From an uncultured beta proteobacterium (GTDB lineage: Bacteria > Pseudomonadota > Gammaproteobacteria > Burkholderiales > Burkholderiaceae_C): DNA of 54,269 bases. Positions 1-54,269 of this stretch are shown one piece after another (position 1 is the stretch's first letter; each line of letters starts with the position of its first letter). The notes below the pieces were generated by a model. It was not told where the DNA came from. It was given only the letters and a program-made list of their open reading frames with translations, and searched no databases. A program made the translations under genes and the position numbers. Location: the NCBI GenBank assembly GCA_903828665.1, contig CAIKMZ010000072.1, positions 1 to 54,269 of the forward strand, read 5' to 3'.

Positions 1-251
1 GGGCACTCTGATGCCGTATCCATCAGAGGATCCACCTCGATTGCTCGAAGTCTCTTCCTGAACAACGGCTGTTCATGCTCCTGGCGTTCAACGCTCTCCT
101 GTTTATCCCCAGTGGGGAGGGAGGCATCCATAGCATCTCGATCCGCACTCCATGCCGCGCGTGGCAATGTCAAGAAGGCATGGATCCCGGGTCAAGCCCG
201 GGATGACAGACTTGGGCCCGGGATGACAGCACCAGGGCCGGGATGCCGGAT
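1..251. other. Intergenic stretch with hairpins and a short repeat
   Basis: No convincing gene. It holds a perfect 8-bp stem (CTCTGATG at 6-13 with CATCAGAG at 21-28), which could end transcription of a gene left of the window. It also holds a dyad at 59-75 (TGAACA, 5 nt, TGTTCA). Near the dedA stop there is a GC-rich palindrome and a three-copy repeat (separate entry). Short ORFs across the repeat are not credible genes. Confidence 0.6.
184..249. repeat. Palindromic intergenic repeat with three CCGGGATG units
   Basis: ATCCCGGG (184-191) and CCCGGGAT (197-204) form a perfect 8-bp hairpin with a 5-nt loop. The block CCCGGGATGACAG starts at 197 and again at 217, and a degenerate copy starts near 237, giving a 20-bp period. 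It lies just 3' of dedA, so the hairpin may serve as its terminator. Similar GGATCCCGGGTCAAGCCCGGGATGA-like elements are common dispersed intergenic repeats in proteobacteria; that is from memory, not from a search. Confidence 0.6.
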
Positions 252-893
252 TCAGTTGACCTTGCGCCGCGTGCGCCACGATGCGGCCATGACGAACAGG
301 CCGGGCAGCAGGATCATGGCCCAGATGATCTTGTCCAGGTTCGTCTTCACGAAGGCAATGTTGCCGAAGAAGTAGCCCACCGTGATGATGCCCACCACCC
401 ACAGGCTGCCGCCCGTGACGTCGAAGAACGTGAAGCGCGCGCGGCTCATCTTGGCCACACCGGCGACAAAGGGCGCGAAGGTGCGCAGGAACGGCATGAA
501 GCGCGCCGCGATGATCGTGATGCCGCCGTAGCGTTCGTAAAAGTCGTGCGCGCTGTTGAACGCCTTCTTGTTGAAGAAGCGGGAATCTTCCCACTTGAAG
601 ACGCGCGGCCCGAAGTAGCGCCCCAGCGCGTAGTTCGACTGGTTGCCGAGCACGGCGGCACCCAGCAGCAGCGCGATCGACAGCGGGTAGCTCATCAGGC
701 CGACGCCGCACATGGCGCCGACCACGAACAGCAGCGAGTCGCCGGGCAGGAAGGGCATGACGACGACGCCGGTCTCGATGAAGATCACGAGGAACAGCAG
801 CGCATAGACCCACAGGCCGTAGTTCAGGACAAAGGTTTCGAGGTAACGGTCAACGTGCAGGATGAAGTCGAACAGCGAGGTGATGATTTCCAT
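252..893 (-). CDS. DedA family membrane protein
   Basis: A 213-residue polytopic inner-membrane protein of the DedA/VTT family, which is linked to envelope homeostasis and proposed to move lipids across the membrane. Family signs are the N-terminal hydrophobic segments, the ETGVVVMPFLPGDSLL block (about residues 41-56), the F-x-R-x-x-P-x-x-R-T motif (RFMPFLRT) followed by a PFVAGVAKM block, and C-terminal membrane helices ending in a basic tail. The length is normal. It is divergent from the secreted-protein gene at 957, with only 63 bp between them, so the promoters must overlap. The family is clear; the transported substrate is not. Confidence 0.93.
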   Translation of the reverse strand: MEIITSLFDFILHVDRYLETFVLNYGLWVYALLFLVIFIETGVVVMPFLPGDSLLFVVGAMCGVGLMSYPLSIALLLGAAVLGNQSNYALGRYFGPRVFKWEDSRFFNKKAFNSAHDFYERYGGITIIAARFMPFLRTFAPFVAGVAKMSRARFTFFDVTGGSLWVVGIITVGYFFGNIAFVKTNLDKIIWAMILLPGLFVMAASWRTRRKVN

Positions 894-956
894 GGGCTCC
901 GATTATCCCCGCGCATTTTGGGCGCACAATTCCGCTCGCTACAAGGAAGGTTTTCA

Positions 957-1865
957 ATGATCAGTCTGTTGCGGATCAAACCGTCCAAATGGCTTGCCTT
1001 GCTGCTGGCCGGCCTGCTGTGGGCGGCCTCGGGCCAGACGGTGGCGGCCGCCGAGGCCGAGGCGCCAACGGCGGCCGCGCTGCGTGCCAAATTCACCGAA
1101 CTGGCCCCGCAACTGGCGAACAACGCGTTCGGACGGCCGCTCTACCTGGATTCGACAGAGTCCCCGAACCGCCTGCAGGCCGACATCTATGCGCTGGTCG
1201 AGCATCCGTTCGCGACCGTGCGCGAGTCCTTCAGCGATCCGGCGCGCTGGTGCGACATGCTGATCCTGCACCTCAACACCAAGTACTGCCGCGCCGCCAG
1301 CGGCAAGGCGCCGGTCGTGATCTCGGTCAGCATCGGCAAGAAGACCTACGAGGAACTCAGTGCCGCCTACCCGGTTCAATTCAGCTACAGCGCCAAAGCG
1401 AGCACACCCGAGTATCTCGATGTCAGCCTGCTCGCAGACAAGGGACCGCTGGGCACGAGCGACTATTCGATCCGGCTCGAAACCGTGGCGCTGGCGAACG
1501 GCAAGACCTTTCTCCACCTGCGCTATGCCTATACCTACAACTTCGTCGCTCGCATCGCCATGCAGGCCTACCTCGCGACCCTCGGCCGCGGCAAGATGGG
1601 CTTTACGCGCGGCGCCAGCCAGAGCGGCAGCCCTGGCGCCTACATCGAGGGCGTGCGCGCCGCCGTCGAGCGCAACACGATGCGCTACTACCTGGCGATC
1701 GACGCCTACCTCGGCGCCGCGTCCACGCCGGCCGCGCAGCAGTTCGAGAAGCGCCTGCAGGACTGGTTCAGCGCCACCGAGCTCTACGCCACGCAATTGC
1801 ATGAGGTGGAGCGCGGCGCCTACCTCGACATGAAGCACCGCGAATACCTGCGCATGCAGCAGTGA
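957..1865 (+). CDS. Secreted protein of unknown function
   Basis: A 302-residue protein that I do not recognise. It begins with a Sec signal peptide: basic MISLLRIKPSK, a hydrophobic core, then A-rich cleavage sites near residues 25-30. The mature part is mixed alpha/beta with two cysteines about 12 residues apart (WCDML...KYC) that could form a disulfide, and an aromatic-rich YAYTYNF segment. The C-terminal third is probably helical. The ATG at 957 was chosen over upstream in-frame starts because AGGAAGG lies 6 nt before it and the signal peptide starts there. It is followed by a CoA ligase on the same strand after a ~100-bp gap containing a palindrome. Confidence 0.7.
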   Translation: MISLLRIKPSKWLALLLAGLLWAASGQTVAAAEAEAPTAAALRAKFTELAPQLANNAFGRPLYLDSTESPNRLQADIYALVEHPFATVRESFSDPARWCDMLILHLNTKYCRAASGKAPVVISVSIGKKTYEELSAAYPVQFSYSAKASTPEYLDVSLLADKGPLGTSDYSIRLETVALANGKTFLHLRYAYTYNFVARIAMQAYLATLGRGKMGFTRGASQSGSPGAYIEGVRAAVERNTMRYYLAIDAYLGAASTPAAQQFEKRLQDWFSATELYATQLHEVERGAYLDMKHREYLRMQQ

Positions 1866-1895
1866 TCCAGCTTGCCACTGACGACCTAGCGGCAT

Positions 1896-1911
1896 GTGTC
1901 GCCGGCGACAC
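1896..1911. promoter_or_regulatory. Perfect 16-bp palindrome, candidate operator
   Basis: GTGTCGCC followed directly by GGCGACAC is a gapless perfect palindrome, 57 bp before the chosen start of the acyl-CoA ligase. A zero-length loop makes an RNA hairpin unlikely, so a dimeric repressor site (for example of the TetR type that often controls acyl-CoA genes) is the simplest reading. No regulator gene is adjacent, so this is inference. Confidence 0.35.
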
Positions 1912-1968
1912 GCACGGTCATCCATGTTGGTTACGATGCCCAGCCATCATCTGCCCGCAATTTTTCCC

Positions 1969-3510
1969 ATGACCGTTTCCATCGATTCCGAATTCGGCAA
2001 CATCACCGACCTGATCCACCAGCACGCCCGGCAGTCGCCGCAGCGGCGCGCGCTGGTGCAGGGCGAGCGCAGCATCGACTACGCGACGCTCGACGCGCTG
2101 ATGGACCGCACCGCCTGCGCGCTGCAGCGCGACGGCGTGAAACCCGGCCAGGCCATCGCCATCTGCGCCGACATGTCGATCGAATACGCGGCCGTCTTCC
2201 TCGGCGCGCTGCGCGCTGGTGTGGCGGTGGCACCGCTGGCGCCGGGGTCGGGCGCGGCCAGCCTGCAGCGCATGGCGCAGGACGCCCAGGCCCGGCTGCT
2301 GTTCACCGATGCCCACGGCGCCGAAGCGCTGGGGCCGAGGGCCGCCGACGCGCCAGCGCGCATCGCGCTCGACGGCTCGGATGCCGGCCGCGCGCTCGAC
2401 CACTGGCTGGCCGCCGCCGAGCAAAAGCCGCTCGACGTCGAGGTCCGGCCTGAATGGCCGTTCAACATCATCTATTCCTCGGGCACCACCGGCGAGCCCA
2501 AGGGCATCGTGCAGTCGCACGGCATGCGCTGGTCGCACGTGCGCCGCGGTGCCGCCTATGGCTATGGCGCCGACACCGTGACACTGTTGTCCACCCCGCT
2601 CTATTCCAACACCACGCTCGTGGTCTTCTTCCCGACGCTGAGCTTTGGCGGCAGCGTGGTGCTGATGCCCAAGTTCGACGCGCTTGCCTATCTGAAGCTC
2701 GCGCAGCAGCACCGCGTCACGCACACCATGCTGGTGCCGGTGCAATACCAGCGCCTGCTCGCGCATCCGGAGTTCGACCGCTTCAACCTCGCCAGCTACC
2801 AGGTCAAGTTCTCCACCAGTGCGCCGTTCGCGGCCGCGCTCAAGGCCGATGCGCTCAAGCGCTGGCCCGGCGCGCTGGTCGAGTTCTACGGCATGACCGA
2901 AGGCGGCGGCACCTGCATCCTGGAAGCGCACGCCTGGCCTGACAAACTGCATACCGTCGGGCGTCCGGCCGAAGGCCACGACATGCGCCTGATCGACGAC
3001 CAAGGGGTCGAAGTTGCGCCCGGCGAGATCGGCGAGGTGGTGGGCCACTCGGCCGGCATGATGACGGGCTACCACGGCCAACCCGAGAAGACGCGAGAGG
3101 CCGAGTGGTTCGACCCGCAGGGCAAGCGCTTCATCCGCACCGGCGACGTCGGACGCTTCGACGCCGACGGCTTCCTGACCCTGCTCGACCGCAAGAAGGA
3201 CATGCTGATCTCGGGCGGCTTCAACGTCTACCCGAGCGATCTGGAAACCGTCCTGCGGCGTCATCCCGGCGTGCTCGAAGCGGCAGTGGTCGGCGTGCCA
3301 TCCGTGCAATGGGGCGAGACGCCGGTGGCCTTCGTCGTGCTGCAACGGGGCGCGGCACCGGGCGCGGACGAACTGCTGGCGTGGGTCAACGCCCAGCTCG
3401 GCCGCACGCAGCGGCTGAGCCAGTTGCATTTGGTCGATGACCTGCCGCGCAGCGCGATCGGCAAAGTGCTCAAGCGGCAGCTGCGCGACGGCCTGGCAGC
3501 CGGCACCTGA
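1969..3510 (+). CDS. AMP-dependent acyl-CoA synthetase/ligase
   Basis: A 513-residue member of the ANL adenylate-forming superfamily; it should activate a carboxylic acid to its CoA thioester in the cytosol using ATP. Diagnostic motifs are the P-loop-like YSSGTTGEPKG (near residue 168), the A5 motif FYGMTEGG, the RTGDVGRFDADGF hinge region, and the C-terminal SAIGKVLKR with the adenylation lysine. Length is typical. The ATG at 1969 gives the usual N-terminus; in-frame starts at 1924 and 1936 add an uncharacteristic tail. Located directly before a Liv-type transporter, it probably activates the imported acid. The substrate cannot be read from sequence. Confidence 0.9.
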   Translation: MTVSIDSEFGNITDLIHQHARQSPQRRALVQGERSIDYATLDALMDRTACALQRDGVKPGQAIAICADMSIEYAAVFLGALRAGVAVAPLAPGSGAASLQRMAQDAQARLLFTDAHGAEALGPRAADAPARIALDGSDAGRALDHWLAAAEQKPLDVEVRPEWPFNIIYSSGTTGEPKGIVQSHGMRWSHVRRGAAYGYGADTVTLLSTPLYSNTTLVVFFPTLSFGGSVVLMPKFDALAYLKLAQQHRVTHTMLVPVQYQRLLAHPEFDRFNLASYQVKFSTSAPFAAALKADALKRWPGALVEFYGMTEGGGTCILEAHAWPDKLHTVGRPAEGHDMRLIDDQGVEVAPGEIGEVVGHSAGMMTGYHGQPEKTREAEWFDPQGKRFIRTGDVGRFDADGFLTLLDRKKDMLISGGFNVYPSDLETVLRRHPGVLEAAVVGVPSVQWGETPVAFVVLQRGAAPGADELLAWVNAQLGRTQRLSQLHLVDDLPRSAIGKVLKRQLRDGLAAGT

Positions 3511-3635
3511 GGCGTCCGTGCAGTCGCCGATGCGACGGTCACTGGGGCTAACCCCGAGCCTTTCATCCCTAGAATCGACCGCAAGCTCTGACGTGCCGAC
3601 ATTGCGGCGCGCCAAAGCGCATTTCAAGGATTGAT

Positions 3636-4502
3636 GTGGAACTGTTTTTCCAGCAATTGCTCAACGGCCTGACCGTCGGCGGCGTCTACAGCCTGGTGGC
3701 GCTCGGCCTGACGCTGGTGTACGGCATCCTGCACGTGCCCAATTTCGCGCACGGCGCCTTCTACATGACCGGCGCCTTCGCCGGTTATTACCTGATGTCG
3801 GTGCTGGGTGTCAATTACTGGGTCGCCATGGCCGGCGCAGCCGCCATCGTGGCGGCCATCGCCATGCTGGCCGAGCGCCTGGTGTTCCACCCGCTGCGCC
3901 ACGCGCCCGAGCTGCACGACATGATCGCGGCCATCGGCATCATGCTGTTCCTCGAAGCCGGCGCGCAGGCCGTGTTCGGCGCCGAGTTCCACCGCATGCC
4001 CACACCCTACGGCCAGATTGTCGAAGTGTTCGGGCTGACCGCGCCGCTGCAGCGCCTGCTGATCATCGCCGGCGCCTTCAGCCTGATGGTGGCCCTGCAC
4101 CTGTTCCTCAATCACACCGTGCTGGGCTCGACCATCGTCGCCATGGCGCAGAACCGCGACGGCGCGGCGCTCGTTGGCATCGACGCCACGCGGGTGACCC
4201 TGCTGGTGTTCGCCATCTCGGGCGCGCTGGCGGCGGTGGCGGCCGTGCTCTATGCGCCGATCAACCTGGTCTACCCGAGCATGGGCAACCTCGTGATCAC
4301 CAAGGCCTTCGTCATCATCATCCTGGGCGGCATGGGCAGCTTTCCGGGCGCCATCGTGGGCGGCCTGATCATCGGCATGGCCGAGAGCTTCGGCGGCTTC
4401 TACTTCTCGACCGACTACAAGGACATCATCGCCTTCGTGCTGCTGGTGGTGATCCTGTCGTTCCGTCCGCAGGGCCTCTTCACCACGCGGGGGGCGCGCT
4501 GA
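3636..4502 (+). CDS. Branched-chain-type ABC transporter permease LivH-like
   Basis: A 288-residue inner-membrane permease of the LivH family (high-affinity uptake of amino acids or small carboxylic/aromatic acids). It shows about eight hydrophobic segments, the early [16 protein letters not shown] block, and the cytoplasmic coupling loop around [13 protein letters not shown] (near residues 229-241). It starts at GTG 3636, with AAGGA 5 nt upstream; the overlapping ATG at 3634 is out of frame. Its TGA shares one base with the ATG of livM (TGATG), a sign of translational coupling. It forms a transporter cluster with the next four genes. Confidence 0.93.
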
Positions 4503-5470
4503 TGAAACTGCTGCAATGAAAGACCGGCTGGATCCTGCTGGCGCTGGCAGCGCTGCTGTTTCCGCTGTTCGCCCACAACAACTACCTGATCTCGGTGGCG
4601 ACGCAGGCCTTCATCATGGCGCTGGCGGCCATCGGCCTGAACCTGATCACCGGCTACACCGGCCAGTTCAACCTCGCGCACGGCGCGTTCATGGCGGTGG
4701 GCGCCTACACGGTGGGCATCCTGACGGTCGATTACCAGGTGCCGTTCTGGATCGCGTTCGCGCTGGCCGGTGTCGTCACCGCGATCCTGGGCTTCTTCAT
4801 CGGCTTGCTGTCGCTGCGCCTGAAGGGGCACTACTTCTCGATCTTCACGCTGTGCGTGAGCTACATCATGTTCCTGCTGATCGAGAAGTGGGAAAGCCTG
4901 ACCCACGGCACGGTCGGCATCATGGGCATCCCGGTGCCCGCCGGCATCGGCCCGGTCCAGTTCGGCACGCCGCTGTCGCAGTACTACCTGGTGCTGGCGT
5001 TTCTGGCGCTGGGCGTCTGGATCATGTCGCGCATCGTGAACTCGCTGCTCGGGCGCAGCTTCATGGCGGTGCGCAACAGCGACGAACTGGCCGAAGCGCT
5101 GGGCATCGACCTGATGCGCACCAAGACCCTGTCCTTCGTGCTCTCGGTCGTCTACGCCGGCTTTGCCGGCGCGCTGTATGCCGGGCAGGTGCGCTTCCTC
5201 GGACCCGACCTGGCGAGCGAGGTCGTCACCTTCGACCTGGTCATGTTCGTGCTGGTCGGCGGCATCGGAACCCTGCTCGGGCCGCTGGTGGGCACGGGGC
5301 TGGTGACCTGGATGACGCAAGGCCTGCAGTTCCTGCAGGATTACCGCATGGTGGTGTTCGGGCCGGTGCTGATCGCGCTAATCATCTTCCTGCCCGACGG
5401 CATCGTCGGCACCTGGCTCAATCGCCGCGCGCGCCGCGCCGACACGACGCGAGGTAAACCCCATGCTTGA
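4502..5470 (+). pseudogene. Branched-chain-type ABC permease LivM-like, nonsense codon at codon 6
   Basis: The second permease of the Liv cluster. The expected start is ATG 4502, which overlaps the livH stop, but that frame reads M-K-L-L-Q and then TGA at 4517-4519. Past the stop the same frame continues as convincing LivM: a first membrane helix (KTGWILLALAALLFPLF), ATQAFIMALAAIGLNLITGY, and the coupling loop GGIGTLLGPLVG. The next usable in-frame start is GTG 4595, which would drop the first membrane helix and leave 291 residues. A single G-to-A change (TGG to TGA) would explain the stop. Either the transporter is crippled, translation restarts at 4595, or the base call is wrong. Its end overlaps livG by 8 bp. 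Confidence 0.8.
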
Positions 5471-6227
5471 AATCATCGACCTGACCAAACTGTTCTTCGG
5501 CCTGACAGCGGTCGACCACGTGAGCACGCGTTTCGAGCGCGGCCAGGTCAGCGCCATCATCGGCCCGAACGGCGCCGGCAAGACCACCTTCTTCAACCTG
5601 ATCGCCGGCACGCACCGGCCGAGTTCGGGGAAGATCCTGTTCAACGGCCAGGATGTGACCGGCCTGCGACCGGACCACGTGGCGCGCCTGGGCATCGCGC
5701 GCACCTTCCAGACTACGCACCTGTTCGACAACGCGACGATCATCGACAACCTGATCGTCGGCCACCGCCTGCGCACGCACTCCGGCCTGTGGGATGTGCT
5801 GGTCAACAGCAAGCGCCTGCAGCAGGAGGAAAAGGTCTGCCGCGAGAAGGCGATGGAGGCGCTCGACTTCGTCGGCCTGGCAAACATCTCGCACCGCATG
5901 GCCGGCGATATCACGCAGGAGGAGCGCAAGCGCGTCGCGCTGGCGCTGGCGTTGGCGACGGACCCGGAGCTGCTGCTGCTCGATGAGCCGGCCGGCGGCG
6001 TCAACCCCGATGAAACCGTCGGCCTGGCCACGCTGATCCGCAAACTGGTCGACCACGGCAAGACCGTGTGCCTGATCGAGCACAAGATGGACATGATCAT
6101 GCGATTGGCAGACAAGATCGTTGTGCTCAACAACGGCGGCAAGATTGCCGAAGGGACGCCGGCGGAAATCCGGCGCGACCCGCAGGTGATCGACGCTTAC
6201 CTCGGAGTCGACCATGCTGCGATTTGA
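5463..6227 (+). CDS. Branched-chain-type ABC transporter ATP-binding protein LivG-like
   Basis: A 254-residue cytoplasmic ATPase subunit of the LivG family. Walker A is GPNGAGKTTFF (near residues 36-46), and Walker B is LLLLDEPAGGVNP with the LivG-type AGG after the catalytic Glu. The signature region reads ITQEERKRVALA, so the usual LSGGQ/LSYGEQ is replaced by a divergent T-Q-E-E-R. That is unusual, since the second copy in this window has SYGEQ. The switch histidine is present (LIEHKMD). It overlaps livM by 8 bp and livF by 14 bp. It should pair with LivF under the two permeases. Confidence 0.92.
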   Translation: MLEIIDLTKLFFGLTAVDHVSTRFERGQVSAIIGPNGAGKTTFFNLIAGTHRPSSGKILFNGQDVTGLRPDHVARLGIARTFQTTHLFDNATIIDNLIVGHRLRTHSGLWDVLVNSKRLQQEEKVCREKAMEALDFVGLANISHRMAGDITQEERKRVALALALATDPELLLLDEPAGGVNPDETVGLATLIRKLVDHGKTVCLIEHKMDMIMRLADKIVVLNNGGKIAEGTPAEIRRDPQVIDAYLGVDHAAI

Positions 6228-6921
6228 AGGCGTCAACCTGCATTACGGCAGCTTTCGTGCCCTCAACGGCATCACGCTGCACGCTGAACCGGGCGAGCTC
6301 GTGGTGCTGCTCGGCGCCAACGGCGCGGGCAAGACCTCGATCTTCATGGCCGCCAGCGGCATCCAGCGCGCCAGCGGCGGCAGCATCCGCTTTGCCGGGC
6401 AGGAACTGGTGGGCATGCGACCGGCGCAGATCGTCGCTTCCGGCCTGGTGCATTGCCCCGAAGGGCGCAAGCTGTTCCCGATGATGTCGGTGAAGAAGAA
6501 CCTGACGCTGGGCGCTTATGTGCACCGGCGCGACAAGGCCGGCATCGCGCGCTCGCTCGAAGAAGTGTTCAGCCTGTTCCCGATCCTGGCAACCAAGCAG
6601 GACGACCCGGCCGGATCGCTCTCGGGCGGCCAGCAGCAGATGGTGGCGATCGGACGCGCCCTGCTCGGACGGCCCAAGCTGCTGCTGCTCGACGAGCCCT
6701 CGCTCGGCCTGGCGCCGCTGATCGTCAAGCAGGTGTTCGAGGTCATCAAGCGCATCAACCAGGCCGGCACCACGGTGCTGCTGGCCGAGCAGAACGCCTA
6801 TTCGGCGCTGGCCATCGCAAACCGCGCCTACGTCATCGAGCGCGGCTGCATCACGCTCGAAGGCGACCGTGATTCGCTGCTCAACAACGAGGCCGTGCGT
6901 GCGGCCTACATCGGCGCCTGA
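6214..6921 (+). CDS. Branched-chain-type ABC transporter ATP-binding protein LivF-like
   Basis: A 235-residue ATPase subunit of the LivF family. It has Walker A GANGAGKTS, signature LSGGQQQM, Walker B LLLLDEPSLGLAP and the LivF hallmark ending LLAEQNAYSAL, where the switch-loop His is replaced by Gln as usual in LivF. The length is typical. It starts inside livG (14-bp overlap) and ends 65 bp before the binding-protein gene. It completes the ATPase pair of the transporter whose livM is interrupted. Confidence 0.93.
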   Translation: MLRFEGVNLHYGSFRALNGITLHAEPGELVVLLGANGAGKTSIFMAASGIQRASGGSIRFAGQELVGMRPAQIVASGLVHCPEGRKLFPMMSVKKNLTLGAYVHRRDKAGIARSLEEVFSLFPILATKQDDPAGSLSGGQQQMVAIGRALLGRPKLLLLDEPSLGLAPLIVKQVFEVIKRINQAGTTVLLAEQNAYSALAIANRAYVIERGCITLEGDRDSLLNNEAVRAAYIGA

Positions 6922-6986
6922 AGCGCGCTGTCGCGACACGCCCCGCCATTGCCCGCTTTCCCTTCCCCAACTCCAGGAGACTCCCC

Positions 6987-8168
6987 ATGAAAACCGCATT
7001 CTCTCGCCGCCGCTTCAACGCCCTGTCGCTCGCCGCGGCGCTGCTGACCGCCTTGGCCGCGGGCAGCACGATGGCCCAGGAAAGCGTCAAGATCGGCTAC
7101 ACCGGACCGCTCAGCGGCGGCGCCGCGCTGTACGGCAAGAATGTCGTCAGCGGCATCGAGATGGCAATCAAGGAGATCAACGCGACCGGGCTCGAAGTCG
7201 CCGGCAAGAAGGTCAAGCTCGAGCTGGTGGCGCTTGACGACAAATATTCGCCGGCCGACGCCGCCATCAACGCGCGCCGCCTGGTGCAGCAGTACCAGAC
7301 GACGGCCGTGTTCGTTCCCCATTCCGGCGGCATCTACGCGATGCAGGCCTTCAACGAACAGGAAAAGTTCATCGTGATGGCGTACTCGAGCACGCCCAAG
7401 ATCACCGAGACCGGCAACAAGCTCACGATCCGCATTCCGCCCACGTTCAACTCCTACATCGAGCCCTTCACGCGCTACGAAATGAAGAAGTTCGGCAAGA
7501 AGGTCAGCATGCTGCCGGGCGACCACGAGTACGCGAAGAACTGGAGCGTGCTGTTCGCGCCGGCCTGGGAAAAGGCCGGCGGCACCATCGTCTCGAACAA
7601 TCCGATGTCGTACAACCGCTCGGCCGACTTCTATAGCGGCGTCAGCCGCGTGCTGACCGGCAAGCCCGACGTGATGTTCATCGGCGGTCCGTCCGAGCCG
7701 ACCGGCCTGGTGGTCAAGCAGGCGCGCGAGCTCGGCTTCAAGGGCGGCTTCCTGATCATGGACCAGGCCAAGCTCGACGAAATGGCCAAGGTCACCGGCG
7801 GCCTGGCGATGCTCGAAGGCTCGATCGGCGTGCTGCCCGTGTCCTATGACGAGAGCCCGGGCGCCAAGGCCTTCAGCGCCGCCTACCGCAAGATGTACGG
7901 AGCCGACCGCGACCCGACCAGCGAGTCCTCCTACAACTACGCGCTCACGCATGCGCTGGCGGTGGCGATGAAACTTGCCGGCACCACCAGCGACGCCAGC
8001 GCGATCCGCGGCAAGCTCAACGAAGCCATCGGCAAGCTGAGCAAGGAGCAGAACTCCGGCGGCTTCCATGGCATCGAAGCCAATGGCGGCACGCTGGTCG
8101 ACCCGGTCGTTGCCACGGTTGAAGGCGGCAAGATCAAGCCGGTCAGCCTGAGCGAACTGATGAAGTAA
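6987..8168 (+). CDS. ABC transporter substrate-binding protein (Liv type)
   Basis: A 393-residue periplasmic binding protein of the type-I fold used by Liv/Urt transporters. The N-terminus is an export signal with SRRRF followed by a hydrophobic stretch and A-x-A-like cleavage after about residue 31 (MAQ). The mature protein opens with VKIGYTGPLSGGAA, the classic first strand and ligand loop. AGGAGA lies 6 nt before the ATG. An 11-bp hairpin follows the stop, and could stabilise this mRNA or stop part of the transcripts. The ligand is unknown; two flanking CoA ligases suggest a carboxylic acid rather than an amino acid. Confidence 0.92.
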   Translation: MKTAFSRRRFNALSLAAALLTALAAGSTMAQESVKIGYTGPLSGGAALYGKNVVSGIEMAIKEINATGLEVAGKKVKLELVALDDKYSPADAAINARRLVQQYQTTAVFVPHSGGIYAMQAFNEQEKFIVMAYSSTPKITETGNKLTIRIPPTFNSYIEPFTRYEMKKFGKKVSMLPGDHEYAKNWSVLFAPAWEKAGGTIVSNNPMSYNRSADFYSGVSRVLTGKPDVMFIGGPSEPTGLVVKQARELGFKGGFLIMDQAKLDEMAKVTGGLAMLEGSIGVLPVSYDESPGAKAFSAAYRKMYGADRDPTSESSYNYALTHALAVAMKLAGTTSDASAIRGKLNEAIGKLSKEQNSGGFHGIEANGGTLVDPVVATVEGGKIKPVSLSELMK

Positions 8169-8180
8169 ACGGCACGCGAT

Positions 8181-8210
8181 CGGCAGCCCGGTTGCTGTGC
8201 CGGGCTGCCG
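8181..8210 (+). terminator. Strong GC hairpin after the binding-protein gene
   Basis: CGGCAGCCCGG (8181-8191) pairs perfectly with CCGGGCTGCCG (8200-8210) around an 8-nt loop, starting 12 nt after the stop codon. There is no T-run after it, so it may be a weak or Rho-assisted terminator, or a 3' stabilising structure that raises binding-protein expression above its operon. Confidence 0.5.
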
Positions 8211-8290
8211 ACGTTCCGGCGGCCTCGCGCCCACACGCACGGTCGGCGCCCGATCCGCGCCAACAGCCTGTCCTGCCAACCGGATCACCC

Positions 8291-9958
8291 ATGTCAAATC
8301 GCCATCTCGCCTTCTGGCCCGAAAGCCAGCCGCAGCATCTGACGGTGCCGCAGACCAATCTGTTCTACAACGTCGAGGTCTCGGCGGCGCGCTTCCCCGA
8401 CAAGCCCTACATCCTGTTCTACGACACGCCGATCACCTTTGCCGAGTTCAAGGACGAGGCCGAGCGCATCGCCGGCTACCTGGAGCAGGTGTGCGGCGTC
8501 AGGAAGGGCGACCGCGTGCTCCTGTACATGCAGAACAGCCCGCAGTTCGTGCTCGCCTATTACGGCATCCTGCGCGCGAATGCCGTCGTGGTGCCGGTCA
8601 ACCCGATGAACCTCACGACCGAGCTGCGCCATTACGTCAAGGACACCGGCGCCAGGGTCGCGATCGTGGCGCAGGACATCTTTGCCCAGATGGCGCCGCT
8701 GCTCTCCGATGACCTGGAGCAGATCCTGGTGGCGGCCTACAGCGACTACCTCAAGCGCCCGACCGAATTCAAGATGCCGGAATTTGTCGCAGCGCCGCGC
8801 ATGGCGCTGGAGGGACCCGGCGTGACGCTGTGGAGCGACATGCTCGCGCGCCAGCTTCGCCCGGGACCGCTGACGGTCGGGCCGGACGACCTGTGCGTGA
8901 TGCCCTACACATCGGGCACCACGGGCCATCCCAAGGGCTGCATGCACACACACCGCGGCGCGATGGCCAGCATCCTGGCCAGCATGCAGTGGTTCAACAC
9001 GACGCAGGACTCGACCACGCTGTCGGTGCTGCCCTTCTTCCACGTGACCGGCATGCAGGGCAGCATGAGCGGGCCGCTCTACTACGGCAGCACGATGGTG
9101 GTGCTGCCGCGCTGGGACCGCGACGTCGCGGCGCAGTGCGTGCAGCGCTACCGGATCACGACGATGCAGCTGATCTCGACCATGGTGGTGGACCTGCTGG
9201 CCAATCCGAAGATCGCCGAATACGACCTGTCAAGCCTGCGCGGCCTGCGCGGCGGCGGCGCCGCCATGCCGGAGGCGGTGGCGCAAAAGCTGAGGGACTT
9301 GCTGGGCGTGCCCTACGTCGAGGGCTACGGCATGTCGGAGACGATTGCCGCGACCCACATCAACCCGGTGCAGCGTCCCAAGAAGCAGTGCCTGGGCATC
9401 CCGATCTACGGCGTCGATGCGCGGGTGGTCGATCCGGCCGACTTCCACGAACTGGCGGCGGGCGAGGTCGGCGAGATCATCGTCAACGCGCCCAACGTGA
9501 TGCAGGGCTACTGGAACAACCCGGCGGCAACGGCGGAAGTGTTCGTCGAGATCGACGGCAAGCGCTTTCTGCGCACCGGCGACCTAGCGCAGGTCGACCA
9601 AGACGGCTACTTCTTCATGGTCGATCGCCTGAAGCGCATGATCAACGCCTCGGGCTTCAAGGTCTGGCCGGCCGAGGTGGAAGCCCTGCTGTACCAGCAT
9701 CCGGCGATCCAGGAAGCCTGCGTCATCGCCGCCAGCGATCCCAAGCGCGGCGAGACCGTCAAGGCCGTCGTCGTCCTGCGCGAAGCCTTCCGCAACCAGT
9801 TGCGAGCGCAGGACATCATCGACTGGGCGCATGCCAACATGGCGGTCTACAAGGCGCCGCGCATCGTCGAACTGGTCGATGCGTTGCCGAAGTCCGCCAC
9901 CGGCAAGCTGCAGTGGCGCGCCTTGCAGGACCAGGAAAAATCTAGAATGGCGCGGTGA
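8291..9958 (+). CDS. AMP-dependent acyl-CoA ligase (long/medium-chain type)
   Basis: A 555-residue ANL-superfamily acid:CoA ligase, distinct from the ligase at 1969. Motifs are YTSGTTGHPKG (P-loop), GYGMSET (A5), RTGDLAQVDQDGYF (A7 region), the hinge DRLKRMINASGFKVWPAEVE, and KSATGKLQW with the catalytic Lys. The start at ATG 8291 excludes a 33-residue low-complexity extension. It overlaps mutL by four bases (GTGA), so it may supply transcription and coupling for mutL. With the transporter upstream, the cluster would import and activate an acid in two possible ways. The substrate is unknown. Confidence 0.9.
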   Translation: MSNRHLAFWPESQPQHLTVPQTNLFYNVEVSAARFPDKPYILFYDTPITFAEFKDEAERIAGYLEQVCGVRKGDRVLLYMQNSPQFVLAYYGILRANAVVVPVNPMNLTTELRHYVKDTGARVAIVAQDIFAQMAPLLSDDLEQILVAAYSDYLKRPTEFKMPEFVAAPRMALEGPGVTLWSDMLARQLRPGPLTVGPDDLCVMPYTSGTTGHPKGCMHTHRGAMASILASMQWFNTTQDSTTLSVLPFFHVTGMQGSMSGPLYYGSTMVVLPRWDRDVAAQCVQRYRITTMQLISTMVVDLLANPKIAEYDLSSLRGLRGGGAAMPEAVAQKLRDLLGVPYVEGYGMSETIAATHINPVQRPKKQCLGIPIYGVDARVVDPADFHELAAGEVGEIIVNAPNVMQGYWNNPAATAEVFVEIDGKRFLRTGDLAQVDQDGYFFMVDRLKRMINASGFKVWPAEVEALLYQHPAIQEACVIAASDPKRGETVKAVVVLREAFRNQLRAQDIIDWAHANMAVYKAPRIVELVDALPKSATGKLQWRALQDQEKSRMAR

Positions 9959-11796
9959 ACGCCATCCCCTCCCCTTCCCCCCGCCGCCCCATCCTTGAGC
10001 TGCCCGATGAACTGATCAGCCAGATCGCCGCCGGCGAGGTCGTCGAGCGGCCGGCCTCGGTGGTGCGCGAACTGGTCGACAACGCGCTGGACGCCGGCGC
10101 CACCCAGATCACGGTGCGCCTCCTTGCCGGCGGCGTGCGCCTGATCTCGGTGGAGGACGACGGCGCGGGCATCCTGCGCGAAGAGCTGCCGATCGCGCTC
10201 AAGCGCCACGCCACCAGCAAGATCGCCAGCCTGCTCGACCTCGAATCGGTTGGCACCATGGGTTTTCGCGGCGAGGCGCTGGCCGCCATCAATTCGATCG
10301 CCGACTGCGCCATCCTGTCGCGCGTCGCCGATGTCGAGCACGCCTGGTGGCTCGACGGCCGCAGCGGCGAACTCAAGCCCGTGGCGCGCAGCACCGGCAC
10401 CACGGTCGAGGTCAAGGAGCTGTTCTTCAGCACGCCGGCACGGCGCAAGTTCCTCAAGACCGACGCCACCGAACTCGCGCACTGCGTCGAAGCGGTGCGC
10501 CGGCACGCGCTGGCACGGCCCGACGTTGGCTTTGCCATCTGGCACGAGGGCAAGTTGGTCGAGCAGTGGCGGCGCTGCGAGAGCCGCGGCCACGCGCTGG
10601 CCGCGCTCGAGCAACGCCTGGCCGACGTGCTCGGCGCCGACTTCGTCGAGCGCTCCGTCTGGGTCGACTACCAGACCAGCGCCAGCCGCGCCGGGCACAC
10701 GCCGCAGATCCGGGTCTGGGGCCGCGCGGGCATCCCGGATGCGGCGCGCGCGCGCGCCGACCAGCAGTTCTGCTACGTCAACGGCCGCTATGTGCGTGAC
10801 AAGGTCGTCACGCATGCGGCGCGCAGCGCCTACGAGGACGTGCTGCACGGCCAGCGCCAACCGGTCTATGCGCTCTTCATCGAGATCGACCCGGCCCGCG
10901 TCGACGTCAACGTGCACCCGACCAAGATCGAGGTGCGCTTTCGAGACAGCCGCGAAGTGCACCAGGCCGTGCGCCATGCGGTGGAGGATGCGCTGGCAGC
11001 GCCGCGCGCCGGGCAGGCCGCAGCAGCGGCGAGCGAGCGCGCCATGCAGGACGACTTCAGCGTGCCGCCAGCCGCCAGCCCGATCTACGCATCGCAGCCG
11101 GCCATGCGCTTCGAAGCCGAGGTCGGGCACCGCGTCAGCGACCTCGACCTGCTGTGGAATGCAGGGCCGGCCCCGGTCGAGCCGGAGGCGGCGCCGGCCG
11201 CCAGCTGGCCGCTGGGCCGCGCGCTGGCGCAGCTGCAGGGCGTCTACATCCTCGCGGAGAACGCGCAGGGCCTGATCATTGTGGACATGCACGCCGCGCA
11301 CGAGCGCATCGTCTACGAGCGGCTGAAGAACCAGTTCGCCAGCCAGGGTGGCGTCGGCCTGGCCAGCCAGCCGCTGCTGATTCCGGTCACCTTTGCGGCC
11401 ACGCCGACCGAAGTGGCCACGGCACAAGCGCACGCCGAAACACTGAACGCGCTGGGACTGGACATCAGCGCCTTTTCACCGAAGACGCTGGCGGTGCGCG
11501 CCGTGCCGACCGCGCTCTCACACGGCGACGCCACCGAGCTGGCGCGCAGCGTGCTGGCCGAACTGGCGCAGACCGATGCGAGCAGCGTGCTGGAACGCTC
11601 GCGCAACGAGCTGCTCGCCACAATGGCCTGCCACGGCGCCGTGCGCGCGAACCGGCGCCTGACGCTCGAAGAGATGAATGGCCTGCTGCGCCAGATGGAA
11701 GCCACGGACCGCTCCGACCAGTGCAACCACGGCCGCCCGACCTGGCGCCAGATCAGCCTGCGCGAGCTCGACGCCCTGTTCCTGCGCGGGCGCTGA
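9955..11796 (+). CDS. mutL: DNA mismatch repair protein MutL
   Basis: A 613-residue MutL, the ATP-dependent mediator between MutS mismatch recognition and strand removal. The N-terminal GHKL ATPase motifs are all present: ELVDNALDAGA (motif I), DDGAGI (motif II), and GFRGEALAAI (motif III). The second half carries the dimerisation domain, ending in the typical CNHGRPTW block. I see no DQHAxxExxxxE endonuclease motif: the aligned segment reads DMHAAHERIVYE, which does resemble it, so loss of nuclease activity is not certain. It starts at GTG 9955, overlapping the ligase stop. Confidence 0.97.
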   Translation: MNAIPSPSPRRPILELPDELISQIAAGEVVERPASVVRELVDNALDAGATQITVRLLAGGVRLISVEDDGAGILREELPIALKRHATSKIASLLDLESVGTMGFRGEALAAINSIADCAILSRVADVEHAWWLDGRSGELKPVARSTGTTVEVKELFFSTPARRKFLKTDATELAHCVEAVRRHALARPDVGFAIWHEGKLVEQWRRCESRGHALAALEQRLADVLGADFVERSVWVDYQTSASRAGHTPQIRVWGRAGIPDAARARADQQFCYVNGRYVRDKVVTHAARSAYEDVLHGQRQPVYALFIEIDPARVDVNVHPTKIEVRFRDSREVHQAVRHAVEDALAAPRAGQAAAAASERAMQDDFSVPPAASPIYASQPAMRFEAEVGHRVSDLDLLWNAGPAPVEPEAAPAASWPLGRALAQLQGVYILAENAQGLIIVDMHAAHERIVYERLKNQFASQGGVGLASQPLLIPVTFAATPTEVATAQAHAETLNALGLDISAFSPKTLAVRAVPTALSHGDATELARSVLAELAQTDASSVLERSRNELLATMACHGAVRANRRLTLEEMNGLLRQMEATDRSDQCNHGRPTWRQISLRELDALFLRGR

Positions 11797-11833
11797 TCCG
11801 GGATCCCGTGCCACGCGCGCCATGGATTGCGGG

Positions 11834-13069
11834 TCAGGCCTCCAATGACGATGGCTGGCCCGGGCTCCGCGGCGTTGCCCGCAGCCAGAAGAATCCCGCC
11901 ACTCCGGCCAGCGTCGACGCCAGCAGGACGGCAATTTTGGAGGCGTCGATGAGCGGCGCGGCGCCAGCAAAGGCGAGGTTGCTGATGAAGATCGACATCG
12001 TGAAACCGATGCCGCCGAGCAGGCCGGCGCCCGCAATATGGCGCCAGCCCAGATCCGGCGGCAGGCTGCACAGGCCCGCGGCCACCGCCAGAAAGCAGAT
12101 CAAGGTCACACCCAGCGGTTTGCCCAGCAGCAGGCCGACCATGATGCCCAGGCTGTTGCCGCTGGCGAGCTCCTGCATCCAGTGGGCTCCGATCGGAATG
12201 GCCGTGTTGGCCAGCGCGAACAGCGGCAGGATGATGAAGGCCACCGGCTTGTGCAGGAACTCCTCGAGCCGGTGCGAGGGCGATTCCTGGTCCTCCTCCT
12301 TGGCCGAGTAGGGAATGGCGAAAGCCAGCATGACGCCGGCCAGCGTCGCATGGATGCCGGACTTGAGCAGCAGGAACCACATCAGCACGCCGCCCAGCAG
12401 ATAAGGCAGCAGCGCCATCCAGCGCAACAGGCGGTTCATGGCGACCAGCAACAGCCAGACCGCCAGCGCGCCAGCCAGGTAGGCCATCGACAGGCCGGTG
12501 CTGTAGAAGACGGCGATGACGACGATGGCGCACAGGTCGTCGATGACGGCGAAGGCCACGACGAACACCTTGAGCGAGGCCGGCACGCGCGCACCCAGCA
12601 GGGCCAGAGCACCCAGGGCAAAGGCGATGTCGGTGGCCATCGGAATGCCGATACCGGCCTGCGCGGGCGTGCCCGCGTTGAGCGCGAAGTGCAGCAGCGC
12701 CGGCGTGATGATGCCGCCGAGCGCGGCCACCAGGGGCAGCAGCGCATTCTTCAGCTGCGACAACTCGCCGCTGTAGAGCTCGCGCTCCAGTTCCAGCCCG
12801 ATGAGCAGGAAGAAGACCGCCATCAGCGCGTCGTTGATCCAGTGCCCGACAACCATGCCGGCAACAGGGATCTGCCAAAGGGCCAGGTAATCGGCGCCAA
12901 ACGACAGGTTCGTGAGCAGCAGCGAGAGCGCGGTGCAGGCGACCAGCACCAGTGCGCTCGATTTTTCGGAATCGAAGAAGCGCTGGAAAGAGGCAGACAG
13001 GCTGGTCTGAACCCGATGGGTCGCCGCTGGCGTGGCCATTGCTGTTATCCTATCCTGCTGTTGTTTCAT
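11834..13069 (-). CDS. nhaA: Na+/H+ antiporter NhaA
   Basis: A 411-residue inner-membrane Na+/H+ antiporter for pH and sodium homeostasis. Family signs are about twelve hydrophobic segments and the essential aspartates in ATDIAFALG (equivalent of Asp133) and AVIDDLCAI (equivalents of Asp163/Asp164), followed by the GIGFTMSIFIS segment near the C-terminus. Two starts are plausible: ATG 13069 (GGGAAGG 6 nt upstream) and ATG 13039 (AGGATAGGA upstream); the first is listed. Its promoter region is shared with the divergent oxygenase gene at 13103. It is convergent with mutL. Confidence 0.95.
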   Translation of the reverse strand: MKQQQDRITAMATPAATHRVQTSLSASFQRFFDSEKSSALVLVACTALSLLLTNLSFGADYLALWQIPVAGMVVGHWINDALMAVFFLLIGLELERELYSGELSQLKNALLPLVAALGGIITPALLHFALNAGTPAQAGIGIPMATDIAFALGALALLGARVPASLKVFVVAFAVIDDLCAIVVIAVFYSTGLSMAYLAGALAVWLLLVAMNRLLRWMALLPYLLGGVLMWFLLLKSGIHATLAGVMLAFAIPYSAKEEDQESPSHRLEEFLHKPVAFIILPLFALANTAIPIGAHWMQELASGNSLGIMVGLLLGKPLGVTLICFLAVAAGLCSLPPDLGWRHIAGAGLLGGIGFTMSIFISNLAFAGAAPLIDASKIAVLLASTLAGVAGFFWLRATPRSPGQPSSLEA

Positions 13070-13102
13070 CCGAAACCTTCCCTGAAGTATTGCACCGTAT
13101 CT

Positions 13103-14239
13103 ATGTCTGATTTGAGTCTTCAACTGCAGCGCCTCAGCGGCCAGTTGCCGGTTTCAAGCTATTTCGACGAAACACTGTACCAGCGCGAGCTGGAAACCAT
13201 TTTCGCCAAAGGTCCGCGCTATGTCGGACACGCCCTGAGCGTACCCAATGTCGGCGACTATTCGACCCTGGCGCAGGAAGGGCACGGCCGCGCCCTGCTG
13301 CGCAACGCCAGCGGCATCGAGCTGATCTCCAACGTCTGCCGCCATCGCCAGGCCGTGATGCTGCAGGGGCGCGGCTCGCTCAACACGACGCACGCGGGCG
13401 CGGCGGCCGGCAACATCGTGTGCCCGCTGCACCGCTGGACTTACAGCGGCGGCGAGAAGGCGCCGGCCGGGACTCTGCTGGGCGCGCCGCATTTTCCGAG
13501 CGACCCCTGCCTGCACCTGAACAACTACAAGCTGCGCGAATGGAACGGGCTGCTGTTCGAGGACAACGGCCGCGACATCGCCGCCGACCTGGCCGGCATG
13601 GGCCCGCGCGCCGACCTGGACTTCAACGGCTACGTGCTCGACCGGGTCGAGATGCATGAATGCAACTACAACTGGAAGACATTCATCGAGGTCTACCTGG
13701 AGGACTACCACGTCGGGCCCTTCCATCCGGGGCTGGGCAGCGTCGTCACCTGCGACGACCTGCGCTGGGAGTTCAAGGAGCACTATTCGGTGCAGACGGT
13801 CGGCGTGGCACGCCGCAGCGGCAAGGCCGGCACGCCGGTCTATCAGCGCTGGCAGGACGCGCTGCGCGCCTACGACAAGGGCGCAGCGCCGAAGTACGGC
13901 GCAATCTGGCTCACCTACTATCCGCACATCATGGTCGAGTGGTACCCGCATGTGCTGACGGTCTCGACCCTGCACCCGGTGGGCGTCGACAAGACCATGA
14001 ACCGGGTCGAGTTCTACTACCCGGAAGAAATCCAGGCCTTCGAGCGCGAGTTCGTCGAGTCCCAGCAGGCGGCCTACATGGAGACCTGCATCGAGGACGA
14101 CGAGATCGGCGAGCGCATGGACGCCGGCCGGCGCGCGCTGCTGCTGCGCGGCGACAACGAGGTCGGCCCCTACCAGGACCCGATGGAAAACGGCATGCAG
14201 CACTTCCATGACTGGTACCGCTGCCAGATCAAGCTCTAA
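13103..14239 (+). CDS. Rieske non-haem iron aromatic ring-hydroxylating oxygenase, alpha subunit
   Basis: A 378-residue catalytic subunit of a Rieske oxygenase. The [2Fe-2S] ligands are C79-x-H81 (NVCRH) and C107-x2-H110 (CPLH). The mononuclear iron site lies in VYLEDYHVGPFHPG, with H203 and H208 after an acidic pair. It would hydroxylate or demethylate an organic substrate using electrons from a reductase, but no reductase or beta subunit gene is nearby, so it must borrow one. The length suits a stand-alone alpha-type enzyme. The ATG at 13103 gives a standard N-terminus; upstream open frame runs antisense through nhaA and is not coding. An EamA transporter starts 5 bp after it. Confidence 0.9.
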   Translation: MSDLSLQLQRLSGQLPVSSYFDETLYQRELETIFAKGPRYVGHALSVPNVGDYSTLAQEGHGRALLRNASGIELISNVCRHRQAVMLQGRGSLNTTHAGAAAGNIVCPLHRWTYSGGEKAPAGTLLGAPHFPSDPCLHLNNYKLREWNGLLFEDNGRDIAADLAGMGPRADLDFNGYVLDRVEMHECNYNWKTFIEVYLEDYHVGPFHPGLGSVVTCDDLRWEFKEHYSVQTVGVARRSGKAGTPVYQRWQDALRAYDKGAAPKYGAIWLTYYPHIMVEWYPHVLTVSTLHPVGVDKTMNRVEFYYPEEIQAFEREFVESQQAAYMETCIEDDEIGERMDAGRRALLLRGDNEVGPYQDPMENGMQHFHDWYRCQIKL

Positions 14240-14244
14240 GCGCC

Positions 14245-15132
14245 ATGCAGGCGCTATGGATGGTTCTGGGTGCGTTCTTCTTCGCCACCATGGCGGTCGG
14301 CATCAAGGTCGCGGGCGCGAGTTTCAGCACGTTTGAGCTGGTGTTCTACCGCGGGGTGGTCAGCGTGATCTTCATCGCGCTGGTGCTGCGCTCGCGCGGC
14401 ACCAGCCTGCGCACCGCGGTGCCGATGATGCATGCCTGGCGCACGCTGATCGGCGTGCTGTCGATGGGATTCTGGTTCTATGGCATTGCGCATCTGCCGC
14501 TGGCCACCGCCATGACGCTCAATTACATGAGCAGCGTCTGGGTAGCGGCCTTCATCGTCGGCGGCGCCATCGTTTACGGCAAGACCGATGGCCAGGGCCC
14601 GCTGATGGGCACCGTGCTGGCCAGCTTTGCCGGCGTCATCATGCTGCTGCGCCCGACGCTGGAACAGAACCAGCTGTTTGCCGGCCTGATCGGCCTGCTC
14701 TCGGGCATGGGGTCGGCGCTGGCCTACCTGCAGGTCACGGCGCTGGGCAAGGTCGGCGAGCCCGAAGGCCGCACCGTGTTTTACTTCTCGCTCGGCTCGC
14801 TGGTGGTCGGCTCCGTCGGCATGCTGTTCACCGGCATGACGGCCTGGAGTTCGGTGAGCTGGCAGGCCGCAGCCTGGCTGCTGCCGATCGGCATCCTGGC
14901 CTCGCTCGGCCAGTGGTGCATGACGCGCGCCTACAGCCGCGGCTCGACGCTGCTGGTGGCCAATCTGCAGTACTCCGGCATCGTGTTTGGCGCGTTCTAC
15001 AGCCTGCTGCTGTTCGGCGACCGGATCCCGCTCGTGGGCTGGGCCGGCATGGGGCTGATCGTGGCCAGCGGCGTCGCGGCCACCGTGCTGCGCACGCGCG
15101 CCCTGCCCGGCACGCCCGCCGAGGACCACTGA
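14245..15132 (+). CDS. DMT-superfamily EamA transporter
   Basis: A 295-residue inner-membrane transporter of the drug/metabolite superfamily. It has about ten hydrophobic helices arranged as two EamA repeats, with the typical acidic/Gly breaks (FELVFYRGVVSVIF early; LLFGDRIPLVGWAGMGLIV late). It starts 5 bp after the oxygenase stop, so the two are almost certainly co-transcribed. It may export the oxygenase product or substrate analogue. Substrates of this family cannot be predicted from sequence. Confidence 0.9.
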   Translation: MQALWMVLGAFFFATMAVGIKVAGASFSTFELVFYRGVVSVIFIALVLRSRGTSLRTAVPMMHAWRTLIGVLSMGFWFYGIAHLPLATAMTLNYMSSVWVAAFIVGGAIVYGKTDGQGPLMGTVLASFAGVIMLLRPTLEQNQLFAGLIGLLSGMGSALAYLQVTALGKVGEPEGRTVFYFSLGSLVVGSVGMLFTGMTAWSSVSWQAAAWLLPIGILASLGQWCMTRAYSRGSTLLVANLQYSGIVFGAFYSLLLFGDRIPLVGWAGMGLIVASGVAATVLRTRALPGTPAEDH

Positions 15133-15170
15133 GGCTTGCACTGAACTATCCACCTGAAAGAAAGGCTGCC

Positions 15171-16043
15171 ATGTACACCACCCTGATCTCCGTCGCGCAA
15201 TTGCAAACCCTGCTGGCCAGTGGACAGCGCTGCATGGTGTTCGACTGCAGTTTCGAACTGATGGAGCCGGTTGCCGGCGATCAGCAGTACCAGCAGATGC
15301 ACATCGCCGGCGCCGTGCGCGCCGACTTGGACCGACACCTGAGCGCCCCCAAGGGCGCCAGCGATGCGGCCTCGGGCGGACGCCATCCGTTGCCCTCGCG
15401 CGAAACCTTTGCCGCCTGGCTGAACAGCGTGGGCTTTGACAGCACCATGCAGGCCGTGGTCTACGACCGCCAGGGCTGCAACTACTGCGGCCGCCTGTGG
15501 TGGATGCTCAAGTGGGCCGGCCATGAGGCCGTCGCCGTGCTCGACGGCGGCCTGCAGGCCTGGCAGGCCGGTGGCGGCGCGACCCGCAGCGGCGCGGAGT
15601 CTGGCGCCACCGCGGAACAGGCCGGTTCGGGCTTTGCCTTGTCCGCACCGAAGGCCGTTCTTGCCACCACGCAAACCGTTGTCAGCAAGCTCGGGCGACC
15701 GGGGCAGAACCTGATCGATGCGCGCGGCGCGCCGCGCTACCGCGGCGAAGTCGAGCCGCTCGACCCGGTGGCCGGCCATATTCCGGGCGCGCTCAATCGC
15801 GTCTTCGGACTGAACTTCGATGCCAGCGGAAAATTCAAGCCGGCAGCGCAACTCAAGGCCGAGTTCGAAGCCCTGCTGGCCGGACGCGACCCCGCCACCG
15901 TGGTGCACCACTGCGGCAGCGGCGTGAGCGCCGTGCCGAACATCATCGCCATGGAAGCAGCCGGCCTGGGCCGCGCCGCGCTCTATGCCGGCAGCTGGAG
16001 CGAGTGGTGCAGCGACCCGGCGCGGCCCGTCGCGCAAGGGTGA
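15171..16043 (+). CDS. Sulfurtransferase with two rhodanese domains
   Basis: A 290-residue tandem-rhodanese protein of the thiosulfate/3-mercaptopyruvate sulfurtransferase family. The N-terminal inactive-type domain contains VVYDRQGCNYCGRLWWML and LDGGLQAW. The C-terminal domain contains LIDARGAPRYRGEVEP, AGHIPGALN and the active loop HHCGSGVSA with catalytic C248. A CGSGV(S/T)A loop is closer to mercaptopyruvate than to thiosulfate sulfurtransferases. The unusual C-N-Y-C pair in the first domain could form a redox disulfide. A purine-rich AAAGAAAGG precedes the ATG at 15171. It is the last gene of the plus-strand run. Confidence 0.92.
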   Translation: MYTTLISVAQLQTLLASGQRCMVFDCSFELMEPVAGDQQYQQMHIAGAVRADLDRHLSAPKGASDAASGGRHPLPSRETFAAWLNSVGFDSTMQAVVYDRQGCNYCGRLWWMLKWAGHEAVAVLDGGLQAWQAGGGATRSGAESGATAEQAGSGFALSAPKAVLATTQTVVSKLGRPGQNLIDARGAPRYRGEVEPLDPVAGHIPGALNRVFGLNFDASGKFKPAAQLKAEFEALLAGRDPATVVHHCGSGVSAVPNIIAMEAAGLGRAALYAGSWSEWCSDPARPVAQG

Positions 16044-16061
16044 TGGCCGGCTGTCGCTGAA

Positions 16062-16088
16062 GGCTTCCGGCGTCCGCTTGCCGGAGCC
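16062..16088. terminator. Stem-loop between convergent genes
   Basis: GGCTTCCGGC (16062-16071) pairs with GCCGGAGCC (16080-16088) with one bulged T and an 8-nt loop. It sits between the converging sulfurtransferase and acyl-CoA dehydrogenase genes. No T-run follows on either strand. The rest of 16044-16276 shows nothing else. Confidence 0.35.
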
Positions 16089-16276
16089 TCAGTGCAACGC
16101 CTTCCGGAAGCAGTTCGGGGTATACGCAAGGTGCCCGCAACCGACCGCCATGATGTTCGGGCGCATTCGTTGCCCGACACGGTTGTGCAAGCCGAAGCAG
16201 CCGCCCGGATCAGCGGGCCAGCTTGAGCGACTAGGCGGCCTCCGGTCAAACCAGGTGGTGCACTGGTTGATCTCAC

Positions 16277-17434
16277 TCACACTCGCGCGGCGAGCCCGCG
16301 TGCAATCAGCTCTTTCATGATTTCGTTCGAGCCGCCGTAGATCTTTCCGGCACGCGCATTAACGTACATTCGGGCGATAGGATATTCGGTCATGTACCCG
16401 TAGCCGCCGTGTATCTGAAGACATTCGTCGACCACCTCGCAGTTGGCTTGCGTACACCACCACTTCGCCATGGCAGCGGTTTCGTTGTCGAGCTTCCCCT
16501 GCAACACCATGGCCATGCAAGAATCCACAAAATGGCGTGCCACAGTTGCTTTCGTGCTGCACTCGGCCAATTTGAAACGGGTGTTTTGCAAGCTGAGTAG
16601 CGGCTGCCCGAAGACCACCCTGGCGCGCGCATAAGCCGCCGTCTCTTCGACCGCACGCTGCATCGTGGCGACGCATCCGAGGGCGATGATCATGCGCTCC
16701 TGTGGAAGCTGTTCCATCAATTGCCCGAAGCCCTTGCCTGTTTCCACGCCGAGCAGATTCGAGTAAGGCACTCGTACGCCATCGAAGAACAGCTCCGACG
16801 TGTCCTGGCCCTTCAAGCCTATCTTCTCCAGGATCTTCCCACGGCGATAGCCACTCAAATCCTTTGTCTCAACGACAATCAACGACACCCCGCGGGCGCC
16901 GGCACCTGTCTCGGTCTTGACCACGACACAAACAAGATCTGCGAGCCATCCGTTCGTGATGAAGGTCTTTGCGCCACTGATCACCCAATCGTCGCCCGAA
17001 CGGATCGCCTGGGTTTTCACTGACTTGAGATCTGAACCGGCCCCCGGCTCGGTCATCGCGATCGCACCTACGAACTCGCCCGAGGCCATCTTGGGCAGCC
17101 AGCGCAGCTTTTGCTCCTCCGTCCCATAACGCAGGATATATTGCGCAACAATCCCGCTGTGCACGTTGACGTTCGGCCCGATCGCCAGCGCACGCCCCAT
17201 CTCAAGGGCGACCACGGCGTCATGGCCAAAGTGTCCGCCCCCCCCGCCGTACTGCTCCGGGATCGATGGGCATAACAGGCCGGCGTGGCCGAAGCGATTC
17301 CAGATCGGCCTGTCAACGTGCCCCTGTTCGGCCCAGTGCGCCTCTTGCGGAGCCACCTCCTTCTCAATGAATCGCCGTGCCGAGTCACGAAAAAGTTGAA
17401 GATCCTCGTCAATCCATGGATGGTCGGTTGTCAT
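16277..17434 (-). CDS. Acyl-CoA dehydrogenase (long-chain/isovaleryl-like active site)
   Basis: A 385-residue FAD enzyme that would introduce an alpha,beta double bond in an acyl-CoA. It carries the signature AMTEPGAGSDLKSVKT, the FITNGW motif, the arginine-containing RVVFGQPL stretch, and the C-terminal KIYGGSNEIMKELI. That last motif lacks the MCAD-type Glu (YEGT), as in long-chain and isovaleryl-CoA dehydrogenases, which use a Glu on helix G. The matching Glu is present here in LPQERMII. The ATG at 17434 starts the canonical protein. It is the last gene of the mutase cluster, so it probably oxidises the rearranged acyl-CoA. Confidence 0.92.
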   Translation of the reverse strand: MTTDHPWIDEDLQLFRDSARRFIEKEVAPQEAHWAEQGHVDRPIWNRFGHAGLLCPSIPEQYGGGGGHFGHDAVVALEMGRALAIGPNVNVHSGIVAQYILRYGTEEQKLRWLPKMASGEFVGAIAMTEPGAGSDLKSVKTQAIRSGDDWVISGAKTFITNGWLADLVCVVVKTETGAGARGVSLIVVETKDLSGYRRGKILEKIGLKGQDTSELFFDGVRVPYSNLLGVETGKGFGQLMEQLPQERMIIALGCVATMQRAVEETAAYARARVVFGQPLLSLQNTRFKLAECSTKATVARHFVDSCMAMVLQGKLDNETAAMAKWWCTQANCEVVDECLQIHGGYGYMTEYPIARMYVNARAGKIYGGSNEIMKELIARGLAARV

Positions 17435-17615
17435 TGCCGTGCAGTCGTGTGAAAGTGAATAAAAGGTTAGTGTGGTGAACCGCCAGGGGAGGCCCATTCA
17501 CTCGGAGCGGATCGAACGAGCCCTGACACCGTGCGCATCCGTTGACGGCACTGACGGGCCGCGATCCTCGTGTTGCGGCGCGTCACCGTGGCAAGGGCGA
17601 AGGTGTGATCCATCG

Positions 17616-18533
17616 TTATTTGCCGGGCTCGCCAGACTCGTCTGACGCCGGCAAATCGAAGCGCACATTGACCTTCTCCCGTACGGTCGGATGCACGCCC
17701 CTGACATCAAACAGAGTTCCCCACTGCTGTTTATTGTTGCTGTGGGAGAGGTGATGCAGGCCGAAGGCATGCATCATGGCATTGCGCCGACCCATCACAT
17801 CCTGCGCATGGTTGACAGCTTCCTTGACGGCCTTCACCGCAAAGGTGGATTTTGAGGCAATCTTCTGCGCCATCGCGATTGCCGCAGGCAACAGATCGGC
17901 GGTGGGTACCACCTGGTTCACCATTCCGAGTTGTTTGGCCTCAAGTGCGCTCAGCCAGTCGGACGTCATCAGCCACTCCTTGGCCTTGCGTACGCCGATT
18001 TCCCACGGGTGCATGAAGAACTCGACGCCGGCCACACCGAATTCAAGGGTTGGATCACGGAACCTGGCGTTATCGGCTGCAACAATCATGTCACAAGCCC
18101 ATGCGAGCATGAGTCCACCGGCGATGCACGAGCCTTGAACCACCGCGATGGTTGGCTTCGCAATGTTTCGCCAACGCTCGCACATATCGAAATAGATTTC
18201 CTTCTCACGGCCATACAGGGACTCGACGCCTTTTTCATCGAACCCACCCCAAACGCCCACGGTCTCAAAGTCGCGCCACGTCATCCCGCGATCCCCGCCC
18301 ATGTCGTGCCCCGTCGAAAAATGCGGCCCCTCTCCCGAAAGCAAGATCACCCGCACCTGATCGTCGTGCGCAGCGCGATCGAATGCGTGATTCAGCGCGT
18401 ACGTCATCGCCATATTCTGTGCGTTGCGCACCTCCGGTCGCGCCATCACGATATTCACGATCCCCGGCGCAGGCTGTTCGTAACGCACACCTTCGTAAGT
18501 GGCAGGATCAAATTTTGGCTGTGAATTGCTCAT
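17616..18533 (-). CDS. Enoyl-CoA hydratase/isomerase family protein
   Basis: A 305-residue crotonase-fold enzyme, somewhat longer than the usual 260. It has the oxyanion-hole segments HFSTGHDMGGD (near residue 71) and IAGGLMLAWACD (near residue 137). The second catalytic-glutamate region reads PTLEFGVAGVEFF, so a Glu is available near that position, although the family motif is altered. An extra loop (MTWRDFETVGVW...) of about 30 residues follows the first motif and may shape the pocket. AGGAG lies 7 nt before the ATG. It sits between the MeaB-like and acyl-CoA dehydrogenase genes, so hydration of the dehydrogenase product is the natural role. Confidence 0.9.
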   Translation of the reverse strand: MSNSQPKFDPATYEGVRYEQPAPGIVNIVMARPEVRNAQNMAMTYALNHAFDRAAHDDQVRVILLSGEGPHFSTGHDMGGDRGMTWRDFETVGVWGGFDEKGVESLYGREKEIYFDMCERWRNIAKPTIAVVQGSCIAGGLMLAWACDMIVAADNARFRDPTLEFGVAGVEFFMHPWEIGVRKAKEWLMTSDWLSALEAKQLGMVNQVVPTADLLPAAIAMAQKIASKSTFAVKAVKEAVNHAQDVMGRRNAMMHAFGLHHLSHSNNKQQWGTLFDVRGVHPTVREKVNVRFDLPASDESGEPGK

Positions 18534-18594
18534 GTTCCATCTCCTACGTTATTAAAATTTGTCTGCAAAGTCGCCTCGTTGTGGCGCGATCCAC

Positions 18595-19575
18595 TCAGTG
18601 CTCCATCGGGATCGCGCGCAACAGGCGCGAAGCAGCCTCCCACACCGACAGGTCCCCGCTCACCACACCGGACTGGATATCGGCGAACATGGCTGTATGC
18701 GTCGCGGCGTCAATCTGACGTTTCAGCATGGCCTGAGCCACTTCAACCAGTTCGCGCGCGCTGCGCCGACTCCGACGTCGTGCCAGTTCGCCCGATTGTT
18801 CTGCCTGTCGAAGGTTCTCTGACACCGACTCCCAAAGCTCGCCGATCCCCTGCCCGCTCGTGGCCACCGTTTCAAGAACGTCCGGTCGCACCTGGCCAGC
18901 CGGAAGTGAGGCGATCAAGCCGTTCAGATCACTGCGCAACACATGCGCGCCGAGATGATCGGCCTTGTTGATGACAAACACATCGGCGATCTCCATGAGG
19001 CCAGCCTTGAAGACCTGAACTTCATCGCCCGCGCCGGGATTGAGTACCACGACCACAACGTCGGCAATGGTCGAGACGTCAACGTCGACCTGCCCGCTCC
19101 CGACCGTTTCTATGAATACCTGTGGCCAGCCGCACGCGTGCAGACAGCGCACGGCTGCACGGGTCATGTCCGACACGCCGCCGGCGCGACCCCGTGATGC
19201 CATGGAACGCACAAAAATGCGCGGGTCGGTTGAGACCGATTGCATCCGCACGCGGTCACCCAGCAAGGCGCCACCCGAGATAGGGGAAGACGGATCGATC
19301 GCGACTGCCGCTGCCCGAACGTCCTGTTGCGCCACATGGGCCAGCAGGGAGCCGAGCAAGGTCGACTTTCCAGCGCCCGGAGCCCCTGTGATCCCGATCG
19401 TGAACGCGGGACTGCCGGCATCCGGCGAAGGGATGCGGATCGGGCCCCCGTTGCCCTGCCCACGCTCGATATGACTCAGCAGGCGGGCCAATGCGGCCCG
19501 ATCACCTGAGCTTGCGCGCCGAAACAAATCGTCTACATCCGCGCTTGAGTGCTGCTCCCAATTTCGCAATTTCAC
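18595..19575 (-). CDS. MeaB/ArgK-type GTPase, mutase chaperone
   Basis: A 326-residue G3E-family GTPase of the MeaB/MMAA type, which gates cofactor loading and protects B12-dependent acyl-CoA mutases. It shows Walker A GAPGAGKST (residues 64-72), the switch stretch AIDPSSPISGGALLGDR, FVRSMASRG, the ETVGSGQVDVD segment (normally ETVGVGQSE), and NKAD for guanine specificity. The start is GTG 19575, preceded by AAGGG. It begins 9 bp after the small mutase subunit stop. This linkage supports a working B12 mutase even though the large subunit is divergent. Confidence 0.93.
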   Translation of the reverse strand: MKLRNWEQHSSADVDDLFRRASSGDRAALARLLSHIERGQGNGGPIRIPSPDAGSPAFTIGITGAPGAGKSTLLGSLLAHVAQQDVRAAAVAIDPSSPISGGALLGDRVRMQSVSTDPRIFVRSMASRGRAGGVSDMTRAAVRCLHACGWPQVFIETVGSGQVDVDVSTIADVVVVVLNPGAGDEVQVFKAGLMEIADVFVINKADHLGAHVLRSDLNGLIASLPAGQVRPDVLETVATSGQGIGELWESVSENLRQAEQSGELARRRSRRSARELVEVAQAMLKRQIDAATHTAMFADIQSGVVSGDLSVWEAASRLLRAIPMEH

Positions 19576-19584
19576 CCCTTCGCT

Positions 19585-19971
19585 TCAGACGAGGCCGGTG
19601 AGCCGTCTCGCCGCGGCGACGATGTCCGGCAGTTGCGAGCCCGGCGGATAGACCTCGACCCCCTTGGCCTCGAGCTTTCGGGCGGCCCACGGCGGCACCA
19701 CGCCGCCCACGAAGATTGAAATATCAGGTCGACGCTGCCTCACCGATTCAACAATGCGTTCAACGACGTCGATGTGTCCTCCGATGCTCAAACCCAGCAG
19801 TTCAACGTCTTCGTCGACAACCGCCTGAGCGATCTCGTCCGGCTTGGCCATGCCAAGCAGGATGACCTCGAAGCCCGCGTCCCGCAGTGCCTTCGAAACC
19901 AGCGATGCGCCGCGCCAGTGACCGTCCAGGCCCGTCTTTGCGATCAAGATTCGCGTGTTGGTGTCCGCCAT
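19585..19971 (-). CDS. Cobalamin-binding small subunit of acyl-CoA mutase
   Basis: A 128-residue B12-binding domain, the size of the separate small subunits of isobutyryl- and 2-hydroxyisobutyryl-CoA mutases. The base-off/His-on motif D-x-H-x-x-G is intact (KTGLDGHWRGA, near residue 21), as are GLSIGGHIDVV and GGVVPP for the nucleotide tail. The ATG at 19971 follows AAGGAAG; longer in-frame readings add a basic tail lying in the mutase gene and are rejected. It lies 28 bp after the large subunit, so the two are made together. Confidence 0.95.
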   Translation of the reverse strand: MADTNTRILIAKTGLDGHWRGASLVSKALRDAGFEVILLGMAKPDEIAQAVVDEDVELLGLSIGGHIDVVERIVESVRQRRPDISIFVGGVVPPWAARKLEAKGVEVYPPGSQLPDIVAAARRLTGLV

Positions 19972-19999
19972 GAGTTCTTCCTTTTTCCGTCTGAATTTG

Positions 20000-21631
20000 C
20001 TAGACAGTGATGCGCGGCGCAGTCCAATCGCCAAAGACATTCCGATAAACGTCTCCGATCTCGCCAAGCGTGACTTCCGAGTCCAAGGCGTCCAACATCG
20101 CAGGCATGATGTTCTGCGATCCGCGGCACGCCGTTTCCAGCTCGCGCAAGGCGCGTGACGCAGCGGCAGACGAGCGGCTGCGTCGTACTTCCTCTAGTCG
20201 CGCCGCAGCAACGTCGTAGGCGTCGGGGACACCGCGAAAGCCGTCCACTTCAAACGGAGAGATGTCGTTTCGGAAGTCCGTAACGCCAACAATGACACGC
20301 TCTCCACTTGACTGCCCAAGAATATCGGTCTGCTGGTTCTCGTGCGCGCGTTGGTGAAGCCAACCCGAGTCGAGCGTGGCGAGAAAGCCGCCCTCATTCT
20401 GAATCTGTTCGAAGAACTCCCATCCCTTTTCGACCAGCGCTGCTGTCAACGCCTCGACGTAATACGAGCCGCCCAGTGGATCGGTCACCGCGGCGGTATT
20501 CGTTTCGTGCAGTAGGATCTGCTGAATACGCAGCGATATCTGATGCGCGTGCTCCGACGGAACCGACAGCGCTTCGTCGTAACCTGAAACTCCCAGTGAC
20601 TGGATACCACCGAGCACGCCGGCAAGTCCCATCATGGTGCCTCGAACGATGTTGTTGAGAGGTTGCTGATACGTCATTGCTGAGCCCGCCGTGACGCAAT
20701 GGATGCGCATGCTCATCACCTTTTCGTCCGTGATTCCGTATCGTCGCTGAAGCAGGTCGCGCCACATCATCCGCGCCGCCCGCATTTTCGAAGCTTCCTC
20801 GAAAAGATCCATGCCCAACCGGAAGCTGACGCCCCCGCACGCCTTCGCCGCATGCTCGATCGGCATCGAGCCGCGTCGCTTGATCTCGTCGAGATACTCG
20901 ACGGCGTTCGCGAAGAGCGCGCCGAGTTCCTGATAGGCGTTCAGCCCTGAGTCGGCGCCGTTGTATGCGGCAATGGAGATGGGCACCCACTTCGGGAGGT
21001 GCTTGTCGCAGAACTCCATGATGTCGGCGTTCAATCGGAGCCCAGGCGCCGTCGGGATCTGCTGCTTCGTAACGCAGCCGAGATAGGTCACGAAGAAGTC
21101 GCTCTGCCCGGTACCGGCAAGCCGCGACAGTTCGATGCCGCGACGCCTTGCAACCGTCCAGTACGCGGCGAGTGCGTATGGCGCATGCTGCACCACGCCG
21201 CCGCCCGGATGGGCGTAGGAGCTCTCGATCGGGATTCCATCCAGGCAAAGTTCGGTGTCCCGGATGCTCTGCATCACCGCGCCGGTCTGACCGACATCCT
21301 CCCGCCTCGCCAGCACCTCAGGATGATCGACGTTGTAGAGATGGTCGGCCGTATTGCGATCATGCTTCATGCGAATCGCCGCGTCACCGTTGGCGATGAG
21401 GAACTTGATTCGCTTGTTGATATCCTCCGGATTGCCAAATCCGCTGAGCTGAAGAATCCGCCACGGCTTGGATCGATACCCTGCCGGATGGACTCCGCGG
21501 TGATATGGCGCCGCACCCGGCGGGACGTCGACGTTATCCCGATGCGTCGCCGGAACGTCGGCGCTCGTGTAATACGGTTTGAGAGGGATGCCTGAAGCAG
21601 AAACCCAGTTCTGGCGGTTATCGTGAGTCAT
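20000..21631 (-). CDS. Divergent B12-dependent acyl-CoA mutase, large (catalytic) subunit
   Basis: A 543-residue TIM-barrel subunit of the methylmalonyl-CoA mutase family. The fold is clear from KPWRILQLSGFG, GTGQSDFF, KMRAARMMW, DPLGGSYYVEALT and QNIMPAML. The pocket is not: L62 stands where methylmalonyl-CoA mutase has Tyr89 (Phe in isobutyryl-, Ile in 2-hydroxyisobutyryl-CoA mutase). C186 replaces Arg207/Gln, N224 replaces the catalytic His244 (AAYN for SGYH), R87 replaces Ser114, V313 replaces the Gln of HCQT, and G347 replaces the His of SLHTN. Loss of Arg207 argues against methylmalonyl-CoA. GGAG lies 5 nt before the ATG. The partner subunit and GTPase follow directly. Alignments were done by eye. 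Confidence 0.9.
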   Translation of the reverse strand: MTHDNRQNWVSASGIPLKPYYTSADVPATHRDNVDVPPGAAPYHRGVHPAGYRSKPWRILQLSGFGNPEDINKRIKFLIANGDAAIRMKHDRNTADHLYNVDHPEVLARREDVGQTGAVMQSIRDTELCLDGIPIESSYAHPGGGVVQHAPYALAAYWTVARRRGIELSRLAGTGQSDFFVTYLGCVTKQQIPTAPGLRLNADIMEFCDKHLPKWVPISIAAYNGADSGLNAYQELGALFANAVEYLDEIKRRGSMPIEHAAKACGGVSFRLGMDLFEEASKMRAARMMWRDLLQRRYGITDEKVMSMRIHCVTAGSAMTYQQPLNNIVRGTMMGLAGVLGGIQSLGVSGYDEALSVPSEHAHQISLRIQQILLHETNTAAVTDPLGGSYYVEALTAALVEKGWEFFEQIQNEGGFLATLDSGWLHQRAHENQQTDILGQSSGERVIVGVTDFRNDISPFEVDGFRGVPDAYDVAAARLEEVRRSRSSAAASRALRELETACRGSQNIMPAMLDALDSEVTLGEIGDVYRNVFGDWTAPRITV

Positions 21632-22032
21632 GGTTACTCCAGACTTGAAGCTCGGTTGAAGGGCGCTGCACGGGCATCTGACGTTCGACCGCCATCGCAC
21701 TCGAAATCAGGTCGGACGCGCCCAGTGGCGAAGACACGGCCGTGATCGTCATCGGTTCGCCCGGGTGCGTTGGCGCTCGAAACTGCACAACCGCGAGCAC
21801 CGCGAACATGGCCACCACGCAAGTGCTGCTTCCCGTGCGCGGCGTCCATCGAAGAAAGTCTTTGTTCTGCATGAGGAAGATTTCAGCACCCGTTGCGCAG
21901 TGGCGCAAATCCAAGTTGTTCAGACGTGCACCATGTGCACATTGCGGAGCGAGCTCAGCAGCAGTCGTCGCTCTGTTTCTTGCGCATAAGCACGCACACA
22001 TTGATCGCGATGCGTGCATGCGCGGCGCCCCT
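21632..22032. promoter_or_regulatory. 401-bp gap upstream of the mutase genes, with two dyads
   Basis: No credible gene. Two symmetric elements stand out. One is GTGCAC-CAT-GTGCAC at 21926-21940. The other is a long inverted repeat at 21982-22023: GCGCAT then GCACGCA, a 14-nt spacer, then TGCGTGC and ATGCGC, with two unpaired bases in the left arm. The long one lies 10 bp after the CoA-transferase stop, so it may end that transcript; the other may belong to a mutase promoter. No T-run follows the hairpin in the direction of transcription. Confidence 0.45.
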
Positions 22033-23157
22033 CTACTGCGTTGCGCAATTACCCGGATCTCTCAAACCCCATTCGAGCAATACCTCTTCGGTATGTGCGC
22101 CCGACTCGGGCGGAGGCCGCCGCAGTTCCGAGGGGGTACGGCTGAACCGTGGCGCGGGCGCGGGCTGCAGCACGCCTTGCACGGTTACCAGGCTCCCCCG
22201 CGAGACCACGTGCGGATGGACAGCCGCTTCGCGGCTGCTCAAGACCGCGCTCACGCAGGCGTCCGTTCCTTCAAATATCGCATCCCACTCAGACCGGGTT
22301 CTCTGAGCAATCCGAGACGCGAATACCGACCGCAGTTCCCCCCACCGCGTGCGATCGGAGCGGGGTGCAAGTTTCTCCTGGTCCAGCCCGAGGCATTCCG
22401 TGAGTTGTGCGTAGAATCGCGGCTCCACGGCGCCGAGGGCCAGATGGCGGCCATCTGAGGTTTCGTACACGCCGTACCACGGCGCGCCGCCATCCAGCAC
22501 ATTCGAGCCGCGGCTTTCCTGCCAGAGCCCTGCAGCTTGCAAACCGAAGGTCCCCGCCATCAGCAAGGCGCTTCCATCCAGCATTGCGGCGTCCACCACC
22601 TGCCCCTGACCCGAGCGTCTCGCCTCCAGACAGGCCGCGAGCACTCCGATTGCGAGCAGCATCCCGCCGCCGCCGTAGTCGGCAATCAGGTTCAATGGCG
22701 GCACGGGCGGACCATTGGCCGGCCCAATGGTGTCAAGCACGCCCGAGGCCGCAATGAAGTTGATATCGTGACCCGCCGACTGTGCGAGCGGCCCATCTTG
22801 GCCGTAGCCGGTGACGCGCCCATAGACCAGCGCAGCATTGAGCCCCATGCAGTCCTGCGGCCCGACGCCCAGGCGTTCCATGACCCCGGGGCGGTAACCC
22901 TCGATCAGGATTTCAGCGCGTGCCGCCAGTTGCAGGAGCATGTCGCGTCCCGCCGAGGTCTTCAGATCAAGTTCAACCGAGCGGCGCCCCCGATTCATCA
23001 CCTCGAACCGGTGTTCGATAGGAATGCCGCGCTCGGGCGCGTTCGCGCGTTCGATGCGGACCACGTCAGCGCCCATGTCCGCCAGCAGCATCGCGCAAAA
23101 GGGCGCCGGCCCGAATCCCGCAAGTTCGACCACCCGCACGCCGTCCAGAACACCCAT
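22033..23157 (-). CDS. CaiB/BaiF (class III) CoA-transferase
   Basis: A 374-residue class III CoA-transferase that moves CoA between acids through an aspartyl intermediate. It begins MGVLDGVRVVELAGFGPAPF, followed by LADMGADVVRIE, the RGRRSVELDLK block, and ADYGGGGMLLAIGV, whose Asp is the expected nucleophile. Glycine-rich PWYGVYETSDGRHLALG lies near residue 225. The start is ATG 23157, one base after the upstream SnoaL-like stop, showing coupling. Similarity to alpha-methylacyl-CoA racemases means a racemase role is the main alternative, which would also suit a branched-chain acyl-CoA pathway. Confidence 0.88.
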   Translation of the reverse strand: MGVLDGVRVVELAGFGPAPFCAMLLADMGADVVRIERANAPERGIPIEHRFEVMNRGRRSVELDLKTSAGRDMLLQLAARAEILIEGYRPGVMERLGVGPQDCMGLNAALVYGRVTGYGQDGPLAQSAGHDINFIAASGVLDTIGPANGPPVPPLNLIADYGGGGMLLAIGVLAACLEARRSGQGQVVDAAMLDGSALLMAGTFGLQAAGLWQESRGSNVLDGGAPWYGVYETSDGRHLALGAVEPRFYAQLTECLGLDQEKLAPRSDRTRWGELRSVFASRIAQRTRSEWDAIFEGTDACVSAVLSSREAAVHPHVVSRGSLVTVQGVLQPAPAPRFSRTPSELRRPPPESGAHTEEVLLEWGLRDPGNCATQ

Positions 23158-23158
23158 C

Positions 23159-23737
23159 TCAGCGCAGACCGAGTTCCTGGCGCAGGATCTGCACCGCGTC
23201 GCTGCCGTCGCGACGACCAATGATCCAGCCCTCGCGAGGCTGCAGGGCCTTGTAGTGCACCTCGGCGATCTGCTTCCAGTCCTGTGCCAGATCGCGGCGC
23301 GCAATGCGCCATTCACCACCACGCCGCTCGACCCGGTCGATGTAGCGCGAGGAGGTGAACATGTCGACTGCGGCGTCCGGTTGACCGACGGCGCCGCCCG
23401 TCAGCTGCGCCAGCTGGTGCTTGGCAGCCGGTGGATATTGCTGGATCGTGCGGACATATGACTCCACCAGAGCCACCTCCTCGCTCGCGAATTCGATCAG
23501 CAGGTTGCCGATGAAATGGCTCGACACCTGGATTGGTTTGTGGCGCTCCAGTATCCAGTCCACCAAGCCCTCTGCGGGGCCGATGTAGGGTCCGTGGCTG
23601 TCGATCGCGCCGGGCCAGAATACATCCAACATGCCCTGCCGGTCGAGACGGTCCACGGCGCGGCACCAACGGTAGATCAAGTCCTGGATCATGAAGCGGT
23701 CGGCGATGCGCGCCGGACTGTATTGGTCGATGGTCAT
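23159..23737 (-). CDS. SnoaL/NTF2-like fold protein
   Basis: A 192-residue protein of the SnoaL-like (NTF2 cone fold) group. It has the typical opening helix and pocket (IQDLIYRWCRAVDRLDRQGMLDVF), the WPGAIDSHGPYIGP loop, and SSHFIGN with a His, then a C-terminal beta-sheet (SRYIDRVERRGGEWRIARRD). Members act as dehydratases, isomerases or small oxygenase partners, and the pocket Asp/His pairs are compatible with acid-base chemistry. The start is ATG 23737; GTG 23749, which overlaps the upstream Bug stop, is an alternative. It is coupled to the CoA-transferase, so a small catalytic step on the same substrate is likely. Confidence 0.75.
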   Translation of the reverse strand: MTIDQYSPARIADRFMIQDLIYRWCRAVDRLDRQGMLDVFWPGAIDSHGPYIGPAEGLVDWILERHKPIQVSSHFIGNLLIEFASEEVALVESYVRTIQQYPPAAKHQLAQLTGGAVGQPDAAVDMFTSSRYIDRVERRGGEWRIARRDLAQDWKQIAEVHYKALQPREGWIIGRRDGSDAVQILRQELGLR

Positions 23738-23745
23738 GCTTGGAC

Positions 23746-24720
23746 TCACGTTGCTTTCAGGTTCACGCGGGCCGCGATCTCCTGCATGAAGGCTGCTTCG
23801 CGCTTGATCAGCGCGGCCAAGTCCTCCGGACTGCCGCCGACCGGCACCATGCCACCGGCTTCGAGGCGCTCGCGCACGCCGGCATCCGCCAGCATTCGAT
23901 TGAGCGATGCGTTGACCCGATCGATGACAGCGCGCGGCGTTCCCGCCGGTGCACCCACGCAGAACCACGGCGCTACCACGAAGCCGGGCAGAATCGTCTC
24001 ATGCAACGTTGGCAGCTGGGGGAGTTGCTTCGAGCGTTCGCGTGAAGTGACAGCGAGCCCCTTGATCCGGCCAGCCTGAATCAGCTTGAGGGAAGAAGAG
24101 ATCTGGTCAATGCTGAAGTCGATGGTGCCGCCAACCAGATCGGCGAGCATGGGCGTGCCGCCCTTGTAGGGCACGTGCAGGGCCGTCACGCCCGTGCGGA
24201 GCTTGAACAATTCACAGGAGATGTGTGAACTCGACGCCAGGCCCGAGCTTCCGTGCTGCAGCTTGTCAGGGTTGGCCTTCATGTAGGCCACCAGTTCCTG
24301 CGGCGAATTCACCGGCAGGTCGGCCCGCACCATCAGCACGTTTGGCGCATCGGCAACCTGAATGACCGGGGTGATCGCGTCCATGGTGTACGGCAGGTTG
24401 CTGTAAGCGAAGTGGTTGGTCACCATTGGACCCACCGACGTCACAAGCAGCATGTAGCCGTCAGGCTTTGCGCGCGCGACCGCCGCGACACCGATGGAGC
24501 CTGTGGCACCAGGGAGGTTCTCCACGACAACGCTGCGCCCGAGCTCCTTGCCCAGGTGTGCCGCAACAATGCGGCCAATGATGTCTGTGGAGCCACCGGG
24601 TGGGAACGGCACCATCACCTTGACGATCTCTTGCGGCCAGGCCTGAGCGAATGCGCGGCCGGAAATCGTCAGGGTGGCGGCGGCGGCGGACGCGAGAACT
24701 TGTCTGCGGCTGATTCTCAT
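23746..24720 (-). CDS. Bug/TctC-family periplasmic solute receptor
   Basis: A 324-residue tripartite tricarboxylate transporter receptor (Bug family). The N-terminus (MRISRRQVLASAAAATLTISG) looks like a Tat-type or Sec signal, cleaved near AFAQA. The mature protein has VKVMVPFPPGGSTDIIGR, the ENLPGATGSIG loop and PYKGGTPMLADLVGG, all typical ligand-loop motifs. No tctA/tctB membrane genes lie in the window, as is common for orphan Bug receptors in Burkholderiales. Its stop overlaps the possible GTG start of the SnoaL-like gene. Ligands of this family are mostly organic acids. Confidence 0.93.
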   Translation of the reverse strand: MRISRRQVLASAAAATLTISGRAFAQAWPQEIVKVMVPFPPGGSTDIIGRIVAAHLGKELGRSVVVENLPGATGSIGVAAVARAKPDGYMLLVTSVGPMVTNHFAYSNLPYTMDAITPVIQVADAPNVLMVRADLPVNSPQELVAYMKANPDKLQHGSSGLASSSHISCELFKLRTGVTALHVPYKGGTPMLADLVGGTIDFSIDQISSSLKLIQAGRIKGLAVTSRERSKQLPQLPTLHETILPGFVVAPWFCVGAPAGTPRAVIDRVNASLNRMLADAGVRERLEAGGMVPVGGSPEDLAALIKREAAFMQEIAARVNLKAT

Positions 24721-24881
24721 GGCTGGGATCTCCTTGGGTTGGTCTTCGGGTGATCAGGGTTCGCGAAACTAGGCCTGGCGTGCTTGCTACTTGCGCCCTT
24801 GCATCCGGCCGGTCCGGGCGCCACGCGGGCGGCGGGCGCAAGCAGGCACCTTGTGCACGCATGCAGCGAGCTCAACCGCGC

Positions 24882-26099
24882 TCACAGAACGCCCAGTCTT
24901 GCGAGCGCCGCGATGCGATCGGCCGACAGTCCGAGCAGTCCGCCGTACACCTCTTCGTTGTGCTCACCGAGGTCCGGCGCTGCCGCGATCGGCTTCTCCG
25001 GCGTGCCCGAGAACTTGGGGATCACGCCAGCCATGCGCACCGGCCCGATCTTCGGATCGCAGACGCTTGTGATCGTGCCTCGCGCCGCGTAGTGGGGATC
25101 CTTCATGATGTCCTCGACGCTGTAGATGAAGGAGTAGGCGAGTTTGGCTTCATCGAGCCGGGCGCACAGTTGCTCGACCGGCTGCGACTCGATCCATGCG
25201 GCCACTGCAGCATTGAGCTCATCCACATGCTGCCAGCGCTTCTCGTGCGACTCGAACCGCGGATCGGCCAGCCACTCGCCACGTTCCATTGCGCCGGCCA
25301 GGCGCTGAAAGCCTGCGTCAGCCGAGATTGTCAGAATCAGATAGCGACCGTCAGAAGTGCGGAAGTGTTCCCCCGGGGCGGCCGCAAAGTGCTTGTTGCC
25401 GCGGCGTTCCCTCACCGTGCCCATGCGGTCATAGGCTGGAACCAGAACCTCCGTGAATCGGATAATTGCTTCATACATGGCCAGATCGATCTCCTGGCCC
25501 TCGCCGCCATGGCAGTCGCGGTGGTAGATCGCCATCATGAGGGCGAAGGCGCCGAGAATCGCCGATTGGTAGTCAGCGGTAGAAGTGCCAATCCGCACCG
25601 GTGGGCGGTCGGCGTAACCCGTGATGCCCATGAGCCCGCCGAACGCCAGCGCAATCCGGTCGTAGCCGGCGCGCTCGCGATAGGGCCCGGTCTGTCCGAA
25701 CCCGGAAATCCGCAGCATCACGAGGGCCGGATTGCGCGCCTTCAGCACGTCGTAACCCAGACCCCATTTCTCCAGCGTGCCGGGGCGGAAATTTTCGACC
25801 ACAGCATCGGCCTTTTCGACGAGTTGCAGCAGCAGCTCCTTGCCCTCAGGGTGCCGCAGGTCCAGCGTGACGGATTTCTTGTTGCGGGCCTCCACGCTCC
25901 AGTAAAGGCACTTGCCGTCCACGAACGGACCGAGATCGCGCACGGTGTCACCCCGCTTTGGAACTTCGACCTTGATCACCTCGGCGCCAAAGTCGGCGAA
26001 CAAGGTGCAGGCGACCGGACCCGCCACCATGGTGCCGAGATCGAGGATGCGCAAGCCACTGAGCAGGTGCGGACCCGGCGTACGCAGCTGTCCTTTCAT
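24882..26099 (-). CDS. CaiB/BaiF (class III) CoA-transferase
   Basis: A 405-residue class III CoA-transferase, only distantly similar to the one at 22033. It shows GLRILDLGTMVAGPVACTLFADFGAEVIKVE, the RNKKSVTLDL motif, ENFRPGTLEKWGL, and TSTADYQSAILGA with the presumed nucleophilic Asp. The typical PGEHFRTSDGRYLILT and a C-terminal PHYAARGTI segment follow. It is 161 bp upstream of the first Bug gene on the same strand. Two different CoA-transferases beside one receptor each suggest two successive or alternative CoA activations. Substrate unknown. Confidence 0.92.
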   Translation of the reverse strand: MKGQLRTPGPHLLSGLRILDLGTMVAGPVACTLFADFGAEVIKVEVPKRGDTVRDLGPFVDGKCLYWSVEARNKKSVTLDLRHPEGKELLLQLVEKADAVVENFRPGTLEKWGLGYDVLKARNPALVMLRISGFGQTGPYRERAGYDRIALAFGGLMGITGYADRPPVRIGTSTADYQSAILGAFALMMAIYHRDCHGGEGQEIDLAMYEAIIRFTEVLVPAYDRMGTVRERRGNKHFAAAPGEHFRTSDGRYLILTISADAGFQRLAGAMERGEWLADPRFESHEKRWQHVDELNAAVAAWIESQPVEQLCARLDEAKLAYSFIYSVEDIMKDPHYAARGTITSVCDPKIGPVRMAGVIPKFSGTPEKPIAAAPDLGEHNEEVYGGLLGLSADRIAALARLGVL

Positions 26100-26402
26100 G
26101 CGGCTTCACCCACGACGGCGAGAGTGTCGCTATTGCGGCTGCCCCTCAACAACGTGCAGCCAGCCAGACGGCTCCAGCGCGCCCGGTTCCAGCTTTCATT
26201 CTTGCGCAACTGCATCGACGCGACCACCTTGCCCCTGGCCGGAACGCGGGTCATCGGCAGTTCAAGGTCAAGATGAGAGAACCACGCGGCGTCGCAGGTC
26301 CGATTGGCGGCACGTTGTTGACAAGACCTTGTTGACGCAGAACTTCGCTCTGTCGCCGGCGGACGCTGCGGGCTTGCGTTTGGAGTCATGCTCAACGCAG
26401 GC
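26100..26402. promoter_or_regulatory. 303-bp gap with direct repeat and small dyad
   Basis: No credible gene on either strand. TTGTTGAC occurs twice as a direct repeat (26315-26322 and 26329-26336), and the span between contains the dyad ACAAG-AC-CTTGT (26321-26332). It lies about 220 bp upstream of the CoA-transferase start at 26099 and after the second Bug gene, so it could be a regulator site for the CoA-transferase/Bug unit. Nothing else is apparent. Confidence 0.3.
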
Positions 26403-27371
26403 CTAGTTGACTGTCATGCCTGAAGTGCGGACGACGTCGCCCCACTTGGCATACTCCGAAGCGATCGTGCGCGCCAAGGCGGTCGACGAGCCGTAAGCCG
26501 GTTCAAATCCGAGGTTGACCAGTTTCTGCCTGACCTCCGGCATGGCGAGCACCTTCTCAACCTGCTGGTTCAGCTTGTAGACGACCGCTTCGGGCGTGCC
26601 CTTTGGCGCTACCAGGCTGGTCCAGCCGACCGCTTCATATCCGGCTATTCCCGCCTCTTGCATGGTCGGCACGTCGGGCAACAGCGACGAGCGGCGGCTG
26701 TCCAGGACGGCCAGCGCCCGCAGCTTGCCGCTCTTGATATTTTCCTGCTGCGCGCCGATCGTATCCGCCATGATTGGCACACGGCCCGCCATCACGTCGA
26801 TCGATGCCGGAGCGCCGCCGGCGTAAGGAACGGAGCCCAGATCGACGTCGGCCTTCGACTTGAACAACTGCAGTGCCAGCTCGAACGCCTGCGCGCCGGA
26901 GGCGTACATGATGGCGCCGGGACGCGCCTTCGCCTCCCGCACCAGCGCCTGCACATTGTCGGACTTGAAGCCCGGGCCTGCCAGCAGCACCATCGGTGCC
27001 TTCGCAACCATGCCTATTGGTTCGAAGTCGGTCAACGGATCATAGAGTTTGACCTTCATCAGATGTGGGCCGGTGGTGAGCGTTCCGCTGACGCCCAGGC
27101 CCAGTGTGTAACCGTCCGCAGGTGCCTTCGCAACCAGGCTCATGCTGAGCATGCCGCCGACGCCCGGTTTGTTCTCCACCATGAACGGTTGCCCATTCAT
27201 CTTGGTGAGCTCTTGTGCGACCAAGCGGGCCACGATGTCAGAGGCGCCCCCGGGCGGATAGCCGACCAGCAGCCGCACGGCTTTCGATGGGTAGACCGGA
27301 GCCTGTGCAAGAGCTTGCGGAAGCTGCAACATGGCCGCGCAAGCCAGGGCAACGAAGGTGACGCTTTTCAT
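26403..27371 (-). CDS. Bug/TctC-family periplasmic solute receptor
   Basis: A 322-residue Bug-family receptor with a plain Sec signal peptide (MKSVTFVALACAAMLQLPQALAQ). The mature part has VRLLVGYPPGGASDIVARL, ENKPGVGGML, and PYAGGAPASIDVMAGRVPIMAD. It is a second orphan receptor, clearly different from the one at 23746. It is the first gene of the minus-strand run and faces the IclR gene across a 143-bp intergenic region with a palindrome, so it is likely the direct regulatory target. Confidence 0.93.
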   Translation of the reverse strand: MKSVTFVALACAAMLQLPQALAQAPVYPSKAVRLLVGYPPGGASDIVARLVAQELTKMNGQPFMVENKPGVGGMLSMSLVAKAPADGYTLGLGVSGTLTTGPHLMKVKLYDPLTDFEPIGMVAKAPMVLLAGPGFKSDNVQALVREAKARPGAIMYASGAQAFELALQLFKSKADVDLGSVPYAGGAPASIDVMAGRVPIMADTIGAQQENIKSGKLRALAVLDSRRSSLLPDVPTMQEAGIAGYEAVGWTSLVAPKGTPEAVVYKLNQQVEKVLAMPEVRQKLVNLGFEPAYGSSTALARTIASEYAKWGDVVRTSGMTVN

Positions 27372-27449
27372 GGGGATGTCTCCTGATTCTTTTTGCTTCG
27401 CGACCAGTATCTGCCATGGTCCGGCAGCTCAACTTCGTCAATGTGCCGT

Positions 27450-27470
27450 TTTGGCCACATTGTGGACAAA
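27450..27470. promoter_or_regulatory. Near-perfect palindrome, candidate IclR operator
   Basis: TTTGGCCACA (27450-27459), one spacer base, then TGTGGACAAA (27461-27470): 9 of 10 arm positions are complementary. It lies in the divergent intergenic region between the Bug gene (start 27371) and the IclR gene (start 27515). A further half-site TGTCCAC occurs at 27505-27511, just before the IclR ATG. The position suits control of both directions by the adjacent IclR protein; that link is inference. Confidence 0.55.
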
Positions 27471-27514
27471 TCAGGCTTCTCCCTCTCGGACTACGGCCTG
27501 ACAATGTCCACGTC

Positions 27515-28327
27515 ATGAACAAATTGAATGGGCGCGCTGCGCCCGCTCCCCTCGATGGACGCGTGCAAGGCGCACAGGCCGTCTTTCGCGCCGTCGAACT
27601 GCTCAAGCTGGTGGGGCTGAACCATGAACGCGGCATCGGACTCCCCACGGTCGTGGCCACAACCGGGCTGGAGCGCACCACGGCCTACCGGCTCCTGAGT
27701 TCGCTGGTGAACACGGGTTTTGTCAATCGCGACAAGCGCAAGCTGTACCGACTGGGACTGGAGGCGATGCAACTCGGATTGGCAACCATGAGCCGCGCTC
27801 CGATCCTTGAGCGTTGCCGTCCCATGATGATCCGCTTGGCCCGGCGCACCGAGGACACCGTGTACCTCGTGGTGCGCAATGGCGATTTCGCGCACTGCAT
27901 CCACTACGAAGAAGGCGCGTTCCCGATCAAGTCGCTGGTCCTGAAGGTCGGCGGGCTGCGGCTGTTGGGCGTCGGCTCGGCTGGCACTGCACTGCTTGCA
28001 ACCTTGACCGACGAAGAAGTGGAAGGCTTCCATGCGCGGCAGCATTCCGACCTGCCTGTGGAGCGCCGTTCCCTTCCCCACCTGCGCCGCCAGATTGCCG
28101 AAACGCGCCGGCGCGGCTATGCGATGACGGACAACCTCGTCGCCGACGGCGTCAGCGGCATCGGCGTCTCCTTTGAAGTCACACCGGGCACCTATGCTGC
28201 CATCAGCGCGGGCGCCATCCGCAGCCGCATGCGTGAGAGCCGGCGGCAGGAGATCGCACGACTCATGTTCGATGAACTCTGCGCCTCCGGCTGGAAGCCG
28301 CCGGTGTCATCGGGCACCGGCTCGTGA
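27515..28327 (+). CDS. IclR-family transcriptional regulator
   Basis: A 270-residue IclR regulator. The N-terminal winged helix-turn-helix spans about residues 20-80 (GAQAVFRAVELLK, VVATTGLERTTAYRLLSSL, KLYRLG). The C-terminal effector domain contains RLARRTEDTVYLVVRNGD, GVGSAGTALLATL and GVSGIGVSFEV. The ATG at 27515 was chosen over 27416, whose extra 33 residues run through the palindromic operator and lack family features. It is transcribed away from the Bug/CoA-transferase genes and probably senses a pathway acid. Confidence 0.92.
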   Translation: MNKLNGRAAPAPLDGRVQGAQAVFRAVELLKLVGLNHERGIGLPTVVATTGLERTTAYRLLSSLVNTGFVNRDKRKLYRLGLEAMQLGLATMSRAPILERCRPMMIRLARRTEDTVYLVVRNGDFAHCIHYEEGAFPIKSLVLKVGGLRLLGVGSAGTALLATLTDEEVEGFHARQHSDLPVERRSLPHLRRQIAETRRRGYAMTDNLVADGVSGIGVSFEVTPGTYAAISAGAIRSRMRESRRQEIARLMFDELCASGWKPPVSSGTGS

Positions 28328-28390
28328 TACCCGCAAGCCCTTGTTGAAGGACACACACCCCATCGCGGCTCGGGAGAACGCAGCCGAAAT

Positions 28391-28412
28391 TGCCGGCCAA
28401 CGATGACCGGCA
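28391..28412. terminator. Weak stem-loop between convergent genes
   Basis: TGCCGG (28391-28396) and CCGGCA (28407-28412) form a 6-bp stem with a 10-nt loop, between the IclR gene and the converging lactonase-like gene. No T-run follows. Confidence 0.25.
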
Positions 28413-28510
28413 GGCCAGGTCATTTGGCGGGTGGACAAAAGCGTGCAAAGCTTGCCGGCATCGGGCGTTGACCCTCGCGTTGCCGCTTCGAGGGCATGGA
28501 CTGATTCCGG

Positions 28511-29743
28511 CTAATTGGTGCCGCGCACGCGGCCGTTGAGGTGCGACCAGAACAGGTTGAGGCGTTCGTTGTCCACATCCTGCAGTCGCGCCAGCGTCAG
28601 GCGGCCGTCGGGGCCGGTGCGGAAGAACGACAACCGCGCCGGCACACGCTGCACCGTGTCACCACGCAGCGCGAGTGCCGGCAGAATGCTGGCCGTCACT
28701 AGCAAATCACCGCTCGCATCAAAAGAGAAAGTGCGCACATGCACGCTCTCGGTTGGCACGTGCTGCAGCAGTTCGGGCCGACCGGTCTCGGCGTCGAAGG
28801 CAAACACCGCGATGTTGTTGCCCGCGAGGATCGACGGCACGCCGCCGTCGCCATAGACCGCCGTGTCGTGGCGGTTCACCACATACAGGAAGCGCCCGCA
28901 GGGGTGGAAGTGCACGGCGCCGCAGAGCTGGTCGCGGCTGCCGGTCGGTGAGGTGTCCAGCGTTGAAATGCGGAACGCCGGCTCGGCGCTGAACCGGTCG
29001 CGCTCGACCGCATAGATGTGCAGCTCGTTGTTCCGCTCCGCCGAGACGGCGGCCCAACGGCCACCGGGGTGGAACTCGATATGGCGCGGTCCGAAATGCC
29101 GGCCGGGGCCGGGCGCGATCGAGGCGGTGTGCGTCAGCCGCCCGCCATCGATCGACAGAAACTCGAACGAGCCGGGCTCTTCGGCGCGGCCGGGCACGGC
29201 ATGGTTACCGCGTGCCACGACCACCGCCACCGCACCGGACGGCAGCATCAGAACCTGGTGCGGGAACACCCCGACGCGCGGCGCGGGCGACTGCGCCAGC
29301 ACGTCGCCCGCGCGGCCCTCGGCATCGATCGCGTGCGCGGTGATGCACGCGGGAGCGTTGTAGACCACCAACGCATGGCGGGCCTGCGGGTCGAGCGTCA
29401 GGTGAATGGGCCGGGTCGGTAGCGGCACCTGCGCCAGCACGCGCATGGATCCGTCGTCCTCGTCAACGGCCACAGTGACGAGCAGGTGCAAGTCATCGGC
29501 CCTGGAGATCGGCCGGTTGCTGCAGGCGACGTAAAGCAGGCTGCGGCTCGGATGCGGCCAAACGTATTGCACGGGCGCGGCGAGCGTGAGTCGGCTCACC
29601 TCATGCAGCGAGAGGTCGACGCGGTCGATGCGCTGGCAGATCAGGTCCGGACCGACGGCCATGTGAAGTACCAGCGCGTCGCAGCGGCGCGGACAGGCGA
29701 CGCCGCCGTCATGCCAAACGCTGGCACCTGAGACCGTGACCAT
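28511..29743 (-). CDS. Beta-propeller protein of the lactonase family
   Basis: A 410-residue protein with repeated blade-like units, each with an H-P-x-G/S-R-x-L/W-Y/A-V pattern (for example HPSRSLLYVAC, HPGGRWAAVSAE, HPCGRFLYVVNR). This is the pattern of seven-bladed 6-phosphogluconolactonase-type and carboxymuconate-cyclase-like lactonases. No signal peptide is seen, so it is cytosolic. It would hydrolyse or form a lactone intermediate. Its ATG (29743) overlaps the TGA of the upstream Ldh-type gene by one base, so the two are coupled. The family is likely; whether it is catalytic is open. Confidence 0.75.
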   Translation of the reverse strand: MVTVSGASVWHDGGVACPRRCDALVLHMAVGPDLICQRIDRVDLSLHEVSRLTLAAPVQYVWPHPSRSLLYVACSNRPISRADDLHLLVTVAVDEDDGSMRVLAQVPLPTRPIHLTLDPQARHALVVYNAPACITAHAIDAEGRAGDVLAQSPAPRVGVFPHQVLMLPSGAVAVVVARGNHAVPGRAEEPGSFEFLSIDGGRLTHTASIAPGPGRHFGPRHIEFHPGGRWAAVSAERNNELHIYAVERDRFSAEPAFRISTLDTSPTGSRDQLCGAVHFHPCGRFLYVVNRHDTAVYGDGGVPSILAGNNIAVFAFDAETGRPELLQHVPTESVHVRTFSFDASGDLLVTASILPALALRGDTVQRVPARLSFFRTGPDGRLTLARLQDVDNERLNLFWSHLNGRVRGTN

Positions 29744-30831
29744 CAGGCGCCCGTCAGCGTGTAGGGGACGCCGGCATTGCCGGCGATGGCGCGCAGTTGC
29801 GCGAGCAGCGTTTCGGGCATGGGAATGCCGCTGACTTCGCGCTCGCGCCGCGCGGCGCGCTCGGGGTCACCCGCAACCTGGACCGGCCGGTCGGCATCGA
29901 CAGGCCGCGAGCCTTTGAGCACATCGATCACCATGTCCAGGTCATGCTCCAGTTCGCCATCCTTGCGGAACGCAGCGGGGTCGATGGCCAGGAAGAAGTG
30001 ACCGATGTTATGCGGCACGGGACCGTCGGCCTGCCGGTTGCGCACCGGCGAAAACGAGCCGCCCGTGAGCGCGCTGGAGAGAATCTGCACCATCACGCTC
30101 AAGCCATAGCCCTTGTGGCCGCCGGTCTCGGTATCGCCTCCCAGCGGTGTGAGGCCACCGCCCTGCTGCGAATGGCACAGCGCCAGGGCCTGCGCAGGGT
30201 CGCGCACGGTCTGGCCCTGGCTGTTCACGACCCAGCCGCCCGGCAGTTCGCGATCATTGAGCGCGTAGACCTTGACCTTGTTGACCGCCACGGTGGAGGT
30301 CGACATGTCAAGCAGGAAGGGGGCGTGGCGCCCCGCTGGCGCCGCGAAGGCGATGGGGTTGGTGCCCAGCAGCGGGTCCGATCCGTTGGTCGGGAGTACA
30401 CCCGCCACGCTGGTGGATGAGGTGACAAAACCCAGCATGCCGCGCAGCGCCGCCATCTCGGCGTACAAGCCGGTGGCGCCAAAGTGATGCGAGTTGCGCA
30501 CGCCCACCGCGCCGATTCCGCTGTGGCGCGCCTTGTCGCAGGCCAGCAGCATCGCATCACGGGCGATCGGATGTCCGAGGCCGCGGTCCGCGTCGATCAG
30601 GGCCAGCACGGGTGTATCGCGCACAATGGCGCGCGAGGGCGTCATGTTCAGAATGCCCTGCTCGCGCATCTTTTCATACATCGGAAGCATCGACACGCCA
30701 TGCGAATCGATCGCACGCAGGTCGGTCTCGACCATGAGCTCGGCCGTGATCCGGGCGTCTTCTGCGTGCATGCCCCACGCCAACAGGATATCCTGCGTGA
30801 GTGTGATCAGTTGGTTTGCTTGCACGTTCAT
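29743..30831 (-). CDS. Ldh-family NAD(P)-dependent dehydrogenase (malate/L-sulfolactate type)
   Basis: A 362-residue member of the type-2 malate/L-lactate dehydrogenase family, which oxidises or reduces 2-hydroxy/2-oxo acids and cyclic imino acids. Family signs are TDLRAIDSHGVSMLPMY with the SHG catalytic His, GVRNSHHFGATGLYAEMA, TNPIAFAAPAG, and GHKGYGLSVMVQILSSALTG. The ATG at 30831 starts the standard protein; the open frame upstream overlaps livF's end and is rejected. It is 13 bp after livF, so it is in the transporter operon and probably acts on the imported 2-hydroxy acid. Confidence 0.92.
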   Translation of the reverse strand: MNVQANQLITLTQDILLAWGMHAEDARITAELMVETDLRAIDSHGVSMLPMYEKMREQGILNMTPSRAIVRDTPVLALIDADRGLGHPIARDAMLLACDKARHSGIGAVGVRNSHHFGATGLYAEMAALRGMLGFVTSSTSVAGVLPTNGSDPLLGTNPIAFAAPAGRHAPFLLDMSTSTVAVNKVKVYALNDRELPGGWVVNSQGQTVRDPAQALALCHSQQGGGLTPLGGDTETGGHKGYGLSVMVQILSSALTGGSFSPVRNRQADGPVPHNIGHFFLAIDPAAFRKDGELEHDLDMVIDVLKGSRPVDADRPVQVAGDPERAARREREVSGIPMPETLLAQLRAIAGNAGVPYTLTGA

Positions 30832-30844
30832 CGTTGGACCTTCA

Positions 30845-31558
30845 TCACGCCGCGCCCAGGTAGGCTTCCTGAACGAGATCGCTCTGCAAGAGCTCACTCG
30901 CAGAGCCGGTCATGGCCATCTCGCCGTTTTGCAACACATAGGCGCGGTTGGAGATTTCCAGAGCCAGACGCGCGTTTTGCTCCACTAACAGAATGGTGAC
31001 GCCTGTGGCCGCAATCTGACGGATGTTGTCGAAGACTTTCTCAACCATGATGGGCGACAGGCCCATCGAGGGCTCGTCAAGCAACAGCAGCTTGGGCTTC
31101 GAGAGCAGCGCACGCGCCAGCGCCAGCATCTGCTGCTCGCCGCCACTGAGCACACCGGCTTTTTGCAGCCGGCGCTCGCCCAGCACGGGAAAGCGCGTGT
31201 AGGCCGCGTCAATATCCGACTGCACTCCACCCGCGTCGCGGCGCAAATGCGCGCCCATCAGAAGGTTCTCCTGCACCGTCATCTGTGCGAAAATGCCGCG
31301 CCCCTCAGGCACCTGCACGATGCCTCTGCCAGTGATGCGCGAGGCCTTGAGGCCGACAACGTTCTCACCCTGAAACACCACATGACCCGAACGCGGGCGC
31401 AGGATGCCGGAAATGGTGTTGATGAGCGTGCTCTTTCCCGCCCCATTGGCGCCGAGCAGGCAGACCACGTCGCCTTCGTTGACCTCCAGTGACACACCCT
31501 TGAGCGCCACGATCTGGCCGTAGGCGGTGACGACGTCTTCTACTGTTAGCATGCTCAT
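30845..31558 (-). CDS. Branched-chain-type ABC transporter ATP-binding protein LivF-like
   Basis: A 237-residue LivF ATPase of the second Liv system. It has Walker A GANGAGKSTL, signature LSGGEQQM, Walker B LLLLDEPSMGLSP and LLVEQNARLAL with the LivF-type Gln in the switch loop. Its ATG overlaps the livG stop by four bases (ATGA). It is the last transporter gene before the dehydrogenase. All four membrane/ATPase genes of this copy are intact, unlike those at 3636-6921. Confidence 0.95.
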   Translation of the reverse strand: MSMLTVEDVVTAYGQIVALKGVSLEVNEGDVVCLLGANGAGKSTLINTISGILRPRSGHVVFQGENVVGLKASRITGRGIVQVPEGRGIFAQMTVQENLLMGAHLRRDAGGVQSDIDAAYTRFPVLGERRLQKAGVLSGGEQQMLALARALLSKPKLLLLDEPSMGLSPIMVEKVFDNIRQIAATGVTILLVEQNARLALEISNRAYVLQNGEMAMTGSASELLQSDLVQEAYLGAA

Positions 31559-32319
31559 GCGGATTTGCCCAGGTAGGCCTCGATAACCGAGGGGTTCTTG
31601 CGCACATCGGCCGGCAGGCCCTCGGCGAGCTTCTGCCCGAAGTTCATCACGGCGATGCGGTCGCAGAGCCCCATCATCAGCCGCACGTTGTGTTCGATGA
31701 TGACCACCGTGAGGTCGCCCGCGGCCACCAGCTTGCGCAGCAGGTCCGACAGGTCGACCGCCTCGCGCGTGTTCATGCCGGCGGCCGGCTCGTCGAGCAT
31801 CAGCAGCCTGGGCTTCGCGGCCAGCGCGCGCGCCAGTTCGAGGCGGCGCTGCTCGCCGTACGAGAGCGCACCGGCCTCGTCTTCAGCGCGGTGCGCCAGC
31901 CCCACCGTTGCCAGCAGGCCGTCGACGCGCTCGCGCAGCGCGCGCTCGCTGCGACGGTAGCGACCGCGCGCTGCCAGCACATCGAGCAGGTTGTAGGACA
32001 GGCCGATGTGCCCCCCGACCATCACGTTTTCGCGCACCGTCATGGTGTCGAACAGACGGATCGTCTGGTAGGTCCGGGCGATCCCCAGTTGTGCGATCTG
32101 CTCGGGCGACTTGCGCGTCGTCTCCACACCATCGAGCACGACGCTTCCGGCGTCAGGCCGGATCAGGCCGGTAATGAGGTTGAACAGCGTGGTCTTGCCA
32201 GCGCCGTTGGGCCCGATCACGCCGTACAGCTCGCCGGGCTCGACGGTGAAGCTCACGCCGCTGACGGCCTTGACACCGCCGAAGCGGCGGGATACGCCTT
32301 CCAGTTTGAGCAGACTCAT
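31555..32319 (-). CDS. Branched-chain-type ABC transporter ATP-binding protein LivG-like
   Basis: A 254-residue LivG ATPase. It has Walker A GPNGAGKTTLF, the signature LSYGEQRRL, Walker B LLMLDEPAAGMN, and the switch histidine in VIIEHNVRLMMG. It overlaps both neighbours by four bases (ATGA), which points to tight translational coupling across the whole transporter. The signature here is canonical, in contrast to the T-Q-E-E-R of the first LivG. Confidence 0.95.
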   Translation of the reverse strand: MSLLKLEGVSRRFGGVKAVSGVSFTVEPGELYGVIGPNGAGKTTLFNLITGLIRPDAGSVVLDGVETTRKSPEQIAQLGIARTYQTIRLFDTMTVRENVMVGGHIGLSYNLLDVLAARGRYRRSERALRERVDGLLATVGLAHRAEDEAGALSYGEQRRLELARALAAKPRLLMLDEPAAGMNTREAVDLSDLLRKLVAAGDLTVVIIEHNVRLMMGLCDRIAVMNFGQKLAEGLPADVRKNPSVIEAYLGKSA

Positions 32320-33212
32320 GCCTTGTGCACTCCCGATGCCGGGGCTGCCGCATGGGCGGTGCGATCCTTGCGCCGGCGAAACAGCTTGCGAAACTCCAGC
32401 AGGCCATCGGGCACGAAGACCACCACGATCAGCACCGACACCCCATAGATGATCATTCGCCAGTCTTGCAGGAAGCGGAACATCTCGGGCAGCATGGTCA
32501 GCACAACCGCACCGAGAACCGGACCCCAGTGATTGCGCAGCCCGCCAAAGACCGCGTAGATCAACACCAGCACAGCGGCGGAAAAATTGAACTCCGATGG
32601 CGAGAGGTAGTTGCTGTGATGTGCGGCGAAACTACCGGTGACTGAGGCCATCATGGCGCCCGCCACGAAGGCCGCGACCTTGTAGCGCGTGATCGGGATG
32701 CCCATGGTGCGCGCGGCCATCTCGTCGCGACCGATGGCCACCAGGGCGCGACCATGGCGAGAACGCTGCAGCTGGTGGAAACCGTAGATCAGCAGCACCA
32801 GGAACGCAAACACGTGCCAGGTTTCCGTGGCGGCCGGAATGCCGCTCAGACCCATCGCGCCGCCCATGTAATCCGAGTTCAGGGCGGTGAAGCGCACCAG
32901 TTCGCCAAAGCCCACGGTGGTGATGGCGAGGTATACGCCCTTGAGGCGCAAGATCGGTCCGCCGATGAGAAAGGCGATGCCCCCGGAGACCAACGCGGCC
33001 AACAGCAGCGAGACCGGGTAAGGCACACCCGCGTTCATCGACAGCAGCGCCGAAGCGTAGGCGCCGATGGCCATGAACCCGATGCACGCGATCGAGAGCT
33101 GGCCCGCCATGAGCGTGATGTACACGCTCAGCGCGAGGACCGCGTTCTGCGCCACCAGATAGACAAGGTGGCTGTAGGAGCCAAGGAAATCGAGGACAGC
33201 CTGCATGGTCAT
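32316..33212 (-). CDS. Branched-chain-type ABC transporter permease LivM-like
   Basis: A 298-residue LivM permease. It has around eight to nine hydrophobic segments, the LSIACIGFMAIGAYASALL block, GLSGIPAATETW, and the coupling-loop GGLRNHWGPVLGAVVL near residue 240, then a basic tail (RRRKDRTA). ATG 33212 overlaps the livH stop by four bases; a second ATG at 33206 is possible. The upstream open frame is an antisense-like read-through of livH and is excluded. Confidence 0.95.
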   Translation of the reverse strand: MTMQAVLDFLGSYSHLVYLVAQNAVLALSVYITLMAGQLSIACIGFMAIGAYASALLSMNAGVPYPVSLLLAALVSGGIAFLIGGPILRLKGVYLAITTVGFGELVRFTALNSDYMGGAMGLSGIPAATETWHVFAFLVLLIYGFHQLQRSRHGRALVAIGRDEMAARTMGIPITRYKVAAFVAGAMMASVTGSFAAHHSNYLSPSEFNFSAAVLVLIYAVFGGLRNHWGPVLGAVVLTMLPEMFRFLQDWRMIIYGVSVLIVVVFVPDGLLEFRKLFRRRKDRTAHAAAPASGVHKA

Positions 33213-34093
33213 GCCCGCACTTCCCGCGACGAACCGAGCAGCCCCGACGGCTTGAGCACCAGCATGCCCACAAGCACGACGAAGACCGCCGCGTCGCGGT
33301 AATCGGAGGACAGGAAGACAACGGTGCCAATTTCGGCAAAAGCGATCAGCAGTCCGCCCAGCAACGCACCGGGAATGGAACCCATGCCGCCGAGGATGAT
33401 GACGGCGAAGCCCTTGAGGTCCACCCAGTGACCCATGTACGGCGAGGCCGAGTTGTAGGCCACGCCCAGGAACACGCCCGCGATGCCCGCCAGCACGGAC
33501 GCGATGACGAACATCCAGGCGATGGTGCGGTCCACGTCGACGCCCATGAGCCGCGCGACCTTCGGGTTTTCCTGCAGCGCCCGGATGGAGCGGCCCAGCC
33601 GGGTGCGCGCCACCATGTACCAGAGCGCGCCCATGAGCACCAGCGCAACGATCATGAGCACGACATGCAGCATGGAGACCTGCGCGCCGCCGACATCGAC
33701 ATACTTGGTGAAGGGCACTGCATCGTCCGGGTATCGGACGACCCGGGTACCGAAGATCTTTTCGGCCACATGCACGAGCACGATAGACAGCGCCAGGCTC
33801 GAGACGATGGGGGGTAAATGCCCCGAGCTGCGACCCCGCAAGGGCCTGAACGCGGCGTGTTCGAGAAGCAGGCCCATGAGCCCACAAAAGACGATGGTGA
33901 TAAGCAGGGCGAAGCCGAAGCTCACGCCCAGGGTACTCATCAGGTACCAGGACAGCATCGCACCCCACATGAACACGGCCCCGTGAGCCATGTTCAGGAT
34001 ATCGAGGACGCCAAAAATGAGTGTCAGGCCAGCCGCGAACAGCGCATAGAAAGCTCCCTGCGAAAGCGCATTGATGATCTGTTGGCTGAGCAT
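33209..34093 (-). CDS. Branched-chain-type ABC transporter permease LivH-like
   Basis: A 294-residue LivH permease. It has the opening GAFYALFAAGLTLIFGVLDILNMAHGAVFMWGA, several membrane helices, the coupling loop GGMGSIPGALLGGLLIAF, and a short basic C-terminus. It lies 27 bp after the binding-protein stop and overlaps livM. It is the first membrane gene of the second, intact Liv system. Confidence 0.95.
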   Translation of the reverse strand: MLSQQIINALSQGAFYALFAAGLTLIFGVLDILNMAHGAVFMWGAMLSWYLMSTLGVSFGFALLITIVFCGLMGLLLEHAAFRPLRGRSSGHLPPIVSSLALSIVLVHVAEKIFGTRVVRYPDDAVPFTKYVDVGGAQVSMLHVVLMIVALVLMGALWYMVARTRLGRSIRALQENPKVARLMGVDVDRTIAWMFVIASVLAGIAGVFLGVAYNSASPYMGHWVDLKGFAVIILGGMGSIPGALLGGLLIAFAEIGTVVFLSSDYRDAAVFVVLVGMLVLKPSGLLGSSREVRA

Positions 34094-34120
34094 GGGGGCC
34101 TTCCAGGAACGCGTGGGGTC

Positions 34121-35311
34121 TTACTTGACGATGACGTGCTTGCCGCCTTCGACCTTGACCACGGCGCCGGCGACGCGCGGGTCGCGCTTGTCATCGAAAT
34201 CGATCTTGCCGAGCACGCCGTCGTAACTCTTGATCGCGGCAAGGCTGTCCCGCAGCTTGGTGCGCGCGACGGCAACGCTGTCGCCCTTGGTGATCTTCGC
34301 GGCCAGCAGCGCCTGCTTGACGATGTGCACCGCGTCATAGGTTTGCACAGCCAGCCAGTCCGGGTCCGACTTGTACTTTTCGCGGTACTTCTTGACGAAC
34401 TCGACGTTCTTCGGATGCTCCATCGACAGGAACCAGGGCGTGGCCGACAGGGCGCCCTCCATGGCGGCACCTGCTTCCTTCACCACGCCGGCGGCGTTGA
34501 AGGCGTTGCCACCGATGAAGCGCACTTTGTCCAGACCCAGCTTGCGCGCCTGCGTCATGATGCCCACGGCTTCCTGCCCCTGCGATGAGATCACCAGGGT
34601 GTCCGGGTTAAGCGCCTTGATCTTGGTGAGCTGCGCGGAGAAGTCCACGTCGCCGGTGCGCACCGTCTCGACGCCTGCGATCTGGATGCCGGCGGCCTTG
34701 AGTGCGCCATCGTAGGCCTTGAACTCGCCCACGCTGAATTGATCGTCGTTGGTGTAGATCTGTGCCACGCGCGCTGTCTTGAGCTGTTCTTTGGCGGCCT
34801 TCACCGTCGCGGGAATGATCGTTGCGGATTCCACCGAGGTCCGGAACACATAATCACCAATTCCGGTGACCCCTGGCGTGGCCACCGAGGTCAGCATCAC
34901 TGGCACCTTGGCTTTTTGCGCCAGCGGGCCGGCGGCGAAGACCTGGCCCCCGATCAGCGGGCCGAAGATCAGGAGCGCGTTGTCGCGCTGGATGAACTTC
35001 TGGTAGACGTTGATGGCGTCGTCTTTGGTGGAGCGATCGTCTTCAAGCACCAGGTCTATCTTCAAGTCACCTTTGGCGTTGAGCTCGGACACGGCCATGT
35101 CAAGCCCGTTCTTGATGGTGGTCGAGTAGATCGCCACGGGCCCGCTGAACGCGTACACCGCGCCGAGTTTGGCCGAGGTGATGGCGTCGGTGCCTTGTGC
35201 GGCCGCCGGCATGGCCGCCGCGCCGGCCAGCACCACGGAGAGCACGGCGGCGCCGATGCGGCGGAGTTGTCGGCGCCCTGACCCGGGCATCGAGATATTG
35301 CAGTGGTACAT
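34121..35311 (-). CDS. ABC transporter substrate-binding protein (Liv type)
   Basis: A 396-residue type-I periplasmic binding protein with a long n-region (MYHCNISMPGSGRRQLRR), a hydrophobic core and A-x-A cleavage (AAAQG). The mature part has LGAVYAFSGPVAIYSTTIKNG, FGPLIGGQVFAAGPLAQKAKVP, and TYDAVHIVKQAL. GAGGGG lies 5 nt before ATG 35311. It is the first gene of the Liv/Ldh/lactonase unit. Ligand unknown; the operon partners suggest a hydroxy or oxo acid or lactone precursor. Confidence 0.93.
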   Translation of the reverse strand: MYHCNISMPGSGRRQLRRIGAAVLSVVLAGAAAMPAAAQGTDAITSAKLGAVYAFSGPVAIYSTTIKNGLDMAVSELNAKGDLKIDLVLEDDRSTKDDAINVYQKFIQRDNALLIFGPLIGGQVFAAGPLAQKAKVPVMLTSVATPGVTGIGDYVFRTSVESATIIPATVKAAKEQLKTARVAQIYTNDDQFSVGEFKAYDGALKAAGIQIAGVETVRTGDVDFSAQLTKIKALNPDTLVISSQGQEAVGIMTQARKLGLDKVRFIGGNAFNAAGVVKEAGAAMEGALSATPWFLSMEHPKNVEFVKKYREKYKSDPDWLAVQTYDAVHIVKQALLAAKITKGDSVAVARTKLRDSLAAIKSYDGVLGKIDFDDKRDPRVAGAVVKVEGGKHVIVK

Positions 35312-35632
35312 GGTGTCCCCTCTTTCTGGGTTGGTCGGCCTTGGGCCGGGGTGCGTGCGCAGCCTTCGCAGCGCACACCAAACGGTGGGTCGCCGCCCAG
35401 GCAAGCCCCGGACGGCGTGGTCAACGATAGTCCCGCAGCGGCTCCCAAGCAATGGAGAAAACCCTATGTTTGTAGATTTAATTTCTATGGACGTGTTTTA
35501 TTGTCTAATTCCGTCCCAAGGTCGTCAACCGGGCGTGGACGCAACAGGGCATGTTGACGATTGCCATGCTAGCGATCATCCCGAGACCGACCTAAACTGG
35601 TCCAGGCAGCCCCAATTTGCAGGGAGATATTC
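35312..35632. promoter_or_regulatory. 321-bp divergent promoter region
   Basis: This gap separates the divergent binding-protein and DUF1932-type dehydrogenase genes. The segment near 35463-35512 is conspicuously A+T-rich compared with everything around it and probably holds the promoters. GGACG (35489-35493) and CGTCC (35512-35516) form a loose dyad around it. No gene is supported here. Confidence 0.45.
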
Positions 35633-36574
35633 TTGACAATGCAGACTCAAACGCACACCGACGCCCCGGGCGCATACCCTTCTTCGCCGCTCACGATCGT
35701 GGGCTTCGGCGACGTCGGCCAGGCCTATGCCAAGGCTCTCCTCGGACAGGGGGTAGCGGTGCGCATCCACCACCCCGCGCCAGGCGTGCGAGCGCTGGAA
35801 GCGGCCCGAGCCATGGGCATGGTCATCGAAACCGACCCGGCGCGCGCTTTCGCGAGATGCGCCCTGGCGCTGAACGTCGCCCCGGGACTGAAGGCCCTGC
35901 CGGTGGCGCGTGCGGCAGCGCCGCACATGCCAGCGGGAAGTCTGTTCGCAGATCTGTCAAGCGCAGCACCACCGGACCTGCGCACCGCAGCCTCCCTTTT
36001 CGTGCACTGTCACTACGTGGACGTGGCCATCATGGGCGCAGTGTCCATTCATGGGCACCACACGCCACTGCTGGCCAGTGGACCGGGCGCGCCCCGTCTG
36101 GCCGCAGCACTGGCGCCACTGGGCTTCGTGGTGCAGGTGCTGGCCGACAGTCAGCCCGGCGACGCCACTGCCCTCAAGTTGGTGCGCAGCGTGCTCACGA
36201 AGGGGATGGACGCTGTCATCACCGAATGCCTGCTGTTGGCGCAGGCGCTCGGGTTGCGCGAGACGCTGCTCTCCAACATAGGTGATCTAGACAACTCAAG
36301 TTTGAGTGAGCTCATTGCGATGTTCATCCGTACCCATGCGCCGCACGCTCAACGTCGCTTGCATGAGATGGAGACAGTGGAAGACATGCTCAAAGACTTG
36401 GGTGTTCCGCTGATCGTGACACCAGCCGTGCGCGCTCGCTACGCCCGCACGGTGGCCATGCTGGGCGCTAATGCACAGTTGCCCGAGGGCGCAGAAGGAG
36501 CGGCGCTCTTCGAGTGCGTATTGCCCTGGATGCTCGACGCAGAACGCCGCCTGCCGGCAGCGGCGTCCACGTAA
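35633..36574 (+). CDS. NAD(P)-dependent hydroxyacid dehydrogenase-like protein with DUF1932-type C-terminus
   Basis: A 313-residue protein of the 6-phosphogluconate/3-hydroxyisobutyrate dehydrogenase group. The Rossmann motif is IVGFGDVGQAYAKAL (near residue 22), followed by the substrate region FADLSSAAP and the conserved Lys in ALKLVRSVLTKG. The C-terminal helical part resembles the DUF1932 domain. AGGGAG (35621-35626) is best spaced for the TTG at 35633; ATG 35639 is the alternative and removes two residues. It stands alone on the plus strand, divergent from the Liv operon, and may act on the same imported acid. Confidence 0.85.
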   Translation: MTMQTQTHTDAPGAYPSSPLTIVGFGDVGQAYAKALLGQGVAVRIHHPAPGVRALEAARAMGMVIETDPARAFARCALALNVAPGLKALPVARAAAPHMPAGSLFADLSSAAPPDLRTAASLFVHCHYVDVAIMGAVSIHGHHTPLLASGPGAPRLAAALAPLGFVVQVLADSQPGDATALKLVRSVLTKGMDAVITECLLLAQALGLRETLLSNIGDLDNSSLSELIAMFIRTHAPHAQRRLHEMETVEDMLKDLGVPLIVTPAVRARYARTVAMLGANAQLPEGAEGAALFECVLPWMLDAERRLPAAAST

Positions 36575-36625
36575 CACCCACCCGGCGTCCCACCCCCTTC
36601 ACCGACTGCGGCATGAAATGCAAGA

Positions 36626-36648
36626 CCCGCCACTGTGTTGTGGGCGGG
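36626..36648 (+). terminator. GC stem-loop after the dehydrogenase gene
   Basis: CCCGCCAC (36626-36633) can pair with GTGGGCGGG (36640-36648), one bulged G, 6-nt loop. It lies about 50 bp after the stop, between converging genes. No T-run follows. The rest of 36575-36799 shows nothing else. Confidence 0.35.
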
Positions 36649-36799
36649 GGCGGTCCGACACACTCTGCGTGCAATTGTTGCCGCCCATCCTGGAGCAGTC
36701 CGGCGGCCTCATGGCTTAGTGCGCCAATTGCCAACAAATATCAACTGTTTGAGCGTACCAACAGAGCGGACCAACGCCCGCCGCCCAAATCCCGTGGGC

Positions 36800-37594
36800 C
36801 TAGGATGCAGCCTTGGAAGCGGCTTTGCGTTTGCCGGGGTTGGCAGCGTTGATGTACTTTGCGATGGACTCGATCATGAGACGGGCGAGTTTCTTCTCAC
36901 TCTTGTCGAGCCGCTCGATCAGCCCACCCACGCCTATCACCAGGTTTGGACCGTTGGGCGAAGCTGGCAGTGGCATGGCAATCACCCCCACGCCGGGCGT
37001 GTTGGTGCCGCGCGAATACACGTATCCTTGGGTTCTCACCTTGCGCACCTGCGCCATCACATCTTCGAGTTCCATGTTCTCCGGCAAGCCGGCCGTGCCC
37101 AGGCGCGACTGCGTGCGCTGGTGGATGCGTGCGATGGCTGCGTTCGGCTGTTGGGCCAACAGCGCCCATCCGGTGCCCGAGGCGCAAAGCGGGCGGCGCG
37201 TGCCCGGCGAGACGTAGAACTGGATCGGCAATTGGCTCTGGATGACCTGCACATACTGCGCCTGCACGTCGTTCTGCACCGCCAGGATGACAGTCTCACT
37301 GGTCGCGTCGGAAAGCGAGTGCATCAGCCCTAGTATTTCAATACTGCTGAAGGACGACTCGTAGATCCAGTCGCCCAGCATTGTCACCATGATGGTGGGC
37401 GCATAGGCACGGATGCGGCTGTCGTAGCTGAGGTAGCCCAGCGTGGCCATGCTCTTGACCAGCACCGAGGTGCTGGAGAGCGGGTAACCGAACTGTTCGG
37501 AAATGTCGCGCACGCTCAGCGGCTTGCGCACTTCGCGGAAGTACTCCAGGATCTCGAACACCCTTCCTGCGGTTTTGATCACTGAGTTTTCCAT
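36800..37594 (-). CDS. IclR-family transcriptional regulator
   Basis: A 264-residue IclR protein. The winged helix-turn-helix is near residues 7-70 (AGRVFEILEYFRE, VRDISEQFGYPLSSTSVLVKSM), and the effector domain has SDATSETVILAVQNDVQ, RRPLCASGTGWALLA and GVGVIAMPLP. The C-terminus is lysine-rich. It lies at the downstream end of the amidohydrolase/ligase/dehydrogenase run on the same strand, 69 bp after the amidohydrolase, and probably controls that run and the divergent hydratase. Confidence 0.92.
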   Translation of the reverse strand: MENSVIKTAGRVFEILEYFREVRKPLSVRDISEQFGYPLSSTSVLVKSMATLGYLSYDSRIRAYAPTIMVTMLGDWIYESSFSSIEILGLMHSLSDATSETVILAVQNDVQAQYVQVIQSQLPIQFYVSPGTRRPLCASGTGWALLAQQPNAAIARIHQRTQSRLGTAGLPENMELEDVMAQVRKVRTQGYVYSRGTNTPGVGVIAMPLPASPNGPNLVIGVGGLIERLDKSEKKLARLMIESIAKYINAANPGKRKAASKAAS

Positions 37595-37663
37595 GGTCTG
37601 TCTGTGGTGTTTGTGGTGGTCGATGCCGGGCCTGTGTCCTCCGGGGTGCGCAAGCGCGTATTT

Positions 37664-38590
37664 TTACATTTCGCCATGGATCGCTCGCCCCCCCATATTG
37701 CCCGGCTGCCCGAAAAGTCGCAGCGGGTTGTCCACCAGGACGGCCTGCAACTGCACTGGGTCGTCCAGATGGCGCTGCAAGGCGTCAAGCAGCATGCCGG
37801 GTTCGGGCATGCGCGCGGGATCAAAAATGGCTACGTGTGGCCAGTCGGAACCCCAGACCGTGCGGTCGGGGGCGGCGCGTACCAGCGCCCGCACGAACGG
37901 CGCCACGTCATCGAAGGGCGCCGATTGGCTGGAGACGCGGTAGGCGCCAGAGAGTTTGGTCCAGCAGTCGTCCATGCTTGCGAGTTCGAGGACAGCCTGG
38001 AAGTCGGGATCGTCCACGCCGCGCGACGCCGGGCACCAGCCCATGTGGTCAATGACCAGGCGCAAATTCAGCTCGCGCAGCGTGGGCGCAAGTTCGTGCA
38101 GGCGATGGCCATGCAGGGCAAGGTCGACATGCCATCCCAGAGGCCGGCACCGGTCGGCGATACGCTGCAACTGGTCTGCGCACGAGCCGCCGGCAAACAA
38201 CTCGTTAATCCGCACGCCGCACACGCCCGCCTCGCGCAAGCGCGCCAAAGTCTCATCGCTCTCGGAACCATCAATTGCGACAACGCCTCGCAGGCGCTGA
38301 GGATAGCGCTGCAGCGCCTCGACGATGGGGCCGTTGTCCACGCCATGGACGCTGATTTGTATCAGCACACCGTGGTCAAGGCCGACGGTGTCGAGCATTG
38401 CTACGTAATCGTCGGCGCTCACGGGTGGAGGCGTGTAGGTCCGCAGCGGCACGAAGGGATGGCGCGCGTCACCGGATATTACGTGCGCATGTGTGTCCCA
38501 AGCTCCGCGCGGCATGCAAAGGGCGCGCGGCGGGCGGGATGGCCCCGCAGGCAGACATGCATCGGGTTCGGCAGTTGGCGGAAGAGACAT
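37664..38590 (-). CDS. Amidohydrolase-family hydrolase (2-pyrone-4,6-dicarboxylate lactonase-like)
   Basis: A 308-residue TIM-barrel hydrolase of the amidohydrolase-2 group. Metal/active-site motifs are WDTHAHVISG (H34-x-H36), VIDHMGWCP and WGSDWPHVAIFD, and it ends with NPLRLFG as in LigI-type lactonases and related decarboxylases/hydrolases. No signal peptide is clear; the first 25 residues are Pro-rich and may not be translated (an internal start at M26 is possible). It is 15 bp after the CoA ligase stop. It could open a lactone or ring intermediate. LigI-like function is the best guess, not proven. Confidence 0.85.
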   Translation of the reverse strand: MSLPPTAEPDACLPAGPSRPPRALCMPRGAWDTHAHVISGDARHPFVPLRTYTPPPVSADDYVAMLDTVGLDHGVLIQISVHGVDNGPIVEALQRYPQRLRGVVAIDGSESDETLARLREAGVCGVRINELFAGGSCADQLQRIADRCRPLGWHVDLALHGHRLHELAPTLRELNLRLVIDHMGWCPASRGVDDPDFQAVLELASMDDCWTKLSGAYRVSSQSAPFDDVAPFVRALVRAAPDRTVWGSDWPHVAIFDPARMPEPGMLLDALQRHLDDPVQLQAVLVDNPLRLFGQPGNMGGRAIHGEM

Positions 38591-38605
38591 AGAAGAAGAG
38601 GCCGG

Positions 38606-40126
38606 TCAGGGCGCGACGCGTTGACCAGACTTCAGGTCGTGCACGCGCGCATCTAGGTACTGCAGCTTGTTGCGCTGGATCTTCTCAGTTTCGGTCTTGG
38701 GTATGGCGGCGATGAACTCGATGTAGCGCGGCAGCATGAAGCGCGCCAGGCGCGTTGCCAGGAAGGCGTGCACGGACGCGGGATCCGTTTCGCCATTGAC
38801 GACGATGACTGCCTTGATCTCGTCGCCCGTCACGGCGTCGGGCACGGCTACCACCGCGCAATCGGCGACCGCGTTCATGCCGCGCAATGCAGTCTCGACC
38901 TCGACTGGCGAGATCATCTCACCGCTCTTGCGGATCAGTTCCTTCTGGCGCCCGAGGTAGTACATGAAGCCGTCCTGGTCGAAGCGGCCGAGATCGCCGC
39001 TGTGGAACCACAGGTTGCGGCTGGCTTCGAGCATCTGCTCGGGCTTCTTGTAGTAGCCCAGCAGGATGGTGTCGGGTTCGCGCGGACGCACCACGATCTC
39101 ACCCGGCTGCCCCGCCGGCAACGGCCGGTCGTCGGCGTCAACGATACATACTTCAAGGTCGAGGCGTGGTTTGCCGCAACTGCCAAAGCGGAAATCGTCG
39201 ACGGTGTTTGCGGTGGTCCAGCCACCGACCTCGGTCATGCCGTAGGCCTCATGCACGCGCACGCCAAAGCGCGCCTCCACTTCGCGCCAAACAGGTCCCG
39301 GTGCGCCGCCACCGAAGAAGAATCGCATGCCATGGTCGCGCCGCTCACCCTCATGCCGCGCCACCAGGATGGAAAGCACTGTGCCGACGAAGGTGCAGCC
39401 GGTGGCACCCAGCCGGATTGCGTCATCAAAGAAGGTGGAGGCCGAGAAGCGGGGTAAGACCAGCAGGGCCGCACCGGCAGTGAGAACCGACATCACGCCG
39501 TACATCTGCGGATTCACGTGGTACAGCGGCATAAACACGAGCACGCGATCGTCCCGCGTGATTGCCAGCGCCTGCACAGTCGCGCACCCCGTGGCCATAT
39601 AGGCGGTATGGCAGTTGACAACGCCCTTGGGCAGCCCGGTGGTGCCCGAGGTATACATGATGGTGCAGGGTGCGCTGGCGGGCACCCGCAAAGGCTCGGC
39701 CTCAGCCAGCCCGTCCAGGCTGCGCAGGAATACCTCATCGTTCTCGATCAGCAGGCGCGGCAACGCTATCTGGCGCGCGTCGAGCTGGGTCGCGCGGCTG
39801 TCCTCCCACTCGCGATCCACCACCAACACGCGCGCGTCACACTGGTCCACCGAATAGCGTAGGCCATCAGCGATGAGTTGGTTGTTCAGAGTGACGGCCA
39901 CTGCACCGCGCAAACAAATGCCCAGCCAGGCGATGACGATTGCCGCGCCGTTGCCAGCCAGCAGCGCTACGTGATCGCCCTTGCCGATGTCTTCCCCCGC
40001 CAACCGCGTGGCGAAGCGCAGCGCAGCAGCTTGAATCTCGGCGTAGCTGTACTCGCGCTCCAGCGTGACGATGAAAGGCGCGTGCGGGCGTTCGGATGCT
40101 CGAAGGGCCAGCAGATCGGTGATCAT
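38606..40126 (-). CDS. AMP-dependent acyl-CoA ligase
   Basis: A 506-residue ANL-superfamily ligase. Motifs are MYTSGTTGLPKGV, YGMTEVGG, HSGDLGRFDQDGF, GRQKELIRKSGEMISPVEVE, and TEKIQRNKL with the C-terminal Lys. Length is typical of CaiC/benzoate-type enzymes. ATG 40126 overlaps the acyl-CoA dehydrogenase stop by four bases (ATGA). It is the third CoA ligase in the window. With the dehydrogenase and amidohydrolase it forms a short degradation operon under the nearby IclR gene. Confidence 0.93.
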   Translation of the reverse strand: MITDLLALRASERPHAPFIVTLEREYSYAEIQAAALRFATRLAGEDIGKGDHVALLAGNGAAIVIAWLGICLRGAVAVTLNNQLIADGLRYSVDQCDARVLVVDREWEDSRATQLDARQIALPRLLIENDEVFLRSLDGLAEAEPLRVPASAPCTIMYTSGTTGLPKGVVNCHTAYMATGCATVQALAITRDDRVLVFMPLYHVNPQMYGVMSVLTAGAALLVLPRFSASTFFDDAIRLGATGCTFVGTVLSILVARHEGERRDHGMRFFFGGGAPGPVWREVEARFGVRVHEAYGMTEVGGWTTANTVDDFRFGSCGKPRLDLEVCIVDADDRPLPAGQPGEIVVRPREPDTILLGYYKKPEQMLEASRNLWFHSGDLGRFDQDGFMYYLGRQKELIRKSGEMISPVEVETALRGMNAVADCAVVAVPDAVTGDEIKAVIVVNGETDPASVHAFLATRLARFMLPRYIEFIAAIPKTETEKIQRNKLQYLDARVHDLKSGQRVAP

Positions 40127-41310
40127 TTGTTAGTCGCGCCTTTCGCGCCACGCATGAGGTACTTGCCTATGGTGTTCTTGAGGATCTCGGCCGAGCCCCC
40201 GGCGATCTCATAGGTCTTGGCGTCACGCAGGTAGCGACCGAATGGCGAGTTCACCATGGTGCCGTGTGCTCCGCACACCTGCACTGCCATCGAGGCCGTG
40301 CGTGTGGCAACCTCGGCGGCGCGCAACTTGGCTTCGCTGCCATAGCGGTCGATGTCGTCATGTGTATCAAGGGCTCTGGCGGCGTGAAATACCAGCAGCC
40401 GCGAGGCGTCGATATCGGCCAGCGCCTCTGCGAAGTACCACTGGATGCCCTGAAAGCCCAGCACGGTCTGGTCGAACGCCACGCGGCACGCCACATGGGC
40501 GTAGGCCGCATCGAACGCCGCGCGCGCGATGCCGATGCTGATCGCCGCGGCCAGCGTGCGTGAGTAGTCCAGCGTGGTCACGGCCTGTCGCACGCCCTTG
40601 CCTTCTGTGCCGATGAGATGGTCCAGCGGCACGCGCACGTCCTCCAGCAGCAAGTTCATATGCGGGCCGTTGCGCAGGCCGAAAGTGGCCGAGTTACGCC
40701 CCTCGTAGACGGTCAGGTTGGGCACGTCGCGCGGCACAGCGAACGCCGATACGCCTACCGGCGTCTCAGCGAGGATGACAAAGAACTCGGCAGCTGAACT
40801 CGACGTGATGAAGTGCTTTTCGCCGCGCAGAATCCACTCGTCACCGTCTCGCGTGGCCTTGGTGTCCAGCGTGCGGATGTCGCTGCCGTGCCCGGCCTCG
40901 GTCAGCGCGTACGACGACAGCATGCCCTTGGCGAATTGGGGCAGGTAGCGCTGCTTCAGGGTTTCGCTGCCAAAAAGGCGGATGATAGTCTGCGCCTGGA
41001 AGATGGTGAGCAGGGATACGCCCAGCGCGGCTGAGCCCACCGACACTTCCTCGAACAGCGCTACGGCGTATGAGAACTCGCGCCCGCCGCCTCCGTACTC
41101 CACAGGCATCGTGATCGAACTGAAGCCCTGCACGGCCAGTTCACGCGCCAGTTCCACCGGGTACACGTCGCGCGCATCGATGTCGTCGCCCTGCGGCATC
41201 ACGCGTTGCTCCACGAACTCGCGAAGTGATTGGGTGTACGCCTTGTCGGCCATCGGTGGCCAAAGGTTGACGGACGGCTTGAAAGAAGGTGATTCGGCGG
41301 TTGCGTTCAT
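40123..41310 (-). CDS. Acyl-CoA dehydrogenase-family protein lacking the usual catalytic Glu
   Basis: A 395-residue acyl-CoA dehydrogenase fold protein. It has MPVEYGGGGREFSYAV, YALTEAGHGSDIRTLDT, the ITSSSAAEFF FAD-binding stretch, RVAFDQTVLGFQGIQW, and RYLRDAKTYEIAGGSAEILKN. At the MCAD Glu position (YEGT) it has G-G, and at the helix-G position used by isovaleryl-type enzymes it has Ser (LDYSR). Neither usual base is present. Start is ATG 41310 with a weak RBS; M at 41253 is an alternative. It is the first gene of its operon. It may use another base, or do different chemistry. Confidence 0.85.
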   Translation of the reverse strand: MNATAESPSFKPSVNLWPPMADKAYTQSLREFVEQRVMPQGDDIDARDVYPVELARELAVQGFSSITMPVEYGGGGREFSYAVALFEEVSVGSAALGVSLLTIFQAQTIIRLFGSETLKQRYLPQFAKGMLSSYALTEAGHGSDIRTLDTKATRDGDEWILRGEKHFITSSSAAEFFVILAETPVGVSAFAVPRDVPNLTVYEGRNSATFGLRNGPHMNLLLEDVRVPLDHLIGTEGKGVRQAVTTLDYSRTLAAAISIGIARAAFDAAYAHVACRVAFDQTVLGFQGIQWYFAEALADIDASRLLVFHAARALDTHDDIDRYGSEAKLRAAEVATRTASMAVQVCGAHGTMVNSPFGRYLRDAKTYEIAGGSAEILKNTIGKYLMRGAKGATNK

Positions 41311-41330
41311 AACTGCGAATAATACATACA

Positions 41331-41345
41331 TACATTTTCAATGTA
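41331..41345. promoter_or_regulatory. Dyad in divergent promoter region, candidate operator
   Basis: TACATT (41331-41336), three bases, AATGTA (41340-41345): perfect 6-bp arms inside an A+T-rich patch. It lies between the divergent acyl-CoA dehydrogenase (41310) and enoyl-CoA hydratase (41425) genes. It could be the target of the IclR protein at 36800. The sequence differs from the palindrome at 27450, so the two regulators would have separate sites. Confidence 0.35.
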
Positions 41346-41424
41346 CATATGGGGTTTACCAGCTGATTCGATGGTCATATCTGACGTATCATGTCCTCGC
41401 TTTTCGCCACCAGGACCAACTCCC

Positions 41425-42213
41425 ATGAGCAACCGCACCAATGACACCGAGCTGGGCATCGAGGTGCGCCAGCATGTGGCCATCGTCGAGTTGCGCCGCC
41501 CGCCGCACAACTATTTCGACCTGCCTGTTCTCACTCGCCTGGCGCAGGCATTCGAGACGCTAGATGCCGACCCCGAGGTGCGTGCCACGGTACTCTGCGC
41601 GCAAGGCGATGCGTTCAGCGCGGGAGCCAACCTGGTGGACCCGCGCTCGGTGACGCGGCCTGAAAGCGAGCAGGCGCTCAACCCGATCTATGCGCAGGCC
41701 GTGCGCTTATTTGCGCTGAACAAGCCCATGGTGGCTGCGGTGCATGGCGCGGCGGTAGGAGGAGGACTCGGGCTGGCGCTGGTGGCAGACTTCCGGGTGA
41801 CCTGCGCCCAAGCGCGCTTCTCCGCGAACTTTGCGCGCCTGGGCATCACGCCAGGCTTCGGGCTGACGGCGACGCTGCCGCGGCTGATCGGCGCGCAGCG
41901 AGCCGCATCCCTCTTTTACAGCGGTCGGCGCATTGGCGGCGAGGAGGCCATGCAGATCGGTCTGGCCGACGCCCTCGTGCCCCAGGCATCGGTGCGCGAG
42001 CACGCGATCGCTCAGGCTGCAGAAATAGCGATTTCCTCACCCGGCGTGGTCAGCGCGCTGCGGGCCGTGCTGCGTGCCGGCCTGGTCGATGCGGTGCGTC
42101 TGGCGGTGACGCGCGAATCGACGCAGCAGTACCACCAGTTCGCCACCGAAGATTTCCGCGAAGGCGTTGCCGCCATGACCGAGAGACGCCCGCCGCGCTT
42201 CCAAGGGCGCTAG
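41425..42213 (+). CDS. Enoyl-CoA hydratase/isomerase family protein
   Basis: A 262-residue crotonase-fold protein of normal length. Oxyanion-hole motifs are AFSAGANLVD (near residue 65) and HGAAVGGGLGLALVADFR (near residue 105). The first catalytic-Glu region reads ARFSANFARLGITPGFG, so the usual Glu (E-x-x-x-G) appears as Asn/Ala at that place, suggesting an isomerase- or dehalogenase-like variant or a weak hydratase. CAGGA lies 9 nt before ATG 41425. It is divergent from the acyl-CoA dehydrogenase operon with a shared promoter region and marks the right end of the catabolic block. Confidence 0.88.
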   Translation: MSNRTNDTELGIEVRQHVAIVELRRPPHNYFDLPVLTRLAQAFETLDADPEVRATVLCAQGDAFSAGANLVDPRSVTRPESEQALNPIYAQAVRLFALNKPMVAAVHGAAVGGGLGLALVADFRVTCAQARFSANFARLGITPGFGLTATLPRLIGAQRAASLFYSGRRIGGEEAMQIGLADALVPQASVREHAIAQAAEIAISSPGVVSALRAVLRAGLVDAVRLAVTRESTQQYHQFATEDFREGVAAMTERRPPRFQGR

Positions 42214-42429
42214 CAGGCCGCTGTCAGCCTTTGAACAGCTCGCAGAACGTCAGCCTAGGGCAATCTCAAGCCGGGCCCGAGGCACTGCCAGTCCGGTTCG
42301 AGTCGGAACGCAAGCATGCGGCTCAACAATTCGCAAGCACACTGCTGTCGTTGGTCTGCTGGAAGCAAGACCGGTACTTGGCGGCCAAACTGGGCTTGCG
42401 CAGGACGGCTTGCCCCACCACCACGATCC

Positions 42430-42858
42430 TCAGCGCGCCACCGGCGCGCCGCCGGTCTGGGTCGCGAACGTGATCTGGCTCAGGCCCGCGCGGCTTGCGG
42501 CTTCCATCACAATGACCACGGACTGGTGCACCGCATTGGCATCGGCATGGATGATGACGACCGACTCCTTGCCGGCGGTGGCCGCCGTGGCCAGGGCCTG
42601 CGTGACGTCCTCCACGCTCTTGCCGGCAACGGCCGCGCCGTTGATTGAGTAGCGACCGTCCACGCTGACCGCCACCATCACTTCCTTGGGATGATCCGGC
42701 GGCGCCTGTGCCGCAGCGGTCGGCAGCGTGATCTGCAGCTCCGAGAACTTGCTGTAGGTGGTGGACAGCATCAGGAAGATCACCACCACGAGCAGGACAT
42801 CGATGAACGGGATCAGGTTGATTTCGGGCTCTTCATGCCCACGGCTGCGGAACTTCAT
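42430..42858 (-). CDS. exbD: ExbD-type biopolymer transport protein
   Basis: A 142-residue inner-membrane protein of the ExbD/TolR family. The single helix carries the essential Asp in NLIPFIDVLLVVVIFLML (residues 14-31), preceded by a short cytosolic tail (MKFRSRGHEEPE) and followed by a periplasmic domain. It works with ExbB to turn proton-motive force into movement of a TonB/TolA protein. Its ATG overlaps the exbB stop by four bases (ATGA). It is the last gene of the cytochrome operon. The TolR alternative is less likely without tolB/pal nearby. Confidence 0.93.
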   Translation of the reverse strand: MKFRSRGHEEPEINLIPFIDVLLVVVIFLMLSTTYSKFSELQITLPTAAAQAPPDHPKEVMVAVSVDGRYSINGAAVAGKSVEDVTQALATAATAGKESVVIIHADANAVHQSVVIVMEAASRAGLSQITFATQTGGAPVAR

Positions 42859-43484
42859 GCTGCGACGCGCAGGGTTTGCAGGTGCCGGGCAAACTGGTCG
42901 GCTGACAGCTCCAGCGTCAGCAAATGGGCGTCGACCGTGGCCCTGAAGTAGCGCCAGAAGATCAGCGACGGAATCGCCACCATCAGACCGAATGCCGTGT
43001 TGTACAAGGCCACTGAAATGCCGTGCGCCAGCTGCGCCGGATTGGCGCCCGCGCCGGCGGGCGTCTGCGAACCGAAGATCTCGATCATGCCGATGACGGT
43101 GCCCAGCAGACCGAGCAGCGGCGCGGCCGAGGCAATGGTGGCCAGCGCACTGAGGTAGCGCTCCATGCGGTGCGCCACTTCACGCCCCGACGCCTCCATC
43201 GTGGCGCGCAGGTCTTCTTCCGAGCAGCGCGGATTGGCGCCCAGTGCCAGCAGGCCGCTGGCCAGCACTTCGCCGAGTTCGGAGTTCTGCGCCAGCTGGT
43301 CCACCACGGCGCGGCCCGGCACAGCCTGGCGCGACACCTTGAGCGCCTCTGAAAGCAGCTTGGGCGGCGCGATGCGGCTCGTCCTCAGGCTGAACAGGCG
43401 CTCAATCACCAGCGCCAGCGCCAGGAAGGAAGCAAAAATCAAGGGCCAGATCGGCCAGCCTGCGGCTTGAATGATCGATAACAT
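42855..43484 (-). CDS. exbB: ExbB/TolQ-type proton channel
   Basis: A 209-residue ExbB-family membrane protein. It has a first helix near residues 10-28 (WPIWPLIFASFLALALVIERL), a cytosolic loop, and the diagnostic pair of helices around ASAAPLLGLLGTVIGMIEIF and GISVALYNTAFGLMVAIPSLIFW. GGAG lies 8 nt before the ATG. It forms the motor with ExbD for the TonB/TolA-like protein encoded two genes upstream. An 83-bp gap separates it from the iron-sulfur/FAD gene. Confidence 0.94.
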   Translation of the reverse strand: MLSIIQAAGWPIWPLIFASFLALALVIERLFSLRTSRIAPPKLLSEALKVSRQAVPGRAVVDQLAQNSELGEVLASGLLALGANPRCSEEDLRATMEASGREVAHRMERYLSALATIASAAPLLGLLGTVIGMIEIFGSQTPAGAGANPAQLAHGISVALYNTAFGLMVAIPSLIFWRYFRATVDAHLLTLELSADQFARHLQTLRVAA

Positions 43485-43567
43485 GTGACTTTCTCCAAAG
43501 ATGGTTTATCGTGCTGGAATATCGTGAACGGCTCAGGAAGCTCGCGTGCGGCAATCGGCTTCTGGTG

Positions 43568-44875
43568 TTATTCGGTTCCGTACTTGGTCTCAAACTCAAG
43601 CCCGATCTGCTTGAGCAGCGGTATCGGTAGCAGGCCGCCCGCGCAGACGATGACCGCGTCGTTGCGCAGCCGCTCAAGCACGCCGTTGTGGTCAAGCTCG
43701 ACATGGTTTGGCGCAATCAACTTGACCTGCGAATTGAGCAGCACGCGCAGGCGACCCGCCTTCTGCTGGCGCTCCAGCAGGTCCCGGTTCTTCGGCTTTA
43801 CCCTGGAAAAGGCCGCGCTGCGATAGGACAGTGTCACATCCGTGGCCGCTTGTTCTGACAGCGCGATCGCGGCCTCCAGCGCGCTGTCGCCGCCGCCGAC
43901 CACCAGGATCGCCTGCTGCGCGTATTGCTCGGGGTCGATCAGCCGGTACACAACCTTGGGCGACTCTTCACCCGGCACCTCCAGCTTGCGCGGTGTGCCA
44001 CGCCGACCCAGGGCCAGCAGCACCGATCGTGTCGTGTAGCTTGCCTTGTCGGTCTTGACGACAAAGGCGCCATCGCGCTTCTCGATGCCTTCCATGCGCT
44101 CCTGAAAGGAGATTTGTAGGCCCGTCTTGCGCACCAAATCGAGCCAGAATTCCAGCATGGCTTCCTTGCGCACCTCGGTGAATTTCGCCCTGCCGATGAT
44201 GGCGAGGTCAACCGGCGCCGTCATGACGATCTTCTGCCGGGGATAGTGATAGACCGTGCCGCCCAGCGAGTCTTCCTGCTCCACAATCTTGTAGCGCATT
44301 TTGTGCTCCAGGGCCGACAGGCCCGCGGAAATGCCGGCGGGTCCGCAACCGACAATGAGCACATCAAAATCAGCGCTGCCGCCGCCAGCCTTGCGCTTGG
44401 CAATCGACTCCATGGCCTGACGCCCCTGATCGGCCGCCTTGCGAACCAGACCCATACCGCCGAGTTCGCCGGCGATGTATATGCCCGGAACATTGGACTC
44501 GAATTTGGGCGTCACGTTCGGTATGTCGACGCCACGCCGTGCGGTGCCGAAGACGAGCTTGATCGCTTCGACCGGGCAGGCCGCCCGGCACGCGCCGTGG
44601 CCAATGCAGTGCGCGGCGTTCACCAGAACCGCCTTGCCGTCGACCACGCCCAGCGCCCGCTCCGGGCACGCTTTGACGCAGGCGCCGGAGCCCATGCAGC
44701 GGGCCAGGTCGACGATCGGATGGAGCGAGGGCGGATCGGTCAGCCCGCTCTCAATGGATTCCTGCAATTGCGCGGAATTGGTCTCGTTCTTCTTGCGTTT
44801 GCGCCTCAGGTAGATCATGAAGATGATCACGAATACGGCGGGATAGAGATAAATATAAATTGAAATATTTGTCAT
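43568..44875 (-). CDS. Membrane-anchored iron-sulfur/FAD-NAD(P) oxidoreductase
   Basis: A 435-residue fusion. Residues 4-23 form a membrane helix, followed by the basic RRKRKK, so the rest is cytosolic. Residues 56-105 are a two-cluster ferredoxin domain, but each motif lacks the second Cys: C60-x2-S63-x2-C66-x3-C70-P and C90-x2-H93-x2-C96-x3-C100-P. From about residue 170 it is a thioredoxin-reductase/CzcO-like FAD enzyme (VGCGPAGISAG) with an NAD(P) site (VVGGGDSALEAAIAL), and no CxxC redox disulfide is seen. It could pass electrons from NAD(P)H through FAD and Fe-S to membrane or periplasmic carriers. It is 27 bp after the TonB-like gene. Confidence 0.88.
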   Translation of the reverse strand: MTNISIYIYLYPAVFVIIFMIYLRRKRKKNETNSAQLQESIESGLTDPPSLHPIVDLARCMGSGACVKACPERALGVVDGKAVLVNAAHCIGHGACRAACPVEAIKLVFGTARRGVDIPNVTPKFESNVPGIYIAGELGGMGLVRKAADQGRQAMESIAKRKAGGGSADFDVLIVGCGPAGISAGLSALEHKMRYKIVEQEDSLGGTVYHYPRQKIVMTAPVDLAIIGRAKFTEVRKEAMLEFWLDLVRKTGLQISFQERMEGIEKRDGAFVVKTDKASYTTRSVLLALGRRGTPRKLEVPGEESPKVVYRLIDPEQYAQQAILVVGGGDSALEAAIALSEQAATDVTLSYRSAAFSRVKPKNRDLLERQQKAGRLRVLLNSQVKLIAPNHVELDHNGVLERLRNDAVIVCAGGLLPIPLLKQIGLEFETKYGTE

Positions 44876-44902
44876 GGAACGAAGAGAAGTGGAAGACCGA
44901 CC

Positions 44903-46564
44903 TCAGCGTCCGCCATAGAGCAGGCGAAGGGCCGTATCAAAAGTCCATATGCGGCGAATTTCAATCACGTCGTACTCCATCGCCACATCCGACGTGAACG
45001 CGGCGTAGGGCGAGAGCATCAGGACAATGCGGCGCACGGCGTTGTCGATTGCAACGACGCCGCTGGAGCGGTCGATCACTACGCTCTCCAGACTGCCATC
45101 ACGCCGCAGCGATACCGTGACCACCGGGTTCTCGTATGGCGCGCCGTTCTTGGCCGCCTGGAACACGTCGAACGGGGCGTTCTGTTCGATCTTCTGGCGC
45201 CACCCTTCAGCCACCATGCGCAGGCGCAGGTCCTGCTCGGTGCGCCCGATCAGCGCGCGACGCCTGGCGCTTTCCATCGGCGGCTGGATCGGCTTTTCAG
45301 CGGCCTTGGCGACAGCGACCGCCTCGGCCTTGCGCTGGGCCTCCTGGCGCTGCGTTTCCAGTCGCTGTGCGTCGCGCTCGGCCGCTGCCTGACGCGCTGC
45401 TGCCGCTTGTGCCGCCGCGGCCTGCGCTGCGGCTGCCTGTGCTGCTGCGGCCTGTGCTGCTGCGGCCTGTACCGCTGCGGCCTGTGCTGCGGCCGCCTGT
45501 GCCGCCTCGGCCTGCGCTGCTGCGGCCTGTGCTGCGGCCGCCTGTGCTGCTGCCGCCTGGCGTTGCTGCGCCTCACGTTGGGCGGCTGCCTGCGCGGCCG
45601 CCGCTTGTGCCGCTGCAGCCTGGGCACGCTCAGCATCCTGGCGTTGCGCCTCGCGTTGCACGGTGGCCTGCGCCAGTGCTTGCGCGCGCTGTGCCTCCTG
45701 GCGCAAATTCTCCTGGCGCTGCGCCTCGCGCTGCGCCGCTTCCTGCCGTGCGGTGGCCTGCGCCAGTGCTTCGGCGCGCTGGGCCTCCTGGCGCAAACTC
45801 TCCTGACGCTGCGCCTCGCGCTGCGCCGCTTCCTGCCGTGCGGTGGCCTGCGCCAGTGCTTGCGCGCGCTGAGCCTCCTGGCGCAAGTTCTCCTGGCGCT
45901 GCGCCTCGCGCTTGGCCGTTTCCTGCCGCAACGCTTCCTGGCGCAGGTCCTCGGCACGCAGCAGTTCCTGCACATCTGGGGCGCTGGCCGGCTGCACCGG
46001 CGGCATCGCAAAGTCCCGCTCAGGCGCCGGAACCTGCAGCGTTGCCACCGCGATTTGCGCCGGCGGTCGCGGGACCTCAACCGGCGCGATGCTTTGCGCG
46101 ATTGGCGGGGGAGCGGCCGGTGCCGCTGCGGCCTGGACCGGTTTGGGCAGCGGTACCGGATCGACGGCTGCCTTGACCGGCTCGGGCTTGCGCCGACGGG
46201 CGATGCGCCTGGCCGGCGCAGGCGCGGCGTCGGGGACCGGCACCGGAGCAGGCGCTGTCGGCCCCGGCATGAGCAACCCCGCAACCGCTAGGCCGGCGGC
46301 GACGACTGGCGCCTCCATCGTCAGCACTTTGCGGGACTCCGACGAGGGTGTGGACATGGCAGAAGCCGCGGACTCGCTGCCCGGCGTCGCGGCGAGTTTC
46401 ACGGTCAGCGTGGTCGGCGGCGTGCTGCCCGGCATGACCAGTTCGGGCAAGGCAAACTTCAGGCTCAGGATCAAGCCGTGAACCAGGAAGGAAATCAGCA
46501 GCGCGTGTTCCAGGCGTACCCGAAAGCGGCCTGCCGAGCGGATTGTTGAACGCTCAGAAAGCAT
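44903..46564 (-). CDS. TonB/TolA-like energy transducer with long Ala/Gln/Arg repeat rod
   Basis: A 553-residue protein. An N-terminal helix (residues 19-41, LEHALLISFLVHGLILSLKFA) carries the SxxxH signature of TonB/TolA. It is followed by a Pro/Ala region and then a long rod: three near-identical 30-residue units (REAQRQENLRQEAQRAQ...) and a run of Q-A-A-A-A repeats, predicted helical/coiled-coil as in TolA. The C-terminus is a TonB-type domain (VTVSLRRDGSLESVVIDRSSG ... AIDNAVRRIV). ATG 46564 lies inside the DUF3443 gene (11-bp overlap). With ExbB/ExbD downstream, it should span the periplasm and act on an outer-membrane partner. Confidence 0.88.
   Translation of the reverse strand: MLSERSTIRSAGRFRVRLEHALLISFLVHGLILSLKFALPELVMPGSTPPTTLTVKLAATPGSESAASAMSTPSSESRKVLTMEAPVVAAGLAVAGLLMPGPTAPAPVPVPDAAPAPARRIARRRKPEPVKAAVDPVPLPKPVQAAAAPAAPPPIAQSIAPVEVPRPPAQIAVATLQVPAPERDFAMPPVQPASAPDVQELLRAEDLRQEALRQETAKREAQRQENLRQEAQRAQALAQATARQEAAQREAQRQESLRQEAQRAEALAQATARQEAAQREAQRQENLRQEAQRAQALAQATVQREAQRQDAERAQAAAAQAAAAQAAAQREAQQRQAAAAQAAAAQAAAAQAEAAQAAAAQAAAVQAAAAQAAAAQAAAAQAAAAQAAAARQAAAERDAQRLETQRQEAQRKAEAVAVAKAAEKPIQPPMESARRRALIGRTEQDLRLRMVAEGWRQKIEQNAPFDVFQAAKNGAPYENPVVTVSLRRDGSLESVVIDRSSGVVAIDNAVRRIVLMLSPYAAFTSDVAMEYDVIEIRRIWTFDTALRLLYGGR
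45390..45920 (-). repeat. Low-complexity coding repeats in the TonB/TolA-like gene
   Basis: Two adjoining blocks. About 45654-45920 holds three tandem 90-bp units encoding the 30-residue Arg/Gln/Glu repeats. About 45390-45620 holds short 15-bp units encoding Q-A-A-A-A repeats. Both preserve frame. Such DNA is prone to copy-number change, so rod length may vary between strains. Confidence 0.8.
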
Positions 46565-47936
46565 TCCACGGACCGTTCGTTGACAGCGCCTGTCCCCAGA
46601 TCGAGGTGTAAACACTGCGTCCGAAGAAGAAGGAAAGGCCCCAGGCAAAGCTTTGCCATGTCTGTCCGAGAGAACCGCCCAGATTGGCAAACGCCGAGCT
46701 TGAGCCGCTGAAAAGCAGATCGGCGTTCGCAATCGAAATATCCACCGACGCCGTGTTGCCAAACGCGTCGCTCAGGCTCGCACGGCGCAGCACCGCTACC
46801 GTGCCGCTCGGGCAATACCAGCCGCCGCTCTGGCCGCCGGCTGAACTGCTGCAGCTTTGCCGGATGCTGGCGTCATTGAAGAAATAGGCATTGGAGCCGC
46901 TGTCGATGTAGCTGTAGGGATAGCTTGTTGTGCCGATGGTCGTGGTGAAGTAGAGGTAAGCCGGGCTCGCCGGGTTGGCATCGACGCGCAGCATCGTCGC
47001 GCCCGGTGCGATCTGGTTGTTGCCGCGCGTACCGATGCCGAACACGAGCCGCCCCCTGGCCACGCCCGCGCCCAGGGTCGGCAAAGCCGGCAGGCTGATG
47101 ATGGTGCCGTTGTTGTCAGGCTGCGGATTGCCATCATCGGGAACAAAATGCACGACCGGATTCTGCGTCTGCTGATCGCTTGCAATGGCCGCCGCCTGGC
47201 AATTGGCGGTGACCTGATCCGGGCAAACGTAATACTGGATGTGAAATCCCGCATAGTTGCCCGTGCTGCAGGTCAACCCGCAGTCGAAACCCATCATGCC
47301 GATGCCCAGGATGCCGTTGGCCTGCAGCGAAGCGGCGGAGTCGAATATGGGCGACTGGCCGCTCGATGAGGGGCCCCCGGCCGCCGCGATGCAGTCGGCC
47401 GGTACCGCAAGCTGGCCGCTGCCGGTGTCGTCAATCAGCTGGATCGGAATGGCCGTGGCGGTCTCGCCGGCCATGTGCACATCGGCGCGTGCCAGCGGCC
47501 CCCACACGCCACCGAGAACAAAGGGGTAACACTCGACCGCCGTGCCGGCCGGCGTCTGCCGCTGCGCATCGGCCGCCAGTGTCAGCGCGGGCAGTGACAA
47601 GCTGCTGACGCGACTTTTGAGCACGCGCAGCCCGTAGGACCCGGTGTCAAGAAAAACATGGTCGATCGTCACGCAACTGCTTGAGTTCGGCGCGCATACG
47701 GTGACCGTGACGTAGGGCGTGTTCATCGCGCCGAACGAAAAACTGGCCGGCCCGCCGTCGACGATTACCTCGGTTGTGTTGGCGCCGGTCGGCATATCCA
47801 GGCTGACGGTGGTGGCGGGGATCAGGCCGCCGGAGTAGGTGGTGACCGACGAGCTGCCGCCGCCGCAGCCGACGCAAACAAACAGCACCCACAGTGCCGC
47901 CAGCAACAGGCCGGGCCTAGCGCAAGCTGTCGGCAT
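46554..47936 (-). CDS. DUF3443 lipoprotein, predicted pepsin-like fold
   Basis: A 460-residue lipoprotein: hydrophobic signal then lipobox with Cys24 (CVGC-GGG). It matches the Burkholderiales DUF3443 group and follows DUF2844 as usual. Two aspartyl-protease-type motifs are visible: FLDTGSYGLRV (D97) and YIDSGSNAYFF (D345), together with NGILGIGMMGFDCG between them, resembling the D-G-I-L-G-L stretch of pepsins. Spacing and order suit a bilobal pepsin fold. Several Cys pairs suggest periplasmic disulfides. GGAGG lies before ATG 47936; the gene overlaps DUF2844 by 20 bp. The protease call is my inference. Confidence 0.8.
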   Translation of the reverse strand: MPTACARPGLLLAALWVLFVCVGCGGGSSSVTTYSGGLIPATTVSLDMPTGANTTEVIVDGGPASFSFGAMNTPYVTVTVCAPNSSSCVTIDHVFLDTGSYGLRVLKSRVSSLSLPALTLAADAQRQTPAGTAVECYPFVLGGVWGPLARADVHMAGETATAIPIQLIDDTGSGQLAVPADCIAAAGGPSSSGQSPIFDSAASLQANGILGIGMMGFDCGLTCSTGNYAGFHIQYYVCPDQVTANCQAAAIASDQQTQNPVVHFVPDDGNPQPDNNGTIISLPALPTLGAGVARGRLVFGIGTRGNNQIAPGATMLRVDANPASPAYLYFTTTIGTTSYPYSYIDSGSNAYFFNDASIRQSCSSSAGGQSGGWYCPSGTVAVLRRASLSDAFGNTASVDISIANADLLFSGSSSAFANLGGSLGQTWQSFAWGLSFFFGRSVYTSIWGQALSTNGPWNAF

Positions 47937-48405
47937 CGAAACCCTCCGGCACGAGATTTGGCACATAGGCCAATCCGGCAAACGCATTCATGCGACCGCC
48001 CTGGTGAACAACGAGATTGGCCTGGCGCACCAAGCGCGGCGCCTTGCTGCCGGCCACACCCGCGCCACGCGGGTCACCGGCCGCAGCAACGCTGACAGTC
48101 GACCCGAGCAAGTTCGCCAGATCGGGCTTCAGGCGGGTCCGCCATGCGACCGCAAAGACCAGCCCGGAGGCGTTCACATATTCCTTGACCGTCGAACCAT
48201 CGGGCAGGCTGATTTCATGGGCCGTCATCTGCGGCAGCACGCGACTGGCACGCACGCCCTGGAAGCGGACCTGATCTGCCTGCACCGTGTCGGCATGCGC
48301 TCCGAGCACGGCTTGCGCCTCGGTTGCACCGAACAGCGCGACACACGATGCCAGCACGCAAGGCCGAAGCATCCGCATGCAGGTCCGCCCTGCCGCAGCC
48401 CTCAC
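47917..48405 (-). CDS. DUF2844 family secreted protein
   Basis: A 162-residue protein with a Sec signal peptide (hydrophobic CVLASCVALFGATEAQA, cleavage after A-x-A). The mature part begins VLGAHADTV and has the DUF2844-like core HEISLPDGSTVKEYVNASGLVFAVAWR. Function is unknown. GTG 48405 overlaps the upstream TPR gene stop by four bases (GTGA); ATG 48378 is a shorter alternative. DUF2844 and DUF3443 genes are regular neighbours in Burkholderiales, so the two probably act together in the envelope. Confidence 0.82.
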   Translation of the reverse strand: MRAAAGRTCMRMLRPCVLASCVALFGATEAQAVLGAHADTVQADQVRFQGVRASRVLPQMTAHEISLPDGSTVKEYVNASGLVFAVAWRTRLKPDLANLLGSTVSVAAAGDPRGAGVAGSKAPRLVRQANLVVHQGGRMNAFAGLAYVPNLVPEGFDADSLR

Positions 48406-49463
48406 TTCAGCACCTCGGTGATTTCCAGCTTGACGTTCTTGCTCCCGACAGGGACCGGCGCCGAGACGCCTTCCAGGTCCCCGGCGGCCGGCGTCACATC
48501 GCCGCGGACGGAAATGCGTGCCACCACAACGACCGACGAGAACTTGGACAGGCTCACATTCGGAACCATCCCCATCGAGTCGTCGAGGCTGAAGTTCAGC
48601 GGCAGGTCGGTGACGGATCGGCGCAGGAAGGCGACCGGCATGCGCGAGCCATCGACCGGACGCGCGTACAGGAACAGCGTGGCCTGGGCCGGCGCCTTGG
48701 CGCGCAATCCTTCGGCCAACGATACGCGCCCCGATACCTGAGCCACTGCGCCGGCTCCGACGGCATTGCCGCTGGCCTTGGCCTGGACCGGCGCGGCCGT
48801 CGCTGCCGAGGCCTTCGCCTGCGCCAGGCTGGCGTCGATGTCGCGCCGCAGCGCCGGATCGCTCGCCGCCGCGCGCGCACGTTCCAGATACGACATCGCC
48901 TGGGTCGGGTCCTGCGCTTCAAACGAAGCCGAACCCATCAGGACCAGGGCCTTGGCATTCGCGGGGTCGATTGCCAACGCGCGCTTGAGCAAGGCAATCG
49001 GCTCGCCCTTGAACGATCGGCCGTTGACCACTGCCAGCACATCGGCATGGTCGGCCAGCACCTGAGCATCACGCGGCAGCAATTGCGCCAGCGTCGCGTA
49101 GGCCTTTGCCGACTCCGCAAACTTGCCCAGCATGGCGTAGGAGTGCGCGAGCATGGCCCAGGCCGATGCATTCTTGGGCTCGCTTTGCGTCTGGATCAGC
49201 GACTGTGCAATCGTGCGTTCCAGCTGTTCGTCCGACAAGGCCTTGAGCGGCTTGGGCGCGGAGCTGGCCGCCGGCGCCGAACTGTCAGGCGCGGCCTGGG
49301 GCCCGACAGCGACCGGTGGCGCGGATTTCGCGGCTTCATAGAGATAAGCGCCGCCCAGCACCATGAGAACCAGAACGGCCAGGGCAAGCCAGAGCCCGGT
49401 GGCGCGGAACAAGGTGCGGCCAGGCGCCAGGCCGCCTTGGGCTTGCGGTTCAGAATAACTCAT
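48402..49463 (-). CDS. TPR protein with CcmI/CycH-like C-terminal domain
   Basis: A 353-residue membrane-anchored protein: cytosolic start, one helix (about residues 20-42), Ala/Pro linker, then TPR repeats (about 85-215; AWAMLAHSYAMLGKFAESAKAYATLAQLLP). The C-terminal domain (about 245-350) carries the CcmI hallmarks: ATLFLYARPVDGSRMPVAFLR, DLPLNFSLDDSMGMVP and VVVARIS-x-R-G-D. CcmI proteins hold apocytochrome c for haem attachment. It lies right after the outer-membrane protein (14-bp overlap), so it is probably a dedicated maturation helper for the multihaem cytochrome. GTGA overlap couples it to DUF2844. Confidence 0.9.
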   Translation of the reverse strand: MSYSEPQAQGGLAPGRTLFRATGLWLALAVLVLMVLGGAYLYEAAKSAPPVAVGPQAAPDSSAPAASSAPKPLKALSDEQLERTIAQSLIQTQSEPKNASAWAMLAHSYAMLGKFAESAKAYATLAQLLPRDAQVLADHADVLAVVNGRSFKGEPIALLKRALAIDPANAKALVLMGSASFEAQDPTQAMSYLERARAAASDPALRRDIDASLAQAKASAATAAPVQAKASGNAVGAGAVAQVSGRVSLAEGLRAKAPAQATLFLYARPVDGSRMPVAFLRRSVTDLPLNFSLDDSMGMVPNVSLSKFSSVVVVARISVRGDVTPAAGDLEGVSAPVPVGSKNVKLEITEVLK

Positions 49464-51639
49464 ATCGCACGCCGAAGTAGAAGAACGCCGAGGTCGTCGT
49501 GTCCTGATTCGTCGGGCCCTCGTTGGTCGAACGCTCGATCATCAACTCACCCATCACGCTGGTCTTTTTCGAGAGGGTGTAGGAGCCGCGCAGGCCGGGC
49601 GTGATGCGCGACATCCTGGAGCCCAGTGTGTCGTTCTGCACGTAGTAGCGCAGCGAAGGCTCGACCGTGATCCGGTTGTCGTCAAAGCCGGTCAGGTTGT
49701 TATAGGCCAGTTGCGTCCCGCGAAAGGATGGCGTCGACAAGAAGCTCAGGTTGAAATTGTTGATGTCGCGCTTGGAGTAAATGTTCGTACCCGTCAGTTG
49801 CAACGACAGGCCGCGCTGCCCACCGGTCGCGGGGGTCGCTTCAAAGTTTCCAACGGCCGGCAACTCGCCGACGTCGCTGTAGCGGATATCGCCGGTGGCC
49901 TGCCACTTTTCCGAAATCGGCCTGGACGCGCTGAACAGGATCTGGCGTGCCTGCGCCGATGTCGATTTCGCCAGCAAGGCGACTTCGTCCAGGCTCAGGT
50001 TCAGTCGTTGCATCAGACTGCTCAATGAAGGATCACCGGTACTGATCAGGGCATTGGTCATCAGCAGCGAGGGTGCCCGACGCGAGTCCAGCAACAGCGT
50101 GTAGGTGGTCTGCCCGGCTCCTTGCACCGATCCCTGCACCGAAAACGCATTCACAGCATTGAGGATCTGATCGTAATCGAGGAGCGTGTACAGAGAACCG
50201 TGCTCGTCGGAGTAGCGCAACTCGGCCCCGAGAGCGCGTCGATTCGTGATGCCCTCGGTTGTCTGGTCAACGATGTACATGTCACCGTTCAGATTGGTCA
50301 GGATCGAGTCCAGTTCGACCAACGCGGCATAGAGACGCTCCGACGGAGCCGTGATCACCGGATTGGCCGGCACGCCCCCCATCAGGTTCACGCGCAAGCC
50401 CGGACGCACCGGATAGGTCAGCGACAGGCCGTCGAACATGCCCAGCAAACCCCCATTGATCGCCGACTGCCGGCCCAGTCGCAGCGCCAGCCCGCTTGAA
50501 ATCTGCCGGTAATCGACGTAGGCCGCGCTTACCGTGCTCTCGTTCCTCGACTCCGTCGACAGGTTGGCCGATCCGGTGCCGCGCAAGACGACCCGCACGT
50601 CGGACTCTTCCGTGGTGTAGCGTGCGCCCAGATCAAGGCTGCTCACCAGCGCCGACTCGGTCGTCTTGGTCAGCGTGGCCTGGTCGATCCCCGAATCCAG
50701 ATTCACCAGCGACTGGCTGCGCGACTTGCCGCCAAAGTAATACTGCGCGATGCTGCCGGTGTACTTGAGTCCGCCCTGTTTGGCCTTCTCGAGTTCGGCA
50801 GCTTGCGCCGGCGTGTCGGACCTGCCCGGGGCGGCACCCATCGAAGCCAGTCGCTGTGCAACCCGCTGGGCACCCTCACCAACCGTGAAAAGCTTGAGGT
50901 ACAGCTCGTACTCCATCTTGGCGCGACCCAGGTCGCCCGAGCGTTCCCAGGCCAGGCCGATCATTTCCTGCGCGTCCTGTGTTGTCGAATTGGGCGGCAA
51001 CAGCAGCAGTTGGTTCAGCTGGGCGATGGCGCTGTCGTTGCGGCCCTTGCTCAAGGCATCCTTGGCGGTTGCCATCAATTCAGCGGCTCGGGCTTCGACT
51101 TCCGGCGAGGCCACGGTGGCCGGCGGTGTCGTCGCCGGAACTGGCATTGCCAGATCTGGCTGCAGCGCGGCACCCACCGGCTTTTGTCCGGATGGAAGCG
51201 CCGCCGCATGCACCAACGCGTACCCGGTAAACACAATATCGATAACATCGGGACTATGGCCCTGTCGCGCCCGCACCGACGCCGCCTGAGTCAGTTGCAA
51301 GGTCATTTGCCGCGTGGTCCGGTTCGGGGTCACATTCAGCATCAAGGCAAACTCGGGTGTTGCAGCCGTTCCGGCCACACGACGCGAATCCGCAGTACGC
51401 TGTGTCAGCGACGTCTCGTCTGGTGCGAGCAATTCAACTTGAAATTGAAAAAATTCCGAGGGCGTCGGGGGCGTTTGCTGCACCAATCGCACCGAGCCGG
51501 AAAAGCCGACATGTGCCACAACGTCGTCACCTTGCACAGTGACGCTCACCTCTGCCAAGGTTTGGGCGCCGACCTGAACAGCGAGCACCAGTGCCGCGGT
51601 GGCCAGCAGCCAGGACTTGATCGCGTTTTGACTTTGCAT
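49450..51639 (-). CDS. Outer-membrane beta-barrel protein with periplasmic TPR region
   Basis: A 729-residue exported protein. It has a signal peptide (MQSQNAIKSWLLATAALVLA..., cleavage near VGAQ), an N-terminal beta domain (about 30-150), a TPR-like helical region (about 185-270, with SKGRNDSAIAQLNQLLLLPP), then about 450 residues of alternating amphipathic strands (GLALRLGRQSAINGGLLG, GLSLQLTGTNIYSK). The final FFYFGVRYELF ends in Phe, the sorting signal of outer-membrane barrels. It follows the multihaem gene by 97 bp. A barrel next to a multihaem cytochrome recalls porin-cytochrome conduits, though no homology to MtrB is evident by eye. Confidence 0.85.
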   Translation of the reverse strand: MQSQNAIKSWLLATAALVLAVQVGAQTLAEVSVTVQGDDVVAHVGFSGSVRLVQQTPPTPSEFFQFQVELLAPDETSLTQRTADSRRVAGTAATPEFALMLNVTPNRTTRQMTLQLTQAASVRARQGHSPDVIDIVFTGYALVHAAALPSGQKPVGAALQPDLAMPVPATTPPATVASPEVEARAAELMATAKDALSKGRNDSAIAQLNQLLLLPPNSTTQDAQEMIGLAWERSGDLGRAKMEYELYLKLFTVGEGAQRVAQRLASMGAAPGRSDTPAQAAELEKAKQGGLKYTGSIAQYYFGGKSRSQSLVNLDSGIDQATLTKTTESALVSSLDLGARYTTEESDVRVVLRGTGSANLSTESRNESTVSAAYVDYRQISSGLALRLGRQSAINGGLLGMFDGLSLTYPVRPGLRVNLMGGVPANPVITAPSERLYAALVELDSILTNLNGDMYIVDQTTEGITNRRALGAELRYSDEHGSLYTLLDYDQILNAVNAFSVQGSVQGAGQTTYTLLLDSRRAPSLLMTNALISTGDPSLSSLMQRLNLSLDEVALLAKSTSAQARQILFSASRPISEKWQATGDIRYSDVGELPAVGNFEATPATGGQRGLSLQLTGTNIYSKRDINNFNLSFLSTPSFRGTQLAYNNLTGFDDNRITVEPSLRYYVQNDTLGSRMSRITPGLRGSYTLSKKTSVMGELMIERSTNEGPTNQDTTTSAFFYFGVRYELF

Positions 51640-51736
51640 GATTACCTGCCTCCTCTGGGCTCCGGCGTCTGCGGCCGGCCCCGGTTTTGATGGTTGAAGC
51701 GTGCACGCAACGCGCGGCGCATGGTGAAAGTCCCGT

Positions 51737-54269
51737 TCATGGCGCCGGACGCACCGGAATGGGCTTGGGTCGGTTGTTGCCGCGCATCTGCCTCGGAATG
51801 ATTTCGCCATTGATGACGTGGCAGCTCACGCAAGTGCTCTTGTCCGGCTGCGGCTGGTACAAGGGTGACATATGCGCATAGGAAACCGGCAGCCAGGCCA
51901 CCGTGCGGTGACAGGTGTCGCAGGACCTGGTGGTCACAAAATGCCCGCCCGATTTACCGCCGGCGACCACACTGTTGTGACAGGTCTGACACTGGCTCGG
52001 CACGACGCCCTGGTGGCTGAACTGTGCCGGCTTCCACGCGGTGCTGCGGTGACAGTTGTCGCATGACAGACGTGTCTGCAGGTGTCTGGCTGGCATCCCG
52101 ACCGCCGCTTGCCCGTTGTGGCAGGTTTGGCACTGCCCGGGCAGGACACCGGCATGGCTGAACGGCTGTTCCTCACCGCTCAGGACCGACAGGCCAAAGC
52201 TGGCGTCCGGCATGACACGCTGATTGATCGTGTTGAGCGCGCCACGCATGATCGGTCGAACCCGGGCCGCGGCGCCGCTGAATTTGGTATAGACCTTGGT
52301 ATGGCATGAAACGCAGTCTTGCCCCGCCTTGCGACTGTGGTGGCCGACCGATGCGGTCACCAGGTTGGTGACGCCGTACCACTTGTAGCCGCCTTCATGG
52401 CAGGTGATGCAGGTCGGGTCTGCTGTTTGAACCGCGACGTGCGCGTTGGTGTTGCCCTTCATGTTCATGCCGACGAAAGAAGTAAACACGCTGGCCGAGT
52501 GGCACGCTTCGCAGGCAACGCCGACGGCCGGCACATGGGTCGATGAGGATGGCGCGGTCGGCGAGCCGCCAGCCACCAGGGGCATGACCTTGGGCTGATA
52601 GGTCACGGGCGGCAGCGATGCGCAGGCAGCCTGCGTCGTGCAGCCTGCAAACGGACCGGCGCCGGCTCCTGCCGTGTGGCAGGTGATGCAGCCGCTCGTG
52701 ATGCCCGTGTGCAATACCGTGTTGCTCGCGAGCCCCGCGACCGAGTAGTCACCCGCGACGATGTGGCAGGTGGCGCAGGCGCCCGTGGTCGGCATGTGAC
52801 CGGCCGGTTTGACGCCGCCGGCAAAGTAGTTCACGCCGCTATGGCACTGCGAACAGTCTCCGGTGGCCGGGTGCGCCGCATCGGCCACGCTGTAGGTGCT
52901 GGCCGTTGCCACAGGCCGGCTGTGGAAGCCGATGTACTGCGCCGTTGCACTCAGCGTCGTCGGAGAGATCGGATAGACGCTCATCCCCATCCAGACATAG
53001 TTGGTGTCGTGGCAGGCATTGCAGCCACCGGTGATCCCGGCGTGAATCTGGGTCGTGGTGGGTATCGGCGTCGCAAACGCGGTGCCCGGCGCCGTCTTGC
53101 TGCCGGAGGCCGCCACCGATCCGCTCGGCGTCGACCCGAGATGACAGTTCTCGCAAACGGTTGACGACGGTATGTGCGACGAGGCCCCGACCGGCGAGGT
53201 CGGCGGCATCACCACGATCTTGCTGACCCCGGCAAAGCTCGCCCCCGTGATGCTCGGCCCGTGGCAGGCCACGCAGTTGTTGGTGATGCCGCTGTGGCTG
53301 AACAGCGAATTGCCGAACTTCGCGCCATTGCCCACCGGCAAGCTGGTCACGCTCGAACCGGCGCCGACGTGACAGGTCTCGCACGCGGTCGTGATCGGCA
53401 TGTGGTTGGCTGGCGACCCGACCACTGTGAAGTTGGCTGCCGGTATCGCAAAGCCCGCCACCACGCTGGCCGCATGGCACTGCGCGCAATTGCTGGTAGT
53501 GCTCGGCGCATTGGCATGGATATTGGCCAGGGTCGGCATCGCCGCATAGTCGGTCGAGGTGTGGCAAGCCGTGCAGGTCGCGGTGCTCGAAGTCGGGATG
53601 TGGTTCGACGGCATGGTCTGCCCGGAGAAGTAGTTCACCCCGCTGTGGCACTGTGAACAGTCGCCCGTGGTCGGGTGTGCCGCGTCGGCCACGCTGTAGG
53701 TGCTGGCCGTCGTCTTGGGCCGGCTGTGGAAGCCTGTGTACTGCGCGCCCGAGGTCAGGGTCGTCGGCGCAATCGGATAGGCACTCATCCCCATCCAGAC
53801 GTAGTTGGTTTCGTGACAGGCGTTGCAGCCACCGGTGATCCCGGCATGGATCTGCGTCGTGGTCGGCGCCGGCGTCGCGAACGCCGTGCCCGGCGCGGTC
53901 TTGCTGCTGGAGGCCGCCACCAGTCCGTTCGGCGTCGATCCCAGGTGACAGGATTCACACGTCGTTGACGACGGTATGTGCGATGTGGCGACACCGGCAG
54001 GCGTTGTCGGCGGCATCACCACGATCTGGCTGACCCCGGCAAAGCTAGCCCCCGTGATGCTCGGCCCGTGGCAGGCCACGCAGTTGTTGGTGATGCCGTT
54101 GTGGCTGAACAGCGAATTGCTGAACTTGGCGCCATTGCCCACCGGCAGGCTGGTCACGCTCGAACCGGCGCCGACGTGACAGGTCTCGCACGCGGTCGTG
54201 ATCGGCATGTGGTTGGCTGGCGGCCCGACCACTGTGAAGTTGGCTGCCGGTATCGCAAAGCCCGCCACC
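51737..54269 (-). CDS. Large multihaem c-type cytochrome, N-terminus outside the window
   Basis: The visible 843 codons (stop at 51737) contain 22 CXXCH haem-binding motifs, roughly one per 38 residues, and the gene continues past the right edge. The first part is a tandem of a ~269-residue module with seven CXXCH (CETCH, CVACH, CESCH, CNACH, CSQCH, CTACH, CAQCH). The second copy keeps the first five, then diverges. The C-terminal 150 residues carry a different CQTCH/CDNCH pattern with paired histidines (PARHLQT, GGHFVTT) that could be distal haem ligands. No membrane anchor is seen in the visible part. It should move electrons across or outside the cell envelope. Confidence 0.95.
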   Translation of the reverse strand, partial: VAGFAIPAANFTVVGPPANHMPITTACETCHVGAGSSVTSLPVGNGAKFSNSLFSHNGITNNCVACHGPSITGASFAGVSQIVVMPPTTPAGVATSHIPSSTTCESCHLGSTPNGLVAASSSKTAPGTAFATPAPTTTQIHAGITGGCNACHETNYVWMGMSAYPIAPTTLTSGAQYTGFHSRPKTTASTYSVADAAHPTTGDCSQCHSGVNYFSGQTMPSNHIPTSSTATCTACHTSTDYAAMPTLANIHANAPSTTSNCAQCHAASVVAGFAIPAANFTVVGSPANHMPITTACETCHVGAGSSVTSLPVGNGAKFGNSLFSHSGITNNCVACHGPSITGASFAGVSKIVVMPPTSPVGASSHIPSSTVCENCHLGSTPSGSVAASGSKTAPGTAFATPIPTTTQIHAGITGGCNACHDTNYVWMGMSVYPISPTTLSATAQYIGFHSRPVATASTYSVADAAHPATGDCSQCHSGVNYFAGGVKPAGHMPTTGACATCHIVAGDYSVAGLASNTVLHTGITSGCITCHTAGAGAGPFAGCTTQAACASLPPVTYQPKVMPLVAGGSPTAPSSSTHVPAVGVACEACHSASVFTSFVGMNMKGNTNAHVAVQTADPTCITCHEGGYKWYGVTNLVTASVGHHSRKAGQDCVSCHTKVYTKFSGAAARVRPIMRGALNTINQRVMPDASFGLSVLSGEEQPFSHAGVLPGQCQTCHNGQAAVGMPARHLQTRLSCDNCHRSTAWKPAQFSHQGVVPSQCQTCHNSVVAGGKSGGHFVTTRSCDTCHRTVAWLPVSYAHMSPLYQPQPDKSTCVSCHVINGEIIPRQMRGNNRPKPIPVRPAP
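52820..54269 (-). repeat. Tandem ~805-bp coding repeat encoding a seven-haem module
   Basis: Sequence at 53401-53460 recurs 807 bp later at 54208-54267 with one mismatch in its first 30 bases. Near 52971 versus 53775 the offset is 804 bp, so one codon differs (GASSH versus GVATSH). The left copy loses similarity near 52820. The right copy runs into the window edge, so more copies may follow. High nucleotide identity points to recent duplication or gene conversion. Confidence 0.9.

Follow-up and report, generated by a model that had tools for sequence, protein, structure and literature searches.

The window, by which we mean the whole 54,269-nucleotide stretch of DNA that was analysed, carries what is by its domains a complete predicted two-subunit B12 mutase set together with a helper GTPase (Table 1). 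The features of the AdoCbl acyl-CoA mutase superfamily are present, namely a PF01642 barrel in the large subunit and a B12-binding domain with the D-x-H-x-x-G motif in the small subunit, where the motif reads TGLDGHWRG and D16, H18, and G21 are invariant in a 24-row alignment. The intact motif and a MeaB-type GTPase adjoining the mutase had both been claimed in an initial annotation of this DNA, and both were borne out. The same genome also encodes a cob(I)alamin adenosyltransferase (PF01923), and the Rfam scan of positions 14000-32500 gave zero matches up to an E value of 0.5, so that there is no cobalamin riboswitch in that interval. The acyl-CoA dehydrogenase of the window is 52% identical to a dehydrogenase sited 3.5 kb from the mutase of locus L024, and the SnoaL-like protein possibly belongs to the same catabolic island as the mutase.

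Table 1. Predicted genes of the B12 mutase set and its surroundings in the window
Feature	Position	Strand	Evidence and remarks
Acyl-CoA dehydrogenase	16277..17497	-	PF00441/PF02771/PF02770
Enoyl-CoA hydratase, PRK08290 subfamily	17616..18533	-	NF006140, 370 bits (cut-off 280); PF00378; directly downstream
MeaB-type chaperone GTPase	18595..19575	-	PF03308, 243.8 bits; TIGR00750, 273.4 bits (cut-off 240.75); Walker A GAPGAGKST intact, read by eye
B12-binding small subunit, 128 aa	19585..19971	-	PF02310, 76 bits; TIGR00640, 108 bits (cut-off 57.45), both from a scan of the longer ORF 19585-20067, which starts with TTG; ATG at 19971; DGHWRG intact
Acyl-CoA-mutase-like large (catalytic) subunit, 543 aa	20000..21631	-	PF01642, 460 bits (cut-off 22.1); TIGR00641, 376.6 bits (cut-off 303.8); residues L62, R87, K89, H90, C186, N224, V313, G347
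Family III (CaiB) CoA-transferase	22033..23157	-	PF02515, 298.9 bits; ORF listed to 23322, likelier start the Met before GVLDGVRV at 23157
SnoaL-like protein	23159..23737	-	PF13577, 64.7 bits; ORF listed to 23968, likelier start the Met at 23737
TctC receptor (tripartite tricarboxylate transporter)	23746..24720	-	PF03401, 216 bits
Second CaiB CoA-transferase	24882..26099	-	PF02515, 407 bits
Second TctC receptor	26403..27371	-	PF03401, 219.5 bits

The search by exact 8-residue patterns, with the open reading frames of relatives called by simple scripts rather than by a gene finder, recovered 26 relatives of the large subunit (a lower bound) which are 57-73% identical to the window copy. The small subunit lies directly downstream in 25 of the 26, and the remaining one reaches the contig end. 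Across the 27 family rows (the window and its 26 relatives) 152 gapless columns are invariant, and this conservation spans phyla. The window copy itself was absent from all 35 genomes of the same genus that were searched and may thus be an import, in which case its surroundings say little. In a wider phylum sample of 398 genomes, with at most three best candidates scored per genome, only the window itself was found at the family level and the next best candidate was 36% identical. Among the best 60 of 426 matching plasmid records none reached 60% identity (36% for the best-ranked), and when phages were searched with the protein of L006 (Kineobactrum sediminis, a Glu89 member), two distant mutases were all that turned up. 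No description of the subfamily was found in the titles and abstracts among the literature matches listed, most subscription journals lying outside the scope of that search, and the term pivalyl-CoA mutase was not found in the literature searched. The subfamily is widespread, placed within the methylmalonyl-CoA mutase (MCM) family, and apparently undescribed.

To place the active-site residues, we aligned the large subunit by HMMER with solved mutases and by profile-profile alignment with sets of MCM, 2-hydroxyisobutyryl-CoA mutase (HCM), and Xaut_5043 of X. autotrophicus Py2, which together with Xaut_5044 we take to be a pivalyl-CoA mutase (PCM). Both alignments showed N224 at the place of His244, G347 at that of His364 (SLHT), V313 at that of Gln330, and L62 at that of Tyr89. 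The Arg207 column falls on C186/V187, in a loop longer by one residue and without Arg or Gln there, and K189 (Lys in 26 of 27 rows, Arg in one) and Q191 (27 of 27) follow 2-5 residues past that column. Each of the residues listed in the initial annotation (L62, R87, K89, C186, N224, V313, and G347) was found where it had been read. L62, C186, N224, and G347 are invariant in all 27 family rows and also in every one of the 30 rows of an additional set whose genes partly overlap, so that the replacements do not arise by chance, while residue 313 is Val in 26 of 27 rows and Leu in one. His244 was present in 36 of 36 comparison mutase rows, a set that left out the two deviant mutases L083 and L089, and all 27 family rows have Asn in its place; since L083 and L089, which are unrelated to the family, likewise lack it, loss of His244 is not specific to the family. 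A misalignment hiding His244 or Arg207 was rejected, as the profile alignments against all three sets agree. Despite the missing His244, its domain and cofactor features place the family in the superfamily, as a branch that deviates.

The loss of residues central to MCM could also be read as the mark of a non-catalytic or decaying mutase homologue, which we consider highly improbable, as the frames are open, the invariant columns persist across phyla, and an intact B12 subunit and GTPase are linked to the gene. In addition, 40 of 55 columns that are at least 93% conserved in the 36 other mutases are kept, including T195, Q197, E370, and A371, and this points to a functional barrel and away from a decayed one.

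In the tree with HCM, Xaut_5043, MCM, IcmF, and ECM-like (ethylmalonyl-CoA mutase) rows, the family forms its own clade (support 100/100), whose stem measures 1.96 changes per site. In a second, quick tree, from which L083, L089, and L059 were omitted, the SH-aLRT of the family was 100. The family lies apart from the two ECM-like rows, L081 and L095, both labelled by sequence only; authentic ECM and the benzylmalonyl-CoA mutase IaaGH were not among the rows. The family clusters inside none of the sampled subfamilies (HCM, Xaut_5043, MCM, IcmF, and ECM-like), and neither His244 nor Arg/Gln207 reappears in the profile alignment. On sequence, the initial annotation, which had placed the enzyme outside characterised subfamilies and had taken His244 and Arg207 to be lost, is thus refuted by neither of the tests that it had named. 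L083 and L089 were rejected as family members, having identities to the window of only 29 and 31%, respectively, and long branches. L083 joins the family stem at 84/80 in the main tree, a grouping that the program flags as possibly false.

The best sequence match among solved mutases was HcmAB (HCM; PDB 4r3u), with 302 bits and an E value of 8e-89. Like the family, HcmAB has split subunits, it has the GYDEA and DPLGGSYYVEALT stretches in common with the window large subunit, and its Asp stands at the place of Glu89 of most family members, both being acidic. Unlike the family, HCM keeps His244, Gln207, Gln330, and His364, with Ile at the Tyr89 place, and the identity is 32%. Phe/Gln mark isobutyryl-CoA mutase and Ile/Asp mark HCM; membership in HCM was rejected on the basis of Leu62/Lys89 (Glu in most relatives) against Ile/Asp and of the separate 100/100 clade. 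The X. autotrophicus pair also has Leu at the Tyr89 place, and thus L62 alone is not new, and it too has a separate small subunit with a GTPase gene adjacent; Xaut_5043 differs in keeping His244, Gln330, and His364, and membership in its clade was rejected at 30% identity to the window and with separate 100/100 clades. The Xaut_5043 clade also contains L002, another mutase encoded in the genome of the window. MCM (human and P. freudenreichii shermanii) has the superfamily fold, the B12 domain, and a MeaB/MMAA-type chaperone in common with the family, but its Tyr89, Arg207, His244, Gln330, and His364 are all replaced there, and membership was rejected given Leu62, Cys186/Val187, and a position outside the MCM clade. 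Isobutyryl-CoA mutase/IcmF belongs to the same superfamily and was represented by L004 of the window's own genome, labelled IcmF-like from its 1139-aa frame; unlike the family it carries the Phe/Gln signature and His244, and with neither Phe at 89 nor Gln at 207 and on a branch separate from L004, the family was rejected as IcmF.

Residues 87 and 89 of the window large subunit, which correspond to positions 114 and 116 of the P. shermanii enzyme, set the window copy apart from its relatives. R87 does stand at the Ser114 place as initially annotated, but it is private to the window, the other rows having Ile (15) or Leu (11), and is therefore no family trait. Similarly, the earlier reading of L62/K89 holds for the window, but 24 of the 27 rows have Glu at this position and 3 have Lys, and Lys89 arose twice, once in the window lineage. 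HCM has Asp at 116, which presumably binds the substrate hydroxyl. Of 13 departures of the window copy from columns conserved in the family, 8 cluster at residues 60-89 (p=3e-6, for an interval of 58-91 picked after the cluster was seen), and with strictly invariant columns only, 5 of 7 departures fall in the interval (p=0.00014). As R87 and K89 lie in the wall of its pocket, the window copy may bind an anionic rather than an uncharged acyl-CoA. The initial annotation had proposed an uncharged substrate on the ground that the carboxylate-binding Arg is lost. This finds partial support only, given the charged R87 and K89, the clustering of departures there, and the two TctC and two CaiB genes nearby, and an anionic substrate of the window enzyme appears at least as likely as an uncharged one.

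The neighbourhoods of 24 loci of at least 11 kb, including the window, were searched by tblastn and compared with 18 control stretches from three gammaproteobacterial genomes only. As the probes came from these family loci and from the window, a locus that supplied a probe matches itself. Matches to CoA ligase were found in 22 of 24 loci (in L023 at only 27% identity) and to MeaB, hydratase, and Fe-ADH in 16 of 24 each, followed by P450 (12), luciferase-like monooxygenase (11), acyl-CoA dehydrogenase (8), and thiolase (6), each with 0 of 18 controls. The contrast was less clear for TonB (14 of 24 vs 3 of 18), SDR (10 of 24 vs 2 of 18), ALDH (2 of 24 vs 2 of 18), Xsc, and class III aminotransferase (each 1 of 24 vs 1 of 18). 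A CoA ligase match was also found in 13 of 16 further loci, partly overlapping the earlier ones. Such neighbours (CoA ligase or CaiB, acyl-CoA dehydrogenase, hydratase, P450, and monooxygenase) suggest a role in branched-acid degradation, and as they vary between lineages, one common substrate does not follow.

These ligases bear on the proposal that the substrate is something other than a standard acyl-CoA, such as a different carrier or a free acid. The columns R87, N236, S164, T166, and R283 (column labels, distinct from window residue R87), which we assume to line the CoA channel, read F/L, V, G, A/G, and variable in the family, with the stretch 162-166 hard to align, and even a CoA thioester substrate is thus not certain. 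This proposal is nevertheless improbable in view of the ligase matches and the CaiB of the window, and the Xaut_5043 row is without S164/T166 as well, though it keeps the R87 and N236 columns.

In many gammaproteobacterial loci P450, Fe-ADH, and CoA ligase lie near the mutase, as would suit a route in which a methyl group of a quaternary carbon is oxidised to the acid, activated, and passed to a mutase acting on bulky tertiary, uncharged substrates (R-C(CH3)2-CO-SCoA to R-CH(CH3)-CH2-CO-SCoA). The Leu shared with the presumed pivalyl-CoA mutase agrees with this, but the pocket residues are charged (Glu89 in most members, Arg87/Lys89 in the window) and the Xaut_5043 clade is separate with its three residues kept, and we regard such a reaction as possible at somewhat less than even chance. 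Rather unlikely, in our judgement, is that Lys89 members use strongly anionic acyl-CoAs, which would be dicarboxylic monothioesters in the window (CaiB, TctC) and a sulfonate in the L030 lineage, where a sulfoacetaldehyde acetyltransferase (TIGR03457, 788 bits, cut-off 676.4) lies about 60 bp after the small subunit. Besides this match and the repeated origin of Lys89, it is favoured by the occurrence of CaiB in 3 (the window, L140, and L144) of the 6 distinct loci with Lys89 that span at least 11 kb and in none of the Glu89 loci counted, with the window's own protein as the probe. However, L140 and L144 are sisters, which leaves two independent cases, their CaiB and mutase genes are separated by about 8 kb with other genes in between, and the Lys89 loci L141, L142, and L030 carry ligases instead of CaiB.

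On balance we favour an AdoCbl-dependent acyl-CoA mutase of an undescribed subfamily, probably acting on a branched acyl-CoA. The acid would first be activated, by a CoA ligase in most relatives and by a CaiB transferase in the window. The large and small subunits, loaded with cofactor by their own MeaB GTPase, would then make the thioester group migrate from one carbon to the next in a branched acyl-CoA otherwise barred from beta-oxidation, and the product would be passed to the acyl-CoA dehydrogenase and hydratase. The chemistry would be AdoCbl radical chemistry on a CoA thioester, in which Asn224, at the place where His244 would be the acid, may offer the thioester no more than a weak hydrogen bond, and in the window R87/K89 may bind a second, anionic group, e.g., that of a dicarboxylic monothioester. 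As residues thought essential, the catalytic His included, are consistently replaced, the reaction and substrate are probably new, and we infer altered radical handling from the loss of His. A bolder version, which we offer tentatively and with more doubt than belief, is a class of radical mutases without the general-acid His, with the adenosyl and CoA pocket rebuilt, a rearrangement new to biology (e.g., of a branched acyl thioester that is dicarboxylic or sulfonated), and the substrate tuned by a Glu/Lys89 switch that flipped at least twice.

To our knowledge, the mechanistically studied acyl-CoA mutases all keep His244, which is held to assist thioester migration and to shield the radical. 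The invariant loss of His244, along with that of the Tyr, Gln, and His that surround the adenosyl group, thus constitutes a natural test of the roles of these residues. The gene clusters resemble those for degradation of branched or oxygenated acids, and as two of the records belong to named strains (Kineobactrum sediminis F02 and NOR5-3), the substrate question is approachable by genetics.

The genes for the large subunit, the small subunit and the MeaB-type GTPase follow one another in that order on a single strand with short gaps between them, and the genome also carries an adenosyltransferase gene and three more PF01642 mutases, namely a methylmalonyl-CoA mutase (MCM), a mutase of the Xaut_5043 clade (PCM, presumably pivalyl-CoA mutase) and an IcmF-like protein. 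The second of these, L002, is another uncommon mutase and is 68% identical to X. autotrophicus Xaut_5043. The large-subunit residues named in the initial annotation (L62, R87, K89, C186, N224, V313 and G347, equivalent to P. shermanii 89, 114, 116, 207 (falling at C186/V187), 244, 330 and 364) were all located at these positions of the window protein.

Coordinates and profile matches of features in the window and in compared loci
Locus	Feature	Position	Strand	Evidence or remark
Window	Mutase large subunit, 543 aa	20000-21631	-	PF01642 460 bits; TIGR00641 over cut-off
Window	B12-binding small subunit, 128 aa	19585-19971	-	PF02310 76 bits; TIGR00640 over cut-off
Window	MeaB-type GTPase	18595-19575	-	PF03308 244 bits; TIGR00750 over cut-off
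Window	AMP-ligase/dehydrogenase/hydratase set	38606-42213		17-21 kb from mutase
Window	Ferredoxin-type FAD oxidoreductase	43568-44875		Near multihaem protein
Window	Repeat-rich long multihaem protein, many CXXCH motifs	51737-54268	-	Cytochrome_C7, Mtrc-MtrF, Paired_CXXCH matches; runs off window end
L030	Sulfoacetaldehyde acetyltransferase	12092-13828		TIGR03457 788 bits over cut-off 676.4
L141	Cobalamin biosynthesis genes	12989-15144		PF02277 phosphoribosyltransferase; PF02654 CobS
L002	Uncommon mutase	G000:C7:4810-6357		Window's genome
L083	Deviant mutase	G804:C72:6343-7857		
L089	Deviant mutase	5857-7578		Sphingobium sp. TomTYG74 plasmid

A single scan of genome contigs yielded 30 relatives, of which 26 were close and full-length or near-full-length (57-73% identical in the family alignment), one was a fragment (64%) and three were ordinary mutases (31-34%). 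Their record titles cover Halieaceae and other Gammaproteobacteria, Alphaproteobacteria, Acidimicrobiia and one Ktedonobacterales MAG; the named strains are Kineobactrum sediminis F02 and NOR5-3, and the remainder are mostly MAGs. With the centre genome counted, the family was present in 25 of 120 genomes in the taxonomic family of the Kineobactrum genome, 9 of 198 from the class to which the L026 genome belongs and 3 of 369 from that of the window; among 398 genomes of the window's phylum the window stood alone at family level (next best match 36%), and no member was found in the 35 same-genus genomes searched. The family is therefore patchily distributed, and the copy in the window appears to have been acquired.

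A careful tree was built from 56 rows, with neither benzylmalonyl-CoA mutase (IaaGH) nor authentic ethylmalonyl-CoA mutase (ECM) among them. Its 18 family rows formed one group with support of 100/100 and a stem length of 1.96 changes per site, and the MCM, 2-hydroxyisobutyryl-CoA mutase (HCM), PCM, IcmF and ECM-like rows were separated from it, each at 100/100. The earlier claim of an active site unlike known subfamilies is borne out for the sampled subfamilies, and the large subunit lies outside all of these clades. When a quick tree was made from 50 rows (without L083, L089, L059, IaaGH and authentic ECM), its 38 family rows stayed united with an SH-aLRT of 100. No description of the subfamily was found by title or abstract among the open-access literature matches listed.

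Two other deviant mutases were observed. L083, which lacks His244 and whose genome carries the family member L023, attaches to the family stem in the 56-row tree (84/80) on a very long branch and may be misplaced. L089, which has its own small subunit and MeaB, shares about 31% identity with the window protein and forms a separate long branch. His244 and Arg207 are absent from it, as are most active-site residues, but it has Glu at 116 (LEYD around this position versus MEHD in the family); its gene adjoins a P450, an epoxide hydrolase and a TonB receptor.

The residue comparison included human and P. shermanii MCM, HCM (4r3u, M. petroleiphilum), X. autotrophicus plasmid mutases and an IcmF-like protein, among others, and HHalign against separate MCM, HCM and PCM profiles gave an identical register. 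Numbered as in P. shermanii, family members carry Leu at 89, His at 117, Asn at 244 and Gly at 364, Ile or Leu at 114 (Arg in the window), Glu at 116 (replaced by Lys in L028, L030 and the window), neither Arg nor Gln at 207, and Val at 330 (Leu in one row), and they retain Thr195, Gln197, Tyr243, His328, Gln361 and Glu370. A test without preselected residues used the 55 columns whose conservation across 36 other mutases reached 93% or more; this comparison set omitted L083 and L089, duplicates, one partial and one further family row and, to keep it balanced, 21 additional MCM rows. At least 90% of the family retained 40 of these columns, and the 15 that fell short include positions lining the CoA channel. 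Among the 15, in P. shermanii numbering, R87, S114, G124, H244, F287 and Q330 were replaced in all 27 family rows and D126 in 25, and loss was only partial at others such as N99, G242, G274 and L512. The change therefore extends beyond the substitutions first described.

In window numbering, 24 of the 27 rows have Glu at residue 89. Lys89 arose twice on the tree, once in a group of loci belonging to the same class as the L026 genome and once in the window. The other members conserve 238 columns when up to two exceptions are allowed; the window differs at 13 of these, eight of them within residues 60-89; the clustering has p=3e-6 for interval 58-91, which was picked after the cluster was seen, and with strictly invariant columns only, five of seven departures fall in this same afterwards-picked interval (p=0.00014). 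Comparable clustering was not found in any other member, the best 30-residue count being six, reached by L028 and L030, whose departures number 32-33 columns. R87 does not count towards the 13, since its column alternates between Ile and Leu. In HCM, the strand equivalent to that of R87 and K89 bears the Asp for the substrate hydroxyl, and the two new cations there suggest that the window copy may take an anionic substrate.

Neighbouring genes were counted by tblastn in the 24 family loci measuring 11 kb or more, including the window, against 18 control stretches from three genomes. The small subunit was matched in 24 family loci, a CoA ligase in 22, MeaB, Fe-ADH and a hydratase in 16 each, a P450 in 12, a luciferase-like monooxygenase in 11, an acyl-CoA dehydrogenase in eight and a thiolase in six, each versus none of the controls. 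Separation was poorer or absent for TonB receptors (14 versus 3), SDR (10 versus 2), ALDH (2 versus 2), and Xsc-like proteins and class III aminotransferases (1 versus 1 each). Sixteen further, partly overlapping loci had broadly the same neighbours (ligase in 13), except L152, where little was matched apart from the small subunit and, weakly, a hydratase. In L141, the cobalamin biosynthesis genes lie directly behind the CoA ligase, which itself follows the mutase small subunit.

In the 21.7 kb tested around the window mutase, tblastn gave no match for the ligase, P450 or Fe-ADH. CaiB transferases lie on the opposite side of the mutase, and the window also encodes two TctC receptors, an acyl-CoA dehydrogenase and a PRK08290 hydratase. 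Among the other loci, CaiB was matched only in L140 and L144, which both have Lys89 and in which it lies some 8 kb from the mutase. In L030, also with Lys89, the acetyltransferase lies about 60 bp past the small subunit, which is likewise followed by a class III aminotransferase and an AMP-ligase; these neighbours suggest a sulfonate link.

By analogy with the superfamily, from which every chemical step is taken, the enzyme most likely acts as an AdoCbl radical mutase: the subunit pair would bind AdoCbl supplied by the GTPase, a branched acyl-CoA would lose a hydrogen to the adenosyl radical, the thioester would migrate, and the rearranged acyl-CoA would pass to the dehydrogenase and hydratase. 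Asn224 could offer a neutral hydrogen bond in place of His244 acting as acid. As judged from sequence, the domains, cofactor subunit and chaperone are as already known, and what is new is an active site outside the sampled subfamilies.
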